A DNA stretch of 64,000 nucleotides from an uncultured Clostridia bacterium (GTDB lineage Bacteria > Bacillota > Clostridia > Oscillospirales > Ruminococcaceae): positions 1 through 64,000 of the forward strand of contig CANQNF010000014.1 in NCBI GenBank assembly GCA_947625125.1, given 5' to 3'. The translations under genes were made by a program, and so were the position numbers. The notes beneath the pieces are model-generated. The model worked only from the letters and a program-made list of their open reading frames with translations, ran no database searches and had not been told where the DNA came from. Shown here one piece after another: positions 1 to 64,000 of the stretch (position 1 is its first letter; every line of letters starts with the position of its first letter).

Positions 1-705
1 TACGAGCGCGAGCACGTCCACAGCTACGGCGACGACTATAAGACAGACGAAACAAACCACTGGAAAGTCTGCGAGACCTGCGGCGAAGCAGGGGACAAGG
101 AAGCCCACAACTTTGACGGCGACGTCTGCACCGTCTGCGGTTACGAGCGCGACCACGTTCACAGCTACGGCGACGACTATAAGACCGATGAGAACAACCA
201 CTGGAAAGTCTGCGAAACATGCGGCGAAGCCACTGACAAGGAAGCTCACAAGTTTGACGGCGACGTCTGCACCGTCTGCGGCTACGAGCGCGAGCACGTC
301 CACAGCTACGGCGACGACTATAAGACAGACGAAACAAACCACTGGAAAGTCTGCGAGACATGCGGTGAACCCACCGAAAAGGAAGCCCACAACTTTGACG
401 GCGACGTCTGCACCGTCTGCGGCTACGAGCGCGAGCACGTCCACAGCTACGGCGACGAATACAAGACCGACGAGAACAACCACTGGAAAGTCTGCGAAAC
501 ATGCGGTGAAGCCACTGACAAGGAAGCCCACAACTTTGACGGCGACATCTGCACCGTCTGCGGTTACGAGCGCGACCACGTCCACAGCTACGGCGACGAC
601 TATAAGACCGACGAGAACAACCACTGGAAAGTCTGCGAGACATGCGGCGAAGCCACTGACAAGGAAGCCCACAAATTTGTAGGCAACAAGTGCTCCGTAT
701 GCGGC
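1..705 (+). repeat. Five tandem 141-bp in-frame coding repeats
   Basis: Units begin at 1, 142, 283, 424 and 565, each exactly 141 bp (47 codons), and differ at only a few positions per unit. The sixth unit breaks off at 706, where the sequence diverges into the linker. Upstream copies may lie outside the window. The near identity at nucleotide level, including synonymous sites, points to recent duplication or gene conversion and to possible copy-number variation. Confidence 0.95.
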
Positions 706-1164
706 TACACCAAGTCCGGCGGCACCGGCACTCCGAGCCGTATTCCCGAAAGATACCGTCCCGGCGCTTCGACTCCCGCCAAGGAACTCATCGTAGAGCC
801 CGTCGAGGTATCCGAGGACATCCACTCCGAGGTCGTGGGCATTGTGTCCGCCGCCGGCATGGTCCACGGCGTATACTTCATCTCCCTCGGCACGACGGAC
901 TACAAGCCCGGTCAGCCGGTCAGAGTGAGGGTCTACGCCCCCGGCGCTACCGGCGACAGCGTCGTCCTAATCCGCGACGAATGGGAGCTCCTCAAGGACG
1001 CCAACATGACGGTCGACGGCGACTACGTCGAGTTTACCGTCGACGCGGGCCTCATCGACGCCTACCACTACTTCGCGGTGGTCACCGGCTTCGACGGCTA
1101 CGTCGAGATCGGCGTTCCCCAGCAGGCTAAGATCTCCCACGAGACTGAAAACACCGTAAAATAA
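1..1164 (+). CDS. Cys/His-repeat surface-type protein, C-terminal part
   Basis: The reading frame is open from base 1 to a TAA at 1162-1164, so only the last 387 codons are in the window. Codons 1-235 are five 47-residue repeats. Each carries an HVHSYG segment, the motif NHWKVCETCGE, a conserved KEAHNF or KEAHKF, and CTVCGYER; the two CxxC pairs plus histidines suggest a small metal-binding or disulphide-bonded module. A Gly/Pro/Ser-rich linker follows (TKSGGTGTPSRIPE), then about 130 residues that look like a beta-sandwich (VYFISLGTTDYKPGQPVRVRV). Such CxxCG/HxH repeats occur in secreted clostridial proteins, so an extracellular location is inferred. The start, signal peptide and function cannot be seen. 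No C-terminal anchor (LPXTG or membrane helix) is present. Other-frame ORFs here are shadows of the repeat. Confidence 0.85.
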   Translation, partial: YEREHVHSYGDDYKTDETNHWKVCETCGEAGDKEAHNFDGDVCTVCGYERDHVHSYGDDYKTDENNHWKVCETCGEATDKEAHKFDGDVCTVCGYEREHVHSYGDDYKTDETNHWKVCETCGEPTEKEAHNFDGDVCTVCGYEREHVHSYGDEYKTDENNHWKVCETCGEATDKEAHNFDGDICTVCGYERDHVHSYGDDYKTDENNHWKVCETCGEATDKEAHKFVGNKCSVCGYTKSGGTGTPSRIPERYRPGASTPAKELIVEPVEVSEDIHSEVVGIVSAAGMVHGVYFISLGTTDYKPGQPVRVRVYAPGATGDSVVLIRDEWELLKDANMTVDGDYVEFTVDAGLIDAYHYFAVVTGFDGYVEIGVPQQAKISHETENTVK

Positions 1165-1180
1165 GGCTTTTACAGCATTA

Positions 1181-1210
1181 AAGGACGCGGCCGGGCGCTG
1201 CGTCCTTTTT
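1181..1210 (+). terminator. Rho-independent terminator of the repeat protein gene
   Basis: The stem AAGGACGC (1181-1188) pairs with GCGTCCTT (1200-1207) across an 11-base loop and runs into a T tract. It lies 16 bases after the stop codon. Confidence 0.85.
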
Positions 1211-1591
1211 CATGTAAAGAAAAAAGCTTTACACATATGATATACCTTTTAAATATATGTAAAGCGGCCCCGCTTTACAGTCTTATAAGCACTATAATTT
1301 TTTGATATGCGCAGTATTTTTGTGCATAATGCGAATTTTCGGCAGGTTTTTCTTCCGAACCCGTGAATAATTATTCGTCCGAAAATGTATTATTGTATAC
1401 GCATTTTAATAGGTGTGCTTCATAAGAAAACGCCTGTGCACCGGGTAATTACAACCCGCCTTTGCATGCCCGTAAAACCGCGTTTGGACAATGCGGAAGA
1501 AAAATTAACCTAATCTATCATCAACATTGCCGTTTATGCAGGTTGAAAACAAAAAAATTCAGTGCAAAATACCGAAATCTCGAAAAAAATA
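1211..1591. promoter_or_regulatory. Non-coding region with paired GTAAAG/CTTTAC inverted repeats
   Basis: No gene is visible here. Two inverted repeats share the same ends: GTAAAG(1214-1219)...CTTTAC(1227-1232), and the longer GTAAAGCGG(1259-1267)/CCGCTTTAC(1270-1278). A 12-bp palindrome GAATAATTATTC lies at 1365-1376. The repeated half-site could be an operator or a second small terminator. With the 550-bp gap before the binding-protein gene it suggests regulation of that gene, but no known regulator motif is recognised. Confidence 0.35.
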
Positions 1592-1621
1592 TTGACAAAC
1601 CCTCGGTCTTAGTAGTATCAT
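1592..1621 (+). promoter_or_regulatory. Sigma-A-type promoter for the binding-protein gene
   Basis: TTGACA at 1592-1597 is a perfect -35. The best -10 is TATCAT at 1616-1621 (18-base spacer), with TAGTAT at 1613-1618 as an alternative. The leader of about 90 bases before the gene contains a small hairpin (GCTGC...GCAGC near 1675-1689). Confidence 0.65.
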
Positions 1622-1715
1622 TCATATAAGCTTATCTTGGCAATACTCCGTATTTCCGGGATAAAGCGCACACCTGCTGCTATAAGCAGCTACCCTTATA
1701 AGGAGGCACTATCTG

Positions 1716-3944
1716 ATGAAAAAGTTTTTAAGCTTGTTGCTTGCTGCCGCTATGGTTTTAAGCCTTGTCGGCTGCGGTGACAATGCCGACGCTCCCGTTA
1801 CCTCGGGAGATGAAGGCAACACTCCTCCTGCGGTTGACAACGTAGAAGTCAACACCGACTATGTCGGACCCGACTGGGAGGCTATAGACGCTATGGACTA
1901 CGACGCACAGTCCGACGCTGTCTATGAACACAACCTCGGCGAGTTTGCCGCTGCTTACGCGACCGCCAAGGAAGAACTCGACGATACCGACAAGCGTCTC
2001 GCCCTCATGGCTGTTGCCGAGGCTAAGATGCTCGAATCCGGCGTTTTCGTCCCGATTTACGGCGACGGCGGAACCTACGCTATGACGAGAGTCGTACCGC
2101 GTTCTGCTACCACCACCTCTTGGGGCCTTGACGAGTACAAGGATTACACCATGCTCGTCACCAACGAACTCCTCAAGAGCACCGACCGCGACGCTCTGAC
2201 CGCTCTCTGGTCCGAGGCTGCCACCGCTGACGACTATGTCGCTTCCGCCAAGCAGTACCTCGCCGACAACGGCTACACCCTCACCGATACCTACAACGCT
2301 CTCAACGGTTACGACCTTGAGACCTGGGATATCATCGCTACTTCCTACACCTCCGACTCGTTCTTCATCGCTCCCACCTACACCGGACTTCTTGAGTACG
2401 ATCTTAAGAACGTACAGCAGCCCGCTATGGCTGAGAGCTATGAGATCTCCGACGACGGCTGCGTTTACACCTTCCACCTCAGACAGGATGGCAAGTGGGT
2501 CGACCAGCAGGGCCGTGAGATCGGCAATGTCACTGCCGACGACTGGGTCGCTTCCATGGAGCACGTTGCCGATAACAACGACGCCCTCGGTTACTTAATG
2601 TCTTCCGACGGCGGCTGCGGCATCAAGAACTACGACGCTTTCATCAACGGCGAGTGCGACTTCTCCGAGGTCGGCGTAAAAGCCCTCGATGATTACACCC
2701 TTCAGTACACTCTTGAGCAGAAGTTCCCTGCATTTATCACCATGCTCGGCTACGGCTGCTTCGCTCCTCTGAACCGTGACTTCTACATGTCCCAGGGCGG
2801 TACTTTCTCCGCCGACGGCGTAGAGTACACCCCCGGCGACTACGGCAAGACTCCTGCCAACATCGCCTACAACGGTCCTTACACCATCACCAACTACACT
2901 GCTCAGAACGTAACCTCCTACGCCGCCAACCCGCTCTACTATGATCCGGACGCTCTCGGCGTACAGGCTATCAACTTCTACTACAACGACGGTACCGATG
3001 TTCTTCGTGCTTACAACGAAGCCAAGGCCGGCACTGTAGCCGCTTGCGGCTTCAACGCCAACGCCTTAGAGCTTGCTAAGACCGAGGTCCCGGACGGCGA
3101 GACTGAGACCTACTTCGATCTCTATCACTACACCACCGTCAACTCCGCCACCACTTACTGCGGCTGGCTCAACATCAACCGTAAGGCTTTCGCCAACTTC
3201 AACGACGCCACCCTCGGCGTATCTCCTCAGTCTGAGGAAGACAGAGCAAGAACCCGTGAAGCCATGAACAACCAGAACTTCCGTCTTGCCCTCGCCATGG
3301 CGTTCGACCGCGGCGCTTACAACGGCGTTCAGGTCGGTGAGGATCTTAAGTATGCGTCTCTTAAGAACTCCTATGTAACCGGTGCTTTTGCACAGCTCGC
3401 AAACGAGACCACCGTTGACATCAACGGCGAGTCCAAGACCTATCCTGCCGGTACTTACTACGGCGTCATCCTCCAGGATCAGATCACCGCTGACGGTTAT
3501 CCGATCAAGGTTTGGGATCCTACCGCTGATTCCGGCGCAGGCTCCGGCGACGGCTTCGACGGCTGGTACAGCGTAGACAACGCAAGAGCATATCTTGCTT
3601 CCGCTATCGCTGAGCTCGCCAACGAGGGCGTTGAGATCTCCGCTGACAAGCCGATCTACATCGACTATCCTTACGGCACCTACAGCGAAGTCAACACCAA
3701 CATGGCCAACGCTTACAAGCAGTCCATCGAGGCTTCTCTTGAGGGCAAGGTCATCGTCAACCTCGTAGGCTTCGACGACAGCCTCAACCTCCAGTATGCT
3801 TACTACCGCAACACCTACGGCAGCGAAGCTAACTTCGACATCTCGACCGGTTCCGGCTGGGGTCCTGACTACGGCGATCCTCAGACCTTCCTTGATACCA
3901 TCCAGTCCTACGGCTACATGTGCAAGAACCTTGGTATCTACTAA
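1716..3944 (+). CDS. Peptide ABC transporter binding lipoprotein, apparently circularly permuted
   Basis: 742 residues. A signal peptide ends in the lipobox LVGC (Cys20). AAGGAGG at 1700-1706 supports the ATG. The core from about residue 196 onward matches a family 5 (OppA/DppA) binding protein from its normal N-terminus: LLEYDLKNVQQPAMAESYEI, then YTFHLRQDGKWV and NVTADDWVASMEHV. It stops right after GWGPDYGDPQTFLDT (near 714-728). In OppA-type proteins that motif is normally followed by about 80 more residues with an AExxLxxxxxxxPxY block. That block instead sits at residues 75-150 here, just behind the lipobox: RLALMAVAEAKMLESGVFVP then a YAMTRVVP segment. The gene therefore looks permuted, not truncated. 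It probably delivers peptides to the downstream Opp permease. The ligand is unknown. Confidence 0.88.
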   Translation: MKKFLSLLLAAAMVLSLVGCGDNADAPVTSGDEGNTPPAVDNVEVNTDYVGPDWEAIDAMDYDAQSDAVYEHNLGEFAAAYATAKEELDDTDKRLALMAVAEAKMLESGVFVPIYGDGGTYAMTRVVPRSATTTSWGLDEYKDYTMLVTNELLKSTDRDALTALWSEAATADDYVASAKQYLADNGYTLTDTYNALNGYDLETWDIIATSYTSDSFFIAPTYTGLLEYDLKNVQQPAMAESYEISDDGCVYTFHLRQDGKWVDQQGREIGNVTADDWVASMEHVADNNDALGYLMSSDGGCGIKNYDAFINGECDFSEVGVKALDDYTLQYTLEQKFPAFITMLGYGCFAPLNRDFYMSQGGTFSADGVEYTPGDYGKTPANIAYNGPYTITNYTAQNVTSYAANPLYYDPDALGVQAINFYYNDGTDVLRAYNEAKAGTVAACGFNANALELAKTEVPDGETETYFDLYHYTTVNSATTYCGWLNINRKAFANFNDATLGVSPQSEEDRARTREAMNNQNFRLALAMAFDRGAYNGVQVGEDLKYASLKNSYVTGAFAQLANETTVDINGESKTYPAGTYYGVILQDQITADGYPIKVWDPTADSGAGSGDGFDGWYSVDNARAYLASAIAELANEGVEISADKPIYIDYPYGTYSEVNTNMANAYKQSIEASLEGKVIVNLVGFDDSLNLQYAYYRNTYGSEANFDISTGSGWGPDYGDPQTFLDTIQSYGYMCKNLGIY

Positions 3945-3975
3945 TTCTATCTTGAACTTAACAGTCTAAGATAAA

Positions 3976-4018
3976 GCCGCAAGGGGGTGGGAATTTCCCA
4001 TCCCCTTTGCGCTTATTT
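3976..4018 (+). terminator. Intercistronic terminator-like hairpin after the binding protein
   Basis: GCAAGGGGGTGGGA (3979-3992) pairs with TCCCATCCCCTTTGC with a short AT-rich loop, followed by GCTTATTTC. The poor T tract suggests partial read-through. That would let the binding protein be made in excess over the permease, a common arrangement in binding-protein transporters. Confidence 0.7.
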
Positions 4019-4115
4019 CGGAATATGCTTTGTGCAATATGACGAAAACACATCATGCCGCACACATTCAATAAATTGCGACAGTCGCAATCAAGAGACG
4101 GAGTGAAGCAAAAAA

Positions 4116-5708
4116 ATGGGCAAATATCTTGTGAAGAGGATTCTTCACGGCATCGTGTCGGTTATCTGCGTTGTCATAATAGTTATGATCTTGGTCTATT
4201 CGCTGCTGCAAAGAGAGCTCATCTTCGGCGGCGACCCCAACTACTCCAAAATGGTCTCCAACGCGCGTACCACCTATGAGTACAGCCGCTACGAGGCCTT
4301 CGGCTATGTAGACTACATACCATATGCCGACTACATCAACTCCCTGATTTCGAGCGGAGAGCTCAACTCGGAAACCCGTAAGGACGCCGTCAGACTCGGC
4401 AGGACCGCCGACGACGACAACGAGACCGCCGCTAAATATGTCAAGCAGTTCAGCGAGATGTATCAGTCAAAGGGCTACGAGATCATGAGGCTCGACGCCG
4501 ATACAAAATCAAACGGCCAGATTAAGGACGGCGGCCAGCCGACCATCTTCGCCGTAAGAGACAAACCCCTTATAAGCAGGGTCGTCAATTATTTCACCCA
4601 TATGCTGTTTATCGACAATATCCACTATGTTGACGAATCTGTCGATATCGGCAAGAGGGGACTGACATTCACCCTCTACGACCCCGTGTATAATCCGACC
4701 GGTACGGAGCATAAATTCTCTCCGGCAATTATCGGCAACGGAACACTGCACAAATATCTTCTTTATTTCGACGGGCATTTCCCGTTTATTCACCAGCAGT
4801 TTGCGACTCTTAACCTTGGCGAATCCTATACCGTCAACCGCGGTATCGACGTTTTCACCACCATGACCGAGTCGCAGGGCTCATACGTTTTAAAGCCTAT
4901 GACGTTCCCGACCGGCCTCGTTGAGGATTCTGCGGACGATCTGCATTCCGCGACCTACTCTGCGGGCTCAAGAGACATGAACAAGGCTTACGCTGAGCGC
5001 TTTACAGACGACTATACTAATGTGCTTACCCATAAGGTAGGTAAATCCAGACTCGGATATTCCTTCGTTATAGGTATAATTTCAACCATTTTGGCATATA
5101 TCCTCGGACTTCCCATTGGACTCCTGATGGCAAGATACAAAGACGGCATCTTAGACAAGATAGGCACCGTCTATATCATGTTCATCATCGCTGTCCCGTC
5201 CCTGGCATACATCTTCCTCTTCAAGGCATTGGGCGGAAGCTGGTTCCACCTGCCGACGCTCTTTAACGTCGACTCTAAGGATAAGCTTATGTACATCCTG
5301 CCGATCATCTCTCTGGCGCTCCCGAGCGTTGCGAACCTCATGAAGTGGATGCGCCGCTACATGATCGACCAGATGAACTCCGACTATGTTAAGTTTGCCC
5401 GTTCGGGAGGACTTTCCGAGACGGAGATCTTCACAAAGCATATATGGAAGAACGCCGCCATCCCGATCACCCACGGCATTCCCGGAAGCGTTATCTTTGC
5501 GATGACCGGAGCCATCATCACCGAGCGCGTCTACTCCGTACCCGGCGCCGGCGGACTCCTGACAGTCGCCATAAACAAATACGACAACGGCGTTATCGTC
5601 GGCGTCACGCTGTTCTACGCGATACTCTCGGTTATTTCCATTATACTGGGAGACGTGCTGATGTCGATGGTAGACCCGAGAATTTCGTTCTCAGATAAAG
5701 CGAGGTGA
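4116..5708 (+). CDS. oppB: Oligopeptide ABC transporter permease OppB with large external insert
   Basis: 530 residues, about 200 more than usual OppB/DppB (310-340). TM1 is at about residues 8-30. The canonical five-helix permease part resumes near residue 313 (LGYSFVIGIISTILAYILGL) and ends with the usual EAA loop (DYVKFARSGGLSETEIFTKH, 423-442) and the C-terminal DPRISF. The extra ~280 residues (31-312) lie between TM1 and TM2, so they should be extracytoplasmic. They contain no cysteine and no motif I recognise. They may form a docking or gating domain for the unusual binding protein. ATG preceded by GGAG; the stop overlaps the oppC start region. Confidence 0.9.
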   Translation: MGKYLVKRILHGIVSVICVVIIVMILVYSLLQRELIFGGDPNYSKMVSNARTTYEYSRYEAFGYVDYIPYADYINSLISSGELNSETRKDAVRLGRTADDDNETAAKYVKQFSEMYQSKGYEIMRLDADTKSNGQIKDGGQPTIFAVRDKPLISRVVNYFTHMLFIDNIHYVDESVDIGKRGLTFTLYDPVYNPTGTEHKFSPAIIGNGTLHKYLLYFDGHFPFIHQQFATLNLGESYTVNRGIDVFTTMTESQGSYVLKPMTFPTGLVEDSADDLHSATYSAGSRDMNKAYAERFTDDYTNVLTHKVGKSRLGYSFVIGIISTILAYILGLPIGLLMARYKDGILDKIGTVYIMFIIAVPSLAYIFLFKALGGSWFHLPTLFNVDSKDKLMYILPIISLALPSVANLMKWMRRYMIDQMNSDYVKFARSGGLSETEIFTKHIWKNAAIPITHGIPGSVIFAMTGAIITERVYSVPGAGGLLTVAINKYDNGVIVGVTLFYAILSVISIILGDVLMSMVDPRISFSDKAR

Positions 5709-5713
5709 GCATG

Positions 5714-6697
5714 ATGGATAACGAACTCAATTTAAAGTACAACATGACCGACGAGGAGCTTTTCGCCCCTGTCGACCATAACGACCTCGAATCCGAGAAG
5801 ATCACCGCTCCCCGTTATTCCTACTGGCGCTCGGTCTTCAGAGTATTCTTCCGCAACAAGCTCAACATCATCATCCTTCTGCTGCTTGTGTTCATCATAG
5901 TGTTCGCGTTCATCTACCCCGCGGTCACGCACTATGACGCCGACGTCACTCCCTACGTCAACCTCCTTGACCCGAACTCGAAGCACCTTTCTCCCGCAAA
6001 GGCTTTAAGCTACTTCGGCAAAAACATCCACTGGATACTCGGTTCGGGCGCGTCGGGCGAATCCACGTTCGACTCCATCTGGTACGGTTCGAGAATTTCC
6101 ATTTCTTTGGCATTCATCTGCGCCGCCATCAACATGACGGTAGGCGTTCTGATAGGAGCGGTCTGGGGCTTCTCGAAGAAAGTCGATATGGTAATGACCG
6201 AGGTCTATAACATCGTCGGCAACGTTCCGTCGATACTTCTCATCTCGGTTTTAGCGATGCTCTTCTCCCCGACGTTCTGGACGATGGTATTCGCCCTTAC
6301 GGTCATCGGCTGGCTCGGGATTGCTTACTTCATCAGAACTCAGGTCGTCATCATCAGAGACCGCGAGTACAATCTCGCCTCAAGATGCCTCGGCACCTCT
6401 ACGTTCAAAATAGCGATGAAGAACATTCTCCCATTCATGACCTCCGTCATCGTCACGATGCTCGCCACCGAGCTTCCGAGCTACATCTCCACCGAGGTCT
6501 TCCTCGCCTACATCGGCATGGGCATGTCCGATATGTCCTTAGGACGTCTCATCTATGCCGCCGAGGGCGCGATGGTAACTCCCGGCTGGCAGATGGAATT
6601 CTGGAGCCCCGTTGCAATAGCGTCGATAATCACCGTCGTTCTTTATGTGGTCGGCCAGAACTTAGGCGACGCCTCCGACCCGAGAACGCATATGTAA
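5714..6697 (+). CDS. oppC: Oligopeptide ABC transporter permease OppC
   Basis: 327 residues from this ATG, with a typical OppC/DppC layout: cytoplasmic N-terminal tail, TM1 at about 40-62 (NIIILLLLVFIIVFAFIYPA), an external loop, five further helices, the EAA loop (YNLASRCLGTSTFKIAMKNI) and a C-terminal GDASDPRTHM, close to the usual DPR ending. The reading frame is open from a GTG at 5705 that overlaps the oppB stop. The tandem ATGs at 5711 and 5714 follow GAGGTGA, and 5714 has the better spacing. It pairs with OppB to form the membrane channel. Unlike OppB it shows no insertion. Confidence 0.92.
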   Translation: MDNELNLKYNMTDEELFAPVDHNDLESEKITAPRYSYWRSVFRVFFRNKLNIIILLLLVFIIVFAFIYPAVTHYDADVTPYVNLLDPNSKHLSPAKALSYFGKNIHWILGSGASGESTFDSIWYGSRISISLAFICAAINMTVGVLIGAVWGFSKKVDMVMTEVYNIVGNVPSILLISVLAMLFSPTFWTMVFALTVIGWLGIAYFIRTQVVIIRDREYNLASRCLGTSTFKIAMKNILPFMTSVIVTMLATELPSYISTEVFLAYIGMGMSDMSLGRLIYAAEGAMVTPGWQMEFWSPVAIASIITVVLYVVGQNLGDASDPRTHM

Positions 6698-6709
6698 GGA
6701 GGGACAGAA

Positions 6710-8467
6710 GTGGAAGATAAAAAGGTACTTTTGTCCATCAAGGACTTATCGGTAAAATTCCGCGTCAGAGGCCGTATTCTTACCGCCATCCGCGGCATCA
6801 GCCTCGACATCTATGAAAACGAATCCATCGCGATAGTCGGCGAATCCGGCTCCGGCAAATCTGTATTCACGAAAACGTTCGCCGGCATGCTCGATTCAAA
6901 CGGCTTCATTAGCGAGGGCCAGATAATCTTCTCCGACGATGAGCTCGCCGACACCAAGGTCTCTCTGAATCCCGTCGCAAACTCTCTTATCAACTTCTCT
7001 CTCAAGAAGCTCAACGAGTATTCAAAGCTTGAATACGGCTCCGAAGAGTATCTTGAGATGATTAAGTTAGACGCCGAAAAGCGCGAGAAATCGACGGTAG
7101 GGGAGGAGGAGCTTGCAAAGTATACGAAGCAGATAGCCGACCTTACACACGAGCGCACCAATCTCTTCAATTTAAAGCAGACCTTTGACCCGAAGAATGA
7201 AAAGGACAAGATACACGACGCAGCCGCCAAGATAAAGGACTATGACCATAAGATAAAGGCCTTAGAGGACGAGATGGCCGAAAAGACCAAGGTCAAAAAA
7301 GCCGAGGCGAAAAGCGATACCGCATATCTTGCAGCATACTCTAAGAAAAAGAGCGAGCTGACTGCCCAGAGAAATGAAAAAATCAAAAAGGACATCACGC
7401 CCGAGACTGTCAAGAGAAACGAAATCCTGGCAAAAGAGATCTATCTCTCGGTCGGCCGCTACGGCTTTGTCAAGAGAGTAAAGCTCATCTTCGGTCTCCT
7501 CAAGGCCCTTAAGAAAGCCATGGAGATGGGCGTCGACCTGAGCGACGAGACCCTAAGGAACCACGTTTTCGACGAGGTCGTGTTCAGGGTAAGATATCTC
7601 GACGAGACTCCCGAGCAGCTCCACGGCACCTGCATCTTAAACCTTGCCAACGTCAAGTACGACAAGGACTGGATGCAGATAAGAGGCCGCAGGATAGCTA
7701 CGGTTTTCCAGGACCCGATGACCTCTCTGAACCCGATCATCACCATCGGCAAGCAGATAACCTCCATCATCATGAAGCACCAGGGCTGCACCGAAGCCGA
7801 GGCGAGAAAGCGCGCTATAGAGCTTATGCACAAGGTCGGCATCCCGAAGCCCGAGATGCGTTTCGACGACTATCCGTTCCAGTATTCCGGCGGTATGCGC
7901 CAGAGAATCGTTATCGCGATAGCCCTTTCCTGCCAGCCTAAGATACTGATATGCGACGAGCCCACCACGGCCCTCGACGTCACCATCCAGGCTCAGATCC
8001 TCCAGCTTATAAAGGATCTCCAGAAAGAATTCAACTACACCATCGTATTCATCACCCACGACCTCGGCGTCGTTGCGAATATCGCCGACCGAGTAGCGGT
8101 TTTGTATGCAGGTCAGATAGTCGAGCTCGGCACCGTAGAAGAGATATTCTACGAGCCCCACCACCCCTACACATGGGCGCTTCTGTCCTCGCTGCCTCAG
8201 CTTGCCAAGAGCGATGAGAAACTCTACTCCATCACCGGCACGCCTCCGTCCCTGTATAACCAGATAATCGGCGACGCGTTTGCACCGAGAAACCCCTACT
8301 GCCTCAGGATAGACACCTTAGAGGAGCCTCCGATGTTTAAGATCTCCGAGACCCACAGCGCCAAGACATGGCTTTTGGACTCCCGTTCCCCGAAGATCGA
8401 AAAGCCCGAGGGCATCAGGGACATCCATGAAAAGATACTCTCGGCGTATAACATCGAGGAAATATAA
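6710..8467 (+). CDS. oppD: Oligopeptide ABC transporter ATPase OppD with ~240-residue insert
   Basis: 585 residues against about 330-350 for the family. GTG start with AGGAGGG 7 bases upstream. Walker A is GESGSGKS (44-51), Q-loop [11 protein letters not shown] (332-342), signature YSGGMRQR (392-399), Walker B ILICDEP (412-418), H-loop H450. Between Walker A and Q-loop, residues about 76-320 form a Lys/Glu-rich, largely helical, probably coiled-coil insert where the family normally has about 40 residues. The C-terminal HPYT (485-488) is present. The Cys-rich motif that binds an Fe-S cluster in DppD-like proteins is degraded to [11 protein letters not shown]. ATPase activity should be intact. 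The insert may be a regulatory or scaffold element. Confidence 0.9.
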
Positions 8468-8482
8468 AGGAGGCGGACAGAT

Positions 8483-9778
8483 TTGGCTAACGATAAAAAG
8501 CACACCATAATGGGCGAGTGCCCTGTCGACGAGAACGGCAGAGAGATACTCTTGCAGCTCAAAAACGTCGACATAACATTCGGCAAGGGCGACACTGCCG
8601 TAAAAGCGGTCCAGAACGCCACCTTTGACATCTATAAAGGCGAGACATTCTCGCTGGTCGGCGAGTCCGGCTCCGGCAAGACCACGATAGGCAGAGCGGT
8701 CATCAGGGTAAACCCCTTGGCAGGCGGTGAGATTTTATATCGCGGCACAAGGATCTCCGGCAAGATCTCCCACGCTCTTGACCGTGAAGTAATAAGAAAC
8801 ATCCAGATGGTATTCCAGGATCCCGCCGCTTCTTTGAACGAGCGCGCAACGGTAGATTACATCATCTCCGAGGGTCTTTATAACTTCCACCTCTTTGAAA
8901 ACGAGGCCGACAGAGTCCACAAGGTCGAAGAAATGATAGAGGCTGTTGGACTTTTGCCGGAGCATCTTACCCGTTACCCTCATGAATTCTCCGGCGGCCA
9001 GCGCCAGAGAATAGGCATCGCAAGAGCGATGGTCATGGAGCCGGAGCTTGTCGTCGCCGACGAGCCCATCTCGGCTCTCGACGTATCGGTAAGAGCCCAG
9101 GTCTTGAACCTGATGAAAAAATTCCAGCGTGAGAAAGACCTCACCTATCTCTTTATCGCCCACGACCTTTCGGTGGTACGCTTCATCTCCGACCGAATCG
9201 GCGTTATCTACAAGGGCAGGATAGTCGAGATAGCCGAGGCCGAGGAGCTCTTCAACTTCCCGCTCCATCCCTACACTCACTCCCTTATTTCCGCAATACC
9301 CATCCCGGACCCGCTTCTTGAGAAGAACAAGGTCCTCTATACCTACGACCCGTCCATCCACGACTACTCCGTCGATAAGCCGGAGCTTGTGGACATCGGT
9401 CACAATCACTTCGTGTACGGCAACAAAAAGGAGATCGAGGAGGCAAAGGCCATCCGTGAGAAAGGCGAGCCTGTAAAGGCCATCACCATTACACACGATC
9501 CCGCCAAGCTCAAATCTGCGGCAGCCTCCGATGACGCCGAGGATGAGGCGGCAGAGGCACAGTTCCTCCGGGCGCCTATCCACGATACAGGCTCAAAGCT
9601 TTACACCGTTTTATCATTCCTGCTCCCCGTCATAGGAATCATTTTGGGCCTTATATTCAGAAAGGCCAACCACATCCGCAACTACAAAGCCTGCCGCAAG
9701 GGGGCCATCGCCGGGTTTATACTTATCGGCGTGATTTTGGTCATCTTCCTGTTGCTGCTGCTTTTAGCGGTAATCTGA
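8483..9778 (+). CDS. oppF: Oligopeptide ABC transporter ATPase OppF with C-terminal membrane hairpin
   Basis: 431 residues. The start is TTG at 8483, 9 bases after AAGGAGG. Walker A GESGSGKT (60-67), Q-loop [11 protein letters not shown], signature [15 protein letters not shown], Walker [15 protein letters not shown] and H-loop IAHDLS are all intact. HPYT is present. Past it, the usual short Cys-containing tail is replaced by about 150 residues: a charged stretch with an acidic part ([13 protein letters not shown]), then two hydrophobic helices ([12 protein letters not shown] and [19 protein letters not shown]) separated by a basic loop. An ATPase subunit with its own membrane anchor is unusual. 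I see no frameshift or second start that would make the tail a separate gene. Confidence 0.9.
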
Positions 9779-9779
9779 C

Positions 9780-11033
9780 GTGGGACGCACAGTAAGACAA
9801 AGAGCGCCGAGGCCGCCTGCTGAGGTGGAAAAGGTCGAGCTCAACGACAAGCATCTCGGTCTGAGAATTGCCGGAGCCGTCTTCTTCCTCATAGTAGGCG
9901 CTTCGGCGCTTGCCTATGCTATCTCGGGGTTCTTCACGGGTTCAAAGGGCTGGCGCGAGGTGGGAACGCTCGAATCCGACGGCGTGACATGCGCGCAGGA
10001 CTTCACGTTCATGTACGACATAGGCTCAAACGGCTCCGTCAGCACCGAAAACCGGGAGCTCACCGAGCTTTACTCCCATGCCGCAAAAAAAGCATACGAG
10101 CAGTTCAGCCTCATGGAAATAGACGGCGTGACCAATCTTCGGACGTTGAATCAGTCCCCGAACGTCGAGCTGACCCTCGACCCGCTTTTATACGAAGCCC
10201 TTGAAAAGGTCTGCGAAAGCGGCGACAGGACCGTCTTTTTGGGCCCTGTGTATGAAATTTACAACGGTCTTTTCAAGCTTGAATTCAAGGAAAACGCCGC
10301 CGACTACGACCCGCTTCTGAACCCGGATATTGCCGAGCTTTTCAAAAATATTTGTTTATATGCCGCCGACCCGTCTCACATAAGCCTTGAGCCTTTAGGC
10401 GGCGGCAGGCTCAGGCTCAACGTCTCACGCGAATACCAAAGCTTCATGCAGGAAAACGAGCTCACAAACTACGTCGATTTTTGCTGGCTGAAAAACGCCT
10501 TTATCATCGACTACTTTGCCGAGGAAATATCCTCAGCCGGGTACCGAAACGGCACTCTTTCAAGCCGCGACGGCTACAGCATAAGCCTCGGAGGCGAAGA
10601 AGCCGGTTTCACGGTCTTTCACAGGCTCCTTGACGGCGTTTACCCCCTCGGAGTCATGAGATTCACCGCCCCAAGAAGCGTGGTATATTTAAGAGATTAT
10701 ATCATCTCATCCTCCGATTCCGAAAGCTATATCGAGCTTGAAAACGGCGAGGTAAGAACGCCCTATCTCGACCCCGCCGACGGCGTATGCAAAAGCTCTA
10801 CCCCTGACGTCACTGCCTATTCCGACGGATATTCCTGCTCGGACATCGCTTTAAAACTGGCTCCGATATATTGTGCTGAATCTTTTGATGAGACTGCGGC
10901 AAAGTCCCTGACAAAAGAGGGGATATATCTCTTATACGGCACCGACAGCGCCGTATACTACACCGGCGACAAGTCGCCCCTGACCGAGCGCTACAGCGAA
11001 AGCGAAGCCGTGGAAATATTAAGGGCAGAGTAA
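9780..11033 (+). CDS. Membrane-anchored protein resembling a degenerate ApbE fold
   Basis: 417 residues starting at a GTG two bases after the oppF stop, so probably translationally coupled. An N-terminal cytoplasmic stretch is followed by one membrane helix (LRIAGAVFFLIVGASALAYA, about 29-48) and a large external domain. Three blocks follow the order of ApbE (FAD:protein FMN transferase): LRTLNQSPNVELTLDPLLYE (like SEISRLN...VSPELY), NYVDFCWLKNAFIIDYFAEE (like the LDLGGIAKGYAVD region), and YLDP...YSDGYSCSDIALKL (like HIIDP...ADALST). Catalytic and Mg/FAD residues are mostly replaced. I infer an inactive ApbE-like or divergent external domain working with the Opp system; the resemblance is weak and needs a profile search. 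Confidence 0.55.
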   Translation: MGRTVRQRAPRPPAEVEKVELNDKHLGLRIAGAVFFLIVGASALAYAISGFFTGSKGWREVGTLESDGVTCAQDFTFMYDIGSNGSVSTENRELTELYSHAAKKAYEQFSLMEIDGVTNLRTLNQSPNVELTLDPLLYEALEKVCESGDRTVFLGPVYEIYNGLFKLEFKENAADYDPLLNPDIAELFKNICLYAADPSHISLEPLGGGRLRLNVSREYQSFMQENELTNYVDFCWLKNAFIIDYFAEEISSAGYRNGTLSSRDGYSISLGGEEAGFTVFHRLLDGVYPLGVMRFTAPRSVVYLRDYIISSSDSESYIELENGEVRTPYLDPADGVCKSSTPDVTAYSDGYSCSDIALKLAPIYCAESFDETAAKSLTKEGIYLLYGTDSAVYYTGDKSPLTERYSESEAVEILRAE

Positions 11034-11073
11034 ATTTTCCCTATGCCGTCTGCAAATGAATTTTTATATTTAA

Positions 11074-11108
11074 AAAAGCCGTATCCGGAATTCCCGGGTA
11101 CGGCATTT
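11074..11108. terminator. Bidirectional terminator between convergent genes
   Basis: GCCGTATCCGG (11078-11088) pairs with CCGGGTACGGC (11094-11104) with one G-U pair. An A tract lies on the left and a T tract on the right, so it can terminate both the opp operon and the convergent leucine-rich-repeat gene. Confidence 0.85.
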
Positions 11109-11111
11109 TCA

Positions 11112-12434
11112 TCATCCCACCTCAATTATCAGCACATTTTCTGTGCCCGAAAGCCAGTTTTCATCCTTTTCCATCGCCGCCCACTGCTCGGGCGTGCCCT
11201 CAAAAACTATCCTCTCGGCAGCCTCATTATGATGGTTCACGGCTCTCACCCCGCCGTACTCTATCCTCTCAAGGCTCGCCGGCAGGCGTATCTCCCCGAT
11301 ATATTCATAGTCGGATATCCCGCCGGATCTTATCTCGGTAACGCCCTCGGGAACCGCGACTACTTCGGCGTTTACGTTTCCGTATGCAAACGGCCCGATT
11401 ATTTTAACGCTTCCGTCGTCGGGCAAGCTCCCCGGGTCGAGCGTTAGCACCAACTCGCCCTCGTCCCTCGTGATAACACATCCTCCCGTGCTGTAATAAA
11501 CGGGATTTTCCTCGCTTATAACTATCTCGGAAATCCCGGCGCTGTCTGAAAATTCATACCTACCGCCGAACGCCTCGAAGCCTATTTCTTTAACGCTTGC
11601 GGGGATAAAAACGCTCGTTATCCCCGTGAATTCAAACGCCCTGCTGCCGATAATTTCAAGCCCCTCCGGCAGTGTTATTTCATCAACAGGATTACCCATA
11701 AACGCGTTACTTCCGATTTCTTTAAGGCCTTTCGGCAGAATAATATCTTCAAGCCTCGCCATATTGAAAGCCGAGTCCGAAACGGTTTTAACGCTTTTCG
11801 GCAGGTCGATGTGCCTGAGCGAATTGCAGTCGTTAAACGCATGCTCGCCTATGGACTCAACTCCGTCGGGGAGCGTGACGCTCTCAAGCAATGTGCAGCG
11901 CGTGAACATATACGCGGGTATCTCCTTAAGATTTTCCGGCAGCGTGACCGTGACAAGCCTCTCGCAATTCTCAAAAAGATGCTCTCCCAAAAAATCGACT
12001 TTTTTCGACAGAACGGCCCTTTCAAGCCCTCGGCAGTCCGCAAAGACATACCCCTCGATATATTTAACGCTGTCGGGAACGGTGATTTCGGTGATTGAAG
12101 TGCTCTTAAAAGCGCTCTCGCAGATTTTTTCGACAGTATCGGGTATGACGACCGATGTGATATTTCGCTCATCCCGAAACGCCCATCTCCCGATTTCCTT
12201 TACCGGAATTCCGTCCACGTCATGCGGGATAATAAGCTCGCTTTCGGAGTATGACCCGAGCCCGGTGACGGTGTAAAAGCTACCGTCGTCGCTGAGTTTC
12301 ATCGCAAGGACGTTTTCATCGCCCTCGCTGTCGCCGACGGTTTTTTGCGGCCTTGTCCCGAGGTATGCAAAAAGCGCCGCGACCGCAATTAAAACGACCG
12401 TCCCGAAGATTATCGTAGGCAGATATTTTTTCAT
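11112..12434 (-). CDS. Membrane-anchored BspA-type leucine-rich-repeat protein
   Basis: 440 residues. The N-terminus MKKYLPTIIFGTVVLIAVAA is a signal-anchor helix without a lipobox cysteine. Most of the remainder is tandem ~22-23-residue BspA-type (LRR_5) repeats, with units such as ITSVVIPDTVEKICESAFKS, ITEITVPDSVKYIEGYVFAD and LESVTLPDGVESIGEHAFND. This family forms a curved surface for binding proteins or glycans and is common in gut Clostridia. The ligand is unknown. A GGAGGAAA ribosome site precedes the ATG. Its 3' end converges on the opp operon. Confidence 0.85.
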   Translation of the reverse strand: MKKYLPTIIFGTVVLIAVAALFAYLGTRPQKTVGDSEGDENVLAMKLSDDGSFYTVTGLGSYSESELIIPHDVDGIPVKEIGRWAFRDERNITSVVIPDTVEKICESAFKSTSITEITVPDSVKYIEGYVFADCRGLERAVLSKKVDFLGEHLFENCERLVTVTLPENLKEIPAYMFTRCTLLESVTLPDGVESIGEHAFNDCNSLRHIDLPKSVKTVSDSAFNMARLEDIILPKGLKEIGSNAFMGNPVDEITLPEGLEIIGSRAFEFTGITSVFIPASVKEIGFEAFGGRYEFSDSAGISEIVISEENPVYYSTGGCVITRDEGELVLTLDPGSLPDDGSVKIIGPFAYGNVNAEVVAVPEGVTEIRSGGISDYEYIGEIRLPASLERIEYGGVRAVNHHNEAAERIVFEGTPEQWAAMEKDENWLSGTENVLIIEVG

Positions 12435-12508
12435 ATTTCCTCCTCGGCATTTTATTCATAAAGTAAATGCTCCGAACCCCCGTTTTATTGCAAGGCAGGA
12501 GATTTTTT

Positions 12509-12541
12509 ATATAAAAAACGGCTGCTCAACGGCAGCCGTTT
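12509..12541 (-). terminator. Rho-independent terminator of araD
   Basis: On the minus strand AAACGGCTGCC pairs with GCAGCCGTTT around a short loop and is followed by TTTTTTATAT. It lies 63 bases past the araD stop. Confidence 0.85.
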
Positions 12542-12603
12542 GACCGATTCGTCGGTTTACATTTTCATCGTATAAGAGCAGCTCCGCAGGCTTGCTCGCC
12601 CCC

Positions 12604-13302
12604 TCACTTCTTCACCTGTCCGTAATATGCGTTCGCGCCGTGCTTTCTTAAATAGTGCTTGTCCAAAAGCTCCTGCTGCATGGTCGGCACGTCCCCGCCG
12701 TAGATGATTTTTGAGTACATCGCCATCTTTGCGCATTCCTCAAGTATCACCGAATGATGCACCGAATCGACGGCGTCCTTGCCCCAGGTAAACGGCCCGT
12801 GCGAATGTACCAAAACGCAGGGGACTGCGTTCGGGTCGATGTCCTTGAATGTTTCGATAATTACAAGCCCGGTATTTTTTTCATATTCCCCGGCGATCTC
12901 CTCGGGGGTCATTTTTCTCGTGCAGGGCACTGCTCCGTAGAAATAGTCTCCGTGGGTAGTCCCGAGCGCAGGTATCGGTCTGCCGGCCTGGGCAAACGAC
13001 GTTGCAAACGTCGAGTGAGTGTGCGTGACCCCGCCGATGTCCTTGAACGCCTTGTAGAATTCGATATGGGTAGGAGTGTCGGAGGACGGCCTTAAATCGC
13101 CCTCGACCACCTTTCCGTCAAGGTCGACGACCACCATGTCCTCCGGCTTCATCTCGTCGTACTCAACGCCCGACGGCTTGATGACGACAAGACCCTTTTC
13201 GCGGTCGATGCCCGAGACGTTTCCCCATGTAAAGGTGATGAGCCCGTATTTCGGGAGCATCATATTGGCCTCATAGACCTCTCTTTTTAATTTTTCCAGC
13301 AT
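12604..13302 (-). CDS. araD: L-ribulose-5-phosphate 4-epimerase
   Basis: 232 residues, normal length for AraD, a class II aldolase-fold enzyme that interconverts L-ribulose 5-phosphate and D-xylulose 5-phosphate in the cytoplasm. Typical blocks are [22 protein letters not shown], the zinc-ligand region [36 protein letters not shown] and [12 protein letters not shown]. No other arabinose genes are adjacent, so it may serve a scattered pentose pathway. The ATG follows an AAAGG site. A related class II aldolase (fuculose-phosphate type) is less likely given the AraD-specific TTHGD segment. Confidence 0.9.
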
Positions 13303-13358
13303 TTTTTTCAGAACCTTTCTTTTTTACGGCAACATCCTGCCGCTTGATTCATATAATG

Positions 13359-13841
13359 TTATTGCAGCTCGGCATGGCTCACCAAAATCCCCTGCGGAAT
13401 TATGTCGATAACGGCATAGGACGGCGCTCTGCTGTCTCTCGGCTCGCCCAAGCTTCCGGGGTTCACGAAATACACCCCGTCCTTGTAGTCGCAGTATCTG
13501 ACATGCGTATGCCCGAAAAGAACCATATCCGCCCCGTTCTGCTCAGCCAAGCTTTTCAGCTGTGAAATCCCGAAGTTCACAAGATGCCGATGCCCATGGG
13601 TAAAAATAATCTTTTTACCGGCGGCCTCGGTAACTCCCACCGCGGGATTTAGCGAAGCGTGGTCGCAGTTTCCCGGCACCGACAGAATTCTCTTGTCCGG
13701 ATACAGCGCGAACATATTGTCTATATCGGATTCTATGTCCCCGAGAAAAATATAGAGGTCCGTCGTAAGATGTGTTTGCTCAAAGAGCCTGTGCACCCTG
13801 TCGTGATGGCGGTGAGTGTCCGAAAAGGCGATGATACGCAT
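13359..13841 (-). CDS. YfcE/MJ0936-type metallophosphoesterase
   Basis: 160 residues. All motifs of the small calcineurin-like phosphodiesterases are present: FSDTHRHHD, FLGDIESD, VPGNCDH, THGHRH and FGHTHVR, followed by NPGSLGEPR. The family hydrolyses phosphodiesters with a two-metal centre; the physiological substrate is usually unknown. A GGAGCG ribosome site precedes the ATG. It is divergently placed from the small-gene cassette at 13918. Confidence 0.9.
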   Translation of the reverse strand: MRIIAFSDTHRHHDRVHRLFEQTHLTTDLYIFLGDIESDIDNMFALYPDKRILSVPGNCDHASLNPAVGVTEAAGKKIIFTHGHRHLVNFGISQLKSLAEQNGADMVLFGHTHVRYCDYKDGVYFVNPGSLGEPRDSRAPSYAVIDIIPQGILVSHAELQ

Positions 13842-13871
13842 AAATACGCTCCTATCATGTTTTATACATTC

Positions 13872-13900
13872 ATTATATCATACCCGGTTAAATTTTTCAA
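13872..13900 (-). promoter_or_regulatory. Promoter for the metallophosphoesterase gene
   Basis: On the minus strand TTGAAA (13895-13900) and TATAAT (13872-13877) are separated by 17 bases, 30 bases upstream of the ATG. Confidence 0.75.
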
Positions 13901-13917
13901 TAGCAGGAGGAAATATT

Positions 13918-14163
13918 ATGGACCTGAATAAAAATCAGCAGGAAATGTTAATTTCGATGACTTCAAAAAAACTCGGCGTAGGGGAGGACGACTTAAGGCG
14001 GGAGCTCTCTGCCGGAACCTTTGACAGGCTTTTGAACACGCTTCCGCAAAACGACCGCCAAAAGCTCACGGCCGCCCTGTCAAATCCCGCGACCGCACAG
14101 GCCGTCCTTTCAAGCCCGCAGGCCAAAGCGCTCATGCAGAAGCTCTTCGGCGGCAAAAAATAA
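13918..14163 (+). CDS. Small conserved-looking protein, unknown function (cassette gene 1)
   Basis: 81 residues from the ATG at 13918, chosen because AGGAGGAAA lies 5-12 bases upstream; the open frame extends further up but without a ribosome site. The protein is soluble and helical, with no cysteine: MDLNKNQQEMLISMTSKKLG at the start, then LNTLPQNDRQKLTAALSNPA and a basic end (LFGGKK). It opens a tight three-gene unit (gaps 18 and 12 bases) read divergently from the phosphoesterase. I do not recognise the family. Confidence 0.75.
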   Translation: MDLNKNQQEMLISMTSKKLGVGEDDLRRELSAGTFDRLLNTLPQNDRQKLTAALSNPATAQAVLSSPQAKALMQKLFGGKK

Positions 14164-14181
14164 CATTCGGAGGCGAAAACT

Positions 14182-14529
14182 ATGGAGGATCTGGCCGAGA
14201 GGATAAACTCGCTTTTGAGCGACCCGGAATCTTTAAAACAGCTTAACGAGCTTGCACAGTCTCTCGGCCTGCCCGGCCCTCCGACGGAGGCGCCCGCGTC
14301 ATCCGAGCCGGTTCCCGATATGACCGCCCTCATGGGACTTGCCTCAAAGATCCGCTCCGCCTCCGAAAACGACGACAACATCAATTTTCTCATAGCCCTG
14401 CGGCCGCTTTTGAGCGATGAAAAAAAGCCCCGTGTGGACAGGGCCGTGAAGCTTCTGAGGCTTATAAACGTCCTGCCGGCGCTTAAGGATTCGGGGCTTT
14501 TGGGAAGCGATTTTTTAAACCTGATATAA
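14182..14529 (+). CDS. Small protein, unknown function (cassette gene 2)
   Basis: 115 residues, ATG after CGGAGG. It has a helical start (MEDLAERINSLLSDPESLKQ), a Pro/Ala/Ser linker (LGLPGPPTEAPASSEPVP) and a helical, basic second half (VDRAVKLLRLINVLPALKDS). No membrane helix is visible. The pattern of short helices joined by a flexible linker resembles gene 1. Function unknown; co-transcription with its neighbours is inferred from spacing. Confidence 0.75.
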   Translation: MEDLAERINSLLSDPESLKQLNELAQSLGLPGPPTEAPASSEPVPDMTALMGLASKIRSASENDDNINFLIALRPLLSDEKKPRVDRAVKLLRLINVLPALKDSGLLGSDFLNLI

Positions 14530-14541
14530 GGGGGAGAGCAT

Positions 14542-14856
14542 ATGCCGGGAGATAAAAGCGATTTCAACGCCATGCAGGAGGAAGCCCTGCGAAGAATGAG
14601 GGAGATGCAAAAGCGCTCAAGGACCGCTGTCTCCCCGAATACGGAAAGGGCCTCTTTGCACCCCGAGACCCGTGAAACCCCTAAAAAAGCAGGGGAATCC
14701 GGGCCGTCAAGGGAACAAAGAGACCCTCTCGGCACGCTCTTGGGGGACTTTAAAATCGACCCCGAAAAAGCGATGATACTTTTGATGCTTTTGATACTTT
14801 ACCGCAACAAGGCCGACATGAAGCTTTTGCTCGCCCTCGGGTATCTTCTGATGTGA
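14542..14856 (+). CDS. Small protein with C-terminal hydrophobic helix (cassette gene 3)
   Basis: 104 residues, ATG after AGGGGGAGAG. The first two thirds are charged and probably disordered (EEALRRMREMQKRS, then a Pro/Glu/Arg stretch). The end holds a hydrophobic segment (AMILLMLLILY) and a second weaker one (MKLLLALGYLLM), so this member may place the cassette at the membrane. The unit ends 4 bases before the convergent 27-codon gene. Function unknown. Confidence 0.75.
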   Translation: MPGDKSDFNAMQEEALRRMREMQKRSRTAVSPNTERASLHPETRETPKKAGESGPSREQRDPLGTLLGDFKIDPEKAMILLMLLILYRNKADMKLLLALGYLLM

Positions 14857-14860
14857 GTTT

Positions 14861-14944
14861 TCAGCATTCCCGTCTCTCATCCACCCTGTCCGCGAGCCAT
14901 GCTATTGCTAAAATTGCGAAAACTATCCCGAAAAATCTTCTCAT
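14861..14944 (-). CDS. 27-residue membrane microprotein downstream of bceB
   Basis: Reading MRRFFGIVFAILAIAWLADR then VDERREC and TGA. The ATG lies one base after the bceB stop and 6 bases behind a perfect GGAGG (within GCTAAGGAGGATTAGTATG). It has one hydrophobic helix (about 5-17) with basic N-terminal and mixed-charge C-terminal ends, as in known single-pass regulatory microproteins. Coupling to bceB suggests an accessory of the Bce transporter; this is inference. It is too short for ordinary gene calling. Confidence 0.6.
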   Translation of the reverse strand: MRRFFGIVFAILAIAWLADRVDERREC

Positions 14945-14945
14945 A

Positions 14946-16985
14946 CTAATCCTCCTTAGCGCCGCTGACGATATTGTAGTAGGCGTTGGAGGTTATTTTA
15001 TACACTGCCACATAAAACAGCGAGAACACCCCGAGGCTTATTCCCGTCGCCATCAAAAACACAAAGTCGTTTCTTAAACTGAATAACATCAGCATCCTTT
15101 TTATTATCGGGAACGCAAAGCACATGTGCACGGCGGCAAGTCCCAAAGGCAGGAAGAACACCGTCAGCAGCTGCGAATTTATGCTTTGGCGTATCTCCTT
15201 TTTGGTGATGCCGACCTTTTGCATTATTTCAAACCTCGAGCGGTCCTCGTAGCCCTCCGACAGCTGCTTATAATATATTATAAGCACCGTCGCAAACAGG
15301 AACACGATAGATAGAACTATCCCGAGATATAACAGCCCGCCGTTCATCGCGATATTGTACTCTTTCTGATACTCTCTGCTTTCAACGTACTGAAGCTGCC
15401 ATGTGTCATTCTCGACAAGGTCCGATAGGCGGTTGATAAGGCCCGACGCGAATTCATGCTGCCTGTCGTCGGGCAGGTCGGTGTCAAAGCAGAAGTCCCA
15501 GTAGTATGTGACCGAGCTGTCTCCCGCGATGTTTGCTATCTGCGGCAGACCCTCTATAGCTCTGTTCACGTCCGGCACTATAAAGTACATGCTCGGAATT
15601 ATCGACGTTGCGGACAGGCCGGTGAAATAGAGCGCGTTTATTTTTTCAAGCTTAAGGGTACGTCCGCCGTTAAAAGTTATTGTATCATACGGATAGCTTC
15701 CCCTATAGCAGTAGACGAGCGCTTCGCCGTCCGAAAGCTCGGCCCTCGTGCCCATGACGGCGTTATAGTCCTCAAGCGGTATGAAGAAAAATTCATACAG
15801 CCCTTTCATCGTCAGCTCGTTATACGTCAAAGACTTCGACTGGTCGGTCTCGGCGACGTCTTTCTCTATCATTCCCGCCGTATAAGCGTATTTGTATTCC
15901 GAGCAGTTTTCCGTCGCAGTCCCGTTTTCCCCGGAATAATCTATAATTTCACTTCTTATCTCATCAATTTTATCGCTGCTGTCAAGGTCCGAGCCGTCGA
16001 TTTTAAAAGCAGTGTTTATCTGTCTCGGGTACTGTTCCGCTATAGCGTCCTCGAGTCCCGCATAAAGGCTCGTCGTCGACGACACCATGACGAGCACCAT
16101 CGTCGCAAGTATGCAAATAGAAGCAAGTCCCGCGCCGTTTCTCTTCATCCTGTACGCCATCGATGACACCGAGACGAAATGCTTCGGATTATAATAAAAC
16201 GACTTGTTTTTTTGGAGCATTCGGCAGAGCGTCACCGACCCCGAGATCATCAAAAGATAGGTCCCGCCGATGACTAAGAGCACCGCCACCAAGAAAAGCG
16301 TTATAGCTGCAACCGGGTTTTCAACCGTTACGGCGATACAGTACGCTGCTGCTAAAAACACAACTCCCAAAACTCCGTACAAAACATTTCCCTTTGGAGG
16401 CTTTTCACCCACGTTTTCGCTTTTTATGAGATTTATCGCCGTCGCGGAGCCAATCTGCCTCAGATCGTTTAAAAACAAAACCGCAAATATCACAAGGTAA
16501 TTTCTGACCGTCATGATGATCGAGTCGGGCGACACGGTAAACATGTAGTTCACATCTCCGCCGACGGTATAGATAAGCCCCAATTCCGCAAGCTTTGAAA
16601 ATAAAATGCCGAAAGAAATTCCCGCTATCAAAGCTATCGCGGCGGTGATGACATTCTCCCAAAGAAGAATGAGCGCGAGGTTTTTCTTACCCATCCCGAG
16701 CATGTTATAAAGCCCGAATTCCTTTTTTCTCCGCCTTATTAAAAACGAGTTTGTGTATATCAAAAACAGCAGCGAGAAAGCCTCGATCACAAATACCCCA
16801 AGCGACAGAAATGCCTGTATGGTGTCTCCGCCCCGAAGCGAGGCTATCGTATCGGCCTCCGAAATAAACGCCACGATGTAGTGCATGAGCACCATTCCCG
16901 AGCAGGTGAGGATATAGGGCAGATACAGCTTTGAATTCTTGCCCATCCCGTCGAGCGCGAGTTTCGGATAAAACATCGTTTTCAT
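14946..16985 (-). CDS. bceB: BceB-type ABC transporter permease for peptide antibiotics
   Basis: 679 residues, close to BceB/VraG permeases (about 650). It begins MKTMFYPKLALDGMGKNSKL; the family opens similarly. Several helices form the N-terminal FtsX-like block (NMLGMGKKNLALILLWENVI), and a large external domain of about 200 residues lies at about 310-530 (from TSLYAGLEDAIAEQYPRQIN). Four more hydrophobic segments end the protein. In the known Bce systems the permease both removes peptide antibiotics such as bacitracin from their lipid targets and signals transport flux to the BceS kinase. Overlaps bceA by 4 bases. Confidence 0.92.
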   Translation of the reverse strand: MKTMFYPKLALDGMGKNSKLYLPYILTCSGMVLMHYIVAFISEADTIASLRGGDTIQAFLSLGVFVIEAFSLLFLIYTNSFLIRRRKKEFGLYNMLGMGKKNLALILLWENVITAAIALIAGISFGILFSKLAELGLIYTVGGDVNYMFTVSPDSIIMTVRNYLVIFAVLFLNDLRQIGSATAINLIKSENVGEKPPKGNVLYGVLGVVFLAAAYCIAVTVENPVAAITLFLVAVLLVIGGTYLLMISGSVTLCRMLQKNKSFYYNPKHFVSVSSMAYRMKRNGAGLASICILATMVLVMVSSTTSLYAGLEDAIAEQYPRQINTAFKIDGSDLDSSDKIDEIRSEIIDYSGENGTATENCSEYKYAYTAGMIEKDVAETDQSKSLTYNELTMKGLYEFFFIPLEDYNAVMGTRAELSDGEALVYCYRGSYPYDTITFNGGRTLKLEKINALYFTGLSATSIIPSMYFIVPDVNRAIEGLPQIANIAGDSSVTYYWDFCFDTDLPDDRQHEFASGLINRLSDLVENDTWQLQYVESREYQKEYNIAMNGGLLYLGIVLSIVFLFATVLIIYYKQLSEGYEDRSRFEIMQKVGITKKEIRQSINSQLLTVFFLPLGLAAVHMCFAFPIIKRMLMLFSLRNDFVFLMATGISLGVFSLFYVAVYKITSNAYYNIVSGAKED

Positions 16986-17746
16986 TGCCGGTCGCCTCCC
17001 GTCGCCAAGAGAGTGAGCGAGTCGGTTATTCTCTGATACATCTGCTCGTCGGTGTCCGAGCCCCTGTACAGCTGATGATACACGGCCCCGTCCCGGATAA
17101 ACAGCACTCTTGAAGCCACGCTCGCCGCCTTTATAGAGTGCGTGACCATTATAATCGTAAGGCCCGAGCAGTTCACGTCCCTAAAAAGCCCCAGCAGATC
17201 GTCCGATGACCTTGAATCCAAAGCCCCGGTAGGCTCGTCCGCCAAAATCACCATTGGGTCGGTTATCATAGCTCTTGCAACGGCTGCGCGCTGCTTTTGT
17301 CCGCCGGAAATCTCATAGGGATATTTTTTGAGTATCCCGGCTATCCCGAGCCTTTGGGCTATGTTCATAAGCTTTGACTGCATTTCCTTATAGGGCTTAG
17401 CGGCAAGAACAAGCGGCAGGTATATATTGTCCTCCACGGAAAACGTGTCCAAAAGATTGAATTCCTGAAACACAAATCCGAGATTATCCCGCCTAAACGC
17501 AGCTATAGACGACTCCTTTATCCTTGAAAGATCCACCCCTCCGAGGAGCACGGTGCCTCCCGTAGGCTTATCAAGCGCCGCTAAAATGTTCAAAAGCGTG
17601 GTCTTACCCGAGCCGGATTCGCCCATAATGGCGATGAATTCGCCCTCCTCAACGGAGAACGTCACGTTTCTCAGAGCCTCGACCTTGTTGCCGCCGAAGC
17701 GTGTGGAATAGGTCTTTTTAAGACCGCTGACCTCAATAAAGCTCAT
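16982..17746 (-). CDS. bceA: BceA-type ABC transporter ATPase
   Basis: 254 residues, normal for the MacB/BceA ATPase family. Walker A GESGSGKT lies at about residue 39-46, Q-loop FVFQEFNLLDTFSVEDN, signature ISGGQKQRAAVARAM, Walker B VILADEPTGALD and H-loop MVTHS. FQEFNLLDTLSV-type Q-loops are typical of BceA. It energises BceB; genes overlap ATGA-style. A BceR-type operator and promoter lie upstream. Confidence 0.93.
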   Translation of the reverse strand: MSFIEVSGLKKTYSTRFGGNKVEALRNVTFSVEEGEFIAIMGESGSGKTTLLNILAALDKPTGGTVLLGGVDLSRIKESSIAAFRRDNLGFVFQEFNLLDTFSVEDNIYLPLVLAAKPYKEMQSKLMNIAQRLGIAGILKKYPYEISGGQKQRAAVARAMITDPMVILADEPTGALDSRSSDDLLGLFRDVNCSGLTIIMVTHSIKAASVASRVLFIRDGAVYHQLYRGSDTDEQMYQRITDSLTLLATGGDRQ

Positions 17747-17760
17747 AATATCACTCCTGA

Positions 17761-17796
17761 AAAAATAATGCCGGAAATCACTTTCCGACGTTATTT
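17761..17796 (-). terminator. Terminator between bceRS and bceAB
   Basis: On the minus strand AAATAACGTCGGAAA pairs imperfectly with TTTCCGGCATTATTT and runs into TTTTTT. It ends the bceRS transcript and lies in the leader of bceAB. Confidence 0.65.
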
Positions 17797-17822
17797 TATA
17801 ACATCCGGGCGCTCCGTTTCAA
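17795..17822 (-). promoter_or_regulatory. bceAB promoter
   Basis: On the minus strand TTGAAA (17817-17822), 16-base spacer, TATAAA (17795-17800). It sits between the BceR-like operator and the bceA start, the position expected for an activated promoter. Confidence 0.65.
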
Positions 17823-17852
17823 TTTGATTTGCTTACAAAAGCCCCTGTATTT

Positions 17853-17868
17853 CTTACAATTTTGTAAG
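17853..17868 (-). promoter_or_regulatory. BceR-type operator (TTACA-N4-TGTAA)
   Basis: CTTACAATTTTGTAAG contains TTACA, four bases, TGTAA, matching the TNACA-N4-TGTAA box described for BceR-type regulators in Bacillus. It lies 30 bases upstream of the bceAB -35. A second partial site (CTTTTGTAAG on the minus strand, near 17831-17840) lies between it and the promoter, like the primary plus secondary site arrangement known for BceR. Confidence 0.7.
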
Positions 17869-17870
17869 AT

Positions 17871-18860
17871 TCAGTCTTTTTCGACCCTGTGCTGAGAAAG
17901 CCTGAGCACAGCTTCGGTGCCCTTTCCCGGCTGAGAGCTGACGCTTATATCGATTGAAAGATTTCTGCATATCTCCCTGCAAAGATAAAGTCCGAGGCCC
18001 GAGGCTTTCTTGTCGAGCCTGCCGTTTATGCCGGTGAATCCCTTTTCAAATATCCTCGGCAGGTCCTCGTCCGAAATGCCTATGCCCTCGTCTTTTATAA
18101 TTAAGCAGTCGTTTTCCTCATGCACATACACCGACCCCTCGGGCGTATATTTTAAGGCATTTGACAGAAGCTGCTCTATGACGAATTCCAGCCACTTCTC
18201 ATCCGTCACGAGCCTGATTTTCGTCGGCTTATATTCAAGCCGCAGTTTTCTGTCTATAAATTCCGGCGCAAACTTTCTCAGAGCCTGCCGTATGATTTCG
18301 TCGAGGTCGTATTCTTTGAACATATAATCCGTCGAGACCGAGCCGAGCCTTAAGTACGCGAGCACCATCTCGACGTATCGCTCTATCCCCGAAAGCTCCG
18401 TCCCGAGCCTTAGCGACAGGGGACTGTCCTCGCCCTGCAAAGTCAGCCTCATTGCGGCTATCGGGGTCTTTATCTGATGCGCCCAAACGGTGTAGTAGTC
18501 GATTATCTCTCGCTCTCTTTTTTCCGATTCATCGCTGAGCCTGCGGGCTTCGTCCTTTAGCGACCATATCAGCGCGCAGAGGTCCTCCGACTGCAAAGAG
18601 TCCGGTTCGGGCAGCCGCTCTATCATCGCCGCCGACTGCTCCAAAAGTCTTTCAAGCCGCTCATGCTCAGTCTTTGTTTTTCTGTAGTCCAAAACGGCGG
18701 CAATGACTAAGAATACTCCGCAAAGCGCAGCCGGATACGCTATCGCCGATACCGGCAGCCGATAAAGCGCAAACGACGCCGCAAAGACCGCCGCCGAAAC
18801 GACAGCGAGCGCTATTTCCCGCCGCCTGTAATAAAGATATTTTTTCAGCATTTCACTCAC
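17871..18860 (-). CDS. bceS: BceS-type sensor histidine kinase
   Basis: 329 residues. Two closely spaced N-terminal membrane helices (about 15-34 and 38-56) with almost no external loop are the hallmark of intramembrane-sensing kinases. The phosphoacceptor box is WAHQIKTPIAAMRL (His128). The ATPase domain shows N (EQLLSNALKYTPEG), G1 (IIKDEGIGISDEDLPRIFEK) and G2 (GLGLYLCREI) boxes. Such kinases do not bind the antibiotic themselves but respond to the BceAB transporter. Overlaps bceR by 8 bases. Confidence 0.93.
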   Translation of the reverse strand: MSEMLKKYLYYRRREIALAVVSAAVFAASFALYRLPVSAIAYPAALCGVFLVIAAVLDYRKTKTEHERLERLLEQSAAMIERLPEPDSLQSEDLCALIWSLKDEARRLSDESEKREREIIDYYTVWAHQIKTPIAAMRLTLQGEDSPLSLRLGTELSGIERYVEMVLAYLRLGSVSTDYMFKEYDLDEIIRQALRKFAPEFIDRKLRLEYKPTKIRLVTDEKWLEFVIEQLLSNALKYTPEGSVYVHEENDCLIIKDEGIGISDEDLPRIFEKGFTGINGRLDKKASGLGLYLCREICRNLSIDISVSSQPGKGTEAVLRLSQHRVEKD

Positions 18861-19539
18861 CCGGCCTACTGTCTATAAAATATCCCTCGCCGAATTTTGT
18901 CAGGATAAACCCCGTAAGACCGGCGCCGTCAAGCTTTTTTCTCAGCCTGTTGACGTTTACGGTCAGGGTATTTTCGTCCACGAAGCTGTCGGTGTTCCAA
19001 AGCCCTATCATAAGCTTTTCCCGGCTCACCGTCTTTCCCTTTTCCTGCATGAGCATAAGAAGAATTCGGTACTCATTAGGCGTAAGGGGTATCTCCTCGC
19101 CGTTGTAAATAAGCTTGTTTTCCTCGGTATTTAAAAGCGCTCCACGGTGCTCTATTATGGGCATGCTCTTGGCGAAGTCGTAGGTTCTTCGCAGGAGCGC
19201 CTGTATTTTCGCTATCAGCACCTGCATATCAAACGGCTTTGCGACGAAATCATCCGCACCCAAATTCATGGCCATTATCATGTTCATGTTGTCCGAGGCC
19301 GATGAAATAAAGATTATCGGCACTCTTGAGACCCGGCGTATCTGTTCGCACCAGTAGTAGCCGTTGTAAAAGGGCAGGGATATGTCAAGCAGGACTATGT
19401 GCGGAGAAGCGTCGGCGAACTCACGCATGACGTCGCGAAAGTCCGATACGGCGACCGAATTCATCCCCCACGGCTCGGTCTGTTTTTTTATTTCCTCGGC
19501 GATCACCCGGTCGTCCTCAACTATCAAAACGTTATACAT
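18853..19539 (-). CDS. bceR: BceR-type OmpR-family response regulator
   Basis: 228 residues. Receiver domain with acidic pocket VEDD, phosphoacceptor Asp52 in VLLDISLPFYNG, and Lys in VAKPFDM. The C-terminal winged helix contains LTPNEYRILLMLMQEKGKTV and TVNVNRLRKKL. DNA target predicted to be the box at 17853-17868. Starts with ATG after a GGGAGATA site; transcribed with bceS from its own promoter. Confidence 0.93.
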   Translation of the reverse strand: MYNVLIVEDDRVIAEEIKKQTEPWGMNSVAVSDFRDVMREFADASPHIVLLDISLPFYNGYYWCEQIRRVSRVPIIFISSASDNMNMIMAMNLGADDFVAKPFDMQVLIAKIQALLRRTYDFAKSMPIIEHRGALLNTEENKLIYNGEEIPLTPNEYRILLMLMQEKGKTVSREKLMIGLWNTDSFVDENTLTVNVNRLRKKLDGAGLTGFILTKFGEGYFIDSRPGE

Positions 19540-19568
19540 AATATCTCCCCAAAAATTAAATTAAAATC

Positions 19569-19597
19569 ATTATATCACGCCAAAGGGAAGAAATCAA
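19569..19597 (-). promoter_or_regulatory. bceRS promoter
   Basis: On the minus strand TTGATT (19592-19597), 17-base spacer, TATAAT (19569-19574), 30 bases before the bceR ATG. No BceR box is seen here, suggesting constitutive bceRS expression. Confidence 0.75.
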
Positions 19598-19646
19598 GTT
19601 ATGATAAACCGTTCCGTTCCTCCTGCAATTTTTCTCCACATCCCTC

Positions 19647-19675
19647 TTGCCAACCCCTTGATAATATGCTATAAT
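19647..19675 (+). promoter_or_regulatory. Promoter of the small membrane protein-recD2-comF unit
   Basis: TTGCCA (19647-19652), 17-base spacer, TATAAT (19670-19675), 50 bases before the ATG at 19725. It is arranged back to back with the bceRS promoter. Confidence 0.75.
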
Positions 19676-19724
19676 ATTAACATCTCCCGTTACGTCTGCA
19701 TATTCTGTACCGGGAGGCGAAAAT

Positions 19725-20045
19725 ATGCCGGATTTGATTTTTATTTTGATACTCACGGCTTCCACGGCCGTTCTCATCGCCCTGATACGGCTTGCGGTAG
19801 GGCTTTTAAAGCGCCCCTGCAAAAAGCCGGAGGCGGAGCTTCGGGTCTTCTTTGACGACGGCTGCGAGTGCGTGGAATACACCCTGAGCCGGCTCGTTAA
19901 AAGCCCCGCTTTAAAGGATTTCCGACTTCATATTACGGTCGTGGACAGAATAGGCACGCTTGAGAGCGAGGCATGGCTGAATGAGCTTAAGCGCAAGCTC
20001 GGCTTTGATTTTATCATCGAAACGGAGGCGAACCCCGATAGCTAA
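19725..20045 (+). CDS. Small single-pass membrane protein, unknown function
   Basis: 106 residues; GGGAGG 8 bases before the ATG. One N-terminal membrane helix (about 4-27), a basic patch (LLKRPCKKPEAELR), then a soluble domain with VFFDDGCECVEYTLSRL, LHITVVDRIGT and a helical end (WLNELKRKLGFDFIIETEAN). The alternating strand-helix pattern could be a small alpha/beta domain. Its stop overlaps the recD2 start by 8 bases. I do not recognise a family; three cysteines lie in the first half. Confidence 0.75.
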   Translation: MPDLIFILILTASTAVLIALIRLAVGLLKRPCKKPEAELRVFFDDGCECVEYTLSRLVKSPALKDFRLHITVVDRIGTLESEAWLNELKRKLGFDFIIETEANPDS

Positions 20046-22269
20046 CGAAATTGTTGAGGTAAAAGGAAGCGTCGACAGCGTCACATACCGAAACGACGAC
20101 AACGGCTTTGCAGTCATCGTCCTGGACTTCGGCGGCGAGCCTCTTACCGTAGTGGGCGAGCTCGGAAACGTCGAGGAGGGCGAGGAATTAGAGCTTACCG
20201 GCGAGTTTATGACCCATCCTAAATTCGGCGAACAGTTTCGCGCCCAGACCTGCGTAAGGACTCTCCCCGTAGAGGCTTCGGCCATACAGCGCTACCTTGC
20301 CGGCGGGGTCGTCAAGGGCATAGGCCCGGTTCTTGCAAAAAAGCTCGTAGAAGAATTCGGCGACAAGACCCTTGAGGTTATGGAATCCGAGCCGGAAAAG
20401 CTCTGCCGGATAGACGGAATAACCCCAAAACGCGCAAAGGAATACTCCGACGGCTTTAAAAAGGTCGTCGGTTTCCGCACGCTTTTGGCGTACTTCACCG
20501 AGGCAAAAATACCCGCCCTGTACGGCATCCGGGCCTGGAAAAAGTATGCCGAGAATGCCATAACCCTCGTCTCGAAAAATCCCTACATACTCTGTTCTCT
20601 CGGCATCGAGCTTCCGTTTTTAAAGGCTGAGGAGCTTGCGGCCGAGAGGGGAGTCTCCCCCGACAGCGAGCTGAGGCTGTCCGCAGGCATAAAATATATA
20701 CTTGAGGAGAATGCAGACGCCGGCCACACTGCTTTACCGCAGGACAAGCTGATAGAGCTTGCCGCAAAGCTTTTGCGGGTCGGCATAGACGATATTTATG
20801 CGACGATACAGCGCGAAATCGAGGAAGAAAATCTCTATTCCTATTTAAAAAAGGAGCGCCCGTTTATCATGCTTCGCTCCTATTACACCGCCGAAAGCTA
20901 TATAGCGGGCAGGCTTGCCATAATGAACAGCCTCTCCTATGACACCAAAATAAACTACGACGAGGTCATCGACATCGCCGAGCAGGAGTTCGGGATCGAG
21001 TATGCCGAAAAGCAGCGCGAAGCCATCAACACGGCTCTTTCAAAGGGCTTCATGGTGCTGACCGGCGGCCCGGGCACGGGCAAGACCACCGCTCTTAACG
21101 CCATAATTTCTCTTTATGAGCAGCAGGGTATAAAGCCGCTTGTCTGCGCGCCCACCGGCCGTGCTGCAAAGCGCGCCTCCGACCTTACCGGCCGAGAGGC
21201 AAAGACCATCCACCGGCTTTTGGGCGTAAAGGCTGGCACCGATTATATAGCGTTTGAGCACAACGAAGAAAATCTTCTCGACTGCGACGCGGTCATCGTC
21301 GACGAGATGTCCATGGTCGATTCGCTTTTGTTCGAGGCTCTTTTAAGGGCATTGCCGATAGACTGCAAGCTCATCATGGTAGGCGACAGCGACCAGCTTC
21401 CCTCTGTGGGCGCCGGCAACGTTTTGCATGATATAATCGCCTCGGGCACGGTCCCGGTCATCTCACTCACCGAGATTTTCCGGCAGGCCGAGGAAAGCTC
21501 CATCGTCATAAACGCCCACAGGATAGTTAAGGGCGAAATGCCTATTATCGACAACAAATCCTCCGATTTCTTTTTCATGCAGAGCCTCGATTTTGAACAG
21601 GCCGCGCAGCTCACCGTCGACCTATTGTCGGTAAGGCTCCCCAAGGCGTACGGCTTCTCCCCGATAAACGACATCCAAGTCCTCACCCCGACAAGGAAAG
21701 GCCCTCTCGGCACGGTAGAGCTAAACCGCCGTTTGCAGGAGGTCCTAAACCCCAAGGACCGCACAAAATCCGAGATAAAGACGTTTTTATACACATTCCG
21801 TACCGGCGACAAGGTCATGCAGACCAAAAACGACTATGAGATAAACTGGAAGCGTGGAGACGAAAAGGGCTCCGGCATTTTTAACGGCGACATCGGCGTC
21901 ATAACCCGCCTGAACAGAATTCTCGGCGAGATAGAGATCGACTTCGACGGCCGGGTCGCGTCCTATAACACGGCGATGCTCGACAACTTGGAACTCGCCT
22001 ATGCGGCCACGGTCCATAAAAGCCAGGGCTCGGAATTCGACGCGGTAGTTCTTCCCATTTTGGGAGGATACGACAAGCTCTACTTCCGAAATCTTCTCTA
22101 CACTGCCGTGACCCGCGCCAAAAAGCTTCTGGTGATAGTAGGCTCAGTAAGGCGGCTTGAATTCATGGTTTCAAACAACCGCCGCATGAACCGCTACACC
22201 TGTTTAAAGAACATGCTTTGGGAGGAGTCTTTCGGTGGACAGTCAGAGCAGGATGAAACGGATAGCTGA
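20038..22269 (+). CDS. recD2: RecD2/TraA-like 5'-3' helicase, apparent AUA start
   Basis: 743 residues, typical RecD2 length (about 740). It has the N-terminal OB-like region (EVKGSVDSVTYRNDDNGFAV), helix-hairpin-helix segments (VKGIGPVLAKKLVEEFGDKT), Walker A GGPGTGKTTALN (about 343), VDEMSMVDSLLFEALLRAL (motif II), GDSDQLPSVGAGNV (motif III) and a C-terminal ATVHKSQGSEFDAV (motif V/VI region). Function by family: ATP-dependent 5'-3' DNA unwinding in repair. No ATG, GTG or TTG sits behind the ribosome site: GGAGG at 20024-20028 is 9 bases from ATA at 20038. Earlier in-frame ATG (19981) or TTG (20005) have no ribosome site and would add residues outside the family N-terminus. Confidence 0.9.
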   Translation: MANEIVEVKGSVDSVTYRNDDNGFAVIVLDFGGEPLTVVGELGNVEEGEELELTGEFMTHPKFGEQFRAQTCVRTLPVEASAIQRYLAGGVVKGIGPVLAKKLVEEFGDKTLEVMESEPEKLCRIDGITPKRAKEYSDGFKKVVGFRTLLAYFTEAKIPALYGIRAWKKYAENAITLVSKNPYILCSLGIELPFLKAEELAAERGVSPDSELRLSAGIKYILEENADAGHTALPQDKLIELAAKLLRVGIDDIYATIQREIEEENLYSYLKKERPFIMLRSYYTAESYIAGRLAIMNSLSYDTKINYDEVIDIAEQEFGIEYAEKQREAINTALSKGFMVLTGGPGTGKTTALNAIISLYEQQGIKPLVCAPTGRAAKRASDLTGREAKTIHRLLGVKAGTDYIAFEHNEENLLDCDAVIVDEMSMVDSLLFEALLRALPIDCKLIMVGDSDQLPSVGAGNVLHDIIASGTVPVISLTEIFRQAEESSIVINAHRIVKGEMPIIDNKSSDFFFMQSLDFEQAAQLTVDLLSVRLPKAYGFSPINDIQVLTPTRKGPLGTVELNRRLQEVLNPKDRTKSEIKTFLYTFRTGDKVMQTKNDYEINWKRGDEKGSGIFNGDIGVITRLNRILGEIEIDFDGRVASYNTAMLDNLELAYAATVHKSQGSEFDAVVLPILGGYDKLYFRNLLYTAVTRAKKLLVIVGSVRRLEFMVSNNRRMNRYTCLKNMLWEESFGGQSEQDETDS

Positions 22270-22951
22270 GTTTGCAGTCGATTTTCTGTATCCGAATCGC
22301 TGCCCGTTCTGCGACGGTTTTATTCCGTATGACAGACTCTGCTGCGACGATTGTCTTAAGGAAATAGAGCATGGCGACTGCTGCATAAAATGCGGAAAAT
22401 TCGTCTGCGAATGTAATTCCCGCGAGTTTACCTACGACGGCTGCGTAACTCTTATACCCTATGTCACAAGGGGCAGGTCGGGCATACTCTCCTTAAAATA
22501 CAGCTTCGGATTCAACGCCGCAAAGCTTTTGGTCCCGGAGCTTGCAAAAAAGCTTGAAAGCGCGGGCTATCTTAAGGTCGACATTATCACGGCGGTCCCC
22601 ATGACCTACACAAGAAAGAACGAGACCGGCTACAATCAGGCCGAATACATAGCTAAAATCTTAAGCCGCGAGACAAAGATACCCGCCGATTTTAAGCTGA
22701 TAAAAAAGAACAGAAAATCGCGGTTGCAGCATGAGCTTTCATCCGACGAGCGCATGGCGGCCGCAAATAAGACCTATTTTCCCGCGCCTAAAAAATCTCT
22801 TGCGGGAAAGACGGTCATAATATGCGACGATATTATCACCACCGGCAGCACCTTGAACGCCTGCGCCGGCGTATTAAAGAAAATGGGAGCCGAAAGGGTC
22901 TACGGCGCGGTCCTTGCGGGGACCGTGATGAATGAAAAAAACAAGGAGTGA
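22235..22951 (+). CDS. comF: ComF family phosphoribosyltransferase-like protein
   Basis: 238 residues. GTG start after GGAGGAG, overlapping the recD2 end by 35 bases. An N-terminal zinc-finger-like region carries CPFC, CCDDC and CCIKCGKFVCEC. The central part has LKYSFGFNAAKLL, VPMTYTRKNETGYNQAEYIA, and the phosphoribosyltransferase signature VIICDDIITTGSTL. The family includes ComFC, needed for DNA uptake in Bacillus; related proteins serve in DNA salvage or have unknown roles. Adjacent recD2 and the dprA gene elsewhere in the window fit DNA processing. Confidence 0.88.
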   Translation: MDSQSRMKRIAEFAVDFLYPNRCPFCDGFIPYDRLCCDDCLKEIEHGDCCIKCGKFVCECNSREFTYDGCVTLIPYVTRGRSGILSLKYSFGFNAAKLLVPELAKKLESAGYLKVDIITAVPMTYTRKNETGYNQAEYIAKILSRETKIPADFKLIKKNRKSRLQHELSSDERMAAANKTYFPAPKKSLAGKTVIICDDIITTGSTLNACAGVLKKMGAERVYGAVLAGTVMNEKNKE

Positions 22952-22956
22952 TTTAA

Positions 22957-23964
22957 ATGTCGGTACTCGATCTCGGGATCGACCTCGGCACCGCTAACAT
23001 AATAATTTCCACCGGCAGGGGAGGAGCCATCCTCAACGAACCCACCGTCATCGCCTTTGACAAGAACGCCGAAAAAGTTGCGGCATTCGGCGAGGAAGCC
23101 TATAAGATGATAGGGCGAGCGCCCGAGCATATCGCGGTAATAAAGCCTCTGAAAGACGGGGTCATCTCGAATAACGATATGGCCCAGGAGCTTATCCGCC
23201 TCTGCATTTTAAAGGTCATCGGCAAGAGGCTCATCAACCCGAGGATAGTCATGTGCGTTCCGAGCGGCATAACGGCGGTCGAGAGAAAGGCAGTCGTCGA
23301 GAGCGCTCTGTCCGCGGGCGCAAGGACCGTTTATCTTATTGAGGAGCCTGTCGCCGCGCTTTTGGGAGCAGGCGAGGATATAATGCGCCCGTTCGGGAGA
23401 ATGGTCGTGGACATCGGCGGCGGCACGTCGGATATAGCGGTGACGTCCTTGGGCGGCATAGTGGCGGCGAATTCCGTTAAAAAAGCGGGCAACTCATTCA
23501 ATGCCTCTATCCAGCGCTATATCGAGGAAAAATACCGCGTGGCCATCGGCGAGAGAACTGCCGAGGACGCAAAAATAACGACCGCGAATATCTTCTGGCC
23601 GTCTGAAGAGCCGACTAAGACCGTCTCGGGCAGAAGCCTCATAAACGGCCTGCCGACAAAGGTAACGATAAGCGAGCATGACATCTGCGAGGCCCTGACA
23701 GAGGACGTCGACGCAATTATTGCAGCCATCAGGACGGTGTTTGAAAAGACACCGCCCGAGCTTGTCGGCGATATTTACGACCACGGGATCCTGCTCACCG
23801 GAGGCGGCGCGCTTTTAAGAGGTCTCGATATGTATATCACCCGCGAATTCGGGGTCAAGTGCCATGTTGCGGACGACCCATTAGGCTGCGTAGCCCGCGG
23901 CACCCATCTCGCATTCAAAGTCCGCGACAAACTCCGCAACGGCTTTGAAAAGGTGAGAATTTAA
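22957..23964 (+). CDS. mreB: MreB/Mbl-type actin homologue
   Basis: 335 residues, full length. Actin-fold motifs: phosphate 1 LGIDLGTANIIIS, connect 1 and phosphate 2 MVVDIGGGTSDIAVTSLGGI, adenosine motif GILLTGGGALLRGLD. AGARTVYLIEEPVAALLGAG is diagnostic for MreB. It forms membrane-associated filaments guiding cell-wall synthesis. No mreC or mreD follows; the next gene is spoIIR, so this is more likely an Mbl/MreBH-type paralogue placed near sporulation genes, as in several Firmicutes. AAGGAG 8 bases upstream of the ATG. Confidence 0.92.
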   Translation: MSVLDLGIDLGTANIIISTGRGGAILNEPTVIAFDKNAEKVAAFGEEAYKMIGRAPEHIAVIKPLKDGVISNNDMAQELIRLCILKVIGKRLINPRIVMCVPSGITAVERKAVVESALSAGARTVYLIEEPVAALLGAGEDIMRPFGRMVVDIGGGTSDIAVTSLGGIVAANSVKKAGNSFNASIQRYIEEKYRVAIGERTAEDAKITTANIFWPSEEPTKTVSGRSLINGLPTKVTISEHDICEALTEDVDAIIAAIRTVFEKTPPELVGDIYDHGILLTGGGALLRGLDMYITREFGVKCHVADDPLGCVARGTHLAFKVRDKLRNGFEKVRI

Positions 23965-23972
23965 CAGTTACT

Positions 23973-24001
23973 GCATAATCGATAATATTTTGCCAATAAT
24001 T
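23973..24001 (+). promoter_or_regulatory. Candidate forespore (sigma-F/G type) promoter of spoIIR
   Basis: GCATA (23973-23977), 14-base spacer, GCCAATAATT (23992-24001). This fits the sigma-F pattern GYWTA with GGNRANANTW at all but one fixed position. spoIIR is a sigma-F target in Bacillus subtilis. No good sigma-A promoter is visible in the gap. Confidence 0.55.
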
Positions 24002-24030
24002 CCCTTGAATATTTTTCAGGGGGATTTTTT

Positions 24031-24630
24031 ATGAGAAAAATTACAGTTACATTTTTCCTGACTTTACTTATTTTATGCTGTTATTCTGCATACCGATGCG
24101 CGGGCGAGGTGGATGAAATGACGGACAAATTCATTCGGCTTCATGTTCTTGCAAATTCCGACAGCCCTGCCGACCAAAAAATCAAGCTCGACGTTCGAGA
24201 CGGAATTCTCGATGTCACGGGAGAAATTTTATCCGGCAGCAGCGATAAAGCCAAGGCCATGGATAGCCTTGATTCCGGGCTTGAGCGCATCACAAATGCC
24301 GCAAAAACAGTCTTGGCCGAAAAGGGTTGCACGCAGAACGTTTCATGCACGCTGAAAAAAGAATACTTCGGCGAGAGGGTTTACGACGGGTTTACGCTGC
24401 CGGCGGGGGAGTACGACAGCCTGGTCGTCAGGATAGGGGAAGCGAAAGGGAAAAATTGGTGGTGCATTTGCTATCCGGAGATATGCGTAGGGGCGGCGGT
24501 CGGGCTCGACGAGAGCGCGATTTTAACGGACGGCGAGCTGAAAATCCTCAAAGACCCCGAGAGCGTAAAATATAAGCTTTGGTGCTACGAAGCGCTGCTG
24601 AAAATAAAAAGGCTCTTTATTAAAAGGTAG
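24031..24630 (+). CDS. spoIIR: Stage II sporulation protein R
   Basis: 199 residues. It has a hydrophobic N-terminal export signal (ITVTFFLTLLILCCYSAY) and the family hallmarks FIRLHVLANSDSPADQKIKL and YDGFTLPAGEYDSLVVRIGE, then AKGKNWWCICYPEIC. SpoIIR is made in the forespore, secreted, and triggers SpoIIGA to process pro-sigma-E in the mother cell. This is the clearest sign that the host makes endospores. GGGGG ribosome site; the gene is followed by the repeat-rich non-coding region. Confidence 0.93.
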   Translation: MRKITVTFFLTLLILCCYSAYRCAGEVDEMTDKFIRLHVLANSDSPADQKIKLDVRDGILDVTGEILSGSSDKAKAMDSLDSGLERITNAAKTVLAEKGCTQNVSCTLKKEYFGERVYDGFTLPAGEYDSLVVRIGEAKGKNWWCICYPEICVGAAVGLDESAILTDGELKILKDPESVKYKLWCYEALLKIKRLFIKR

Positions 24631-24740
24631 GGACAGCTTGCGCAAGGCCAAGTAAAGAATTTTTAAAAGTTTTCGGCAGTTTTTTATCAGATGAAAGACG
24701 CGCGCAACCCATGGCGGGCAAAATCTAAAAAGGTTTCGCC

Positions 24741-25027
24741 GGCCTTTCCTCAAAAGGCCGCAGGGTCCAGGGACAGAGTCCCTGGTCGCAGCCCGCAGGC
24801 TGCGAAAGCCCCCGAGAGAACGCCGGCAGGCGTGCTCGAGGGATAAGCGACAGCGAAGCGCAGGAAAGGGAGCAAAAACAGTCCGGTGGACTGTTTTTGC
24901 CGGGGAAACCCTCGCCGGGGGTTTCCCCGACCCGACGGCATGAAATGCCGTCGGGCGCCCGGAAAAGGGCTCGGGGAAAGCCCTGCAAGGGTTGTCACCG
25001 ACTTGACGGCAGTTTACTGCCGTCAAG
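24741..25027. repeat. Cluster of seven perfect hairpins (non-coding)
   Basis: Seven different inverted repeats: GGCCTTT/AAAGGCC (24741-24759), CCAGGGAC/GTCCCTGG (24767-24785), CGCAGCC/GGCTGCG (24787-24804), GCAAAAACAGTCC/GGACTGTTTTTGC (24872-24900), GGGGAAACCC/GGGTTTCCCC (24902-24928), CCCGACGGCAT/ATGCCGTCGGG (24931-24955), CTTGACGGCAGT/ACTGCCGTCAAG (25002-25027). Arms are exact but differ from one another, with loops of 2-7 bases. The fourth has T runs and could terminate spoIIR. It resembles dispersed intergenic palindromic elements of gut Clostridia; the minus-strand ORF across it is not convincing. Confidence 0.8.
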
Positions 25028-25119
25028 CATAGCACTAAGCTGTCAGCCAGCAAAAAAGCCCGAGCGAGCAAACGCGGCAGCGTTCGCGAGCGAGGGCAGG
25101 TCAAGCCGCAAAGGCAAAA

Positions 25120-25198
25120 GTCAGCACCAACGCCCCTCCCTGGGGGAGGGGTTCGGGGGAGGGGGATTTTAAATAGCATGAGCGCAGCGAATACCTTT
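25120..25198 (+). repeat. G-rich intergenic repeat, copy A
   Basis: Layout: GTCAGCACCAAC, a CCCCTCCC/GGGGGAGGGG foldback, a second G-rich block, ATTTTAAATAG, then CATGAGCGCAGCGAATACCT. It is nearly identical to copy C and shares its second half with copy B. Confidence 0.85.
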
Positions 25199-25228
25199 TC
25201 CGCGCAGGTCGAGCCCAGAGGTCGCATT

Positions 25229-25270
25229 AAAATCCGCATCATTTTCCGCAAGGAAATGATACGGATTTTT
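25229..25270 (+). terminator. Terminator-like hairpin between repeat copies
   Basis: AAATCCGCATCATTTTCC pairs with GGAAATGATACGGATTT around GCAA, followed by T residues. No gene ends immediately before it, so it may belong to the repeat region itself. Confidence 0.6.
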
Positions 25271-25289
25271 CCGGTAAGGTGCGGGCGAC

Positions 25290-25360
25290 ATCCCCTCCTT
25301 GAGGAGGGGGTCGGGGGAAGATGACTTAAAATAGTATGAGCGCGAAGCGCGAACACCTTA
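25290..25360 (+). repeat. G-rich intergenic repeat, copy B
   Basis: TCCCCTCCTTGAGGAGGGG foldback, GTCGGGGGAAG, then TTAAAATAGTATGAGCGCG and AACACCTTA. It lacks the GTCAGCACCAAC head of copies A and C. Confidence 0.75.
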
Positions 25361-25485
25361 TATGGAAAGGGACTTGGGAAAAACCCGCAGGGTTGTCCCC
25401 AAAAAGTAACGTTTATCACTAAAGCCCTCGTTCGTGAATCTGACAGGAGCCGCGAGCGAGGGCGGACAGAGGCACAAAGGTGAAA

Positions 25486-25563
25486 GTCAGCACCAACACC
25501 CCTCCCACGGGGGAAGGGTTGGGGGTGGGGGATTTAAATAGTATGAGCGCGGCGAATACCTTG
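25486..25563 (+). repeat. G-rich intergenic repeat, copy C
   Basis: GTCAGCACCAACACCCCTCC, a GGGGGAAGGG block, a second G-rich block, ATTTAAATAGTATGAGCGC and GGCGAATACCTT. The sequence before it (GCGAGCGAGGGC...GCACAAAGG) also resembles that before copy A, so the repeated unit is longer than the core. Confidence 0.85.
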
Positions 25564-25595
25564 TTCCCATGGGTCGTGGCTCAAGTATTAGTAAC

Positions 25596-25630
25596 AAGGC
25601 GTCTCAAAGCTTCAGTCTTTGAGATGCTTT
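25596..25630. repeat. Hairpin near the end of the repeat region
   Basis: GTCTCAAAG pairs with CTTTGAGAT (arms near 25600-25608 and 25617-25625, extended by flanking matches). Further on, GATGTGTCC (25762-25770) pairs exactly with GGACACATC (25776-25784). Both lie in DNA with no convincing gene, between the repeat copies and the addB promoter. Confidence 0.6.
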
Positions 25631-25794
25631 GTTCACACTTAGTTCGGTCGAAAGCCTCACCGGGAGCTTACAATCCGCAACTCATTATCCACTATTTTAA
25701 ACCCGTCGCCGCAGGCGACGCCTTGAAATTCTGTCATCTGACTTCTGACATCTGTCTTCTTGATGTGTCCGATTAGGACACATCTCGCACCCAT

Positions 25795-25823
25795 TTGACA
25801 ATCTCCCTCCCTTGTGGTAAAAT
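25795..25823 (+). promoter_or_regulatory. addBA promoter
   Basis: TTGACA (25795-25800), 17-base spacer, TAAAAT (25818-25823). The start of transcription would fall near 25830, only about 25 bases before the proposed ATT start, which rules out an upstream start codon. Confidence 0.8.
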
Positions 25824-25854
25824 TTAATTATCCACAAAAAAGGGGGCGGCAAAA

Positions 25855-28800
25855 ATTCTCTACGTCTACACCGGCCTGTCTCAGAGCGATAAGCTTCGCA
25901 GCTGCGCCGACAAAATGAAAAGGCTGATTTCCGAGGGCGCCGAGGTCCTCGCCATAGTTCCCGACCAGTTTTCCTTTGATTATGACAAGGCTCTCTACGC
26001 CTGCTTGGGGGCGCGCGATTTTAACGCGGTGACGGTTTTGAGTTTCAAAAGGCTCTCCGAGACGCTTATCGAGCGCCACGGTTCGAGCGGGGCTCTCCTG
26101 ACCCCGGCCGAAAGAACTGTCATAATTTATCTTGCATTGCGTAAAATCCGTGCCGAAAAGTCTTTGCGGCTTTTGGGTAGGTCTCTTGAAAAGCCCGCTT
26201 TTGCGGCAGATACGGCAGCCATGCTCGACTCTTTAAGACGTGCAGGCATAGCGCCCGACCGGCTACTTTCCGCCTCCGAAAAAATCGGCGGGACATTGGG
26301 CGACAAACTCTTTGACGTGTCGGAAATTTATTCCGAGTACCTGTCGATTCTCGCCGAGAGAGCACTCAGAGACGAAAGCAGCGTGATTTCCGAGGGGGCA
26401 AAGCTCGCCGCAGAAAAGGGCTATTTTAAGAATAAATATGTTTTTATCGAGCATTTCGACAGCTTCTCCCCCGACGAGCTTTTGCTCATCAGGGCCGCTA
26501 TTTCCGACTCAAAGGCCGTTACAGTGAGTATCACCATGCCGAGCAAGCCGATAAAGTCTGCTGTCTCTCCGTTTTTGTATTGCCAAAACACCGTCAATTC
26601 TTTAGTAAAGCTTTGCGCAGAGACCAACACCGGCATAAGATATTTTTCCTGCAACGTCCCCAAGACCGGAAACGCCCTGCTAAACGGAGTGGGAGACTGC
26701 CTCTACACGCCTATCAAAAACCGCATTCCCGCCGACAGGACCCTGCGTATCTACCGCGCCGACAGCATTTTCGAGGAAGCAGACCTTGTTGCCTCCGAAA
26801 TACGCAGGCTCGTCTCGGAGGACGGCTATAAACTTAGCGACATAGCCGTCCTGACCCACGACATCGACGGCTACTCTCAGGCTCTCGGTTCGTCGTTTGA
26901 GCGCTACGTCATAGAAGCCTTTACCGACCGTTCACAGCCCGCTTCCGGCATGGCGATGAGCCTGTTTATGATGGACGCGGTAGCGGCCGCATCCACAAGA
27001 AAGCCGGACACCGAAAAAATTCTTCGCTATCTCCGTTCGCCGTTTTCGCCCCTTGAGCCGGAGGAGATCTCCGCCCTTTGGGACTACTGCGTTCGCTGGA
27101 ACGTCGAGGGCGAGATGTGGCTCAGTCCGTTCACGGCGGGCGACTTCAAAGCCGCGGAAGCCGCAAGAATAAAGGCTGTGACCCCGATTTTAAAGCTTAA
27201 AGAGCGCACTTCATCTTCGACTGCCCAAGAGACCGCCAAGGCGTTTTGTGAATTTTTGAATGAGACAGACGCCGCCGGACGTGCGTTTTCTGTCATCGAG
27301 GACTGCGCCGACCCCGACATGAAGCTTGAAACGGCACGGCTTTTCAAGCAGCTCTGGAACGCCGTAATGACGGCAGTCTCGTCGGTTTACATGACCGCGG
27401 GAGACGTAAAACTCACGCTTAAATCGTTCGGCGAAATTTTAGGTCTCATTCTCTCCGGCGCCTCTCTTTCAAATCCCCCCCAGAAGCTTGAGTGCGTGAC
27501 CGTTGCCGACGTAACGCGCTCGGTCATACGAAGCCCCAAGGTCGCCTTTGTCATAGGTCTTGCCGACGGACTTTTCCCGGCAGAGCTCAAAAAAACCGGC
27601 CTCTTTTCCGGCAGGGATTTAAAGCGCCTTGAGGAGGAGGGCCTGAGCTTCGAGGCCCCTCCCGAACAGCGGCTCTCCGGCGAGAGATACGACTGCTATA
27701 AAGCCCTGTCAGCCCCCACCGAAAGGCTCATCCTCTCCTGGTCGGGCAGGGATCTGAAGGGCAAGGACTTAAGGCCCTCCCGCTTCATACGCCGAATCCG
27801 CGACTACTGCGGAGCCGAAGTAACTCCCGCAAAAAATATTGACGTTGCGACCCTCTGCTCAACTCCCGCCGCCGCATACTACGCTCTTGCGGTCTCGGAT
27901 TCTTTGAGCGTCCCCGAGCGCGAAGCCGTAAGGCTTTCCCTCGACGGCACCGACTACGGCGAAAGACTAAAAAGGATAAAAGGCTGTTCGGAAGCATCCC
28001 ACCGCCTCTCTCCGCCCATCTCAAGAAAACTCTTCGCATCAAAGGACATTAACGTCACCGCCTCACGAATCGACGTTTACAACCGCTGCGGTTACGAATA
28101 TTTCTGCAAATACGGACTCAAAATTGAGCCTGTGAAGCCTCTTGAGATCGACCCCGCCAACCGCGGCACCGTCATGCACTTTTTGTTTGAGCGCGTTCTT
28201 ATGCATTTCGGCAGCGGCTTTTCGGAGGCCGATGAAAAGGACATCCGCGAAAAGGTAAACGAGCTTTTGGCGGGATATTTTGAAGAAAACCTCGGCGGAG
28301 ATTTCGGAAAGAGCGCCAAGTACAAGGCCGACTATTCACGCCTCGGAGACGCCGCCGCAGAAATTCTTTTAAACATGAAAGAGGAATTCAAGGTCTCGAA
28401 ATTCCGTCCCGAGCGCTTTGAATACGACCTGAGCCGAGAAAACGGCGAGAGCGCGCTTTCTCTGATCCTCTCTCACGGCATAAGGCTCAACGTCAGGGGA
28501 GTGGTCGACCGCGTCGACACCTACACCGACGAATCGGGTCAGCGCTATCTAAGAGTCATCGACTACAAGACCGGCGAGAAAAAATTCTCCCTCTCCGACG
28601 TCTATAACGGCATAAATCTCCAGCTTCTTTTATACATCCTCGCCCTGACCGAGGGCAGAGACGCCGATTTCCGTTCATGCAAGCCCGCCGGGATTTTGTA
28701 TATGCGGGCAGGATTTTTGGAATGCGACAAGGACGCTGACCCGCTTTCCGAGGAGCAGAAATCCCGCCTTGAAAGAAGCGCCGAACAGCTAAGAAGAAGC

Positions 28801-29160
28801 GGCCTTATAGTGTCGGACGAAAAAATAATCAGCGCCATGGACAGCACCGTAAGCGGCCGATTTGTTCCGGTAAAACTCACTCAAAAAGGCATTCCCGACG
28901 CAAGATCTCAGGTCATCTCGGAAAAGGGCTTTAAGCTTCTTGAGAGCTTTGCCAAAAACAAGACTATCCGCTTCGGCGAGGACCTTTTAAACGGCAGGAT
29001 AGACGCCGTCCCGGCAGGCAAAGACCCCGAGCATTTGCAGTGCGCCTACTGCGACTACTGGTCGGTCTGCGACAGGAAAAAATATCTGTTTAAGATAATC
29101 TCGAAGCAGGACGGCGAGATACTGAAATCAATGATTTCGGAGGACGAGAAAAATGTATAA
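25855..29160 (+). CDS. addB: AddB subunit of the AddAB helicase-nuclease, apparent AUU start
   Basis: 1101 residues. The start ATT lies 8 bases after AGGGGG and just inside the mRNA; the first ATG is 20 codons later and would remove the conserved N-terminus (VYTGLSQSDK...LAIVPDQFSF). AddB normally has a Walker A here (GRSGSGKT in Bacillus); the aligned GLSQSDKL lacks the glycines and Thr. The C-terminal nuclease domain is present (YLRVIDYKTGEKKF, LQLLLYI), as are the four Fe-S cysteines: one in YNRCGYEYFC, then CAYCDYWSVC. AddAB resects double-strand breaks for recombination. It overlaps addA by 8 bases. Confidence 0.92.
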   Translation: MLYVYTGLSQSDKLRSCADKMKRLISEGAEVLAIVPDQFSFDYDKALYACLGARDFNAVTVLSFKRLSETLIERHGSSGALLTPAERTVIIYLALRKIRAEKSLRLLGRSLEKPAFAADTAAMLDSLRRAGIAPDRLLSASEKIGGTLGDKLFDVSEIYSEYLSILAERALRDESSVISEGAKLAAEKGYFKNKYVFIEHFDSFSPDELLLIRAAISDSKAVTVSITMPSKPIKSAVSPFLYCQNTVNSLVKLCAETNTGIRYFSCNVPKTGNALLNGVGDCLYTPIKNRIPADRTLRIYRADSIFEEADLVASEIRRLVSEDGYKLSDIAVLTHDIDGYSQALGSSFERYVIEAFTDRSQPASGMAMSLFMMDAVAAASTRKPDTEKILRYLRSPFSPLEPEEISALWDYCVRWNVEGEMWLSPFTAGDFKAAEAARIKAVTPILKLKERTSSSTAQETAKAFCEFLNETDAAGRAFSVIEDCADPDMKLETARLFKQLWNAVMTAVSSVYMTAGDVKLTLKSFGEILGLILSGASLSNPPQKLECVTVADVTRSVIRSPKVAFVIGLADGLFPAELKKTGLFSGRDLKRLEEEGLSFEAPPEQRLSGERYDCYKALSAPTERLILSWSGRDLKGKDLRPSRFIRRIRDYCGAEVTPAKNIDVATLCSTPAAAYYALAVSDSLSVPEREAVRLSLDGTDYGERLKRIKGCSEASHRLSPPISRKLFASKDINVTASRIDVYNRCGYEYFCKYGLKIEPVKPLEIDPANRGTVMHFLFERVLMHFGSGFSEADEKDIREKVNELLAGYFEENLGGDFGKSAKYKADYSRLGDAAAEILLNMKEEFKVSKFRPERFEYDLSRENGESALSLILSHGIRLNVRGVVDRVDTYTDESGQRYLRVIDYKTGEKKFSLSDVYNGINLQLLLYILALTEGRDADFRSCKPAGILYMRAGFLECDKDADPLSEEQKSRLERSAEQLRRSGLIVSDEKIISAMDSTVSGRFVPVKLTQKGIPDARSQVISEKGFKLLESFAKNKTIRFGEDLLNGRIDAVPAGKDPEHLQCAYCDYWSVCDRKKYLFKIISKQDGEILKSMISEDEKNV

Positions 29161-32100
29161 CTGGACCGACGAACAACAAAAAGCCATAGGCCTCACCGGT
29201 TCTCCCATAATCGTTTCGGCGGCAGCCGGCAGCGGTAAAACGGCGGTCTTGGTGGAAAGAACGGTGCGGCTTTTATGCGACGAAAAGCTCGGCATTCCCG
29301 CCGATACTCTTTTGGCCGTTACGTTCACAAACGACGCGGCCGCGCAGATGTCCCTTAAGCTTTCTCAGGCCATAGATGAAAAGGCCGAGAGCGAGCCCGA
29401 TGATCTATATATCCAGCGCCAACAGGCCCTTTTGAGGCTTGCCGAGATAACGACGATAAATTCATTCTGCTTCGGACTTTTAAAGGACAACCTCTCCGAG
29501 ACGGATTTTCAGAGCGGCATAAGAATAATCGAGGAAAACGAGTCGTCTATGCTCACCGACAGGGCTCTTGAGCGGGTCATGGAGCTTGAATATCAGCTTC
29601 GGCCGGACGAGACTGAGGAGCTTATAAGCCTATTCTGCAATGAAAACGACGCGGCGTTAAGACGTCTTATTTTGCAGCTTTACAGATTTCTGCGCTCTCT
29701 GCCGTTTCCCGAGGTATGGGCAAAAAACGCCCTTTCCCGCCTAAGAGACGGCTCCGCCGGCGATGAAATAAAACGGAGCATGAAAAAACTCTGCACGGAA
29801 AAAACCGAGGCACTCAGGTCCGCCGCACTTCGCCTAAAAAAGCAGTGCTCAGGCCTTAAATTCCACGAAGCGCCCAAGGCTGTTTTGCTTGACAACGCCG
29901 GGCTTGCGCTTGCCGTATGCGCAGACTCAAGGACAGCCTCCCCAAAGGACATTGCGGACGTCGCCGGCAGCGTAAAGCTAAAGGCCATCACAGCCCGCCA
30001 GACCAAGGCCGAAAAGGAGGCCCAGCCCCCCGAGGAGATCTCGCTGTATGAAAGCGCCAAGGAGACGAACGCCCTCTTAAAGCAGCTTTTATCGGAGTTC
30101 TCCGTGTTTTCGACGGTCTCCGACGAACGGATATCCGAGGATGAAAGGCTTGTCGCAGACTATTTTGAAAGGCTTTTGGATTTAACAAGAAAGCTTGACG
30201 GCGAGGTCTACAGGATGAAAGTCGAGAGAAATGCGGTCGACTTTTCCGACGCAGAGCTTATGAGCATTAAGCTTTTGGTCAGCTGTACCCCCGACGGCAA
30301 AATTTCAAGGACGCCTCTTTGCGAGGAGATAGTCCGTTCGCGCCGTTACCGAGTCATTCTTATAGACGAGTTTCAGGATGTAAACAACCTCCAGGACGTA
30401 ATATTCAAGGCCATCTCAGACACCGAGAATTTAGACGAGATAGGAAAAAGCGTCTTTGCGGTAGGCGATGTAAAGCAGGCGATATATCGCTTCCGGCAGG
30501 CCAACCCGAAGATATTTACCCGCACCCGCGCCCAGGGCAAAGACCCGAACAGTCCCGTAACGGAGCTTCTTTTAAGAAAGAATTTCCGTTCAAGAAAGTC
30601 GGTGCTCGATTTTTGCAACTACGTTTTCGGAGCGCTTATGTCAAAGACTGTCGGCGAGACCGACTACACCGACGAGGAGACCCTTTATCCCGGCGCCGAG
30701 TTTTCCGGCCCGGACCGTCCCACCGAGATTATAGCCGTGACGGACGACTGCGACGAGGAGCTTTCCGACATTGAATTTGCTGCGGCCGCAAGAAGAATAC
30801 GAAAGATGTTAAACGACGGCGTGACCGTCCGCGACGGAGATGCCGAGCGCCCCTGCAGGCCCTCCGACTTCTGCGTTCTGACAAGAACCAACATCCCCGC
30901 CTCCGAAGCCAAGGAGATATTTGCCTCCGAGGGTCTGAAAATACTCTCTACTGAGGCTTCGGGGTATTTAAGGTCGCGCGAAATATCGCTTCTTTTAAAC
31001 ATTCTTTCCGTCACCGTCAGCCCGATGCAGGACGTGCCTCTTGCGTCCGTAATGCTCTCACCGATAATGGGCTTTACCGACGACGACATAGCGCTTATAA
31101 GAATAATCTCCCGCGAGGACAAGATCTATAAAACGGTATTAAAAATCAGCCTCGGGGAGGAGCCCGCCGAAGATGCGTTAAAGAAAAAATGCGCCGAAGC
31201 CGTCGCCCTGATAAAAAAGTTAGCTGTCTGTTCTTCGGGCATGACCCTGACCGGGCTTATAAGAAAAATCTACGACATGAGCGACATCTTCGCGGTAGCC
31301 TCGGAATATGAAGACGTCGAGCAGAAGCGTGCAAATCTCTATCTCCTGCTTGAGTATGCAAGGGGCTATGAACAGTCGGGAAACGAGGGCTTGGAGGGCT
31401 TTTTGAGATACATAGGCTACATCTCCAAAAGCGGCGGCGATTTCGAGCAGGCTCTTACAGTCACCGAGTCCTCCGACGCGGTCATATTCAAGACCATTCA
31501 CCGCTCAAAGGGCCTCGAGTATCCGTTTGTGATACTTCTCCAGACCCGCAAGCGCTTCAATAAAACCGACTTAAACGGCGCGCTTCAGCTCTCCGCAGAA
31601 CACGGAGTCGGCCTGAAATTTTTGGATTACTCCACCCTGACAAAGCGCCCGACGGCCTTTTGGGACTACATACGAAGCTGCAATCTCTCGGAGCTTTTGT
31701 CGGAGGAGCTGAGGCTTTTATACGTCGCCATGACGAGGGCCAAGGAGCAGTTATTTATAGTCATGGATTTCAGCGAGGCTTCGATAAAGCGGGGCTCCGC
31801 CATCGCCTCCGAGATAACGGGTTATAAAATTTCCGAGTCTACGGCCTCAAAGGCGACATGCGCGGCTGATTGGCTTATGGCAGCGCTTGTAAAGCACCCA
31901 AGCTTTACAGTCCTGCGCTCCTCCCTTAATTTCACCCCATACACCGACGACGGCCCTCTTCCGGAAATCTCCGTGGGAGCAATGCTGCCGTCCCAATACG
32001 TCGGCGGACAAGAAAACGCCGATAACGGGGACTGCGACCCCGGCCTTTCCGATAGGCTCAGAAAGGGCTATTTAAAGTCCATAGACGACCCGCTGACAAG

Positions 32101-32710
32101 GACCGAGGCGAAGCTTACCGTCTCTGAGATAGTCAAGGACGACGCCTTAAGCTTCTTCCCCAAAGTCCCGAGCCTTGACGAAGCGGTGGGGGAGATCTCC
32201 GCCGCAAGAAAGGGCACCGTGACCCACCGGTTCATGCAGTTCTGCGACTTCGGGCTTGCCGCGGATGATATAGACTCCGAGATAAAAAGGCTTCGCGACC
32301 TCGGGCTGTTCACGTCCCCCGAGGCCGACGCCATAGACCGAAAGGCCGTATCGGGATTCTTTAAGAGCGACATCTATTCCCGCCTCAAAAACAGCCCGAC
32401 GGTTCTGCGCGAGCAGCGCTTCATAGTCCGCTTCGACGACATCGACGTCCCCGAGGATTTAAAAGAGATCTATCGCGGCACCGAGGGCATGCTCCAAGGC
32501 GTTGCCGACTGCCTATTTAAAGAGGGCGGCGGGTATGTTTTGGTGGATTACAAGACCGACCGGGTCAAAACTCCCGAGGAATTGAAAGAGCGCTACGGCA
32601 TGCAGCTTGCCCTTTACAAAGCCGCGTTCGACAAGCTTCTTGACGGCCCCGTGAAGTCATGCTATATATATTCATTCAGGCTCGGAACGGGCATTGAGAC
32701 CGAGGTTTGA
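29153..32710 (+). CDS. addA: AddA subunit of the AddAB helicase-nuclease
   Basis: 1185 residues, typical of AddA (about 1200). UvrD-like helicase motifs: Walker A SAAAGSGKTAVLVERTV (22-38), VILIDEFQDVNNLQD (motif II), VGDVKQAIYRFRQANP (motif III), FKTIHRSKGLEYPFVIL (motif V) and RLLYVAMTRAKEQLF (motif VI). A C-terminal RecB-type nuclease domain follows, with YVLVDYKTDRV and MQLALYKAA. It works with AddB; here it probably supplies the main ATPase motor. The ATG overlaps the addB end. Confidence 0.94.
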   Translation: MYNWTDEQQKAIGLTGSPIIVSAAAGSGKTAVLVERTVRLLCDEKLGIPADTLLAVTFTNDAAAQMSLKLSQAIDEKAESEPDDLYIQRQQALLRLAEITTINSFCFGLLKDNLSETDFQSGIRIIEENESSMLTDRALERVMELEYQLRPDETEELISLFCNENDAALRRLILQLYRFLRSLPFPEVWAKNALSRLRDGSAGDEIKRSMKKLCTEKTEALRSAALRLKKQCSGLKFHEAPKAVLLDNAGLALAVCADSRTASPKDIADVAGSVKLKAITARQTKAEKEAQPPEEISLYESAKETNALLKQLLSEFSVFSTVSDERISEDERLVADYFERLLDLTRKLDGEVYRMKVERNAVDFSDAELMSIKLLVSCTPDGKISRTPLCEEIVRSRRYRVILIDEFQDVNNLQDVIFKAISDTENLDEIGKSVFAVGDVKQAIYRFRQANPKIFTRTRAQGKDPNSPVTELLLRKNFRSRKSVLDFCNYVFGALMSKTVGETDYTDEETLYPGAEFSGPDRPTEIIAVTDDCDEELSDIEFAAAARRIRKMLNDGVTVRDGDAERPCRPSDFCVLTRTNIPASEAKEIFASEGLKILSTEASGYLRSREISLLLNILSVTVSPMQDVPLASVMLSPIMGFTDDDIALIRIISREDKIYKTVLKISLGEEPAEDALKKKCAEAVALIKKLAVCSSGMTLTGLIRKIYDMSDIFAVASEYEDVEQKRANLYLLLEYARGYEQSGNEGLEGFLRYIGYISKSGGDFEQALTVTESSDAVIFKTIHRSKGLEYPFVILLQTRKRFNKTDLNGALQLSAEHGVGLKFLDYSTLTKRPTAFWDYIRSCNLSELLSEELRLLYVAMTRAKEQLFIVMDFSEASIKRGSAIASEITGYKISESTASKATCAADWLMAALVKHPSFTVLRSSLNFTPYTDDGPLPEISVGAMLPSQYVGGQENADNGDCDPGLSDRLRKGYLKSIDDPLTRTEAKLTVSEIVKDDALSFFPKVPSLDEAVGEISAARKGTVTHRFMQFCDFGLAADDIDSEIKRLRDLGLFTSPEADAIDRKAVSGFFKSDIYSRLKNSPTVLREQRFIVRFDDIDVPEDLKEIYRGTEGMLQGVADCLFKEGGGYVLVDYKTDRVKTPEELKERYGMQLALYKAAFDKLLDGPVKSCYIYSFRLGTGIETEV

Positions 32711-32741
32711 GCGGATTTTTCAAACTTTTTTCAAAAACCCC

Positions 32742-32770
32742 TTGACAAATCTTCCCCGGCAGTGTATAAT
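32742..32770 (+). promoter_or_regulatory. Consensus promoter of infC-rpmI-rplT
   Basis: TTGACA (32742-32747), 17-base spacer, TATAAT (32765-32770): exact consensus at both hexamers. Confidence 0.92.
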
Positions 32771-32776
32771 ATCACC

Positions 32777-32934
32777 CGTAAAGAAAGCAGAAGCGTAACG
32801 CTCTCGCCTCAAGCCTGTTGCGAAGAGGTCAATATTTCATAAAGGGCGCAATGTGCCTTTTTGGGATTATTATGAGCGTAGACGACTGCCTGCGCTCTTT
32901 AATTTTGATTATTTATTTACGGAGGTGTTGCGCC
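32777..32934 (+). promoter_or_regulatory. Long structured infC leader (candidate L20 leader)
   Basis: About 160 untranslated bases precede infC. They include inverted segments (CTCTCGCCTC with GAAGAGG) and a hairpin AAAGGGC...GTGCCTTTTT (near 32838-32862) that resembles an intrinsic terminator. In Bacillus the same operon is controlled by L20 binding a leader RNA with premature termination. Position and terminator fit; I could not verify the L20-binding fold by eye. A short spurious frame runs through it. Confidence 0.5.
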
Positions 32935-33456
32935 ATAGCCAGCATGGAGCATCAGATCAACGAAGAAATTCGTGACCCGCAGGTCAGAGTAATAGACAGC
33001 GACGGAAGCCAGCTCGGAATTATATCCATAGCCGAGGCCCAGAACATCGCAGCCGAAAAGGAGCTCGACCTTGTAAAGATCGCGCCTAACGCGGTTCCGC
33101 CGGTCTGCAAGATCATGGACTACGCGAAGTATTGCTTCGAGCAGTCAAAGCGTGAAAAAGAGGCCAGAAAGAACCAGAAGACCGTCGAAGTCAAGGAGGT
33201 AAGGATGACCTCCAAGATCGACACCAACGACTTTAACACCAAGGTCAACCAGGCCGTCAAGTTCTTAAAGGGCGGAGACAAGGTAAAGGTTTCCATCAGG
33301 CTCCAGTTCAGAAAGGGCGTCGCCCTGCATTCGGAGCTCTCCAACGATTTACTCGACCAGTTCAAGGATGCCGTCGCTGAATACGGCGTATTCGATAAGC
33401 CGAGCAAGGTCGAGGGACGAAACATCGTCCTGTTCATCTCGCCGAAAAAGCAGTAA
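32935..33456 (+). CDS. infC: Translation initiation factor IF-3, apparent AUA start
   Basis: 173 residues from ATA at 32935 (IASMEHQINEEIRDPQVRVI). GGAGG at 32921-32925 is 9 bases upstream; the in-frame ATG at 32944 is 18 bases away, too far. IF-3 genes are known to use rare start codons (AUU in Escherichia coli and Bacillus), enabling self-control because IF-3 rejects non-standard starts. Family motifs: PPVCKIMDYAKYCFEQ, VKEVRMTSKIDTNDFNTK, KVKVSIRLQFRKG. IF-3 keeps the 30S subunit free and checks start codons. Confidence 0.93.
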   Translation: MASMEHQINEEIRDPQVRVIDSDGSQLGIISIAEAQNIAAEKELDLVKIAPNAVPPVCKIMDYAKYCFEQSKREKEARKNQKTVEVKEVRMTSKIDTNDFNTKVNQAVKFLKGGDKVKVSIRLQFRKGVALHSELSNDLLDQFKDAVAEYGVFDKPSKVEGRNIVLFISPKKQ

Positions 33457-33484
33457 ATAATATTTTTTAGGAGGATACACAAAA

Positions 33485-33688
33485 ATGGCAAAAATCAAAG
33501 TAAAGACCCATTCCGGCTCCAAGAAGCGCTTTGCGTTCACCGGCACCGGCAAGGTAAAATTCCAGCACGCCAACAAGAGGCACCGTCTCGTCTCCAAGGA
33601 CCACAAGGCCAAGAGACTCGCCAGAGGCACCGCGTACGCTTCAAGCGCCAACGTAGAGGCTTTAAAGAAGACCATCCCTTACAAATAA
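33485..33688 (+). CDS. rpmI: 50S ribosomal protein L35
   Basis: 67 residues, very basic, with family start MAKIKVKTHSGSKKRFAFTG and RHRLVSKDHKAKR. AGGAGG 10 bases before the ATG. Lies 28 bases after infC in the conserved infC-rpmI-rplT order. Confidence 0.97.
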   Translation: MAKIKVKTHSGSKKRFAFTGTGKVKFQHANKRHRLVSKDHKAKRLARGTAYASSANVEALKKTIPYK

Positions 33689-33736
33689 TACGGGTTGTAA
33701 GGAAACTAACTTAAAAATTAACGGAGGTAATAAATT

Positions 33737-34090
33737 ATGGCTCGTGTTAAGGGAGCAATGATGACCCGCAAGAGAAGAAACAAGACCTTAAAGCTTGCAA
33801 AAGGCTACTGGGGTTCCAAGTCCAAGCATTTCAAGATGGCTAAACAGGCCGTCATGAAATCCGGCAACTACGCATTTATCGGCAGAAAGCAGAAGAAGCG
33901 CGAATTCAGACAGCTTTGGATCGCCAGAATTTCCGCCGCCGCCAAGGCAAACGGCATGAACTATTCTACTCTGATGAACGGCCTCAAGAAAGCCGGCGTA
34001 ACGCTCAACAGAAAGATGCTGTCCGAGATCGCCATCAACGACCCCGCAGGCTTCACCGCCATCGTTGAAAAGGCAAAGGCTGCCCTTTAA
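33737..34090 (+). CDS. rplT: 50S ribosomal protein L20
   Basis: 117 residues, normal length. [40 protein letters not shown] and [12 protein letters not shown] are characteristic. L20 is needed early in large-subunit assembly and, in Bacillus, represses this operon through the leader RNA. GGAGG precedes the ATG; a terminator follows. Confidence 0.97.
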
Positions 34091-34100
34091 TAAAATATAA

Positions 34101-34125
34101 AACACGCTCACGCGGGCGTGTTTTT
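34101..34125 (+). terminator. Terminator of the infC operon
   Basis: AACACGC (34101-34107) pairs with GCGTGTT (34116-34122), followed by TTT. It lies 11 bases after the rplT stop. Confidence 0.85.
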
Positions 34126-34160
34126 ACATTATTGACGGCAAACGCCGCAAAGGAGGACTT

Positions 34161-34961
34161 ATTACGGAAATAAAGAGCGTTTCCAATCCCAAAGTAACCG
34201 AATACGCAAGGCTCCGCGACAGGTCCTCCGAAAGCCGTAAGGCCGGCCTGTTCACGCTTGAGGGCTCGCGCATGATCCTCGACGCCGTAAAGGAGCGAGC
34301 CGGGCTCTCCCGGGCCTTTTACACCCGCGATGCCGAGCTCAGATACCCCGAAACGGTGTCCGCCTTAAAGGAGCTTTTGGGGGATGAGGCATACGAGATA
34401 ACCGAGGAGATCTCCAAAAAGCTCGCCGACACCCAAAGCCCCCAGGGCGTCTACGCCTTGGCAAAAAGGCTTGACAAATCCTGCAAAAGCGTTAAAATAG
34501 ATAATGGCGGAAAATTCATCGTTTTGAACAGGCTCCAGGACCCCGGCAACGTCGGCACCGTTTTGAGGTGTTCCGACGCGGTCGGAGTTTCCGGCGTATT
34601 TCTCTGCGGATGCTGCGACCTCTATAACCCCAAGCTCGTCCGTTCCACGATGGGCTCTCTTTTCAGGCTCAGCGTCGAGATAGGCGATTACTCTGAGGTC
34701 ATAAGAGATCTTCATGCCCACGGCGTGACAACCTGCGCAGCCGTCGTAGACAAGGCCGCCAAGAGCCTGAGAGATTTCGATTTTCCGCAGAACAGCGCCG
34801 TCGTCATCGGCAACGAGGGCAGCGGCTTAAGCGACGAAGAAGCCGGGCTTTGCGATGAAAAAATAACCATAAAAATGAACGGCACCATCGAGTCTCTGAA
34901 CGCGGCTTCGGCAGCGTCGATATTTCTCTGGGAACTGACAAAGGGGGATAAGCATGACTGA
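34161..34961 (+). CDS. SpoU/TrmH-family RNA 2'-O-methyltransferase, apparent AUU start
   Basis: 266 residues from ATT at 34161, directly behind AAGGAGG (34150-34156). No ATG, GTG or TTG is available near this site; the first ATG (34272) would delete the N-terminal substrate-binding domain (KSVSNPKVTEYARL...GLFTLEGSRMILDA). The catalytic SPOUT domain shows LNRLQDPGNVGTVLRCSDAV, VRSTMGSLFRL, VVIGNEGSGLSDEE and IESLNAASAASIFLWEL. The family methylates ribose in 23S rRNA or tRNA with S-adenosylmethionine. The exact target is not deducible. Confidence 0.88.
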   Translation: MTEIKSVSNPKVTEYARLRDRSSESRKAGLFTLEGSRMILDAVKERAGLSRAFYTRDAELRYPETVSALKELLGDEAYEITEEISKKLADTQSPQGVYALAKRLDKSCKSVKIDNGGKFIVLNRLQDPGNVGTVLRCSDAVGVSGVFLCGCCDLYNPKLVRSTMGSLFRLSVEIGDYSEVIRDLHAHGVTTCAAVVDKAAKSLRDFDFPQNSAVVIGNEGSGLSDEEAGLCDEKITIKMNGTIESLNAASAASIFLWELTKGDKHD

Positions 34962-36150
34962 GCAGGATATGTGGCTTTGGCTTTCCATGGCGTTCGGGCC
35001 GGCAAATCCAAGAAAATGGAATATTTTGGAGCATTTCGGAGGCAGTATTTCCGACTGCTATGAAACGGTTTCGTCGGGCGGCTGCGAGAGACTTTTACCG
35101 CAGGACAAAAACTCTGTCGCGGACGCAACTCCCGAAAAACTTGAAGCCTTAAAAAAGACATGCGAAAAGCACGGCATAAAGATATGCGCATACTCCGACC
35201 CCGACTATCCCGAAAATCTCAAGGAGATCTACAACCCGCCGGCGGTCCTATTCTACACCGGCGACATCTCCTGCTTGAGCGGAAGTCTTGTGATAACCGT
35301 CGTGGGAACGAGAAAGCCGAGCGAATATTCCGTCGGGGTATGCAAATCGCTCTGCACCGGCCTTGCCAAAAGCGGGGTATGCATAGCTTCCGGCTTTGCA
35401 GTCGGCTCAGACAGCCTTTCCCACCGGTCTGCGATTTTAGCGGGAGGAAGGACCGTGGCAGTGCTCCCGTGCGGACACCTGCACCCCTATCCCAAGGAAA
35501 ACACCGGCGCCGGAGAAGTTATTTCAAAGCGCGGAGCGGTGATAAGCGAATACTTTCCAAACTTTAAGCCGAACCATCTTTCATTCAAGGCGAGAAACCG
35601 CATACTTTCCGGAATAAGCAGCGGAGTCGTCATCATCCAGGCCGGCATTGGCAGCGGCTCATTAAGCACCGCCTCCTTTGCCGTTTCACAGGGCAGGGAT
35701 ATTTTCTGCATTCCTCCCCATGATATACTTGACCCCAAGCAGCCCTATGCCGGGGTATACGATCTGATACGAAGCGGAGCGGTCACGGTATTTTCCGCCG
35801 CAGACGTTTTGCAGGCATATCCCGCAGTGTTCCCGAATAGTTTACCTGCAAAGGGTAAGCTTCCCCGGAAGCAGAGGAGCCTTAAAAAAGCCCCCGCCGA
35901 AAATGAGCGGGCCGGCGTCGAGGAACCGAAGCGTCCTGCGAATCTTGTGCCGTCGCCGATAGTCCCTCCCGAGGAGCTTGGCGGCAAAAAGCTTGAGATA
36001 TTCAATTATCTTAAGGAGCACGGCGAGACCCATCTCGACCAGCTTGCCGTCGGCGTCGGGGACGTATTCGAGCTTGAGGCGTATATCACCGAGCTCGAGC
36101 TCGACGGCCTGATAGAGCTTCTGCCGGGGAACCGTCTCAGACTTATCTAA
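34954..36150 (+). CDS. dprA: DNA-processing protein DprA, divergent
   Basis: 398 residues, overlapping the previous gene by 8 bases. A helical N-terminal part leads to the Rossmann-like DprA fold: ITVVGTRKPSEYSVGVCKSL, CIASGFAVGSDSLSHRSAIL, LPCGHLHPYPKEN, SEYFPNFKPNHLSFKARNR, QAGIGSGSLSTASFAVSQGR. A C-terminal winged helix (KLEIFNYLKEHGETHLDQLA...LIELLPGNRLRLI) matches the DprA-WH domain. Usual GID...AH and PGG motifs read GSD...SH and PCG. By family it loads RecA on incoming single-stranded DNA. Next to topA and trmFO as in Bacillus. Confidence 0.88.
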   Translation: MTEQDMWLWLSMAFGPANPRKWNILEHFGGSISDCYETVSSGGCERLLPQDKNSVADATPEKLEALKKTCEKHGIKICAYSDPDYPENLKEIYNPPAVLFYTGDISCLSGSLVITVVGTRKPSEYSVGVCKSLCTGLAKSGVCIASGFAVGSDSLSHRSAILAGGRTVAVLPCGHLHPYPKENTGAGEVISKRGAVISEYFPNFKPNHLSFKARNRILSGISSGVVIIQAGIGSGSLSTASFAVSQGRDIFCIPPHDILDPKQPYAGVYDLIRSGAVTVFSAADVLQAYPAVFPNSLPAKGKLPRKQRSLKKAPAENERAGVEEPKRPANLVPSPIVPPEELGGKKLEIFNYLKEHGETHLDQLAVGVGDVFELEAYITELELDGLIELLPGNRLRLI

Positions 36151-36172
36151 AAACTACTAACCGAGGTTAAAA

Positions 36173-38251
36173 ATGTCCGATCTGATTATTTTAGAGTCAC
36201 CATCAAAGATACACACCGTCCAATCCACTCTCGGCAGCGGCTACAAGGTCGTGGCCTGCAAGGGCCATATACGCGACCTGCCGAAGTCGAAGCTCTCCGT
36301 CGACATCGAGCACGGCTTCAGGCCCACCTATGTCAACATCGACGGCAAGGAGAAGATAATCGACGAAATAAGAGCGCTCGCGAAAAAATCGGGGCACGTC
36401 TATTTCGCAACCGACCCCGACCGCGAGGGCGAGGCAATTTCCTGGCATCTTGCCACGATCTTAGGCCTTGACATGGATGAAAAGAACCGAGTCACGTTCA
36501 ACGAGATAACAAAGACCGGCGTCGAAAACGGCATGAAAAACCCGCGCACCATCGACATGAACGTCGTAAACGCCCAACAGGCCAGGCGCATCCTCGACCG
36601 CATCGTCGGCTACAAGCTCTCGCCGTTTCTCTGGAAAAAGGTGAGAAGAGGTCTCTCGGCGGGTCGCGTTCAGTCCGCGGCAGTCCGCATGATAGTCGAC
36701 CGCGAGGAGGAGATACGCTCATTTGTCCCTGTCGAATACTGGAGCATAGAAGCCAAACTCACCGCAGCCTCCTCAAGAAAGGCCTTTACGGCAAAGCTCA
36801 CGACCGTCGACGGCAAAAAGGCCGACCTTAAGACCAAGGAGGAGACCGACGCCGTTCTTGCAAGAATAGAGGGCAGGGATTTCGTCGTTGCCTCCGTAAG
36901 AAAGGGCACAAGGACCCGTTCTCCGGCGGCTCCGTTCTCGACCCCAACGCTTTTGTCCGACGCCGCACAGCGTCTCGGCTGGCAGTCGAGGCGCACGATG
37001 AGCGTTGCCCAGGAACTCTATGAGGGCATGGAAATAGAGGGTCAGGGCGCGATGGGTCTTATCACATACATGAGAACCGACTCTCTCCGCATTTCCGACG
37101 AGGCCAAGGCGCTCGCCAAGGACTTTATCGAGTCATCCTACGGCCCCGACTACCTCCCCAAGACCCAGAGAAACTACCGTGCGGGCGGCAACAACGTCCA
37201 GGACGCGCACGAAGCCATCCGTCCGACGATGCCGAGCCTCACCCCCGACAAGGTCAGAAGCTCCCTCACTCCCGACCAGTTCAAGCTTTACCGCCTAATT
37301 TGGTCCAGGTTCATAGCGAGCCAGATGGCCGACTGCGTTTTGGACACCACCGCCGCCACCATTGATGTGAACGGCTGCGTGTTCCGGACGTCCGGCTTCT
37401 CTGTAAAGTTTGACGGATTTACAGTTTTGTATGAGGAGCAGAGCGACGACGGCGAGGAAAACAACGCCCTGCCGGAATTGAACAAGGGCGACGTCTTAAA
37501 AGTCAAATCGGTGGGCGGTCTCCAGCACTTCACACAGCCCCCCGCAAGATACACCGAAGCCACGCTGATAAAGGCGTTCAAAGAGTATGGCATTGCCCGC
37601 CCGTCGACATACGCCTCCACGATAACGACGATAATTTCCCGTTCATACGTCGAGCGCGACGGCCGCCAGCTACGCCCCACGCCTTTGGGCGAGGTCACGA
37701 CGGCTCTTATGAAAGAGCATTTTAAGGACATAGTAGACCTCGGATTCACTGCCGAAATGGAGGACGACCTCGACGAAATTGAACTCGGAAAGAAAAACTG
37801 GCAGGACGTCTTAGGAGGCTTCTACAAGGGCTTTGAGAGCTCTCTTGACAAGGCCGAGGAGGATATGCAGGGCAAGCGCGTCAGGATACCCGACGAGGCC
37901 ACCGACGTGATATGCGAGCAGTGCGGAAAGCCGATGGTCATAAAAATCGGCAGGTACGGCAAATTCTTAGCCTGCACCGGCTTCCCGGAATGTAAAAACA
38001 CCCGCCGCATCGTCCAAGAGACCCCCGGCAAATGCCCGGTCTGCGGCAAAAAAATCGTCCAGAAAAAGACATCCAAGGGCAAGAAATACTTCGGCTGCGA
38101 GGACAATCCTCAATGTAAATTTATGACATGGGACGCCCCGACCGCCGAGGTTTGTCCGACATGCGGTTCAACGCTCTTTAACAAGGGCGGCGCCAAGGGC
38201 AAGCTCGTCTGCCACAAAGAGGGCTGCGGCTACGAGAGGGACATGAAGTGA
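36173..38251 (+). CDS. topA: DNA topoisomerase I
   Basis: 692 residues. TOPRIM domain at the start (LIILESPSKIHTVQSTLG, ATDPDREGEAISWHL), active-site tyrosine in TYMRTDSLRIS (Tyr299), and three C-terminal zinc-ribbon repeats with CEQCGKP...CTGFPEC, CPVCGKK...CEDNPQC and CPTCGS...CHKEGC. It relaxes negative supercoils by nicking one strand. Length and domains are those of Firmicute TopA. ATG after CCGAGG, 23 bases from dprA. Confidence 0.96.
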   Translation: MSDLIILESPSKIHTVQSTLGSGYKVVACKGHIRDLPKSKLSVDIEHGFRPTYVNIDGKEKIIDEIRALAKKSGHVYFATDPDREGEAISWHLATILGLDMDEKNRVTFNEITKTGVENGMKNPRTIDMNVVNAQQARRILDRIVGYKLSPFLWKKVRRGLSAGRVQSAAVRMIVDREEEIRSFVPVEYWSIEAKLTAASSRKAFTAKLTTVDGKKADLKTKEETDAVLARIEGRDFVVASVRKGTRTRSPAAPFSTPTLLSDAAQRLGWQSRRTMSVAQELYEGMEIEGQGAMGLITYMRTDSLRISDEAKALAKDFIESSYGPDYLPKTQRNYRAGGNNVQDAHEAIRPTMPSLTPDKVRSSLTPDQFKLYRLIWSRFIASQMADCVLDTTAATIDVNGCVFRTSGFSVKFDGFTVLYEEQSDDGEENNALPELNKGDVLKVKSVGGLQHFTQPPARYTEATLIKAFKEYGIARPSTYASTITTIISRSYVERDGRQLRPTPLGEVTTALMKEHFKDIVDLGFTAEMEDDLDEIELGKKNWQDVLGGFYKGFESSLDKAEEDMQGKRVRIPDEATDVICEQCGKPMVIKIGRYGKFLACTGFPECKNTRRIVQETPGKCPVCGKKIVQKKTSKGKKYFGCEDNPQCKFMTWDAPTAEVCPTCGSTLFNKGGAKGKLVCHKEGCGYERDMK

Positions 38252-39567
38252 ACGCCGTTAAGGTCATAGGCGCGGGCCTTGCAGGCTGCGAGGCCGCTTG
38301 GCAGCTTTCCCGCCATAAGATACCGGTCGAGCTTTATGAGATGAAGCCTCATAAATTCACCCCGGCCCACAAATACCCCGGCTTTGCGGAGCTTGTCTGC
38401 TCAAACTCACTCAAAGCCGAGAGAATAGAGTCGGCGGCGGGACTTTTAAAGGAGGAAATGCGCAGGCTCGGCTCTCTCACGATGGAAGCGGCCGCCGTTT
38501 CAAAGGTTCCGGCCGGTGGAGCGCTTGCCGTAAACCGCGAGGAATTTTCCGATTATATCACCGAAAAGATCCGCTCCGACCCATATATTAAAGTTATTGA
38601 GCAGGAAATATCATCCATCCCCGACGGATATACTATAATCGCCACCGGCCCGCTCACCTCGGACGCGCTGTCCGAATCGATAAAAAATCTCGTCGGCAGC
38701 GATTATCTTTACTTTCACGACGCCGCCGCACCGATTGTCACGGCGGAGAGCATAGACCGTGAAAAGGTATTCGGAGCGTCGAGGTATCAGCGCGGAGGAG
38801 ACGACGATTATCTCAACTGTCCGTTCACGAAAGAGGAATATCTTTCATTTTACAACGAGCTTATAAACGCCGAAACTGCGCCGCTTCACGGCTTCGAGAC
38901 TTCGGGAAGCTACAAGGTCTACGAGGGCTGCATGCCGATAGAAGCGCTTGCCAAAAGGGGAGAGGACTGCCCCCGATTCGGCCCGATGAAGCCGGTCGGT
39001 CTTACCGACCCTCGGACCGGCAGACGGCCTTACGCGGTCGTTCAGCTTCGCCTCGAGAACACGTCCGGCACGCTTTATAACCTCGTAGGATTCCAGACAA
39101 ATCTCAAATTCGGCGAGCAAAAGCGGGTATTTTCGATGATACCCGGGCTTGAAAACGCCGAGTTCATGCGATACGGGGTCATGCACCGAAACACCTACCT
39201 CAATTCCCCGGGCATTCTTGACCGGCACTTTTGCATGATATCCCGTCCCGAAATCTACTTCGCCGGCCAGATAACCGGCGTCGAGGGCTACATCGAGTCG
39301 GCCGCAAGCGGCATTTACGCAGGCTTAAGTCTTGCAAGAAAGCTTAAGGGCCTGAGCGAGCTCACTCTCCCGCCCGAAACGATGCTCGGCTCGCTGTCGT
39401 TATATGTTGAGAAAGGTTCGCCCTCGGGCTTCCAGCCTATGGGCTCGAACATGGGAATACTGCCGGAGCTCCCCGAAAAAATAAGAGGCAAGCAGGAGAA
39501 ATATTCGGCGCTTGCCAACAGGGGACTTTCGGCTCTTGAACGCGTTTTAAAGGAGGCAGACTCATGA
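38248..39567 (+). CDS. trmFO: Methylenetetrahydrofolate-tRNA (uracil-5-)-methyltransferase TrmFO
   Basis: 439 residues. GTG start overlapping the topA stop by 4 bases. FAD-binding start VIGAGLAGCEAAWQLS, then MKPHKFTPAHKY and AELVCSNSLKAE, which are TrmFO-specific; YEGCMPIEALAKRGEDCPRF and GQITGVEGYIESAASG are also conserved. It makes 5-methyluridine-54 in tRNA using methylenetetrahydrofolate. The order topA-trmFO is widespread in Firmicutes. Confidence 0.95.
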   Translation: MNAVKVIGAGLAGCEAAWQLSRHKIPVELYEMKPHKFTPAHKYPGFAELVCSNSLKAERIESAAGLLKEEMRRLGSLTMEAAAVSKVPAGGALAVNREEFSDYITEKIRSDPYIKVIEQEISSIPDGYTIIATGPLTSDALSESIKNLVGSDYLYFHDAAAPIVTAESIDREKVFGASRYQRGGDDDYLNCPFTKEEYLSFYNELINAETAPLHGFETSGSYKVYEGCMPIEALAKRGEDCPRFGPMKPVGLTDPRTGRRPYAVVQLRLENTSGTLYNLVGFQTNLKFGEQKRVFSMIPGLENAEFMRYGVMHRNTYLNSPGILDRHFCMISRPEIYFAGQITGVEGYIESAASGIYAGLSLARKLKGLSELTLPPETMLGSLSLYVEKGSPSGFQPMGSNMGILPELPEKIRGKQEKYSALANRGLSALERVLKEADS

Positions 39568-40568
39568 GGATAATAGTTGACGGATTCGGCGGCGACAACG
39601 CTCCCGCCGAGGTCTTAAAGGGAGCGGTCGAGGCTGTAGACGGTCTCGGCGTAGACATCACCGTCGTCGGCGACGAAGAAAAAATCCGCAAATGCGCCGA
39701 TGAGCTCGGGCTTGACATTTCAAAGTTAGAGCTTGCGCATGCCGACGGGGTCATGGAGGTCTGCTATGAGCCTAATAAAATTTTAAAGGAATACAGCGGC
39801 ACTTCTATGGCAGTAGGCTTAAAGCTTTTGGCAGACGGCAAGGGCGACGCGTTTTTGTCGGCAGGCTCGACGGGCGCGCTCGTCGTGGGCGCTACGTTCA
39901 TCGTCAAGAGAATAAAGGGCCTAAAGCGCACGGCCTTGGCGACCCTGCTGCCCACTCTTAAATCAAACTGTCTTTTGCTCGACTGCGGAGCGAACGCCGA
40001 CTGCCGTCCCGAGATGCTCGCCCAGTTCGGCATAATGGGCTCGGCCTACATGAGCGCCTTTATGGGGGAGTCCTCCCCGAAAGTGGCGCTTGCAAACATC
40101 GGCGCAGAACCCTCCAAGGGCAGGGAACTCGAGCTTGAGAGCTATAAGCTTTTAAGCGACTCCCCGGTAAACTTTATCGGCAACATCGAGGGCCGCGACA
40201 TCCCTCTCGGTGGAGCGGACGTTGTAGTCGCCGACGGCTTCACGGGAAATCTCATCCTCAAAACGATAGAGGGCATGGGCAAATTCTTTTCGAGCAGCCT
40301 AAAGGGCATGTTCTCGGGATTCGGCGGCAAATTGGGCGCGGTATTTCTCCTGAAAAAAATCAACGCGTTCAAGAAAAAAATGGACTATACGGAGCATGGC
40401 GGAGCGCCCCTTTTGGGCACTCAGAAGCCTGTAATAAAGGCCCACGGCTCCTCTAACGCCAAGGCGTTTTACAACGCGATAAGACAGGCGAAGATATGCG
40501 TTGAAAACGACCTTGTCGGAAAAATCACTAAAAGCCTCGCCGAGCTGAAAGCCTCGGCAGAGGAGTAA
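39564..40568 (+). CDS. plsX: Phosphate acyltransferase PlsX
   Basis: 334 residues, ATGA overlap with trmFO. Family blocks: MRIIVDGFGGDNAPAEVLKG, DAFLSAGSTGALVVGATFIV, LLDCGANADCRPEMLAQFG, DVVVADGFTGNLILKTIEG. PlsX converts acyl-ACP to acyl-phosphate, the first step of phospholipid synthesis in Gram-positive bacteria. The acyl carrier protein gene often found between plsX and rnc is absent. A small hairpin (AGCCGT...ACGGCT) lies after the stop. Confidence 0.95.
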   Translation: MRIIVDGFGGDNAPAEVLKGAVEAVDGLGVDITVVGDEEKIRKCADELGLDISKLELAHADGVMEVCYEPNKILKEYSGTSMAVGLKLLADGKGDAFLSAGSTGALVVGATFIVKRIKGLKRTALATLLPTLKSNCLLLDCGANADCRPEMLAQFGIMGSAYMSAFMGESSPKVALANIGAEPSKGRELELESYKLLSDSPVNFIGNIEGRDIPLGGADVVVADGFTGNLILKTIEGMGKFFSSSLKGMFSGFGGKLGAVFLLKKINAFKKKMDYTEHGGAPLLGTQKPVIKAHGSSNAKAFYNAIRQAKICVENDLVGKITKSLAELKASAEE

Positions 40569-40603
40569 AGCCGTTTACCTTTACACGGCTTTCGGAGGAA
40601 ATC

Positions 40604-41293
40604 ATGGACAAGCTAAGCGAATTTGAAAACGTTATCGGCTATCATTTCAAAAACCGGGACCTATTGTTTGAGGCGCTTTCCCACTCGTCCTTTGCGAACG
40701 AGTCGAAGCACCGCTACCGCTCCAACGAGCGCCTTGAATTTTTGGGGGATTCGGTTTTGTCGATAGTCGTTTCAGACTATATTTTTGAAAATTATACAGA
40801 TATTCCCGAGGGCGAGCTGACAAAGATTCGCGCCACTTTGGTATGCGAAAAGGCCCTCAACGAATTCGGCGGCGTTATCCGTCTCGGAGAATTCATCATG
40901 CTCGGTAAAGGCGAAGAACTTGCCGGGGGCCGTTCACGCCCGTCCATCGTCGCGGACGCATTCGAGGCGGTCATAGCGGCCATTTACCTTGACGGCGGCC
41001 TCGAACCTGCAAGAAAGCACATTCTCCGCTTCATGCCCGAAGACGTCCTGGGCGCTGTCTCCAAAGCATACGACGACTATAAAACGGTGCTCCAGGAGAT
41101 AGTCCAGAAAAACCCCGAGGAGCGCGTAGAATACCGCCTTGCATCGACATCCGGCCCCGACCACAACAAGACGTTCACCGTCGAGGTGCTTTTGAATTCC
41201 AACGTCATCGGCAAAGGCTCTGCCCACTCCAAAAAGAGCGCAGAACAGCTCGCGGCCAAGGAAGCCTTAAGACTTATGGGGTGGAAAAAGTGA
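40604..41293 (+). CDS. rnc: Ribonuclease III
   Basis: 229 residues. Catalytic signature NERLEFLGDSVLSIVVSDYI, with EAVIAAIYLDGG containing the second acidic site, then a C-terminal double-stranded RNA binding domain (VLLNSNVIGKGSAHSKKSAE). It cuts double-stranded RNA in rRNA and mRNA processing. CGGAGGAAATC precedes the ATG. Its stop overlaps the next start. Confidence 0.96.
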   Translation: MDKLSEFENVIGYHFKNRDLLFEALSHSSFANESKHRYRSNERLEFLGDSVLSIVVSDYIFENYTDIPEGELTKIRATLVCEKALNEFGGVIRLGEFIMLGKGEELAGGRSRPSIVADAFEAVIAAIYLDGGLEPARKHILRFMPEDVLGAVSKAYDDYKTVLQEIVQKNPEERVEYRLASTSGPDHNKTFTVEVLLNSNVIGKGSAHSKKSAEQLAAKEALRLMGWKK

Positions 41294-42288
41294 AAAGGGG
41301 AGCCGTCGCGCTCTTTGTTCCGCATCTCGGCTGTCCGCACAGGTGCAGCTTCTGCGACCAGAACGCGATTTCTGGCGCCGAGTCCCTGCCCGGAAAAACC
41401 GACGTCGAGCGCGCCTGCGAGACGGCTCTTTCGTCGGGAGAAGTCCTCGAAAACACCGAGATCGCCTTTTTCGGCGGCAGCTTCACCGCGATCCCGAGGG
41501 ACTACATGATAAGCCTTTTGGAAGCGGCCTCCCCCTATTTAAAAATGGGTTTTAAGGGCGTCCGCGTTTCAACCCGTCCCGACTGTATAACCCCCGAAAT
41601 ACTTAATATACTTAAAGACTACGGAGTAATTTCAATCGAGCTCGGAGCGCAGTCGATGGACGACCGGGTCCTTAGGCTCAACGCCCGCGGCCACACCTCA
41701 AGAGACGTCGAGGAAGCGTCAGAGCTTGTAAAGCGGCATAGCTTTACACTCGGGCTTCAGATGATGGTCGGCCTCTACGGCTCCACGCCCGAGCTCGACC
41801 GCATGACCGCCGACAAACTCATCGCTTTAAGGCCGTCCGAGGCGAGAATCTACCCCACGGTCATTCTGAAAAATACCCTTTTAGGCGAACTCTACAAGTC
41901 CGGCAAGTATATTCCCTTTACACTTGATGAGGCTGTCGCACTCTGCGCAGACCTCCTTGAGCGCTTTGAAAACGCCGGGATCTCGGTCATAAAGCTTGGG
42001 CTTCATGCCTCCGAAAACGTCGAGGAAAACATGCTCGGAGGGCTTTATCATCCGGCTTTTCGGGAGCTTTGCGAATCCCTAAATTTCAGAAAACAGATGT
42101 CAGCGCTCATCGGGCATGACAAGTCCGCCACCTTTACAGTCCTGCCAAAGGACCTTTCAAAGGCGATAGGGCAGAAAAAATCCAACATAGAATATTTCCG
42201 ACGGCTTGGCGTTCGGGTCACAGTCGCGCCCGACCCCATGCAGCATGAAAAGATAAAAAGAACAGACGGAGGTGCACCGTGTATTTAA
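41290..42288 (+). CDS. Elp3-like radical SAM protein
   Basis: 332 residues from the GTG at 41290, which overlaps the rnc stop (GTGA) and follows GGGGTGG; a GTG 9 bases earlier is possible. The Fe-S motif is HLGCPHRCSFCDQ near the N-terminus, then AFFGGSFTAIP, GVRVSTRPDCI and SIELGAQSMDDRVLRLNARG, all like the radical SAM part of Elp3/YtqA proteins. No acetyltransferase domain follows. Genes of this kind often sit between rnc and smc in Clostridia; tRNA modification is the likely role, but substrate is unknown. Confidence 0.85.
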   Translation: MKRGAVALFVPHLGCPHRCSFCDQNAISGAESLPGKTDVERACETALSSGEVLENTEIAFFGGSFTAIPRDYMISLLEAASPYLKMGFKGVRVSTRPDCITPEILNILKDYGVISIELGAQSMDDRVLRLNARGHTSRDVEEASELVKRHSFTLGLQMMVGLYGSTPELDRMTADKLIALRPSEARIYPTVILKNTLLGELYKSGKYIPFTLDEAVALCADLLERFENAGISVIKLGLHASENVEENMLGGLYHPAFRELCESLNFRKQMSALIGHDKSATFTVLPKDLSKAIGQKKSNIEYFRRLGVRVTVAPDPMQHEKIKRTDGGAPCI

Positions 42289-45200
42289 AATCACTCGAGC
42301 TCCACGGCTTCAAGTCCTTTCCCGACAAGGTCACGCTTGAATTCGGCAAGGGCCTGACCGCAGTCGTCGGCCCGAACGGCAGCGGAAAATCGAATATCGG
42401 CGACGCGGTAAGATGGGTCCTCGGGGAGCAGTCCTCAAAGACACTCAGAGGCGGAAAGATGGAGGACGTCATCTTCGGCGGCACCCAACAGCGCAAGGCC
42501 GTGGGCTTTGCGTCCGTCACTCTGAATATCCAAAACGACGACAGGACTCTCGCTGTCGAGAGCGACCTTGTCAGCGTGACGAGAAAGCTCTACCGTAACG
42601 GCGACAGCGAGTACCTTATAAACGGCTCGTCGGTGAGGCTCAAAGACGTCTTAGAGCTGTTTATGGACACAGGTCTCGGCCGGGACGGCTACTCAATAAT
42701 CGGGCAGGGCCGCGTCGCTGACATCGTCAGCAGCAAGTCGAACGAGCGCCGTGAAATTTTTGAGGAGGCGGCGGGCATCTCGAAATTCCGCTACAAAAAG
42801 GCGGAGGCCGAGCGCCGTCTTGCGGCGTCTGAGGACAACATCCTGCGCTTGAAGGACATAATCAACGAGCTTGAAGGCCGTGTCGAACCGTTAAGGGTCC
42901 AGTCAGAAAAGGCTAAAAAATATCTTGTTTTGGCAGATTCAAGACGCTCGCTCGAGATAGCCGTCTGGACCAGGCGCTTGGGAGAGCTAAAGGGCAGGCT
43001 TGACGAGCTTGAGGACAGGCTTTTGGCGGCGACTGCGGAGTATGAGCACCTCGGCAACGAGATAGAAAAGTGCGATTCCGAGATAGCGGAACTGACCGCC
43101 AAGCGCCAGCAGTGCTCGGCGGCCGCTGAGGACTATCGCGCGCGAATCTCCGAGCTTGAATCGAAAAGCTCATCGGCAGCCTCCGACATTGCTGTCTACA
43201 ACAACAACATCGAGCACTTCGAGCGTGAAATCGAGGAGACCCGCAGGCGCATGGAGGAGCTGTCCTCCGGCGAGGACGTCCTGCGCGGAAAAATCGCCGA
43301 AAAGCGCGAATATATCGAAAAAACCAAGGAACTTTTATCAAAGACCGACGCCGAGACCGAGGCTTTGGAGCATAAGCTTTCGCAGCTCATGGACCAGGAG
43401 AGCGAGTTTGAAAAGACACTTGCGGGCTCGAACGAGAAGCTTAATCGCTTATACATCAAAAAATCCGGGCTCAGTTTCTCCGCCAAAAACGCCGAGAACA
43501 CCGCCGGAGAACTTGAAAAAACGGTCTCGGACTATAAAACGTCCCTTTCACAGGGCATGGAAGCGGTAGAGTCAGCAAAGGCGGAGCTTCTGAACCTTAC
43601 TAAAGAGCTCGACGACGCTCAAAGCGGCCAAAAGGAGCACACCAACCGTTTAAACGGCTTCAATATGCTCTATACTAAAAAAGAGGAGCAGCTTAAAAAG
43701 CTTCGCTCGGAATACGACGAAGCCGAACTGAACATAAGAAATCTCACCCAGCGCAGGCAGATGCTCATCGACCTTGAGAATTCGATGGAGGGCTTTGCGG
43801 GAAGCGTTCGGCAAATCGTTCGGGCAGGCCGCTCCGGCCAGCTAAGGGGCGTAAAGGGCACTGTCGCCCAGATAATCTCCGCAGACCAAAAATACAGCCT
43901 CGCCATCGAAACAGCCCTTGGCGGAGCTTTGCAAAACATCGTTGTCGACAACGAGGACACCGCCAAACGAGGCATAAGAATTCTCAAGGAGACGAACGGC
44001 GGCCGTGCGACATTCCTGCCGATAACTTCTGTAAAGGGAAATACCCTTACCGAGAAAAATCTCGATATGCAGGAGGGCTATATAGCGCTTGCGTATGAGC
44101 TTGTAAAATACGAGCCGGAATTCGACGGCGTCGTTAAGTCGCTTCTCGGCAGAATAGTCATCGCCGAAGATATAGACCTCGCCACCGCCATCGCCAAAAA
44201 ATACGGCTACAAATTCCGCATAATAACCCTTGACGGCCAGGTCATAAACGCAGGCGGCTCATTCACTGGCGGAAGCTCGCAGCGTTCCTCGGGAATCCTC
44301 TCAAGAAAGAACGAGATAACCGCCATTTCCTCACAGCTTGAAAAACTGTCCGCCGCTCATTCCGAGGACTCCAAAAGGCTTGAAACGCTCACAGCCGAGA
44401 CCGAAAAGCTCGGGTTTGACCTTGACGGAGAGCGGGACATCCTCTCGCGCCTTTCCGCCGAAACGGCACGCCTTGAGGCTGAAAAGAAGAGGGTCGAACA
44501 GCTCACCGAGCAGTATGAGCTTAGGATGGACGAGATAAGAAAGAGCGTCACGGACTGCGAGGAAAGGATAAAAGCGGCCGTAAAGCTTAAAGATGAAAGC
44601 TTGGCCGGCCTTGCGGACTGCGACCGCGAGATCGAAAAGCTCGAAACGTCGGTGTCAGCGGCACAGGAAAGAAGCGGCGAATCGAAGCAGGCGAGAGAAA
44701 GCATCTCCTCCGAAATATCCGCATTGCGCCTTAAATCGGTGGGACTTTCCAAAGACATCCAGTCCGCCAGGGAAGCTATTTTGCAGCTTGAATCAAACAT
44801 CGCCGATTCAGCGAGCGAGGCCGAGCGCTTCGAGGCAAGAATATCCGAGATAAACGAAAGCATATCTTCCGAAAAACAGAAGATAACCGAGCGCGAGAAC
44901 GAAGCCGAGGAAGCCAAATCCTCCGCCAAGGCATTGGAGCAAAGGGTTCGCGAGGAGCTCTCAAGGGGTCTTGAATATGAGCAGCAGACCGAGACGCTGA
45001 GGGCTTTGCAGCGCTCAAAATCCGAGGAAAAGGAGACTGTCTCCGCCGACGTTTCGAGGATAACCGAGCGCCGCGACAACCTCAAAAAAGAGAGCGACTC
45101 GATGATAAACCAGCTCTGGGAGTCCTACTCCCTGACCGTTTCGGAGGCCGCAGAGCAGGCCGAGGAGATAGAGGACCTTGCCGACGCACAGAAGCGCCTG

Positions 45201-45857
45201 ACCGAGATAAAAAACAAGATACGCGCCCTCGGCTCTGTCAACACCGAAGCCATCGACGAGTACGAGGAGGTCCGCACAAGATACGAATTTTTATCGGGGC
45301 AGCTTAGCGACGTTCTGCAATCGAAAGAGGAGCTTGAAAAGCTCATCGCAAGCCTCACCAAAAACATGAAAGAGATATTCACCGAGAGCTTTAACAAGAT
45401 AAACGAAAACTTCAAGACCACCTTTGTCGAGCTGTTCGGCGGCGGCAGGGGAGAGCTGACTCTGACCGACCCGGAAAACGTTTTGGAATCGGGCATCGAG
45501 ATAAACGTGGCGCCTCCCGGCAAGGTCATAAAAAACCTCTCTCTGCTTTCGGGCGGCGAGCAGGCGTTTGTTGCGATAGCCATTTACTTTGCGATATTAA
45601 AGCTTCGTCCGTCGCCGTTTTGCATACTTGACGAGATAGAGGCGGCGCTCGACGACGTGAACGTCACAAGATACGCCCAGTACCTTAAAAACTTCATCGG
45701 CACGACCCAGTTCATACTCATCACTCACCGTCGGGGCACGATGGAGGAGGCTGACGTTCTCTACGGAGTCACGATGCAGGAAAAGGGAGTGTCAAAGCTT
45801 CTTAAGATGGACGTCTCCGAGGTCTCGGGAGAGATGGTCTCGGGCGACGGAGCGTAA
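42279..45857 (+). CDS. smc: Chromosome segregation ATPase SMC
   Basis: 1192 residues, the usual length. Walker A GPNGSGKS (31-38) in the N-terminal head, long coiled coils, a central hinge (about 510-670, VKGTVAQIISADQKYSLAIE and VINAGGSFTGGS), and the C-terminal head with LSGGEQAFVAIAIYFAI and Walker B CILDEIEAALDDVN. It organises and separates chromosomes with ScpA/B. GTG start after GGAGG; overlaps the radical SAM gene by 10 bases. rnc-smc-ftsY is a conserved order. Confidence 0.97.
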   Translation: MYLKSLELHGFKSFPDKVTLEFGKGLTAVVGPNGSGKSNIGDAVRWVLGEQSSKTLRGGKMEDVIFGGTQQRKAVGFASVTLNIQNDDRTLAVESDLVSVTRKLYRNGDSEYLINGSSVRLKDVLELFMDTGLGRDGYSIIGQGRVADIVSSKSNERREIFEEAAGISKFRYKKAEAERRLAASEDNILRLKDIINELEGRVEPLRVQSEKAKKYLVLADSRRSLEIAVWTRRLGELKGRLDELEDRLLAATAEYEHLGNEIEKCDSEIAELTAKRQQCSAAAEDYRARISELESKSSSAASDIAVYNNNIEHFEREIEETRRRMEELSSGEDVLRGKIAEKREYIEKTKELLSKTDAETEALEHKLSQLMDQESEFEKTLAGSNEKLNRLYIKKSGLSFSAKNAENTAGELEKTVSDYKTSLSQGMEAVESAKAELLNLTKELDDAQSGQKEHTNRLNGFNMLYTKKEEQLKKLRSEYDEAELNIRNLTQRRQMLIDLENSMEGFAGSVRQIVRAGRSGQLRGVKGTVAQIISADQKYSLAIETALGGALQNIVVDNEDTAKRGIRILKETNGGRATFLPITSVKGNTLTEKNLDMQEGYIALAYELVKYEPEFDGVVKSLLGRIVIAEDIDLATAIAKKYGYKFRIITLDGQVINAGGSFTGGSSQRSSGILSRKNEITAISSQLEKLSAAHSEDSKRLETLTAETEKLGFDLDGERDILSRLSAETARLEAEKKRVEQLTEQYELRMDEIRKSVTDCEERIKAAVKLKDESLAGLADCDREIEKLETSVSAAQERSGESKQARESISSEISALRLKSVGLSKDIQSAREAILQLESNIADSASEAERFEARISEINESISSEKQKITERENEAEEAKSSAKALEQRVREELSRGLEYEQQTETLRALQRSKSEEKETVSADVSRITERRDNLKKESDSMINQLWESYSLTVSEAAEQAEEIEDLADAQKRLTEIKNKIRALGSVNTEAIDEYEEVRTRYEFLSGQLSDVLQSKEELEKLIASLTKNMKEIFTESFNKINENFKTTFVELFGGGRGELTLTDPENVLESGIEINVAPPGKVIKNLSLLSGGEQAFVAIAIYFAILKLRPSPFCILDEIEAALDDVNVTRYAQYLKNFIGTTQFILITHRRGTMEEADVLYGVTMQEKGVSKLLKMDVSEVSGEMVSGDGA

Positions 45858-45875
45858 GAAAGGAGAGCTTAAAAT

Positions 45876-46796
45876 ATGGGATTTTTTGAAAAGCTTAAGG
45901 CAGGTCTGAAAAAGACCAAGGACAGCCTTTTCGGGGGCTTGAGCGGGCTTTTTTCCGGCTCAAAGATCGACGAAGAGTTTTACGATGAGCTCGAGGAGAC
46001 CCTGATACTTGCCGACCTCGGCGCAAAGACGTCGGAGGACATCGTCGCAGGCCTTAAGGAGCGCGTGAAAGAGAAAAAGCTTGAGACCACCGACACGGTC
46101 CTTGACGAGCTCAAGGACATGATATCCGGTATGCTCGGAGACGACGTGCCGCTTGATTTGTCCACGACCCCGTCCGTCATACTTGTCATAGGCGTGAACG
46201 GTGTGGGAAAGACCACCGCCATCGGCAAGCTTTCCCACCAGCTTAAAGAGCAGGGCAAAAAGGTCATCGTAGCCGCCGCGGACACGTTCAGAGCGGCCGC
46301 GATAGATCAGCTCAACGTCTGGACCGAGCGTGCGGGCGTGGATATTATAAAGCATAACGAGGGCTCCGACCCGGCTGCTGTCGTTTACGACGCCATGGAC
46401 GCCGCAAAGGCAAGAAACGCCGACGTAGTCATCATCGACACCGCCGGCCGCCTGCACAATAAATCAAATCTTATGCAGGAACTTGCCAAAATTTCGAGAA
46501 TAGTCCGTCAAAAAGCCGAGGGCTGCGCTCTTGAAGTCCTGATTGCTCTTGACGCCACCACCGGACAGAACGCCGTGAATCAGGCGAGAGCCTTTAACGA
46601 GGCATGCGACATTACCGGAATAATCTTAACAAAGCTTGACAGCTCCGCCAAGGGCGGCATAGTCATCTCCATCGCCAACGAACTGAAAGTGCCGGTAAAG
46701 CTTATTTCTGTCGGCGAGAAGATAGACGATTTGCAGCCATTTTCATCTGATGACTTTGTAAGGGCATTGTTTGAGACAAAAGAGGGCGACGAATGA
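45876..46796 (+). CDS. ftsY: Signal recognition particle receptor FtsY
   Basis: 306 residues. Short basic N-terminal region, four-helix N domain, then the SRP GTPase domain: G1 GVNGVGKTTAIGKL (from about 106), DTFRAAAIDQL, G3 DTAGRLHNKSNLMQEL, G4 TKLDSSAKGG. It receives ribosome-SRP complexes at the membrane for insertion of membrane proteins. No long acidic A domain is present, usual for Gram-positive FtsY. AAGGAGAG ribosome site. Confidence 0.96.
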   Translation: MGFFEKLKAGLKKTKDSLFGGLSGLFSGSKIDEEFYDELEETLILADLGAKTSEDIVAGLKERVKEKKLETTDTVLDELKDMISGMLGDDVPLDLSTTPSVILVIGVNGVGKTTAIGKLSHQLKEQGKKVIVAAADTFRAAAIDQLNVWTERAGVDIIKHNEGSDPAAVVYDAMDAAKARNADVVIIDTAGRLHNKSNLMQELAKISRIVRQKAEGCALEVLIALDATTGQNAVNQARAFNEACDITGIILTKLDSSAKGGIVISIANELKVPVKLISVGEKIDDLQPFSSDDFVRALFETKEGDE

Positions 46797-47374
46797 AAAG
46801 GATGATACTTGCAAGCTCCAACCAAAACAAGCTTCGGGAATTTAAAGAAATTCTCGCGCCGCTTGGATGGGAGGTAGTTTCCCAGCACGATTTGGGCATA
46901 GACGTCGACCCCGACGAGACCGGGACCACCTTTGAGGAAAACTCCGCGATAAAGGCAAGAGCCGTCTATAATATCGCCCATCTTCCCACAGTAGCCGACG
47001 ACAGCGGCCTTGAGGTCGACGCATTAGGCGGCGAACCGGGGGTATACTCTGCCCGTTACGGCGGCACGAGGGACGATAAAGTCCACAACCGGATCGTTCT
47101 GAAAAAGCTTGAGGGCGTGCCGGACGACAAGCGCACAGCCCGCTTCATAGCTGCGATAACCTATATCGACGAGTCGGGGCGGGAGTATTCCTTTACCGGC
47201 AAATTCGAGGGCAGGATAGGATATTCCGAGCGCGGCAAAAACGGCTTCGGCTACGACCCTATTTTCATGGTAGGGGATATAAGCTCCGCAGAAATGACCC
47301 CCGAAGAAAAGAACTCTCAAAGCCACCGCGGAAAGGCTCTTAGGGCGCTCTCAGAATATCTTAAAAGCATATGA
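46793..47374 (+). CDS. rdgB: XTP/dITP pyrophosphatase (RdgB/HAM1)
   Basis: 193 residues, ATGA overlap with ftsY. Family motifs: MILASSNQNKLREFKEILAP, TTFEENSAIKARAV, TVADDSGLEVDALGGEPGVY, GKNGFGYDPIFMV and SHRGKALRAL. It removes deaminated purine nucleotides (ITP, XTP, dITP) to keep them out of nucleic acids. Confidence 0.95.
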   Translation: MKRMILASSNQNKLREFKEILAPLGWEVVSQHDLGIDVDPDETGTTFEENSAIKARAVYNIAHLPTVADDSGLEVDALGGEPGVYSARYGGTRDDKVHNRIVLKKLEGVPDDKRTARFIAAITYIDESGREYSFTGKFEGRIGYSERGKNGFGYDPIFMVGDISSAEMTPEEKNSQSHRGKALRALSEYLKSI

Positions 47375-48195
47375 AGACCCTTTACATCTCCGACCTTGAC
47401 GGCACGCTCTTAAGAAACAACGGGCGCGTCTCCGACTTCACTAAATCCGCCATAGAAAGCCTTACGGACCGAGGCATGCTCTTTTTATACGCAACGTCCC
47501 GGTCCGAGGTCAGCTCGTCCATAGCGCTCTCGAGGCTTACGCCGTCCCTGCCGGTTATAGTCTATAACGGTGCCGCGATAGTAAAGCCCGGCAGCGGCGA
47601 AGTGATTTTTAAGAATAATTTCTCCAAGCCCGAATCGGACGAAATACTTGATAAACTAATTTCGGCCGGGGTATACCCCGTAGTTTATTCTTTTATCGAC
47701 GGCGCCGACAAGTTTTCCTTTATTTATGACATGTGCACGGCTCCCGAACGGGATTATATAAATACAAAGACCCCCGACGACCGCAGGCTTCGGCCGGTGA
47801 ATACCGTCGACGAATTAAGAGCGGGGGATGTATTTTATTTCACCTGCATAGGCCGTCCCGAGATACTTTTGCCGCTTTATCGGCATTTTGAGCACAGATT
47901 CCGCTGTCTGTATGAAATCAACAGATACACCGGCGAGCAGTGGCTTGAAATAATGCCGAAAGGCGTGTCAAAGGCAAACGCCGCAAAAACCCTTAAAAAA
48001 TTTCTTTCGGCAGACAGGATAGTATCTTTCGGAGACGGAATAAACGACCGCGAGCTGTTTGAGGCGTCAGAGCTTAGGTATGCCGTATCGAACGCCTGCG
48101 ACGATTTAAAAGCGCTCGCCACGGGCATAATTAAATCCAACGAAGAAGACGGCGTGGCGAAATTTTTACTTGAACATTTTAAGGAGGACGAATAA
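47371..48195 (+). CDS. Cof-type HAD hydrolase
   Basis: 274 residues, 4-base overlap with rdgB. HAD motif I SDLDGTLLRNNGRVSD, motif II YATSRSE (Thr), a C2-type cap, the lysine in PKGVSKANAAK, and motif IV FGDGINDRELFEASELRYAV. Cof/SupH proteins dephosphorylate sugar phosphates, flavin or pyridoxal phosphates; the substrate cannot be told from sequence. Cytoplasmic. Confidence 0.9.
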   Translation: MKTLYISDLDGTLLRNNGRVSDFTKSAIESLTDRGMLFLYATSRSEVSSSIALSRLTPSLPVIVYNGAAIVKPGSGEVIFKNNFSKPESDEILDKLISAGVYPVVYSFIDGADKFSFIYDMCTAPERDYINTKTPDDRRLRPVNTVDELRAGDVFYFTCIGRPEILLPLYRHFEHRFRCLYEINRYTGEQWLEIMPKGVSKANAAKTLKKFLSADRIVSFGDGINDRELFEASELRYAVSNACDDLKALATGIIKSNEEDGVAKFLLEHFKEDE

Positions 48196-48488
48196 TGCTG
48201 ACTTCCAAGCAGCGCGCATATTTAAAATCCATTGCCCAGACCCTCGACCCGGTGTATCAGGTCGGCAAGGGCGGGGTCACGAAAGAGCTCTCCGACGGCG
48301 TATCGAAATACCTTACCGCCCACGAGATAATAAAGATACGCGTTTTGGAAAACACCCTCACCCCGGCCGGTGATATAGCCTCGGAACTTGCCGAAGCGAC
48401 CGGCTCGGAGGTAGTAATAGTCATCGGCTCCAAGGCGGTCCTGTACCGCAAAAATCCCGAGAAGCCGGTAATAAGCCAAAATCTATGA
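48195..48488 (+). CDS. yhbY: YhbY/CRM-domain RNA-binding protein
   Basis: 97 residues, whole protein is one CRM domain: LTSKQRAYLKSIAQTLDPVY, QVGKGGVTKELSDGV, HEIIKIRVL, and VIVIGSKAVLYRKN. YhbY binds pre-50S particles and helps ribosome assembly. ATG overlaps the previous stop by one base (TAATG) after AAGGAGG. Confidence 0.95.
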   Translation: MLTSKQRAYLKSIAQTLDPVYQVGKGGVTKELSDGVSKYLTAHEIIKIRVLENTLTPAGDIASELAEATGSEVVIVIGSKAVLYRKNPEKPVISQNL

Positions 48489-49078
48489 GCATAGTCGTCT
48501 TCGGCGGAACGTTCAGCCCTTTTCACTGCGGTCATTTAAGACTTATCGAGTCCTTAAAGAACGAACTTAATCCCGAGCGGATAATTCTTGTCCCGTCGGG
48601 CGTCCATCCCCGAAAAACCGAGGACGTTTTAAGCGCCGCCGACCGCCTTGAAATATGCCGAATAGCCGCAGACTTATCGGGCGCTGTGCTCAGCGATTTC
48701 GAGATGAACACCCCCGGCAAGAGCTACACCGTCGACACCCTTGAGCATTTTCACGGCCTTTATCCCGGAAAAGAGCTTTATTTTGCTATGGGCAGCGACA
48801 TGCTCCGCTCTTTCCCGGGCTGGTACAGAGCCGACAGAATACTTGAATTGTGTTCTTTGGCAGTCAGCTGCCGAAGCGAGTCTGAGCGCCTATTGATTAA
48901 AGACGACGTCGAAAAGATAGCCTCCATGGGCGGGCGCTGCGTCTTACTTAATGAACCTGCCCTCGCATGCTCGTCCACCGACATCCGCCGAAGAATACGC
49001 GAAGAAAAACCCACCGACGGGCTTTTACCCGAGCCGGTGCTTGAATACATAAAAAGAAAGGGGCTTTACCGTGATTGA
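48485..49078 (+). CDS. nadD: Nicotinate-nucleotide adenylyltransferase
   Basis: 197 residues, ATGA overlap with yhbY. Nucleotidyltransferase motifs: VVFGGTFSPFHCGHLRLIES, LVPSGVHPRKTE, MGSDMLRSFPGWYRAD and the final SSTDIRRRIREEK. It makes deamido-NAD from nicotinate mononucleotide and ATP, an essential step of NAD synthesis. The order yhbY-nadD-yqeK matches Bacillus. Confidence 0.95.
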   Translation: MSIVVFGGTFSPFHCGHLRLIESLKNELNPERIILVPSGVHPRKTEDVLSAADRLEICRIAADLSGAVLSDFEMNTPGKSYTVDTLEHFHGLYPGKELYFAMGSDMLRSFPGWYRADRILELCSLAVSCRSESERLLIKDDVEKIASMGGRCVLLNEPALACSSTDIRRRIREEKPTDGLLPEPVLEYIKRKGLYRD

Positions 49079-49664
49079 CCCGAGAATAATGGAGATGCAG
49101 GAGTATCTCAAGGAAAATCTTTCCGACAAGCGTTTCAGGCACTCCCTGAACGTCGCCACGGCTGCAAAAAAGCTTGCCGAGATAAACGGCGCCGACCCCG
49201 ACAAATGCTACCTTGCGGGACTTTTGCACGACATCTGCAAGGAGATAGACCCCGAGCTTCAGATAATGCTGATGAAGCGCTCGGGATATGAAATATCGGA
49301 GGTCGAGTGGGGCGCTCCCAAGACCCACCACGCCATAGCCGGCGCGCAGTTTGTAAAGGAATTCTACAAGATAACCGACCCCGACGTCTGCGACCCGATA
49401 CGCTGGCACACCGTCGGAAAGGGCGGCATGAGCATATATGAAAAAATTCTCTACATGGCCGACCTCATATCGGAAGAGCGCAGCTACCCCGACGCCGACC
49501 GCATAAGAAGAATTACATACCGCGACTTAAACCGCGGGCTGTTCGAGGCGTTTAAATTCATGATAGTCGACAAAATCGGCCAGAAGCTCCTGCCCCAGTC
49601 CACCGTCGACGCGTACAACGAATACACCGCCTTAGAACTCAAAAGATTAGCCGACAAAAAGTAG
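49071..49664 (+). CDS. yqeK: YqeK HD-domain Ap4A hydrolase
   Basis: 197 residues. GTG start overlapping nadD by 8 bases. HD-domain motifs: RFRHSLNVATAAKKLAEING, LAGLLHDICKEI (HD) and DPIRWHTVGKGGMS, then LYMADLISEERSYPD. YqeK cleaves diadenosine tetraphosphate symmetrically to ADP. Position behind nadD is typical. Confidence 0.93.
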   Translation: MIDPRIMEMQEYLKENLSDKRFRHSLNVATAAKKLAEINGADPDKCYLAGLLHDICKEIDPELQIMLMKRSGYEISEVEWGAPKTHHAIAGAQFVKEFYKITDPDVCDPIRWHTVGKGGMSIYEKILYMADLISEERSYPDADRIRRITYRDLNRGLFEAFKFMIVDKIGQKLLPQSTVDAYNEYTALELKRLADKK

Positions 49665-49700
49665 GAGATAAAGGATTCATCGCCCTTTTAAGGTGAAATC

Positions 49701-50636
49701 ATGAAGCTTAAAAGAGCGGGATTTATCTTCACTTTGGTTATGTTTTGTCTTGTCTCGGCGGCGGTCACGGTCATGCTTTTAAGCTACGTCGGCCACACGG
49801 CGAGGCTTCGGGTCGCCGACCAGTACACCGAGCCCGACTATTTAAGATACCTTGAGGACGGCTATGAATTCGAGACGGTGAGCCGAAAATCGAATTATCT
49901 GTTTACGGTGACATCCGGCGGCAGTCCCGTGAGGATACATCTGATGACCCTCGACCCCGACAAGAAAACTCTCGACATCCTCGATTTACCTTCCGAGAGC
50001 TTTATAATCGCCGACGGCTTTTCCGGCACTCTTTCCGAAGCATTCACGACATCTGTTTACCGTGAGATAATCGCAAGGGCGCTCTGTATAAGATTTGACG
50101 GCGACATAGTCATCTCCTCCGAGGCTTTCGGCGGCTCTGCAAGGCTTTTGGGCGTCGAGCATGAAAAACAAATCATTTCCTATGAAACCGGCGCGGACAT
50201 CGTAAAAGGCCGCTCCGACTACATCCGCTCCGACGTTTCATCCCTTGAAAGTTACCGCCTGCTGCTGTCTGAGATGCTTGAGAGGATAACGTCCCTCGGC
50301 CCTGCGGACAGCTTCAAAGCCCTTATGGACTTATACGCCAACAAAGCCGAGACCGGCATGACTGTAAAGGAACTAATAGCGCTTTTAAACGGCATATGCG
50401 ACGTATCTACGAAAAAAATGAATATCCGAGTGGCGGATGGCTGTCCCGCAAAATTCGGCGAAAAAACGATATGGTGCCTTTCGGCCGAGGGAACGGCCGA
50501 GCAGCTCAATTCCCACCACCGCGTCAAGGACATAATATATCTTCCCGAGGCCCTCGGGATACCGAAAACGGAAGCGGGGAGCGACCCGTTTGAAAAAATC
50601 GAAGAAAAGGTAAGCGACATATTAAAGCAAAAATAA
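49701..50636 (+). CDS. Divergent LytR-CpsA-Psr (LCP)-like membrane protein
   Basis: 311 residues, one N-terminal signal-anchor helix (about 8-30), rest extracellular. IHLMTLDPDKKTLDILDLPS resembles the LCP core segment (family pattern DTIML...DPKTKKVNVLSIPRDT), and an LCP gene commonly occupies this spot between yqeK and rsfS in Clostridia. The Arg and Asp residues that bind the polyprenyl pyrophosphate in active LCP enzymes are not visible (PSESF replaces PRDT), so ligase activity towards wall polymers is doubtful. Relationship is inferred from context plus one weak block. 37-base gap after yqeK. Confidence 0.6.
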   Translation: MKLKRAGFIFTLVMFCLVSAAVTVMLLSYVGHTARLRVADQYTEPDYLRYLEDGYEFETVSRKSNYLFTVTSGGSPVRIHLMTLDPDKKTLDILDLPSESFIIADGFSGTLSEAFTTSVYREIIARALCIRFDGDIVISSEAFGGSARLLGVEHEKQIISYETGADIVKGRSDYIRSDVSSLESYRLLLSEMLERITSLGPADSFKALMDLYANKAETGMTVKELIALLNGICDVSTKKMNIRVADGCPAKFGEKTIWCLSAEGTAEQLNSHHRVKDIIYLPEALGIPKTEAGSDPFEKIEEKVSDILKQK

Positions 50637-50649
50637 AGGAGGCAAATTT

Positions 50650-51000
50650 ATGACAACACAGGAAAAGCTGAGGCTTATAGTCAAGGCGCTCGACTCGAAA
50701 AAGGCCCAGGACATCAAGGTGATAAGAATAGGCGACTTAACGGTCATCGCCGATTATTTCGTCATCGCCAACGGCACCTCCACCACCCACACCCGGGGTC
50801 TTGTCGACGAGGTCGATTATCAGCTCTCGGAAAAGGGCGTGAACGTCGGCCACACCGAGGGCGTGGACGGCGCAAGCTGGATAGCGATGGACTACGGCGA
50901 CATAATCGTCCACGTTTTCTACAAGGATGTAAGAGACCAGTACAACCTTGAAAAGCTTTGGAGCGACGGCGAAGCAGTTGACATTTCCGGGCTTTTGTGA
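50650..51000 (+). CDS. rsfS: Ribosomal silencing factor RsfS
   Basis: 116 residues. Hallmarks: ALDSKKAQDIKVIRIGDLTV, ADYFVIANGTSTTHTRGLVD, HTEGVDGASWIAMDYGDIIV and HVFYKDVRDQYNLEKLW. It binds L14 and blocks subunit joining when nutrients are scarce. AAAGGAGG before the ATG, 13 bases after the LCP-like gene. Confidence 0.95.
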   Translation: MTTQEKLRLIVKALDSKKAQDIKVIRIGDLTVIADYFVIANGTSTTHTRGLVDEVDYQLSEKGVNVGHTEGVDGASWIAMDYGDIIVHVFYKDVRDQYNLEKLWSDGEAVDISGLL

Positions 51001-51043
51001 TAAAATATTCAGAAACGATTTTTCCTAAAAGGACTGATGAAAT

Positions 51044-53446
51044 ATGAAATACGATTTTTCTGCGGTCGAAGCCAAGTGGCAGAAATTCTGGGAGGACAAC
51101 CACACCTTTGAGGTCAAGACCGACCCGTCGAAGCCGAAATACTACGCGCTTGTAGAGTTTCCCTATCCGTCGGGCGCAGGCATGCACGTCGGCCATATCA
51201 AGGCGTATTCCGGCCTTGAGGCTTTAGCGAGAAAGAAAAGGCTCGAGGGCTATAACGTCCTGTTCCCGATGGGATTTGACGCGTTCGGACTTCCCGCCGA
51301 AAACTACGCTATAAAGACCGGCGTCCATCCGAGAGTTTCGACCGACCACAACATCGCCCACTTCACCGAGCAGATGAAAAAGGTCGGCTACAGCTTCGAC
51401 TGGTCAAGGGTCGTCGACACCTCCGACGAAAACTATTATAAGTGGACCCAGTGGATCTTTCTTAAGATGTTCGAGCATGGTCTTGCGTTTCGCGACACTG
51501 CTCTTGTGAACTACTGCCCGAGCTGCAAGGTCGTCCTTTCAAACGAGGACTCCCAGGGCGGCAAGTGCGACGTCTGCCATTCGGACATCGTGCAGAAATC
51601 CAAGGAAGTCTGGTACTTAAGGATAACAGAATACTGCGACAAGCTTCTTGAGGGCCTCAAAGAGGTGGATTATCCTCCGTATGTAAAGGCTCAGCAGGAA
51701 AACTGGATAGGCAAATCCACCGGCGCTTTCGTCAATTTCGAACTCAAGGGCTCAAGCGAAAAGCTGAGGATATACACCACCCGCCCCGACACTTTATACG
51801 GCGTGACGTTCATGGTCATAGCTCCCGAGCACCCCGTCATAGACGGCTCCTCGGCAGTCATCAAAAACATGGACGAGGTAAAGGCATACCGTGAGGAATG
51901 CGCCAAAAAGACCGAATTCGAGCGCACCCAGCTTGTCAAGGACAAGACCGGCGTAAAGCTCGACGGCCTGTCCGCGATAAATCCCGTCAACGGTAAGGAG
52001 ATACCGATTTATATTTCCGATTACGTCATGATGGGTTACGGCACAGGCGCTATAATGGCCGTTCCGGCACATGACCAGCGCGACTGGGAATTCGCAAAGA
52101 AATTCGGCATTGATATAATCGAAGTCATCAAGGGCGGCGACATAACTAAAGAGGCCTACACCGGCGACGGCGAGATGGTAAACTCCGGCGTTTTGAACGG
52201 CATGTCAAATAAAAAGGACTCCATCGCCAAGATGCTCGAATTCTTGGAGGAAAAGGGCATAGGCGAAAAGGGCGTGCAGTACAAGATGAAAGACTGGGCG
52301 TTCAACCGCCAGCGCTACTGGGGCGAACCCATCCCGATAGTGCACTGCCCGCACTGCGGACTTGTCGCAGTCCCGTATGATGAGCTGCCGCTTAAGCTTC
52401 CCGAGGTCAAGGACTTCAAGCCCGGCACCGACGGCGAGAGCCCTCTTGCGAGGATAGACGAGTTTGTAAACTGCAAGTGCCCGAAGTGCGGCCGCGACGC
52501 CAAGCGCGAGACCGACACCATGCCTCAGTGGGCGGGTTCCAGCTGGTACTACTTAAGATATGCGGACCCCCGCAACGACAAGGCGTTTGCCTCCGAAGAG
52601 GCCCTTAATTACTGGCTTCCGGTCGACTGGTACAACGGCGGCAACGAGCACGTCACCCGCCACATGATCTATTCAAGATTCTGGCATCACTTCCTTTATG
52701 ACATCGGCGCCGTCAACACCCCCGAGCCGTACATGAAGCGCTCTTGCATAGGGCTCGTCTTAGGCCCGGACGGCGAGAAGATGTCAAAATCAAAGGGCAA
52801 CGTCGTCGACCCTCTCGACGTCATCAAAGTCTACGGCGCCGACGTTTTAAGGGTTTATATCCTGTTCATGGGAGACTACGAAAAGGCCGCGCCTTGGAGC
52901 GATTCAAGCGTGACGGGCTGCAAGAGGTTCTTGGAGCGCGTCTGGGGTCTTCAGGATATAGCCGTCCCCGGCGGATACCGTCCCGAGTTTGTTTCTAAAA
53001 TGCATCGCGCCGTCAAAAAGGTCACCGAGGATATCGACACAATTAAGTATAACACCGCGATCGCTTCTTTAATGAGCCTTTTGAATGATTTTTACGCTTC
53101 TGGCTCCGTTACGGACGGCGAGCTTAAGACTTTCATCACGCTTTTGTATCCGTTCGCTCCGCATATTTCCGAGGAAATATACGAGTCCAAAAAATACGGC
53201 GGTTATGTTCACGATACATCCTGGCCGAAATATGACGAGAGCCTCTGCAAGGAGGACGAGATAGAGATCGCCATCCAAATCAACGGCAAGATAAAGGACA
53301 AGGTAACTATCCCGGCGGAAGCCGAGCAGGACGAAGTGCTTGAACTTGTCAAGGGCTTGGAGAAGATAAAAGCCGAGCTTGACGGCAAGCAGATTTTAAA
53401 GGCCATCTACGTCAAAGGCAGACTTGTGAATATCGTCGCTAAGTAA
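51044..53446 (+). CDS. leuS: Leucyl-tRNA synthetase
   Basis: 800 residues. Class I signatures HVGH (in PYPSGAGMHVGHIKAYSG) and KMSKSKGNVVDP, the CP1 editing domain (TRPDTLYGVTFMVIAPEH), zinc-type CPSC...CDVC and CPHCGLVAV segments, and WAGSSWYYLRYADP. It charges tRNA-Leu and edits mischarged products. There is no T-box leader in the 43-base gap to rsfS. AAAGGACTG ribosome site. Confidence 0.97.
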   Translation: MKYDFSAVEAKWQKFWEDNHTFEVKTDPSKPKYYALVEFPYPSGAGMHVGHIKAYSGLEALARKKRLEGYNVLFPMGFDAFGLPAENYAIKTGVHPRVSTDHNIAHFTEQMKKVGYSFDWSRVVDTSDENYYKWTQWIFLKMFEHGLAFRDTALVNYCPSCKVVLSNEDSQGGKCDVCHSDIVQKSKEVWYLRITEYCDKLLEGLKEVDYPPYVKAQQENWIGKSTGAFVNFELKGSSEKLRIYTTRPDTLYGVTFMVIAPEHPVIDGSSAVIKNMDEVKAYREECAKKTEFERTQLVKDKTGVKLDGLSAINPVNGKEIPIYISDYVMMGYGTGAIMAVPAHDQRDWEFAKKFGIDIIEVIKGGDITKEAYTGDGEMVNSGVLNGMSNKKDSIAKMLEFLEEKGIGEKGVQYKMKDWAFNRQRYWGEPIPIVHCPHCGLVAVPYDELPLKLPEVKDFKPGTDGESPLARIDEFVNCKCPKCGRDAKRETDTMPQWAGSSWYYLRYADPRNDKAFASEEALNYWLPVDWYNGGNEHVTRHMIYSRFWHHFLYDIGAVNTPEPYMKRSCIGLVLGPDGEKMSKSKGNVVDPLDVIKVYGADVLRVYILFMGDYEKAAPWSDSSVTGCKRFLERVWGLQDIAVPGGYRPEFVSKMHRAVKKVTEDIDTIKYNTAIASLMSLLNDFYASGSVTDGELKTFITLLYPFAPHISEEIYESKKYGGYVHDTSWPKYDESLCKEDEIEIAIQINGKIKDKVTIPAEAEQDEVLELVKGLEKIKAELDGKQILKAIYVKGRLVNIVAK

Positions 53447-53487
53447 AACTGCAATAAATTAACAGCATAAAATTATGCAGTTTTTTT
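53446..53487 (+). terminator. Terminator of the leuS transcript
   Basis: AAACTGCA (53446-53453) pairs with TGCAGTTT (53476-53483), inner pairing GCATAA/TTATGC, followed by a run of Ts. The start base overlaps the last base of the leuS stop codon. Confidence 0.8.
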
Positions 53488-53499
53488 CTCAAACAGGTA

Positions 53500-53528
53500 T
53501 TGACTTATCACTGAGAATAGAGTATAAT
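53500..53528 (+). promoter_or_regulatory. rpsU promoter
   Basis: TTGACT (53500-53505), 17-base spacer, TATAAT (53523-53528). Confidence 0.85.
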
Positions 53529-53597
53529 CATAATAGTACATTGTGGTGAAATGTAAAATACCTTCGCCCCACAGGCGGCAAAGGGAGGGAACAGTAA

Positions 53598-53771
53598 ATG
53601 GCAGAAGTCCGCGTTGGTAAAAACGAATCTCTGGATACGGCTCTTAAGCGTTTTAAGAGGTCCTGCGCCAGGGACGGCGTTATCGCCGAGGTTCGCAAGC
53701 GCGAGCACTACGAAAAGCCTTCGGTAAAGCGTAAGAAGAAATCTGAAGCTGCTCGTAAGCGCAAATATTAA
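53598..53771 (+). CDS. rpsU: 30S ribosomal protein S21
   Basis: 57 residues, below usual ORF size limits. It begins [20 protein letters not shown], has [20 protein letters not shown] in the middle and a basic tail ending RKRKY, all typical of S21. GGGAGGGA is 8 bases before the ATG. It has its own promoter and terminator. S21 helps base pairing of mRNA with 16S rRNA. Confidence 0.97.
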
Positions 53772-53785
53772 AAACATATAAAAGC

Positions 53786-53820
53786 AGGCGGGCATAGTTT
53801 TATGCTCGCTTTGTCTTTTT
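53786..53820 (+). terminator. rpsU terminator
   Basis: GCGGGCATA pairs with TATGCTCGC (one G-U pair) around GTTT, followed by TTTGTCTTTTT. Confidence 0.75.
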
Positions 53821-53835
53821 TCAGGGGACATAAAA

Positions 53836-54324
53836 ATGCTCTTTAAGCCGACCTACGTCTTTGATTCGGCGGCGGACATCCCGGTTGACTTTTTCCGGGA
53901 GCAGTCCGTGCGCGCCCTTATCTTAGACCTTGACAACACCCTTACCACCCATAACAACCCCGTGCCCGACACGAAGCGCTACGACTGGTTTAAGAGGGTC
54001 AGGGCCTCGGGACTCAAGATGATAATAGTCTCGAATAACCATCCCGAGCGGGTAAAGCCCTTTGCGGAGGAATTGGGCCTCGACTTCGTCCCGGACGGCA
54101 AAAAGCCCCGTCCCAAGGGCTACAATGAGGCGATAAGACGTCTCGGAGTCGACAAAAAACACGTCGCCGCAATAGGGGACCAGATCTTCACCGACGTCTT
54201 GGGCTGCAAGCTTGCGGGCATCCGTTCCATCTTCGTGTTCCCAATCGAGCCCGAGACCGGCTTTTGGTTCAGGGTCAAGAGAAAAATCGAGCGCCCGCTT
54301 TTACCGAAAAAAGTTAAGGAGTGA
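53836..54324 (+). CDS. yqeG: YqeG-type HAD phosphatase
   Basis: 162 residues. HAD motif I LILDLDNTLTTHNN, motif II IVSNN, Lys in KKPRPKGYNEAI and motif IV IGDQIFTDVLG. The opening FKPTYVFDSAADI and NNHPERVKPFA are typical of YqeG (subfamily IIIA). Bacterial substrate is not firmly known; eukaryotic relatives dephosphorylate phosphatidylglycerophosphate. Normal length. Confidence 0.92.
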   Translation: MLFKPTYVFDSAADIPVDFFREQSVRALILDLDNTLTTHNNPVPDTKRYDWFKRVRASGLKMIIVSNNHPERVKPFAEELGLDFVPDGKKPRPKGYNEAIRRLGVDKKHVAAIGDQIFTDVLGCKLAGIRSIFVFPIEPETGFWFRVKRKIERPLLPKKVKE

Positions 54325-54329
54325 TTTTT

Positions 54330-55181
54330 ATGGCAGCAAAATTCGGCCCGGCAGGGAGTTCGGAAGCCTTTTCCAAGGTCCACAAGTCCTCCCTCGACAT
54401 GCCTGCGTATCTTAGCGAGATGGGTCTTGACTGTTTTGAGTATCAGTGCGGCCAGGGAGTACGGGTCTCCGACTCCATGGGTTCTGCCCTGAAAGCCAAG
54501 GCCGAGGAGCAGGAGATAACCCTGTCTCTTCACGCCCCATATTTCATCTCTCTTTCGAGCGTCGAGCCCGAAAAGCGCGATAAATCGATAGATTACATAC
54601 TCCAGTCCGCCGAGGCAGCCAAAAAAATAGGCGCCGAAAGAATAGTCATTCACTCCGGCTCCTGTTCAAAAATCTCCCGGGAGGAAGCGCTCGGTCTTGC
54701 CAAGGACACCCTTTCAAGGGCGAGAAAAGCGGCTGTAGAGGCAGGTTACGGGGACATTATCTTCTGCCCCGAAACGATGGGAAAGATAAACCAGCTCGGC
54801 ACTCTCGAGGAGGTCTTGGAACTCTGCCGCTTAGACGACAGCTTCCTGCCGACGGTCGATTTCGGGCATCTGAACGCCCGCACGCTCGGTCAGGTCAACT
54901 CAAAAGAGGCGTTTTCGCATATCCTTGACGAAATTGAAAACAGGCTCGGCAGCGCCCGCCTGAAAATTTTCCATGCACACTTTTCAAAGATCGAGTACAC
55001 CGAAAACGGCGGCGAGAAGCGGCATCTCACCTTTGAGGATGAGCTTTACGGCCCGGATTATGAGCCTCTGATGGAGCTTATCGCGAAACAAGACCTCAGC
55101 CCGACATTTATCTGCGAGAGCGCCGGGACCCAGGATTTTGACGCGCTTTCGATGAAAAAAAGCTATCTTAAATATCTGTAA
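54330..55181 (+). CDS. nfo: Endonuclease IV-like AP endonuclease (TIM barrel)
   Basis: 283 residues from the ATG at 54330, 8 bases after AAGGAG; an in-frame GTG at 54321 overlaps that site and is less likely. Motifs: LSLHAPYFISLSS, IVIHSGSC, FCPETMGKINQLGTLEEVLE, PTVDFGHLNAR, KIFHAHFSKIEYT and PTFICESA. These match the three-zinc endonuclease IV barrel, which incises DNA at abasic sites. It could be a subfamily with a narrower role, since some canonical Nfo blocks are altered. Confidence 0.85.
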   Translation: MAAKFGPAGSSEAFSKVHKSSLDMPAYLSEMGLDCFEYQCGQGVRVSDSMGSALKAKAEEQEITLSLHAPYFISLSSVEPEKRDKSIDYILQSAEAAKKIGAERIVIHSGSCSKISREEALGLAKDTLSRARKAAVEAGYGDIIFCPETMGKINQLGTLEEVLELCRLDDSFLPTVDFGHLNARTLGQVNSKEAFSHILDEIENRLGSARLKIFHAHFSKIEYTENGGEKRHLTFEDELYGPDYEPLMELIAKQDLSPTFICESAGTQDFDALSMKKSYLKYL

Positions 55182-55193
55182 GGAGGAATTTTT

Positions 55194-56258
55194 ATGACAA
55201 AATTTGAAAGGCTTGTTCAAAAGCTTCCCTCGACGGTCGACGCGGCGCTTATCACCGAGGACGTCAACCGCCGCTACTTCACCGGTATGAAATCGTCCGC
55301 AGGAACGGTGCTCGTGACACGCGAGAAAGCATACCTGATAATCGATTTCCGCTACATCGAAAAGGCCCGCAAAACCGTCACCGAGGCCGAGGTCATCATG
55401 CAGGAAAAGCTGTATGACCAGCTCAACATGCTCTTAAAAAAGCACGGCTGCAAGACCCTTGCCATCGAAAACCGGACCATGACGGTCGCAGAGCTGAACG
55501 CGCTCAAAAAGAGGCTCGAGGTTGAAATAGACGACTCAGACAGCTTAAGCAGCGCCGTCGACGCCTTAAGGATAGTCAAAACTCAGGACGAGATAGACAA
55601 GATAATCAAGGCCCAGAGGATCGCCGAGGCCGCCTTTGAGGATGTTCTGAATTTCATCAAGCCCGGCGTTACCGAGCGCGAGGTCCAGCTTCACATGGAT
55701 TATTACATGCTTCTGCACGGAGCCGAGGCCTTAAGCTTTGACACTATTGCGGTCTCCGGACCCAACACGTCCCTTTGCCACGGAGTCCCGACAGATAGAA
55801 AGGTTCAGTCCGGCGAATTCTTCCTGATGGACTTCGGAGCGACATACGAGGGCTATCACAGCGACATGACGAGGACCGTTTCGGTCGGCAAGCCCACCGA
55901 GAAGATGGAAAAAGTTTACGCCATAGTCTTAGACGCTCAGCTTAAGGCTCTTTCCCAAATCAAGGCAGGCGCCAAGGGCAGCGACATCGACAAAATAGCG
56001 CGCGACGTCATAACCGAGGCGGGCTACGGCGAAGCTTTCGGGCATTCGCTCGGTCACGGCGTAGGAATGAACATCCACGAGGCCCCGAACGCCTCTCCGT
56101 CCTCGAGCCACATATTTGTGGAAAACATGATAGTTACGGTCGAGCCGGGCATCTATCTTCCCGACGAATTCGGCGTAAGAATTGAAGATTTTGTAATTAT
56201 AAAGGAAAACGGCTGCGAAAATATGACTTTAGCTCCAAAAAACCTGATTTCTTTATAA
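55194..56258 (+). CDS. M24 family aminopeptidase (Xaa-Pro type)
   Basis: 354 residues. N-terminal creatinase-like domain, then the pita-bread fold with metal ligands in LMDFGATYEGYHSDMTRTVS (two Asp), SLGHGVGMNIHEAPN (His), TVEPGIYLPDEFGVRIEDFV (two Glu). Likely removes N-terminal residues before proline from peptides. It is next to efp as in Bacillus (yqhT-efp). GGAGG 7 bases from the ATG. Confidence 0.93.
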   Translation: MTKFERLVQKLPSTVDAALITEDVNRRYFTGMKSSAGTVLVTREKAYLIIDFRYIEKARKTVTEAEVIMQEKLYDQLNMLLKKHGCKTLAIENRTMTVAELNALKKRLEVEIDDSDSLSSAVDALRIVKTQDEIDKIIKAQRIAEAAFEDVLNFIKPGVTEREVQLHMDYYMLLHGAEALSFDTIAVSGPNTSLCHGVPTDRKVQSGEFFLMDFGATYEGYHSDMTRTVSVGKPTEKMEKVYAIVLDAQLKALSQIKAGAKGSDIDKIARDVITEAGYGEAFGHSLGHGVGMNIHEAPNASPSSSHIFVENMIVTVEPGIYLPDEFGVRIEDFVIIKENGCENMTLAPKNLISL

Positions 56259-56265
56259 AAAACAC

Positions 56266-56294
56266 TTGCATTTTTCTTAGAAATAGGTTACAAT
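56266..56294 (+). promoter_or_regulatory. efp promoter
   Basis: TTGCAT (56266-56271), 17-base spacer, TACAAT (56289-56294). Confidence 0.7.
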
Positions 56295-56348
56295 AGAGAG
56301 CAAGCAAAAATATTTGAACAATCAGACACAGAAAGTGAGGAAACACTA

Positions 56349-56906
56349 ATGATCACAGCTGGTGATTTCAGAAACGGTGTAACATTTGAAGAGGACGGCA
56401 ACGTAATGCAGGTCATCGAGTTCCAGCACGTCAAGCCCGGCAAGGGAGCGGCGTTTGTAAGGACCAAGACCAAGAACGTCCTCACCGGAGCCGTTGTTGA
56501 GAAATCCTACAACCCCACCGCCAAATTCCCGACGGCTTATATCGAGAGAAAGGACATGGAGTATTCCTACACCGACGGCGAGCTTTACTACTTCATGGAC
56601 CAGGAGACCTATGAGCAGGTCCCTGTCAGCCCTGCCGACGTAGGCGACAACTTCAAGTTCGTCAAGGAGAACATGGTCTGCACCATCCTTTCCTACAAGG
56701 GCAAGGTATTCGGCGTAGAGCCTCCGTTCTTTGTCGACCTCGAGGTCACTCAGACCGAGCCCGGCGTAAAGGGCGATACCGCCACCAACACCTTAAAGCC
56801 CGCTACTCTTGAGACCGGCGCCGAGATAAGAGTGCCTCTGTTCATCAACGAGGGCGACAAGGTAAGGATCGACACGAGAACCGGCGAATATATGCAGAGA
56901 GCGTGA
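56349..56906 (+). CDS. efp: Elongation factor P
   Basis: 185 residues, three beta-barrel domains. [40 protein letters not shown] (Lys at the modification loop), and [23 protein letters not shown] relieves ribosome stalling at polyproline. The tip reads GKGA, so Lys is the candidate modified residue, as in Bacillus-type EF-P. No modification enzyme is nearby. Confidence 0.97.
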
Positions 56907-56939
56907 TTTTCGCCTGAATTTATTGAAAGGAAGATCATT

Positions 56940-57374
56940 ATGCTTACCGAAAAGGCTGCCTATTTAAAGGGACTGATGGAGGGTCTTGATATCGACGGCT
57001 CCACCAAGGAGGGTAAAATTCTTCTTGCCATGAAGGACGTTATCGAGGAGATCTGCGAGACCGTCGACGCTATCGACGAGGACGTAGACCAGATCTGCGA
57101 CTTCTGCGAGAGGATGGACGAGGACCTTTGCGCCCTTGAGAATTCCTGCGACGACGATTGCTGCTGCGACGACGACTGTTGCTGCCATTGCGGCGACAAT
57201 GACGATGACGACGAAGACGAGGACGACTGCGAATTTGAAGTCGTATGCCCCACCTGCGGCGACACGATTGAACTCAACGACCTCATGATAGAGGACGGCT
57301 CAGTCGAGTGTCCCAACTGCGGAGAGCTCCTCGAATTCGACATCGACGAAGAGGAAGACGGCGACGAGGAATGA
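56940..57374 (+). CDS. Cys/Asp-rich zinc-ribbon protein (CD1247 N-terminal-domain type)
   Basis: 144 residues. A helical N-terminal domain (LTEKAAYLKGLMEGLDIDGS, KILLAMKDVIEEICETVDAI) is of the type found beside efp in many Clostridia. A low-complexity run of Cys and Asp (residues about 70-85, with CCCDDDCCCHCG) and an acidic stretch follow. The C-terminal part is a zinc ribbon: VVCPTCGDTIEL...VECPNCGELLEF. Metal binding is likely; the role is unknown. AAAGGAAG before the ATG. Confidence 0.85.
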   Translation: MLTEKAAYLKGLMEGLDIDGSTKEGKILLAMKDVIEEICETVDAIDEDVDQICDFCERMDEDLCALENSCDDDCCCDDDCCCHCGDNDDDDEDEDDCEFEVVCPTCGDTIELNDLMIEDGSVECPNCGELLEFDIDEEEDGDEE

Positions 57375-57400
57375 CCCTCGGAAAAAATTAAATAAACAAT

Positions 57401-57521
57401 TCTTCGGGGTAGGGTGAAAATCCCAACCGGCAGTAAAGTCTGCGAGCCTAACGGCATGAATCGGTGAAATTCTGATACCGACGGTAACAAGCGAAAGCTT
57501 GAAGTCCGGATGTGAGAAGAA
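57401..57521 (+). ncRNA. FMN riboswitch (RFN element)
   Basis: All conserved blocks are in order: TCTTCGGGGTAGGGTGAAAA, TCCCAACCGGCAGTAAAGTC, TGCGAGCC, GGTGAAATTCTGATACCGAC, GGTAAC...GAAGTCCGGATGTGAG and AGAAGA closing P1. It senses flavin mononucleotide and, with the terminator just after it, should reduce ribU expression when FMN is plentiful. Confidence 0.96.
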
Positions 57522-57532
57522 ACGCTAAAAAT

Positions 57533-57566
57533 GCCCGCGGAGCTTTTTCGCGGGCTTATTTTTTTT
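57533..57566 (+). terminator. Riboswitch-controlled terminator before ribU
   Basis: GCCCGCG (57533-57539) pairs with CGCGGGC (57549-57555), followed by TTATTTTTTTT. It ends 15 bases before the ribU start, so read-through decides expression. Confidence 0.9.
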
Positions 57567-57581
57567 AAAGGAGACTTTACC

Positions 57582-58250
57582 ATGGAGACAAAAACCAAAA
57601 AAACAACAGTCACGCTGACCCTTGCGGCCCTGTTTTCGGCGATAGCGTTTTTGGTATCGCTTATTTTTCATCTGCCGATTATTCCGGCGGTGAATTTTCT
57701 GAAATACGACCCGATGGACGCGGTGCTTACGCTTGAAGCGCTTGTTTTGGGGCCCGTTCCGGCCGTCCTGAGCACGCTTGTCGTCACCGTAATAAGAATC
57801 CCGTTCGGCTCGTCAGGCCTTATAGGAGCATTGATGAACTTTCTTTCATCCGTTTCATTTGTCCTCCCGGCAGGGCTCATCTACCGCTACAGAAAGACTC
57901 TCGGCGGCGCGCTCATAGGTCTTGGCTGTTCGGTGCTCTCCGAGACTGTAATCATGCTCCTCTGGAACTATCTTATAACCCCTCTTTACATGGGAGTCGC
58001 CCGCGAAGTAGTCGTATCTTTGATGCTCCCGGGATTCCTGCCCTTTAACTTCATCAAAGCCGCCGCAAACGCGGTTATAACGTTCCTGATCTATAAGCCG
58101 ATGATGACGGTGCTGAGAAAGACCGGGCTCATCCCGAAGAGCGAAAGCTCTCACGCCGGGAACAGCACGCTGCCGCTGATTTTAAACATAGCCGCGCTGC
58201 TCATATTGGCCGCCGGCGTCGCAAGCCTGTTTATCTTTCATATAATCTGA
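57582..58250 (+). CDS. ribU: Riboflavin ECF transporter S component RibU
   Basis: 222 residues from ATG at 57582, chosen over upstream in-frame starts because AAAGGAG is 8-14 bases before it and the upstream part is the terminator. About six membrane segments. KYDPMDAVLTLEALVLGPVP, TVIRIPFGSSGLIGALMNFL and SLMLPGFLPFNFIKAAANAV are RibU-like; a final hydrophobic segment ends the protein. It binds riboflavin and needs the shared energising module (EcfA/A'/T), which is not in this window. FMN riboswitch control confirms the ligand. Confidence 0.95.
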   Translation: METKTKKTTVTLTLAALFSAIAFLVSLIFHLPIIPAVNFLKYDPMDAVLTLEALVLGPVPAVLSTLVVTVIRIPFGSSGLIGALMNFLSSVSFVLPAGLIYRYRKTLGGALIGLGCSVLSETVIMLLWNYLITPLYMGVAREVVVSLMLPGFLPFNFIKAAANAVITFLIYKPMMTVLRKTGLIPKSESSHAGNSTLPLILNIAALLILAAGVASLFIFHII

Positions 58251-58320
58251 CGGGACAGCGCCAAAACGGCGCGCTGACCCGCAACCGCTCCGGTTTCCGC
58301 TGCCTTGTGCGGAGCCCGTC

Positions 58321-58399
58321 CCCCGCGCTGAAGCGCGGGGGCAAACGCCGTCTTCGACGGCGTTTCGTCGGCCTGCCGGCCGACGCGGGCTCCGCCCGC
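58321..58399. repeat. Second cluster of tandem perfect hairpins
   Basis: Four abutting inverted repeats: CCCCGCGCT/AGCGCGGGG (58321-58340), AAACGCCGTC/GACGGCGTTT (58343-58365), GTCGGCC/GGCCGAC (58367-58384), GCGGGC/GCCCGC (58385-58399). Arms are exact, sequences all differ, and loops are 2-4 bases. It is the same style as the cluster at 24741-25027 and likewise lies downstream of a gene. No convincing gene overlaps it. Confidence 0.8.
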
Positions 58400-58445
58400 G
58401 GCCTCGCAACCCGGAGCTTTTCTATGCATTCCCCATCATCCCTGC

Positions 58446-58474
58446 AAAAAAAGCAGGCCCCCTTTGGAGCCTGC
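58446..58474 (-). terminator. Terminator of the OB-fold lipoprotein gene
   Basis: On the minus strand GCAGGC pairs with GCCTGC around an 10-base loop and is followed by TTTTTTT. It lies 22 bases after the stop. Confidence 0.85.
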
Positions 58475-58495
58475 TTATTTCTATTATATCCTTTA

Positions 58496-59233
58496 TTACG
58501 CAGCAGCCGAAACCGAAGTGATGTGCGGGTTCACGCCGTTGTACCAGTAGAGGAAGCCCTCTAAATCGATCTTGTCGCCGATCTTGAGGTTCTTGACAGC
58601 GCTGTAGACCTCGGTGGTGTTGTCGCAGAGATAAGACTCAACGGTAAAGGTGTAGGTCACGCCGTTCAGGGAAACCTTGAAGTAAAGGTCGGAGCCGTCC
58701 TGGCCTGAGCCGTCGTCGTTGTAGAGGAAAGCGACGTCGTTGCCGTCGGCGTCCTGAGAGGCCTCAACGGTCATGCCCTTAAAGGTGACGAGCTCGTTCT
58801 GGTGCTTGATGAGGTCGTCGGTTCCGAGCATTGCGGTGACGTCCAAAGGCTCTGCAACATAATTGCCCTCTAAGATCTCAAATGTAGCGTCGATTATTTC
58901 GACTTCGCCGGACCATTCGGACTTGTAGCCGGTAACTTTGATTTTTGTGCCGGGAGTGAGCTTGTCGTAGTCCTCCTGGGAGCATGCCATGTTATAGAGG
59001 AAGTAAGCTCCGTCCTTGTCCTGAGTATAGACGGTCGCCTTGTCCTCCCACCAGGACTGCTTGGCCTGAACATAGGTCTCAACAACTACCTGGGAATCGA
59101 GATCGGCCGCAACGTATTCGTCATAGGTCATGACTCCCTCGGACTTTTCGTCGGTATCGGCAGCATTGTCGCCGCACGCAACGAGGCTGAGAGCCATTAC
59201 AGCGGCAAGAATAAAAGCTAAAATTTTTTTCAT
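58496..59233 (-). CDS. Lipoprotein with two OB-fold-like regions, unknown function
   Basis: 245 residues. Signal peptide MKKILAFILAAVMALSLVAC with lipobox LVAC (Cys20). The mature part has two similar stretches: DLDSQVVVETYVQ...TKIKVTGYKSEW and HQNELVTFKGMTVE...LKIGDKIDLEGFLYWY, which look like tandem OB folds of the kind in nucleic-acid or sugar-binding proteins. One Trp pair (QSWWED) is noticeable. No enzyme signature. It has its own promoter and terminator beside the sugar transporter. Surface location is likely; function unknown. Confidence 0.75.
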   Translation of the reverse strand: MKKILAFILAAVMALSLVACGDNAADTDEKSEGVMTYDEYVAADLDSQVVVETYVQAKQSWWEDKATVYTQDKDGAYFLYNMACSQEDYDKLTPGTKIKVTGYKSEWSGEVEIIDATFEILEGNYVAEPLDVTAMLGTDDLIKHQNELVTFKGMTVEASQDADGNDVAFLYNDDGSGQDGSDLYFKVSLNGVTYTFTVESYLCDNTTEVYSAVKNLKIGDKIDLEGFLYWYNGVNPHITSVSAAA

Positions 59234-59276
59234 TGAAAAATTTCTCCTTTCGGTATCCTTTTAAAGATACAAAAAC

Positions 59277-59304
59277 ATTATACTCATTTTTTTCACGGTG
59301 TCAA
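59277..59304 (-). promoter_or_regulatory. Promoter of the OB-fold lipoprotein gene
   Basis: On the minus strand TTGACA (59299-59304), 16-base spacer, TATAAT (59277-59282). Consensus at both hexamers. Confidence 0.85.
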
Positions 59305-59318
59305 GAGCGAAACGGCAA

Positions 59319-60917
59319 TTATTTCCCTTTGCGCCGTTTTTTCAGCCTTTCCGCCAAAAATGTTGCACCGATGGCGGCCCAAGCGATTGCAAGCGACAAA
59401 AGAAGCAGCTTGGCCGTGACCGGCAGCTCTCCCAAGTCCTGCTTGCCGGATGAAGTGTTTCTTATGCTGTCGAGCCTGTAAAGGGATGTTATATCGTCAT
59501 AGAGCTTGTCAAAATACTCGTCGTCTACGGTCTCATGCCGCCTTACCGATTTAGCGGTATTTTCTATCAGCTGTCCCGCTGCCGACCTCAGCGACGCCGA
59601 CCCGTTGAACACGGGGGTCACGAACGTGTCCGAGGTATGCTCCAAAAGAAGCTTCGACGCCTTAAGCTTCACGTCGTAGTGCAGCTCGTTGTCCTCTCCC
59701 ATCCTCGAAAGATAGTCCTTATATTCATCGGAATTCTGAGCCTTAGACGTCACGGGCACATACCCCTCGGTCTGTGAATACGCCGTCTGCACGCCGTTTG
59801 TCAGAAGATACTGCGCAAACAGCCAGGACGCCAGGACTTCCTGCGGGTCGCTTTTATTGAAAATGCAGACCGACGGCCCCTGAGAGATCATCGCGGGATT
59901 GTCGGGGTCGAACTGCGGTATCGGCATGACCTCGGTCTCAAAGTCCACAAAGCTGCTCTCATGTATATCTGACAGGGGAGCGTCCGAACCCATCCATGTG
60001 GCGCCCGCCGTCGAATCTATCGCGAAAATGCACTGCCCCGCGTTAAGGAAGTTTCCGGGATAGCTCGAGATCTGAAACGTCGAGAAAGCTCCGGTGGCGA
60101 CGTGCTCCGAAACGGTCTTAAGAATATCCCTCGTGTCGTCGTTAAAAATAAGTATTTCCCCCGAATCGGTGGAATATCCCGCATTTTTTTGCCTGAGCAT
60201 CTGTATCATCATATTGTCGGTCGACTTATAGATAAATGGTATCATGACCTTTTGGCCGTTCACCGCAAAATTCCCGTCGGGCGATTTTTTCATCGCGGCC
60301 TCCGAGACCTCCCAGACAAAATCCCAGGTCAGCTTCTCTGGCAGGGTATATCCGAGCTTTTCGACATATGTTTTATTTATATAGCATGCCTCGGTCGAGC
60401 GCATGAACGGCAGGGCATAGTGCGCGCCGTCGAGGCTGCATTCCTCCAAAAACTTCGGAATTATTTCATCCTTAGCAGGGGAGTCGAACCTTACCTCGCT
60501 TCCCCCGAGCCCGAACTTTTCGTCGTCAAACAGCTCATCCAGCGGCACCACGACGTTGGTTCCCGTCTTATAAGTCGCAATGTGGTCGGGATATGTTATG
60601 CAGACGTTAGGGGTAGTGTTTGTAGAGATATTCGTGATAACGTCGTTATATATCCTGCTGTAATCGGTGTAAAGCCTTAAATTCACGGTGACGTTCGGGT
60701 AGAGCTTCTGAAAATCGGCTATAGCCTTTTCATAAATTCTCGTCTGAGTGACGTTTGTGTCGTTTTTTGCCCAGAACGTTATTTCATAGTCCCTGCTCTC
60801 GTCGAATTCCTCCGGAACCTCAAACTCGTCAAGCCCCCTCGAACCGTGGCATCCGCATAGCGAGACCGCCACAGCCCCCGCCAAAGCAAAAGCCGCAAGC
60901 TTTTTTAAAAGCCTCAT
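59319..60917 (-). CDS. Sugar ABC transporter binding lipoprotein with C-terminal membrane helix
   Basis: 532 residues, about 90 more than usual family 1 binding proteins. Lipobox SLCGC (Cys23). Family features: YEITFWAKNDTNVTQTRIYE, ADFQKLYPNVTVNLRLYTD, YALPFMRSTEACYINKTYVE, WLFAQYLLTNGVQTAYSQTE. The extra length is at the C-terminus: an apparent membrane helix (LLLLSLAIAWAAIGATFLA) then a basic tail (ERLKKRRKGK). Having both a lipid anchor and a C-terminal helix is unusual. It captures a sugar, perhaps glycerol phosphate or an oligosaccharide, for the permeases. ATGA overlap with the malG-like gene. Confidence 0.87.
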   Translation of the reverse strand: MRLLKKLAAFALAGAVAVSLCGCHGSRGLDEFEVPEEFDESRDYEITFWAKNDTNVTQTRIYEKAIADFQKLYPNVTVNLRLYTDYSRIYNDVITNISTNTTPNVCITYPDHIATYKTGTNVVVPLDELFDDEKFGLGGSEVRFDSPAKDEIIPKFLEECSLDGAHYALPFMRSTEACYINKTYVEKLGYTLPEKLTWDFVWEVSEAAMKKSPDGNFAVNGQKVMIPFIYKSTDNMMIQMLRQKNAGYSTDSGEILIFNDDTRDILKTVSEHVATGAFSTFQISSYPGNFLNAGQCIFAIDSTAGATWMGSDAPLSDIHESSFVDFETEVMPIPQFDPDNPAMISQGPSVCIFNKSDPQEVLASWLFAQYLLTNGVQTAYSQTEGYVPVTSKAQNSDEYKDYLSRMGEDNELHYDVKLKASKLLLEHTSDTFVTPVFNGSASLRSAAGQLIENTAKSVRRHETVDDEYFDKLYDDITSLYRLDSIRNTSSGKQDLGELPVTAKLLLLSLAIAWAAIGATFLAERLKKRRKGK

Positions 60918-61783
60918 CCCTTTGTACCCCCTCTCGCGACGCCCTCCATGATCTTTTTGCGGAACACCAAAAACAGAACGATAAGCGGCGCCGAAATTAC
61001 GACCACTGCCGCCATCATAGCGGGGATATTCTCCCTGCCGAAGCCGTTTTCCCTTATCTCCTGGATGCCGTTTGACACCAGGAAGTAATTCTTGTCATCC
61101 GTGACAAGCCTCGGCCAGACATAGGAATTCCAGCACTCGATGACTTTTAAGACGGTTATAGTTATGATAGTCGGCCGGCATATCGGAATCATGACCCTGA
61201 ACAGGTATTTAAGGTCCCTTGTGCCGTCGACCTTTGCGGCATAGTACAGCTCATCCGGTATCTGCGCAAAATTCTCCTTTAATAAATAGATATAGAACAC
61301 GCTTGTCACCGACGGCAGTATTAGACCCGTGAACGTATTTCTTAGCCCCAAGTCCGTGATGGTCGTGTAATTTGTGATGACTACGAGCTCGTACGGTATC
61401 ATCATAAGCGACAGAAACAGCGTAAACACGGCGTCTCTTCCTTTGAATTGCAGCCTTGAGAACGCAAACGCCGCAGGTATTGTTACAATTAGCATGAGCC
61501 CCGTTGTCAGCACTGTAAATATCACTGTGTTCAGAAAATATCTTCCGAGAGGTACCGCCGTGAATGCCGAAGCGTAGTTTTCAAGCGTCGGGCTCAGGGT
61601 AAAGAACTTCGGAATGTACTCCGAGTTATAGGAGGCGTAATTCTTGACGGATGTGAGAACCATCCAGTAAAACGGAAACAGCACGACTACCGCCCATATC
61701 GCAAGAATAATATAGGTTAGCGTCTTTCTCACGGCGTTTGCGGCCTTAGCGTTTCGCTCCTTTTTAATTATATCCCGGTTCAT
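60914..61783 (-). CDS. CUT1 sugar ABC transporter permease, MalG/UgpE type
   Basis: 289 residues, about six membrane helices. EAA loop ELYYAAKVDGTRDLKYLFRV is intact and IVLFLVFRKKIMEGVARGGT is a typical MalG ending. It forms the channel with the MalF-like partner. Starts with ATG after AGAGGTG; four-base overlap with the binding-protein gene. Confidence 0.92.
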   Translation of the reverse strand: MNRDIIKKERNAKAANAVRKTLTYIILAIWAVVVLFPFYWMVLTSVKNYASYNSEYIPKFFTLSPTLENYASAFTAVPLGRYFLNTVIFTVLTTGLMLIVTIPAAFAFSRLQFKGRDAVFTLFLSLMMIPYELVVITNYTTITDLGLRNTFTGLILPSVTSVFYIYLLKENFAQIPDELYYAAKVDGTRDLKYLFRVMIPICRPTIITITVLKVIECWNSYVWPRLVTDDKNYFLVSNGIQEIRENGFGRENIPAMMAAVVVISAPLIVLFLVFRKKIMEGVARGGTKG

Positions 61784-61797
61784 GAAATATCACCTCT

Positions 61798-62688
61798 TTA
61801 ATAGTGGACGTGCTTTTTGCTTATCAGAAGATTTATGCAGGTTATTGTCAGCACTATCGCGAACAAAACTATGGCCGCAGCCGACGCATACGACGGGTAT
61901 CCACCGCTGTCGCCGTAGAGCATATCGTATACATATCCTACGATGGTGTTCATCTCGGCGGCGTTAAGATTCACCCCGAACAGCGCGACAGCGTCGCTGT
62001 AGGCCTTAAAAGCCCCGATGAAGCCGGTGATGACAAGATAGAATATCATCGGCGAGATCATCGGCAGGGTTATCTTTCTGAATATCCGAAACGGCCTTGT
62101 CCCGTCGACCTTTGCGGCGTTGTAGTAGTCGTCGCTGACGGATGCGAGCGCGCTCGTGAGTATCAGGATTTTAAACGGCAGCACGACCCATACCGTATAG
62201 AAGCACAGAACGAACATCTTCGCCCAGTATGGCCCGTCTATAAAGTCGATAGGGGAGACCCCGAAGAATCCTAAAATCAGATTTACAAGCCCGTCGGTGT
62301 AGGGCGTTTTCTGAAACAGTATCATGAACACAAGCCCCACGGCGAGCGTGTTAGTCACATACGGCAGGAAATACACCGTCTGAAAAAGCTCTCTTAAGGC
62401 CTTTATCGACGACAGCCCGTAGGAGATGCCGAGGGCTATAAGAGTCGACAGCGGGACGGTGACTATAACGAGAATAAAAGTGTTTTTTACGGCCTGCAAA
62501 AAGTACGGGTCATGCAGGATATAGGAGTAGTTATAGAGCCCCGTGCCGAAGAACGTCTGAGAGGCCGAGTTATAGCCCTCCTCGAACGAATATACAAAGA
62601 CGTCAACAAGGGGATAGACCATGAACGCTCCGAGAAAAAGTATCGCCGGTATAAGATAGAGCCAGCCCTTAGCGCTTTTATTTTCCAT
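61798..62688 (-). CDS. CUT1 sugar ABC transporter permease, MalF/UgpA type
   Basis: 296 residues, six membrane helices. Family start KGWLYLIPAILFLGAFMVYP and EAA loop DYYNAAKVDGTRPFRIFRKI are present. AGGAGGAGC precedes the ATG. Gap of 14 bases to the MalG-like gene. Substrate cannot be told. Confidence 0.92.
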   Translation of the reverse strand: MENKSAKGWLYLIPAILFLGAFMVYPLVDVFVYSFEEGYNSASQTFFGTGLYNYSYILHDPYFLQAVKNTFILVIVTVPLSTLIALGISYGLSSIKALRELFQTVYFLPYVTNTLAVGLVFMILFQKTPYTDGLVNLILGFFGVSPIDFIDGPYWAKMFVLCFYTVWVVLPFKILILTSALASVSDDYYNAAKVDGTRPFRIFRKITLPMISPMIFYLVITGFIGAFKAYSDAVALFGVNLNAAEMNTIVGYVYDMLYGDSGGYPSYASAAAIVLFAIVLTITCINLLISKKHVHY

Positions 62689-62697
62689 AGCTCCTCC

Positions 62698-63801
62698 TTA
62701 TTTATCATCCCCGAAGAAAACCCTGTCCTCGGTCTTTTTGTCAAACAGCAGGGTCTTGAACGGCTTAAGCCTGAATCTTACGGTTTTTGAAGATATATCA
62801 ACCCTGTTCTCGGCGCTTATGATGGAGCGCACCACCGGGTTCACGGAATTTTCGTTTTCCGACACGACGCTTATATCCCTGCCCATGACCTCTACTCGGT
62901 CGAGCGCGCACTTCATCGGTCCGTTTTCATCGAGCACAAACCCCTCGGGCCTTACAGCCGCCCAGACTTCCCCGTCCGGAACGTTTTTAACATCCAATAC
63001 GCAGTCCTCGCCGATATAAAGCTTTTCTCCCTTTACGGACGCCGAAAATACGTTTATCGGAGGAGTCCCCAAGAAGTTTGCCACAAACAGGTTGGCAGGG
63101 CTGTCGTAGACCTCCTGCGGTTTGCCTATCTGCTGGACGACTCCCTCTTTCATGACGATTATCCTGTCCGAAATGCTCATCGCTTCGTCCTGGTCGTGGG
63201 TCACGAACACCGTCGTGATACCCGTTTCACGCTGGATTCTCTTTATCTCCTCGCGGGTCTGAAGCCTCAGCCTTGCGTCAAGATTTGAAAGCGGTTCGTC
63301 GAGCAAAAGAATTTTCGGCATCTTGACAAGCGCCCTTGCAATGGCGACTCTTTGCTGCTGACCGCCCGAAAGCTCTCCCGGCTTTCTGTCCATTAAGCCG
63401 TCTATCTGGACAAGCTTAGCTATTTCATACGCTTTTTGTTTCATCTCGGCCTTTGACATCCTGTCCTTTCCTCTTAGATTCCCGAGAGGGAAAGTGATGT
63501 TATCGGTGACGGAGAGGTGAGGGTAGAGGGCGTAATTCTGGAACACGAGCCCCACGCCTCTGTTTTCGGGAGGCAGGTCGGTGACGTCGTCCTCCCCGAA
63601 CAGTATCCGGCCGCTTGTAGGCTTCTGGAGACCGCTTATAAGGTTCAGGGTCGTGCTCTTTCCGCAGCCCGACGGCCCGAGCAGCGCTATAAGCTCGCCG
63701 TCCGGTATCTCAAAATCGAGATTGCTCGCCGCGACCGTATCCGAAGCGCCTCTGCCTCTTCCCGGAAAAATTTTTGTAACATTCTGCAAAACTACCTTCA
63801 T
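62698..63801 (-). CDS. CUT1 sugar ABC transporter ATPase, MsmK/UgpC type
   Basis: 367 residues. Walker A GPSGCGKST (42-50), Q-loop FQNYALYPHLSV, signature LSGGQQQRVAIARALVK, Walker B ILLLDEPLSNLDARLR, H-loop VFVTHDQDEAM, plus the C-terminal TOBE/OB regulatory domain (VWAAVRPEGFVLDEN). It is the first gene of the operon, an unusual order since most CUT1 operons lack a dedicated ATPase or place it last. Only AAGGACGTG precedes the ATG as a ribosome site. Confidence 0.93.
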   Translation of the reverse strand: MKVVLQNVTKIFPGRGRGASDTVAASNLDFEIPDGELIALLGPSGCGKSTTLNLISGLQKPTSGRILFGEDDVTDLPPENRGVGLVFQNYALYPHLSVTDNITFPLGNLRGKDRMSKAEMKQKAYEIAKLVQIDGLMDRKPGELSGGQQQRVAIARALVKMPKILLLDEPLSNLDARLRLQTREEIKRIQRETGITTVFVTHDQDEAMSISDRIIVMKEGVVQQIGKPQEVYDSPANLFVANFLGTPPINVFSASVKGEKLYIGEDCVLDVKNVPDGEVWAAVRPEGFVLDENGPMKCALDRVEVMGRDISVVSENENSVNPVVRSIISAENRVDISSKTVRFRLKPFKTLLFDKKTEDRVFFGDDK

Positions 63802-63836
63802 ACTGTCACGTCCTTATAAAGATGTTATTAAAAGCA

Positions 63837-63865
63837 ATTATACCACATCTCTTTCGGATTTGCAA
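63837..63865 (-). promoter_or_regulatory. Promoter of the sugar transporter operon
   Basis: On the minus strand TTGCAA (63860-63865), 17-base spacer, TATAAT (63837-63842). No operator palindrome is evident. Confidence 0.75.
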
Positions 63866-63901
63866 GAAAAATTTAAAGCCGCTTTTTTCACTCAGTTTTC
63901 A

Positions 63902-63930
63902 TTGACACCGGCCCAAAACTGTGGTAGAAT
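63902..63930 (+). promoter_or_regulatory. Promoter of the gene at the right edge
   Basis: TTGACA (63902-63907), 17-base spacer, TAGAAT (63925-63930). An inverted repeat GAGGC...GCCTC near 63940-63952 follows in the leader. Confidence 0.75.
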
Positions 63931-63980
63931 TTTTTCGCGGAGGCAACGCCTCTGTCATATATTTAAAAGGAGCTGATATT

Positions 63981-64000
63981 ATGTTTCGCTACGCAATTAT
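63981..64000 (+). CDS. Start of a gene running off the window
   Basis: ATG at 63981 after AAAGGAGC with 9-base spacing; reads MFRYAI then ends. The promoter at 63902 and ribosome site support a real gene. Too short to identify. Confidence 0.55.

Follow-up and report, generated by a model that had tools for sequence, protein, structure and literature searches.

Probable natural circular permutation of an Ami/Opp-type peptide-binding lipoprotein from Clostridia

The closest described relatives of the protein treated here, in sequence as well as in fold, are the substrate-binding proteins AmiA, AliB, AliC and AliD of Streptococcus pneumoniae (SBP_bac_5 family, cluster C). According to the parts of the AliD report on which we draw (PMC11192437), lobe 1 of AliD is composed of domain I (residues 29-63, 191-296 and 583-617) and domain II (64-190), and lobe 2 of domain III (297-582). 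The same sections describe W498 and D501 as holding the N-terminus of the peptide, I603 as lining pocket P1 and helix alpha19 (622-652) as packing against domains I and II; in the published Ami model, ECD2 of AmiC touches lobe 1 and a coil of AmiD touches lobe 2. Natural circular permutation has been described for a binding protein of another cluster, Tp0684 (MglB-2) of Treponema pallidum, which in the portion of PMC4990184 considered here is a glucose-binding protein of cluster B with relatives termed 'Type Ic / Cluster Bc', found also in gut Gram-positives. Its authors proposed tethering as a possible reason for the permutation and allowed for a segment acquired from another substrate-binding protein gene (PMC4990184, same portion). 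Among the titles and abstract starts surveyed, MglB-2 is the sole other natural permutation of an ABC-importer binding protein; with the protein described below there would be two separate cases. In the listed titles and abstract starts of the open-licence PubMed Central literature no permuted Opp or SBP_bac_5 protein appears, and reports elsewhere or beyond the papers listed are possible.

The protein P0001 is encoded in the first part of a window of 64,000 nucleotides, the whole stretch of clostridial DNA analysed (Table 1). We interpret it, with a probability of about 0.92, as a natural circular permutant among the lipoproteins that bind substrate for Ami/Opp-type peptide importers. SBP_bac_5 (PF00496) is the sole Pfam family above its cut-off and matches residues 235-731 with 155.3 bits against a gathering cut-off of 32.4; a Pfam model covering the middle of a protein can hide a rearrangement of its ends. 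Compared with the Ami/Ali proteins as presented in the available sections of PMC11192437, P0001 shares the peptide-anchoring Trp/Asp pair, the lipoprotein nature, an enlarged AmiC-type permease and, by mapping, a counterpart of alpha19. Those proteins have the canonical order and keep their two ends in lobe 1; the chain of P0001 begins with what are their last ~105 residues, and mapping places its new termini on lobe 2. With MglB-2 it has in common the natural circular permutation of the binding lipoprotein of an ABC importer, but, as far as the portion of PMC4990184 used here describes it, MglB-2 has the sugar-binding fold of cluster B and an N-terminal part moved to the C-terminus with poor similarity of the moved part, whereas P0001 belongs to cluster C (Opp) and carries at its N-terminus a former C-terminal part whose similarity is significant. 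Membership in Type Ic / Cluster Bc is ruled out by the SBP_bac_5 match and by the best fold matches, which are of the OppA/Ami type. Ahead of the operon, positions 1-1164 of the window encode part of a protein truncated at the window edge, in which a nearly identical repeat (HVHSYGDDYKTDE.NHWKVCETCGE...KEAH.F.GD.CTVCGYE) recurs about five times.

Table 1. Positions of the permuted gene, its segments and the operon genes in the window
Feature	Position	Strand	Basis
Probable ribosome-binding site (Shine-Dalgarno) AAGGAGG	1700..1706	+	sequence
Permuted OppA P0001, 742 aa (ATG at 1716, stop at 3944)	1716..3944	+	ORF, Pfam, phmmer
Signal peptide and lipobox LVGC, lipid Cys20	1716..1775	+	sequence, lipobox scan
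Tether, residues 21-63	1776..1904	+	segment bookkeeping and AlphaFold model
Moved block, residues 64-167, equivalent to the canonical Ami/Opp C-terminus	1905..2216	+	HMM/profile
Helices 155-167 and 171-184, at AliD alpha19 by mapping	2178..2267	+	model, alignment, PMC11192437 (in part)
Bridge, 22 residues, old C-terminus to old N-terminus	2217..2282	+	segment bookkeeping
Residues 190-742, canonical N-terminus through domain III	2283..3941	+	Pfam, phmmer
W715 and D718, counterparts of AliD W498/D501	3858..3869	+	alignment; PMC11192437 (in part)
New C-terminus, residues 729-742	3900..3941	+	common end point across permuted ORFs
OppB, 530 aa, AmiC-like enlarged permease	4116..5708	+	
OppC permease	5705..6697	+	
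OppD ATPase, ~226-aa insert (6959-7636) between Walker A and Q-loop	6710..8467	+	
OppF ATPase, C-terminal tail with two hydrophobic stretches (9590-9775)	8483..9778	+	
Conserved sixth gene with one predicted TM helix; no match to any family	9780..11033	+	

In single-sequence phmmer searches the best PDB matches of P0001 are pneumococcal AmiA, AliC, AliB and AliD, and the three alignments shown (AmiA, AliC and AliB) each fall into two pieces of swapped order. The main piece runs from query residues 186-193 to 731-741 and corresponds to chain residues 2-16 to 499-506; the canonical N-terminal homology begins as late in the chain as the preliminary description had indicated. The second piece lies within query residues 65-167, corresponds to chain residues 515-615 and is not significant alone (i-Evalues of 0.46 for AmiA, 0.11 for AliC and 4.8 for AliB). 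Such values, 0.11-4.8 over the three chains, would also suit a truncated or decaying, nonfunctional OppA in whose linker an AExxL..PxY motif stands by chance. The block piece does, however, attain significance when the single sequence is replaced by a family profile: built on the 64-189 region in 31 permuted proteins and run against 177,635 PDB sequences, the profile matches the C-termini of AliC (E 1e-9, 518-627 of 633), AmiA (E 1.2e-7, 518-629 of 638), AliD (E 5.1e-7, 507-613 of 627) and AliB (E 6e-6, 516-616 of 626), and no other sequence of that set at E<=1. In the reciprocal direction, an HMM of 20 canonical C-termini finds P0001 at residues 76-167 with 39.8 bits, compared with a top score of 8.5 bits among 1000 shuffles, and matches 79 of the 80 permuted-locus proteins, the one missed (L082) having no N-terminus. 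Also at odds with decay are the block residues W136, G137, D139, A103 and K104, which are invariant in 65 aligned permuted proteins, as well as a conserved operon and a high-confidence AlphaFold model; to a nonfunctional remnant we assign a vanishingly small probability.

The comparisons support a natural circular permutation, in which both segments are homologous to the canonical protein, swapped and near-complete. The AExxL..PxY block (VAEAKMLESGVFVPIYG) occupies residues 100-116; it had been correctly placed near the N-terminus, but not directly after the lipobox, from which a 43-residue linker separates it, and the moved segment comprises ~105 residues (64-167) rather than the ~80 first estimated. 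Across the fetched loci, the block HMM (residues 64-167) finds the block before the core in 104 ORFs (repeats included, where a genome stands under two locus ids) versus after the core in 20, its match there stopping 2-23 residues short of the C-terminus; one extra match near the end of a fragment (L025) was left unclassified, and 16 related ORFs have no block match at the threshold used. The gap extrapolated at the cut, computable for 12 of the 20 canonical proteins, lies between -4 and -1 residues for eight of them; the remaining four have +6 to +18 residues that lack a counterpart, a point against the permutation account. Overall, little is lost or doubled there. The bridge between block and core measures 22 residues in 102 of the 104 permuted ORFs and 24 in the other two. 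The end residue is identical in 101 of the 102 permuted ORFs having the last segment (L084 and L089 are cut and hence outside this set), L022 being two residues longer. In P0001 the last residue lies 24 positions past D718 of GWGPDYGDP, in keeping with the early observation that the protein stops soon after this motif, and the missing C-terminal part does not reappear directly downstream, just 171 bp separating the stop codon from oppB. Order, near-completeness and conservation are the observed part of the permutation account.

Because the source is a draft assembly of 101 contigs, a contig rearranged by assembly or binning also has to be weighed. A search of contigs from one genome per species yielded 456 relatives among 574 pattern matches, ranked by similarity to the permuted query; of the best 80, which were kept, 79 have the permuted order in their contig records, the exception (L082) being without the N-terminal part that would show it. 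Homologues of equal order thus exist in number, among them the records of two named strains, the cultured Roseburia inulinivorans DSM 16841 and Pseudoflavonifractor sp. MSJ-30, which also speak against a rearranged contig. An order common to 79 of the 80 best relatives leads us to reject an assembly error, and the open frame and conserved end points likewise speak against it; its probability is negligible. Together, the order in relatives, the conservation of the block and the profile tests are the grounds on which both artefact and truncation are rejected. A junction profile (residues 64-292) matches 5 of 391 genomes of the class sample across both halves with E values no weaker than 2.3e-94; the row that follows in this sample (E 3.9e-26) covers one half, as do the other matches listed. 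At E<=1e-30 the junction profile matches 18 of 31 genomes in the genus sample, 6 of 297 in the family sample and 2 of 398 in the phylum sample, these samples and that of the class overlapping (G000 is in each) and one family match, G069, beginning at profile position 36. An oddity of one species is ruled out by these matches across genus, family, class and phylum samples. Three contigs of 4.0-4.9 kb filed as Muribaculaceae, Rikenella and Pseudomonadota (L036, L052 and L063) carry a permuted gene that falls inside the clostridial clade, and are likely mis-binned.

The permuted proteins appear as one clade in the trees made. In the core tree, a quick search with SH-aLRT support only, 98 permuted rows lie on one side of a branch with support 100, adjoined by the canonical L023 and L124 (SH-aLRT 92). 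In a tree of the block alone, with 30 permuted rows chosen for spread and 20 canonical ones, the permuted rows adjoin canonical L124 (support 88) and L023 groups with other canonical proteins. The long branches of L023 and L124, of which the tree program warns, make the exact sister uncertain. These trees bear on another conceivable history, in which the block is a homologous segment from another substrate-binding protein gene and the native C-terminus was lost, so that a fusion would only look permuted. The position of L023 apart from the permuted proteins in the block tree would fit such a fusion, as would the block HMM, which scores higher for L118 and L119 (41 and 38 bits) than for the core's nearest relatives L023 and L124 (25 and 26 bits). 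An HMM of the End segment places the latter two at the top of the canonical set (80 and 76 bits), and the differing scores of the two segments leave room for a mixed origin. On the other hand, the block tree pairs the permuted proteins with L124 and the core tree with L023 and L124, and few residues are lost or repeated at the cut. We therefore regard a fusion as unlikely and retain the circular permutation, which would probably have originated either from a tandem duplication in oppA followed by partial deletion or from a transfer of the 3' end to a place behind the signal peptide. An intermediate form was seen in none of the fetched loci, which is a further point for a fusion. One locus (L111) carries a canonical-order opp operon (250-6651) directly upstream of the permuted one (7737-17309), with OppD and OppF fused in one ORF of 702 aa and an OppA without lipobox; this canonical copy is a distant paralogue in the core tree and hence no duplication intermediate.

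The AlphaFold model of P0001, computed with 65 permuted sequences as input, has a pLDDT of 91.3 and a pTM of 0.87 over 742 residues, residues 19-33 being the sole stretch with a pLDDT under 50. Its best Foldseek matches are AliC (3.2e-36), AmiA (3.6e-36), AliD (4.9e-36) and AliB (3.1e-35), with values for AliD of TMt 0.75 and rmsd 3.2 over 556 columns of a 624-residue target; Foldseek being a sequential aligner, these matches cover the sequentially alignable part and exclude the moved block. Over that part the model predicts the two-lobed OppA fold. The permutation proposed in the preliminary description is supported by two-way sequence tests with controls, the bookkeeping of cut and bridge, the conservation within one clade and the modelling, which gives one confident single fold.

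For mapping onto AliD, W715/D718 (invariant in the 65 aligned permuted proteins) were equated with W498/D501 and combined with the block-profile alignment, a hand count placing I603 and N608 right at offset 25. Projected onto the domain limits given in the available sections of PMC11192437, the break in the old chain falls between AliD residues ~525 and ~529, within domain III, which puts the new termini on lobe 2. The lipid anchor of permuted OppA would thus probably sit on lobe 2, in contrast to lobe 1 in the canonical proteins; the anchor at another face that had been suggested at the outset gains support by this route. The moved block would complete domain III at its end and contribute the final section of domain I. 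L138 stands at the position of AliD I603, beside the invariant W136, G137 and D139, and the two model helices 155-167 and 171-184 stand at alpha19 and lead into the first strand of the core (mapped on the same sections of PMC11192437). With AmiC ECD2 on lobe 1 and the AmiD coil on lobe 2, as in those sections, a tether on lobe 2 would leave from the other lobe.

The tether itself varies among the permuted proteins. The median distance from the Cys to the first domain is 53 residues in these compared with 15 in the canonical ones, and a lipobox is recognized by pattern in 84 of 104 permuted ORFs versus 19 of 20 canonical ORFs, 3 of the 20 permuted ORFs without the pattern being cut or incomplete at the N-terminus. 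The other 17 have a signal peptide and no lipobox by pattern (L046, L052, L058, L064, L068, L069, L070, L075, L077, L084, L091, L096, L101, L102, L104, L105 and L111). The tree requires at least 8 state changes among 95 rows, which suggests repeated losses of the lipid anchor, in bacteria for which a single membrane is expected.

In 77 of the 80 loci oppB follows the permuted gene; the three exceptions lie on contigs that stop there or truncate the gene. The suggested effect on docking to the enlarged OppB is less well supported than the permutation itself, and a tie of the AmiC-like OppB to the permuted form is rejected in view of canonical-order operons: a large OppB is present in L143 (498 aa) and L144 (520 aa), although absent from canonical L145 and L148, and is therefore not specific to the permuted proteins. 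L144 and L143 are the operons of the canonical Clostridia proteins L023 (G067) and L124 (G388), the nearest relatives in the core tree; they differ from the permuted operons by the canonical order, an OppD without insert and an OppF without hydrophobic tail. In the permuted operons, the spacing between Walker A and Q-loop exceeds 200 residues in all 65 OppD ORFs longer than 560 aa, a filter that favours long OppD; of the shorter rows, L040 and L082 are truncated at a contig end and L053 is split. The corresponding spacing is 53-54 in L144 (54), L145, L148 and the canonical copy of L111; for L143 the pattern gave no measure, and a BLAST alignment indicates absence of the insert. The insert has no PDB match at E<=0.1. 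Hydrophobic stretches past residue 330 occur in 63 of 63 OppF proteins longer than 400 aa from permuted operons and are absent from the OppF of canonical-order L143, L144 and L145; the two stretches may be membrane helices. As a separate observation, oppB of Roseburia inulinivorans DSM 16841 (L095:10252-11825) is split across two overlapping frames in the draft record, which reflects either a sequencing error or a real frameshift.

Of the 80 loci, 59 contain the sixth gene; 19 of the remaining 21 have at most 326 bases of contig after the last matched gene, and in L090 and L109, with 1.4 and 2.2 kb past oppF, a match to it is absent. Within the class sample of 391 genomes it occurs in two, both carrying the permuted gene, and it is unmatched in G161, G174 and G325, where the permuted gene is present, if both class samples are identical. 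Pfam and NCBIfam searches with 21 members of the protein family gave no significant match. The AlphaFold model of the sixth-gene protein has a pLDDT of 89. Its best PDB match, TM1553 (1vrm), which we take to be an ApbE-type flavin transferase, is not significant (E 0.39), but the two matched pieces are collinear and leave a very diverged ApbE fold possible.

From these data we propose the following scenario for the permuted OppA. The canonical chain would have been cut in domain III (lobe 2), ~24 residues past the peptide-binding Trp/Asp pair, and its old C-terminus joined to the old N-terminus by a bridge of 22-24 residues including part of the alpha19-equivalent helix, with signal peptide and lipid Cys placed ahead of the moved block. 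The permuted protein is expected to fold as a normal two-lobed OppA, to close on peptides via W715/D718 and the moved part of domain I around L138, and to hand the bound peptides to OppBCDF, with a lipid tether exiting from lobe 2 and not, as in canonical relatives, from lobe 1. More tentatively, and with the balance tilted against it, the lobe-2 tether, the OppD insert, the OppF tail and the usual membrane-anchored sixth protein may have co-evolved as parts of a distinct Opp importer of gut Clostridia. If so, the move of the tether would alter the opening, docking and retention of the binding protein.

Beside the sugar-binding MglB-2, P0001 would represent a case from the peptide-binding cluster in which the homology of the moved part is clear and relatives are at hand in cultured gut commensals. 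The permuted proteins would provide a natural experiment on whether docking and transport depend on which lobe bears the lipid anchor.
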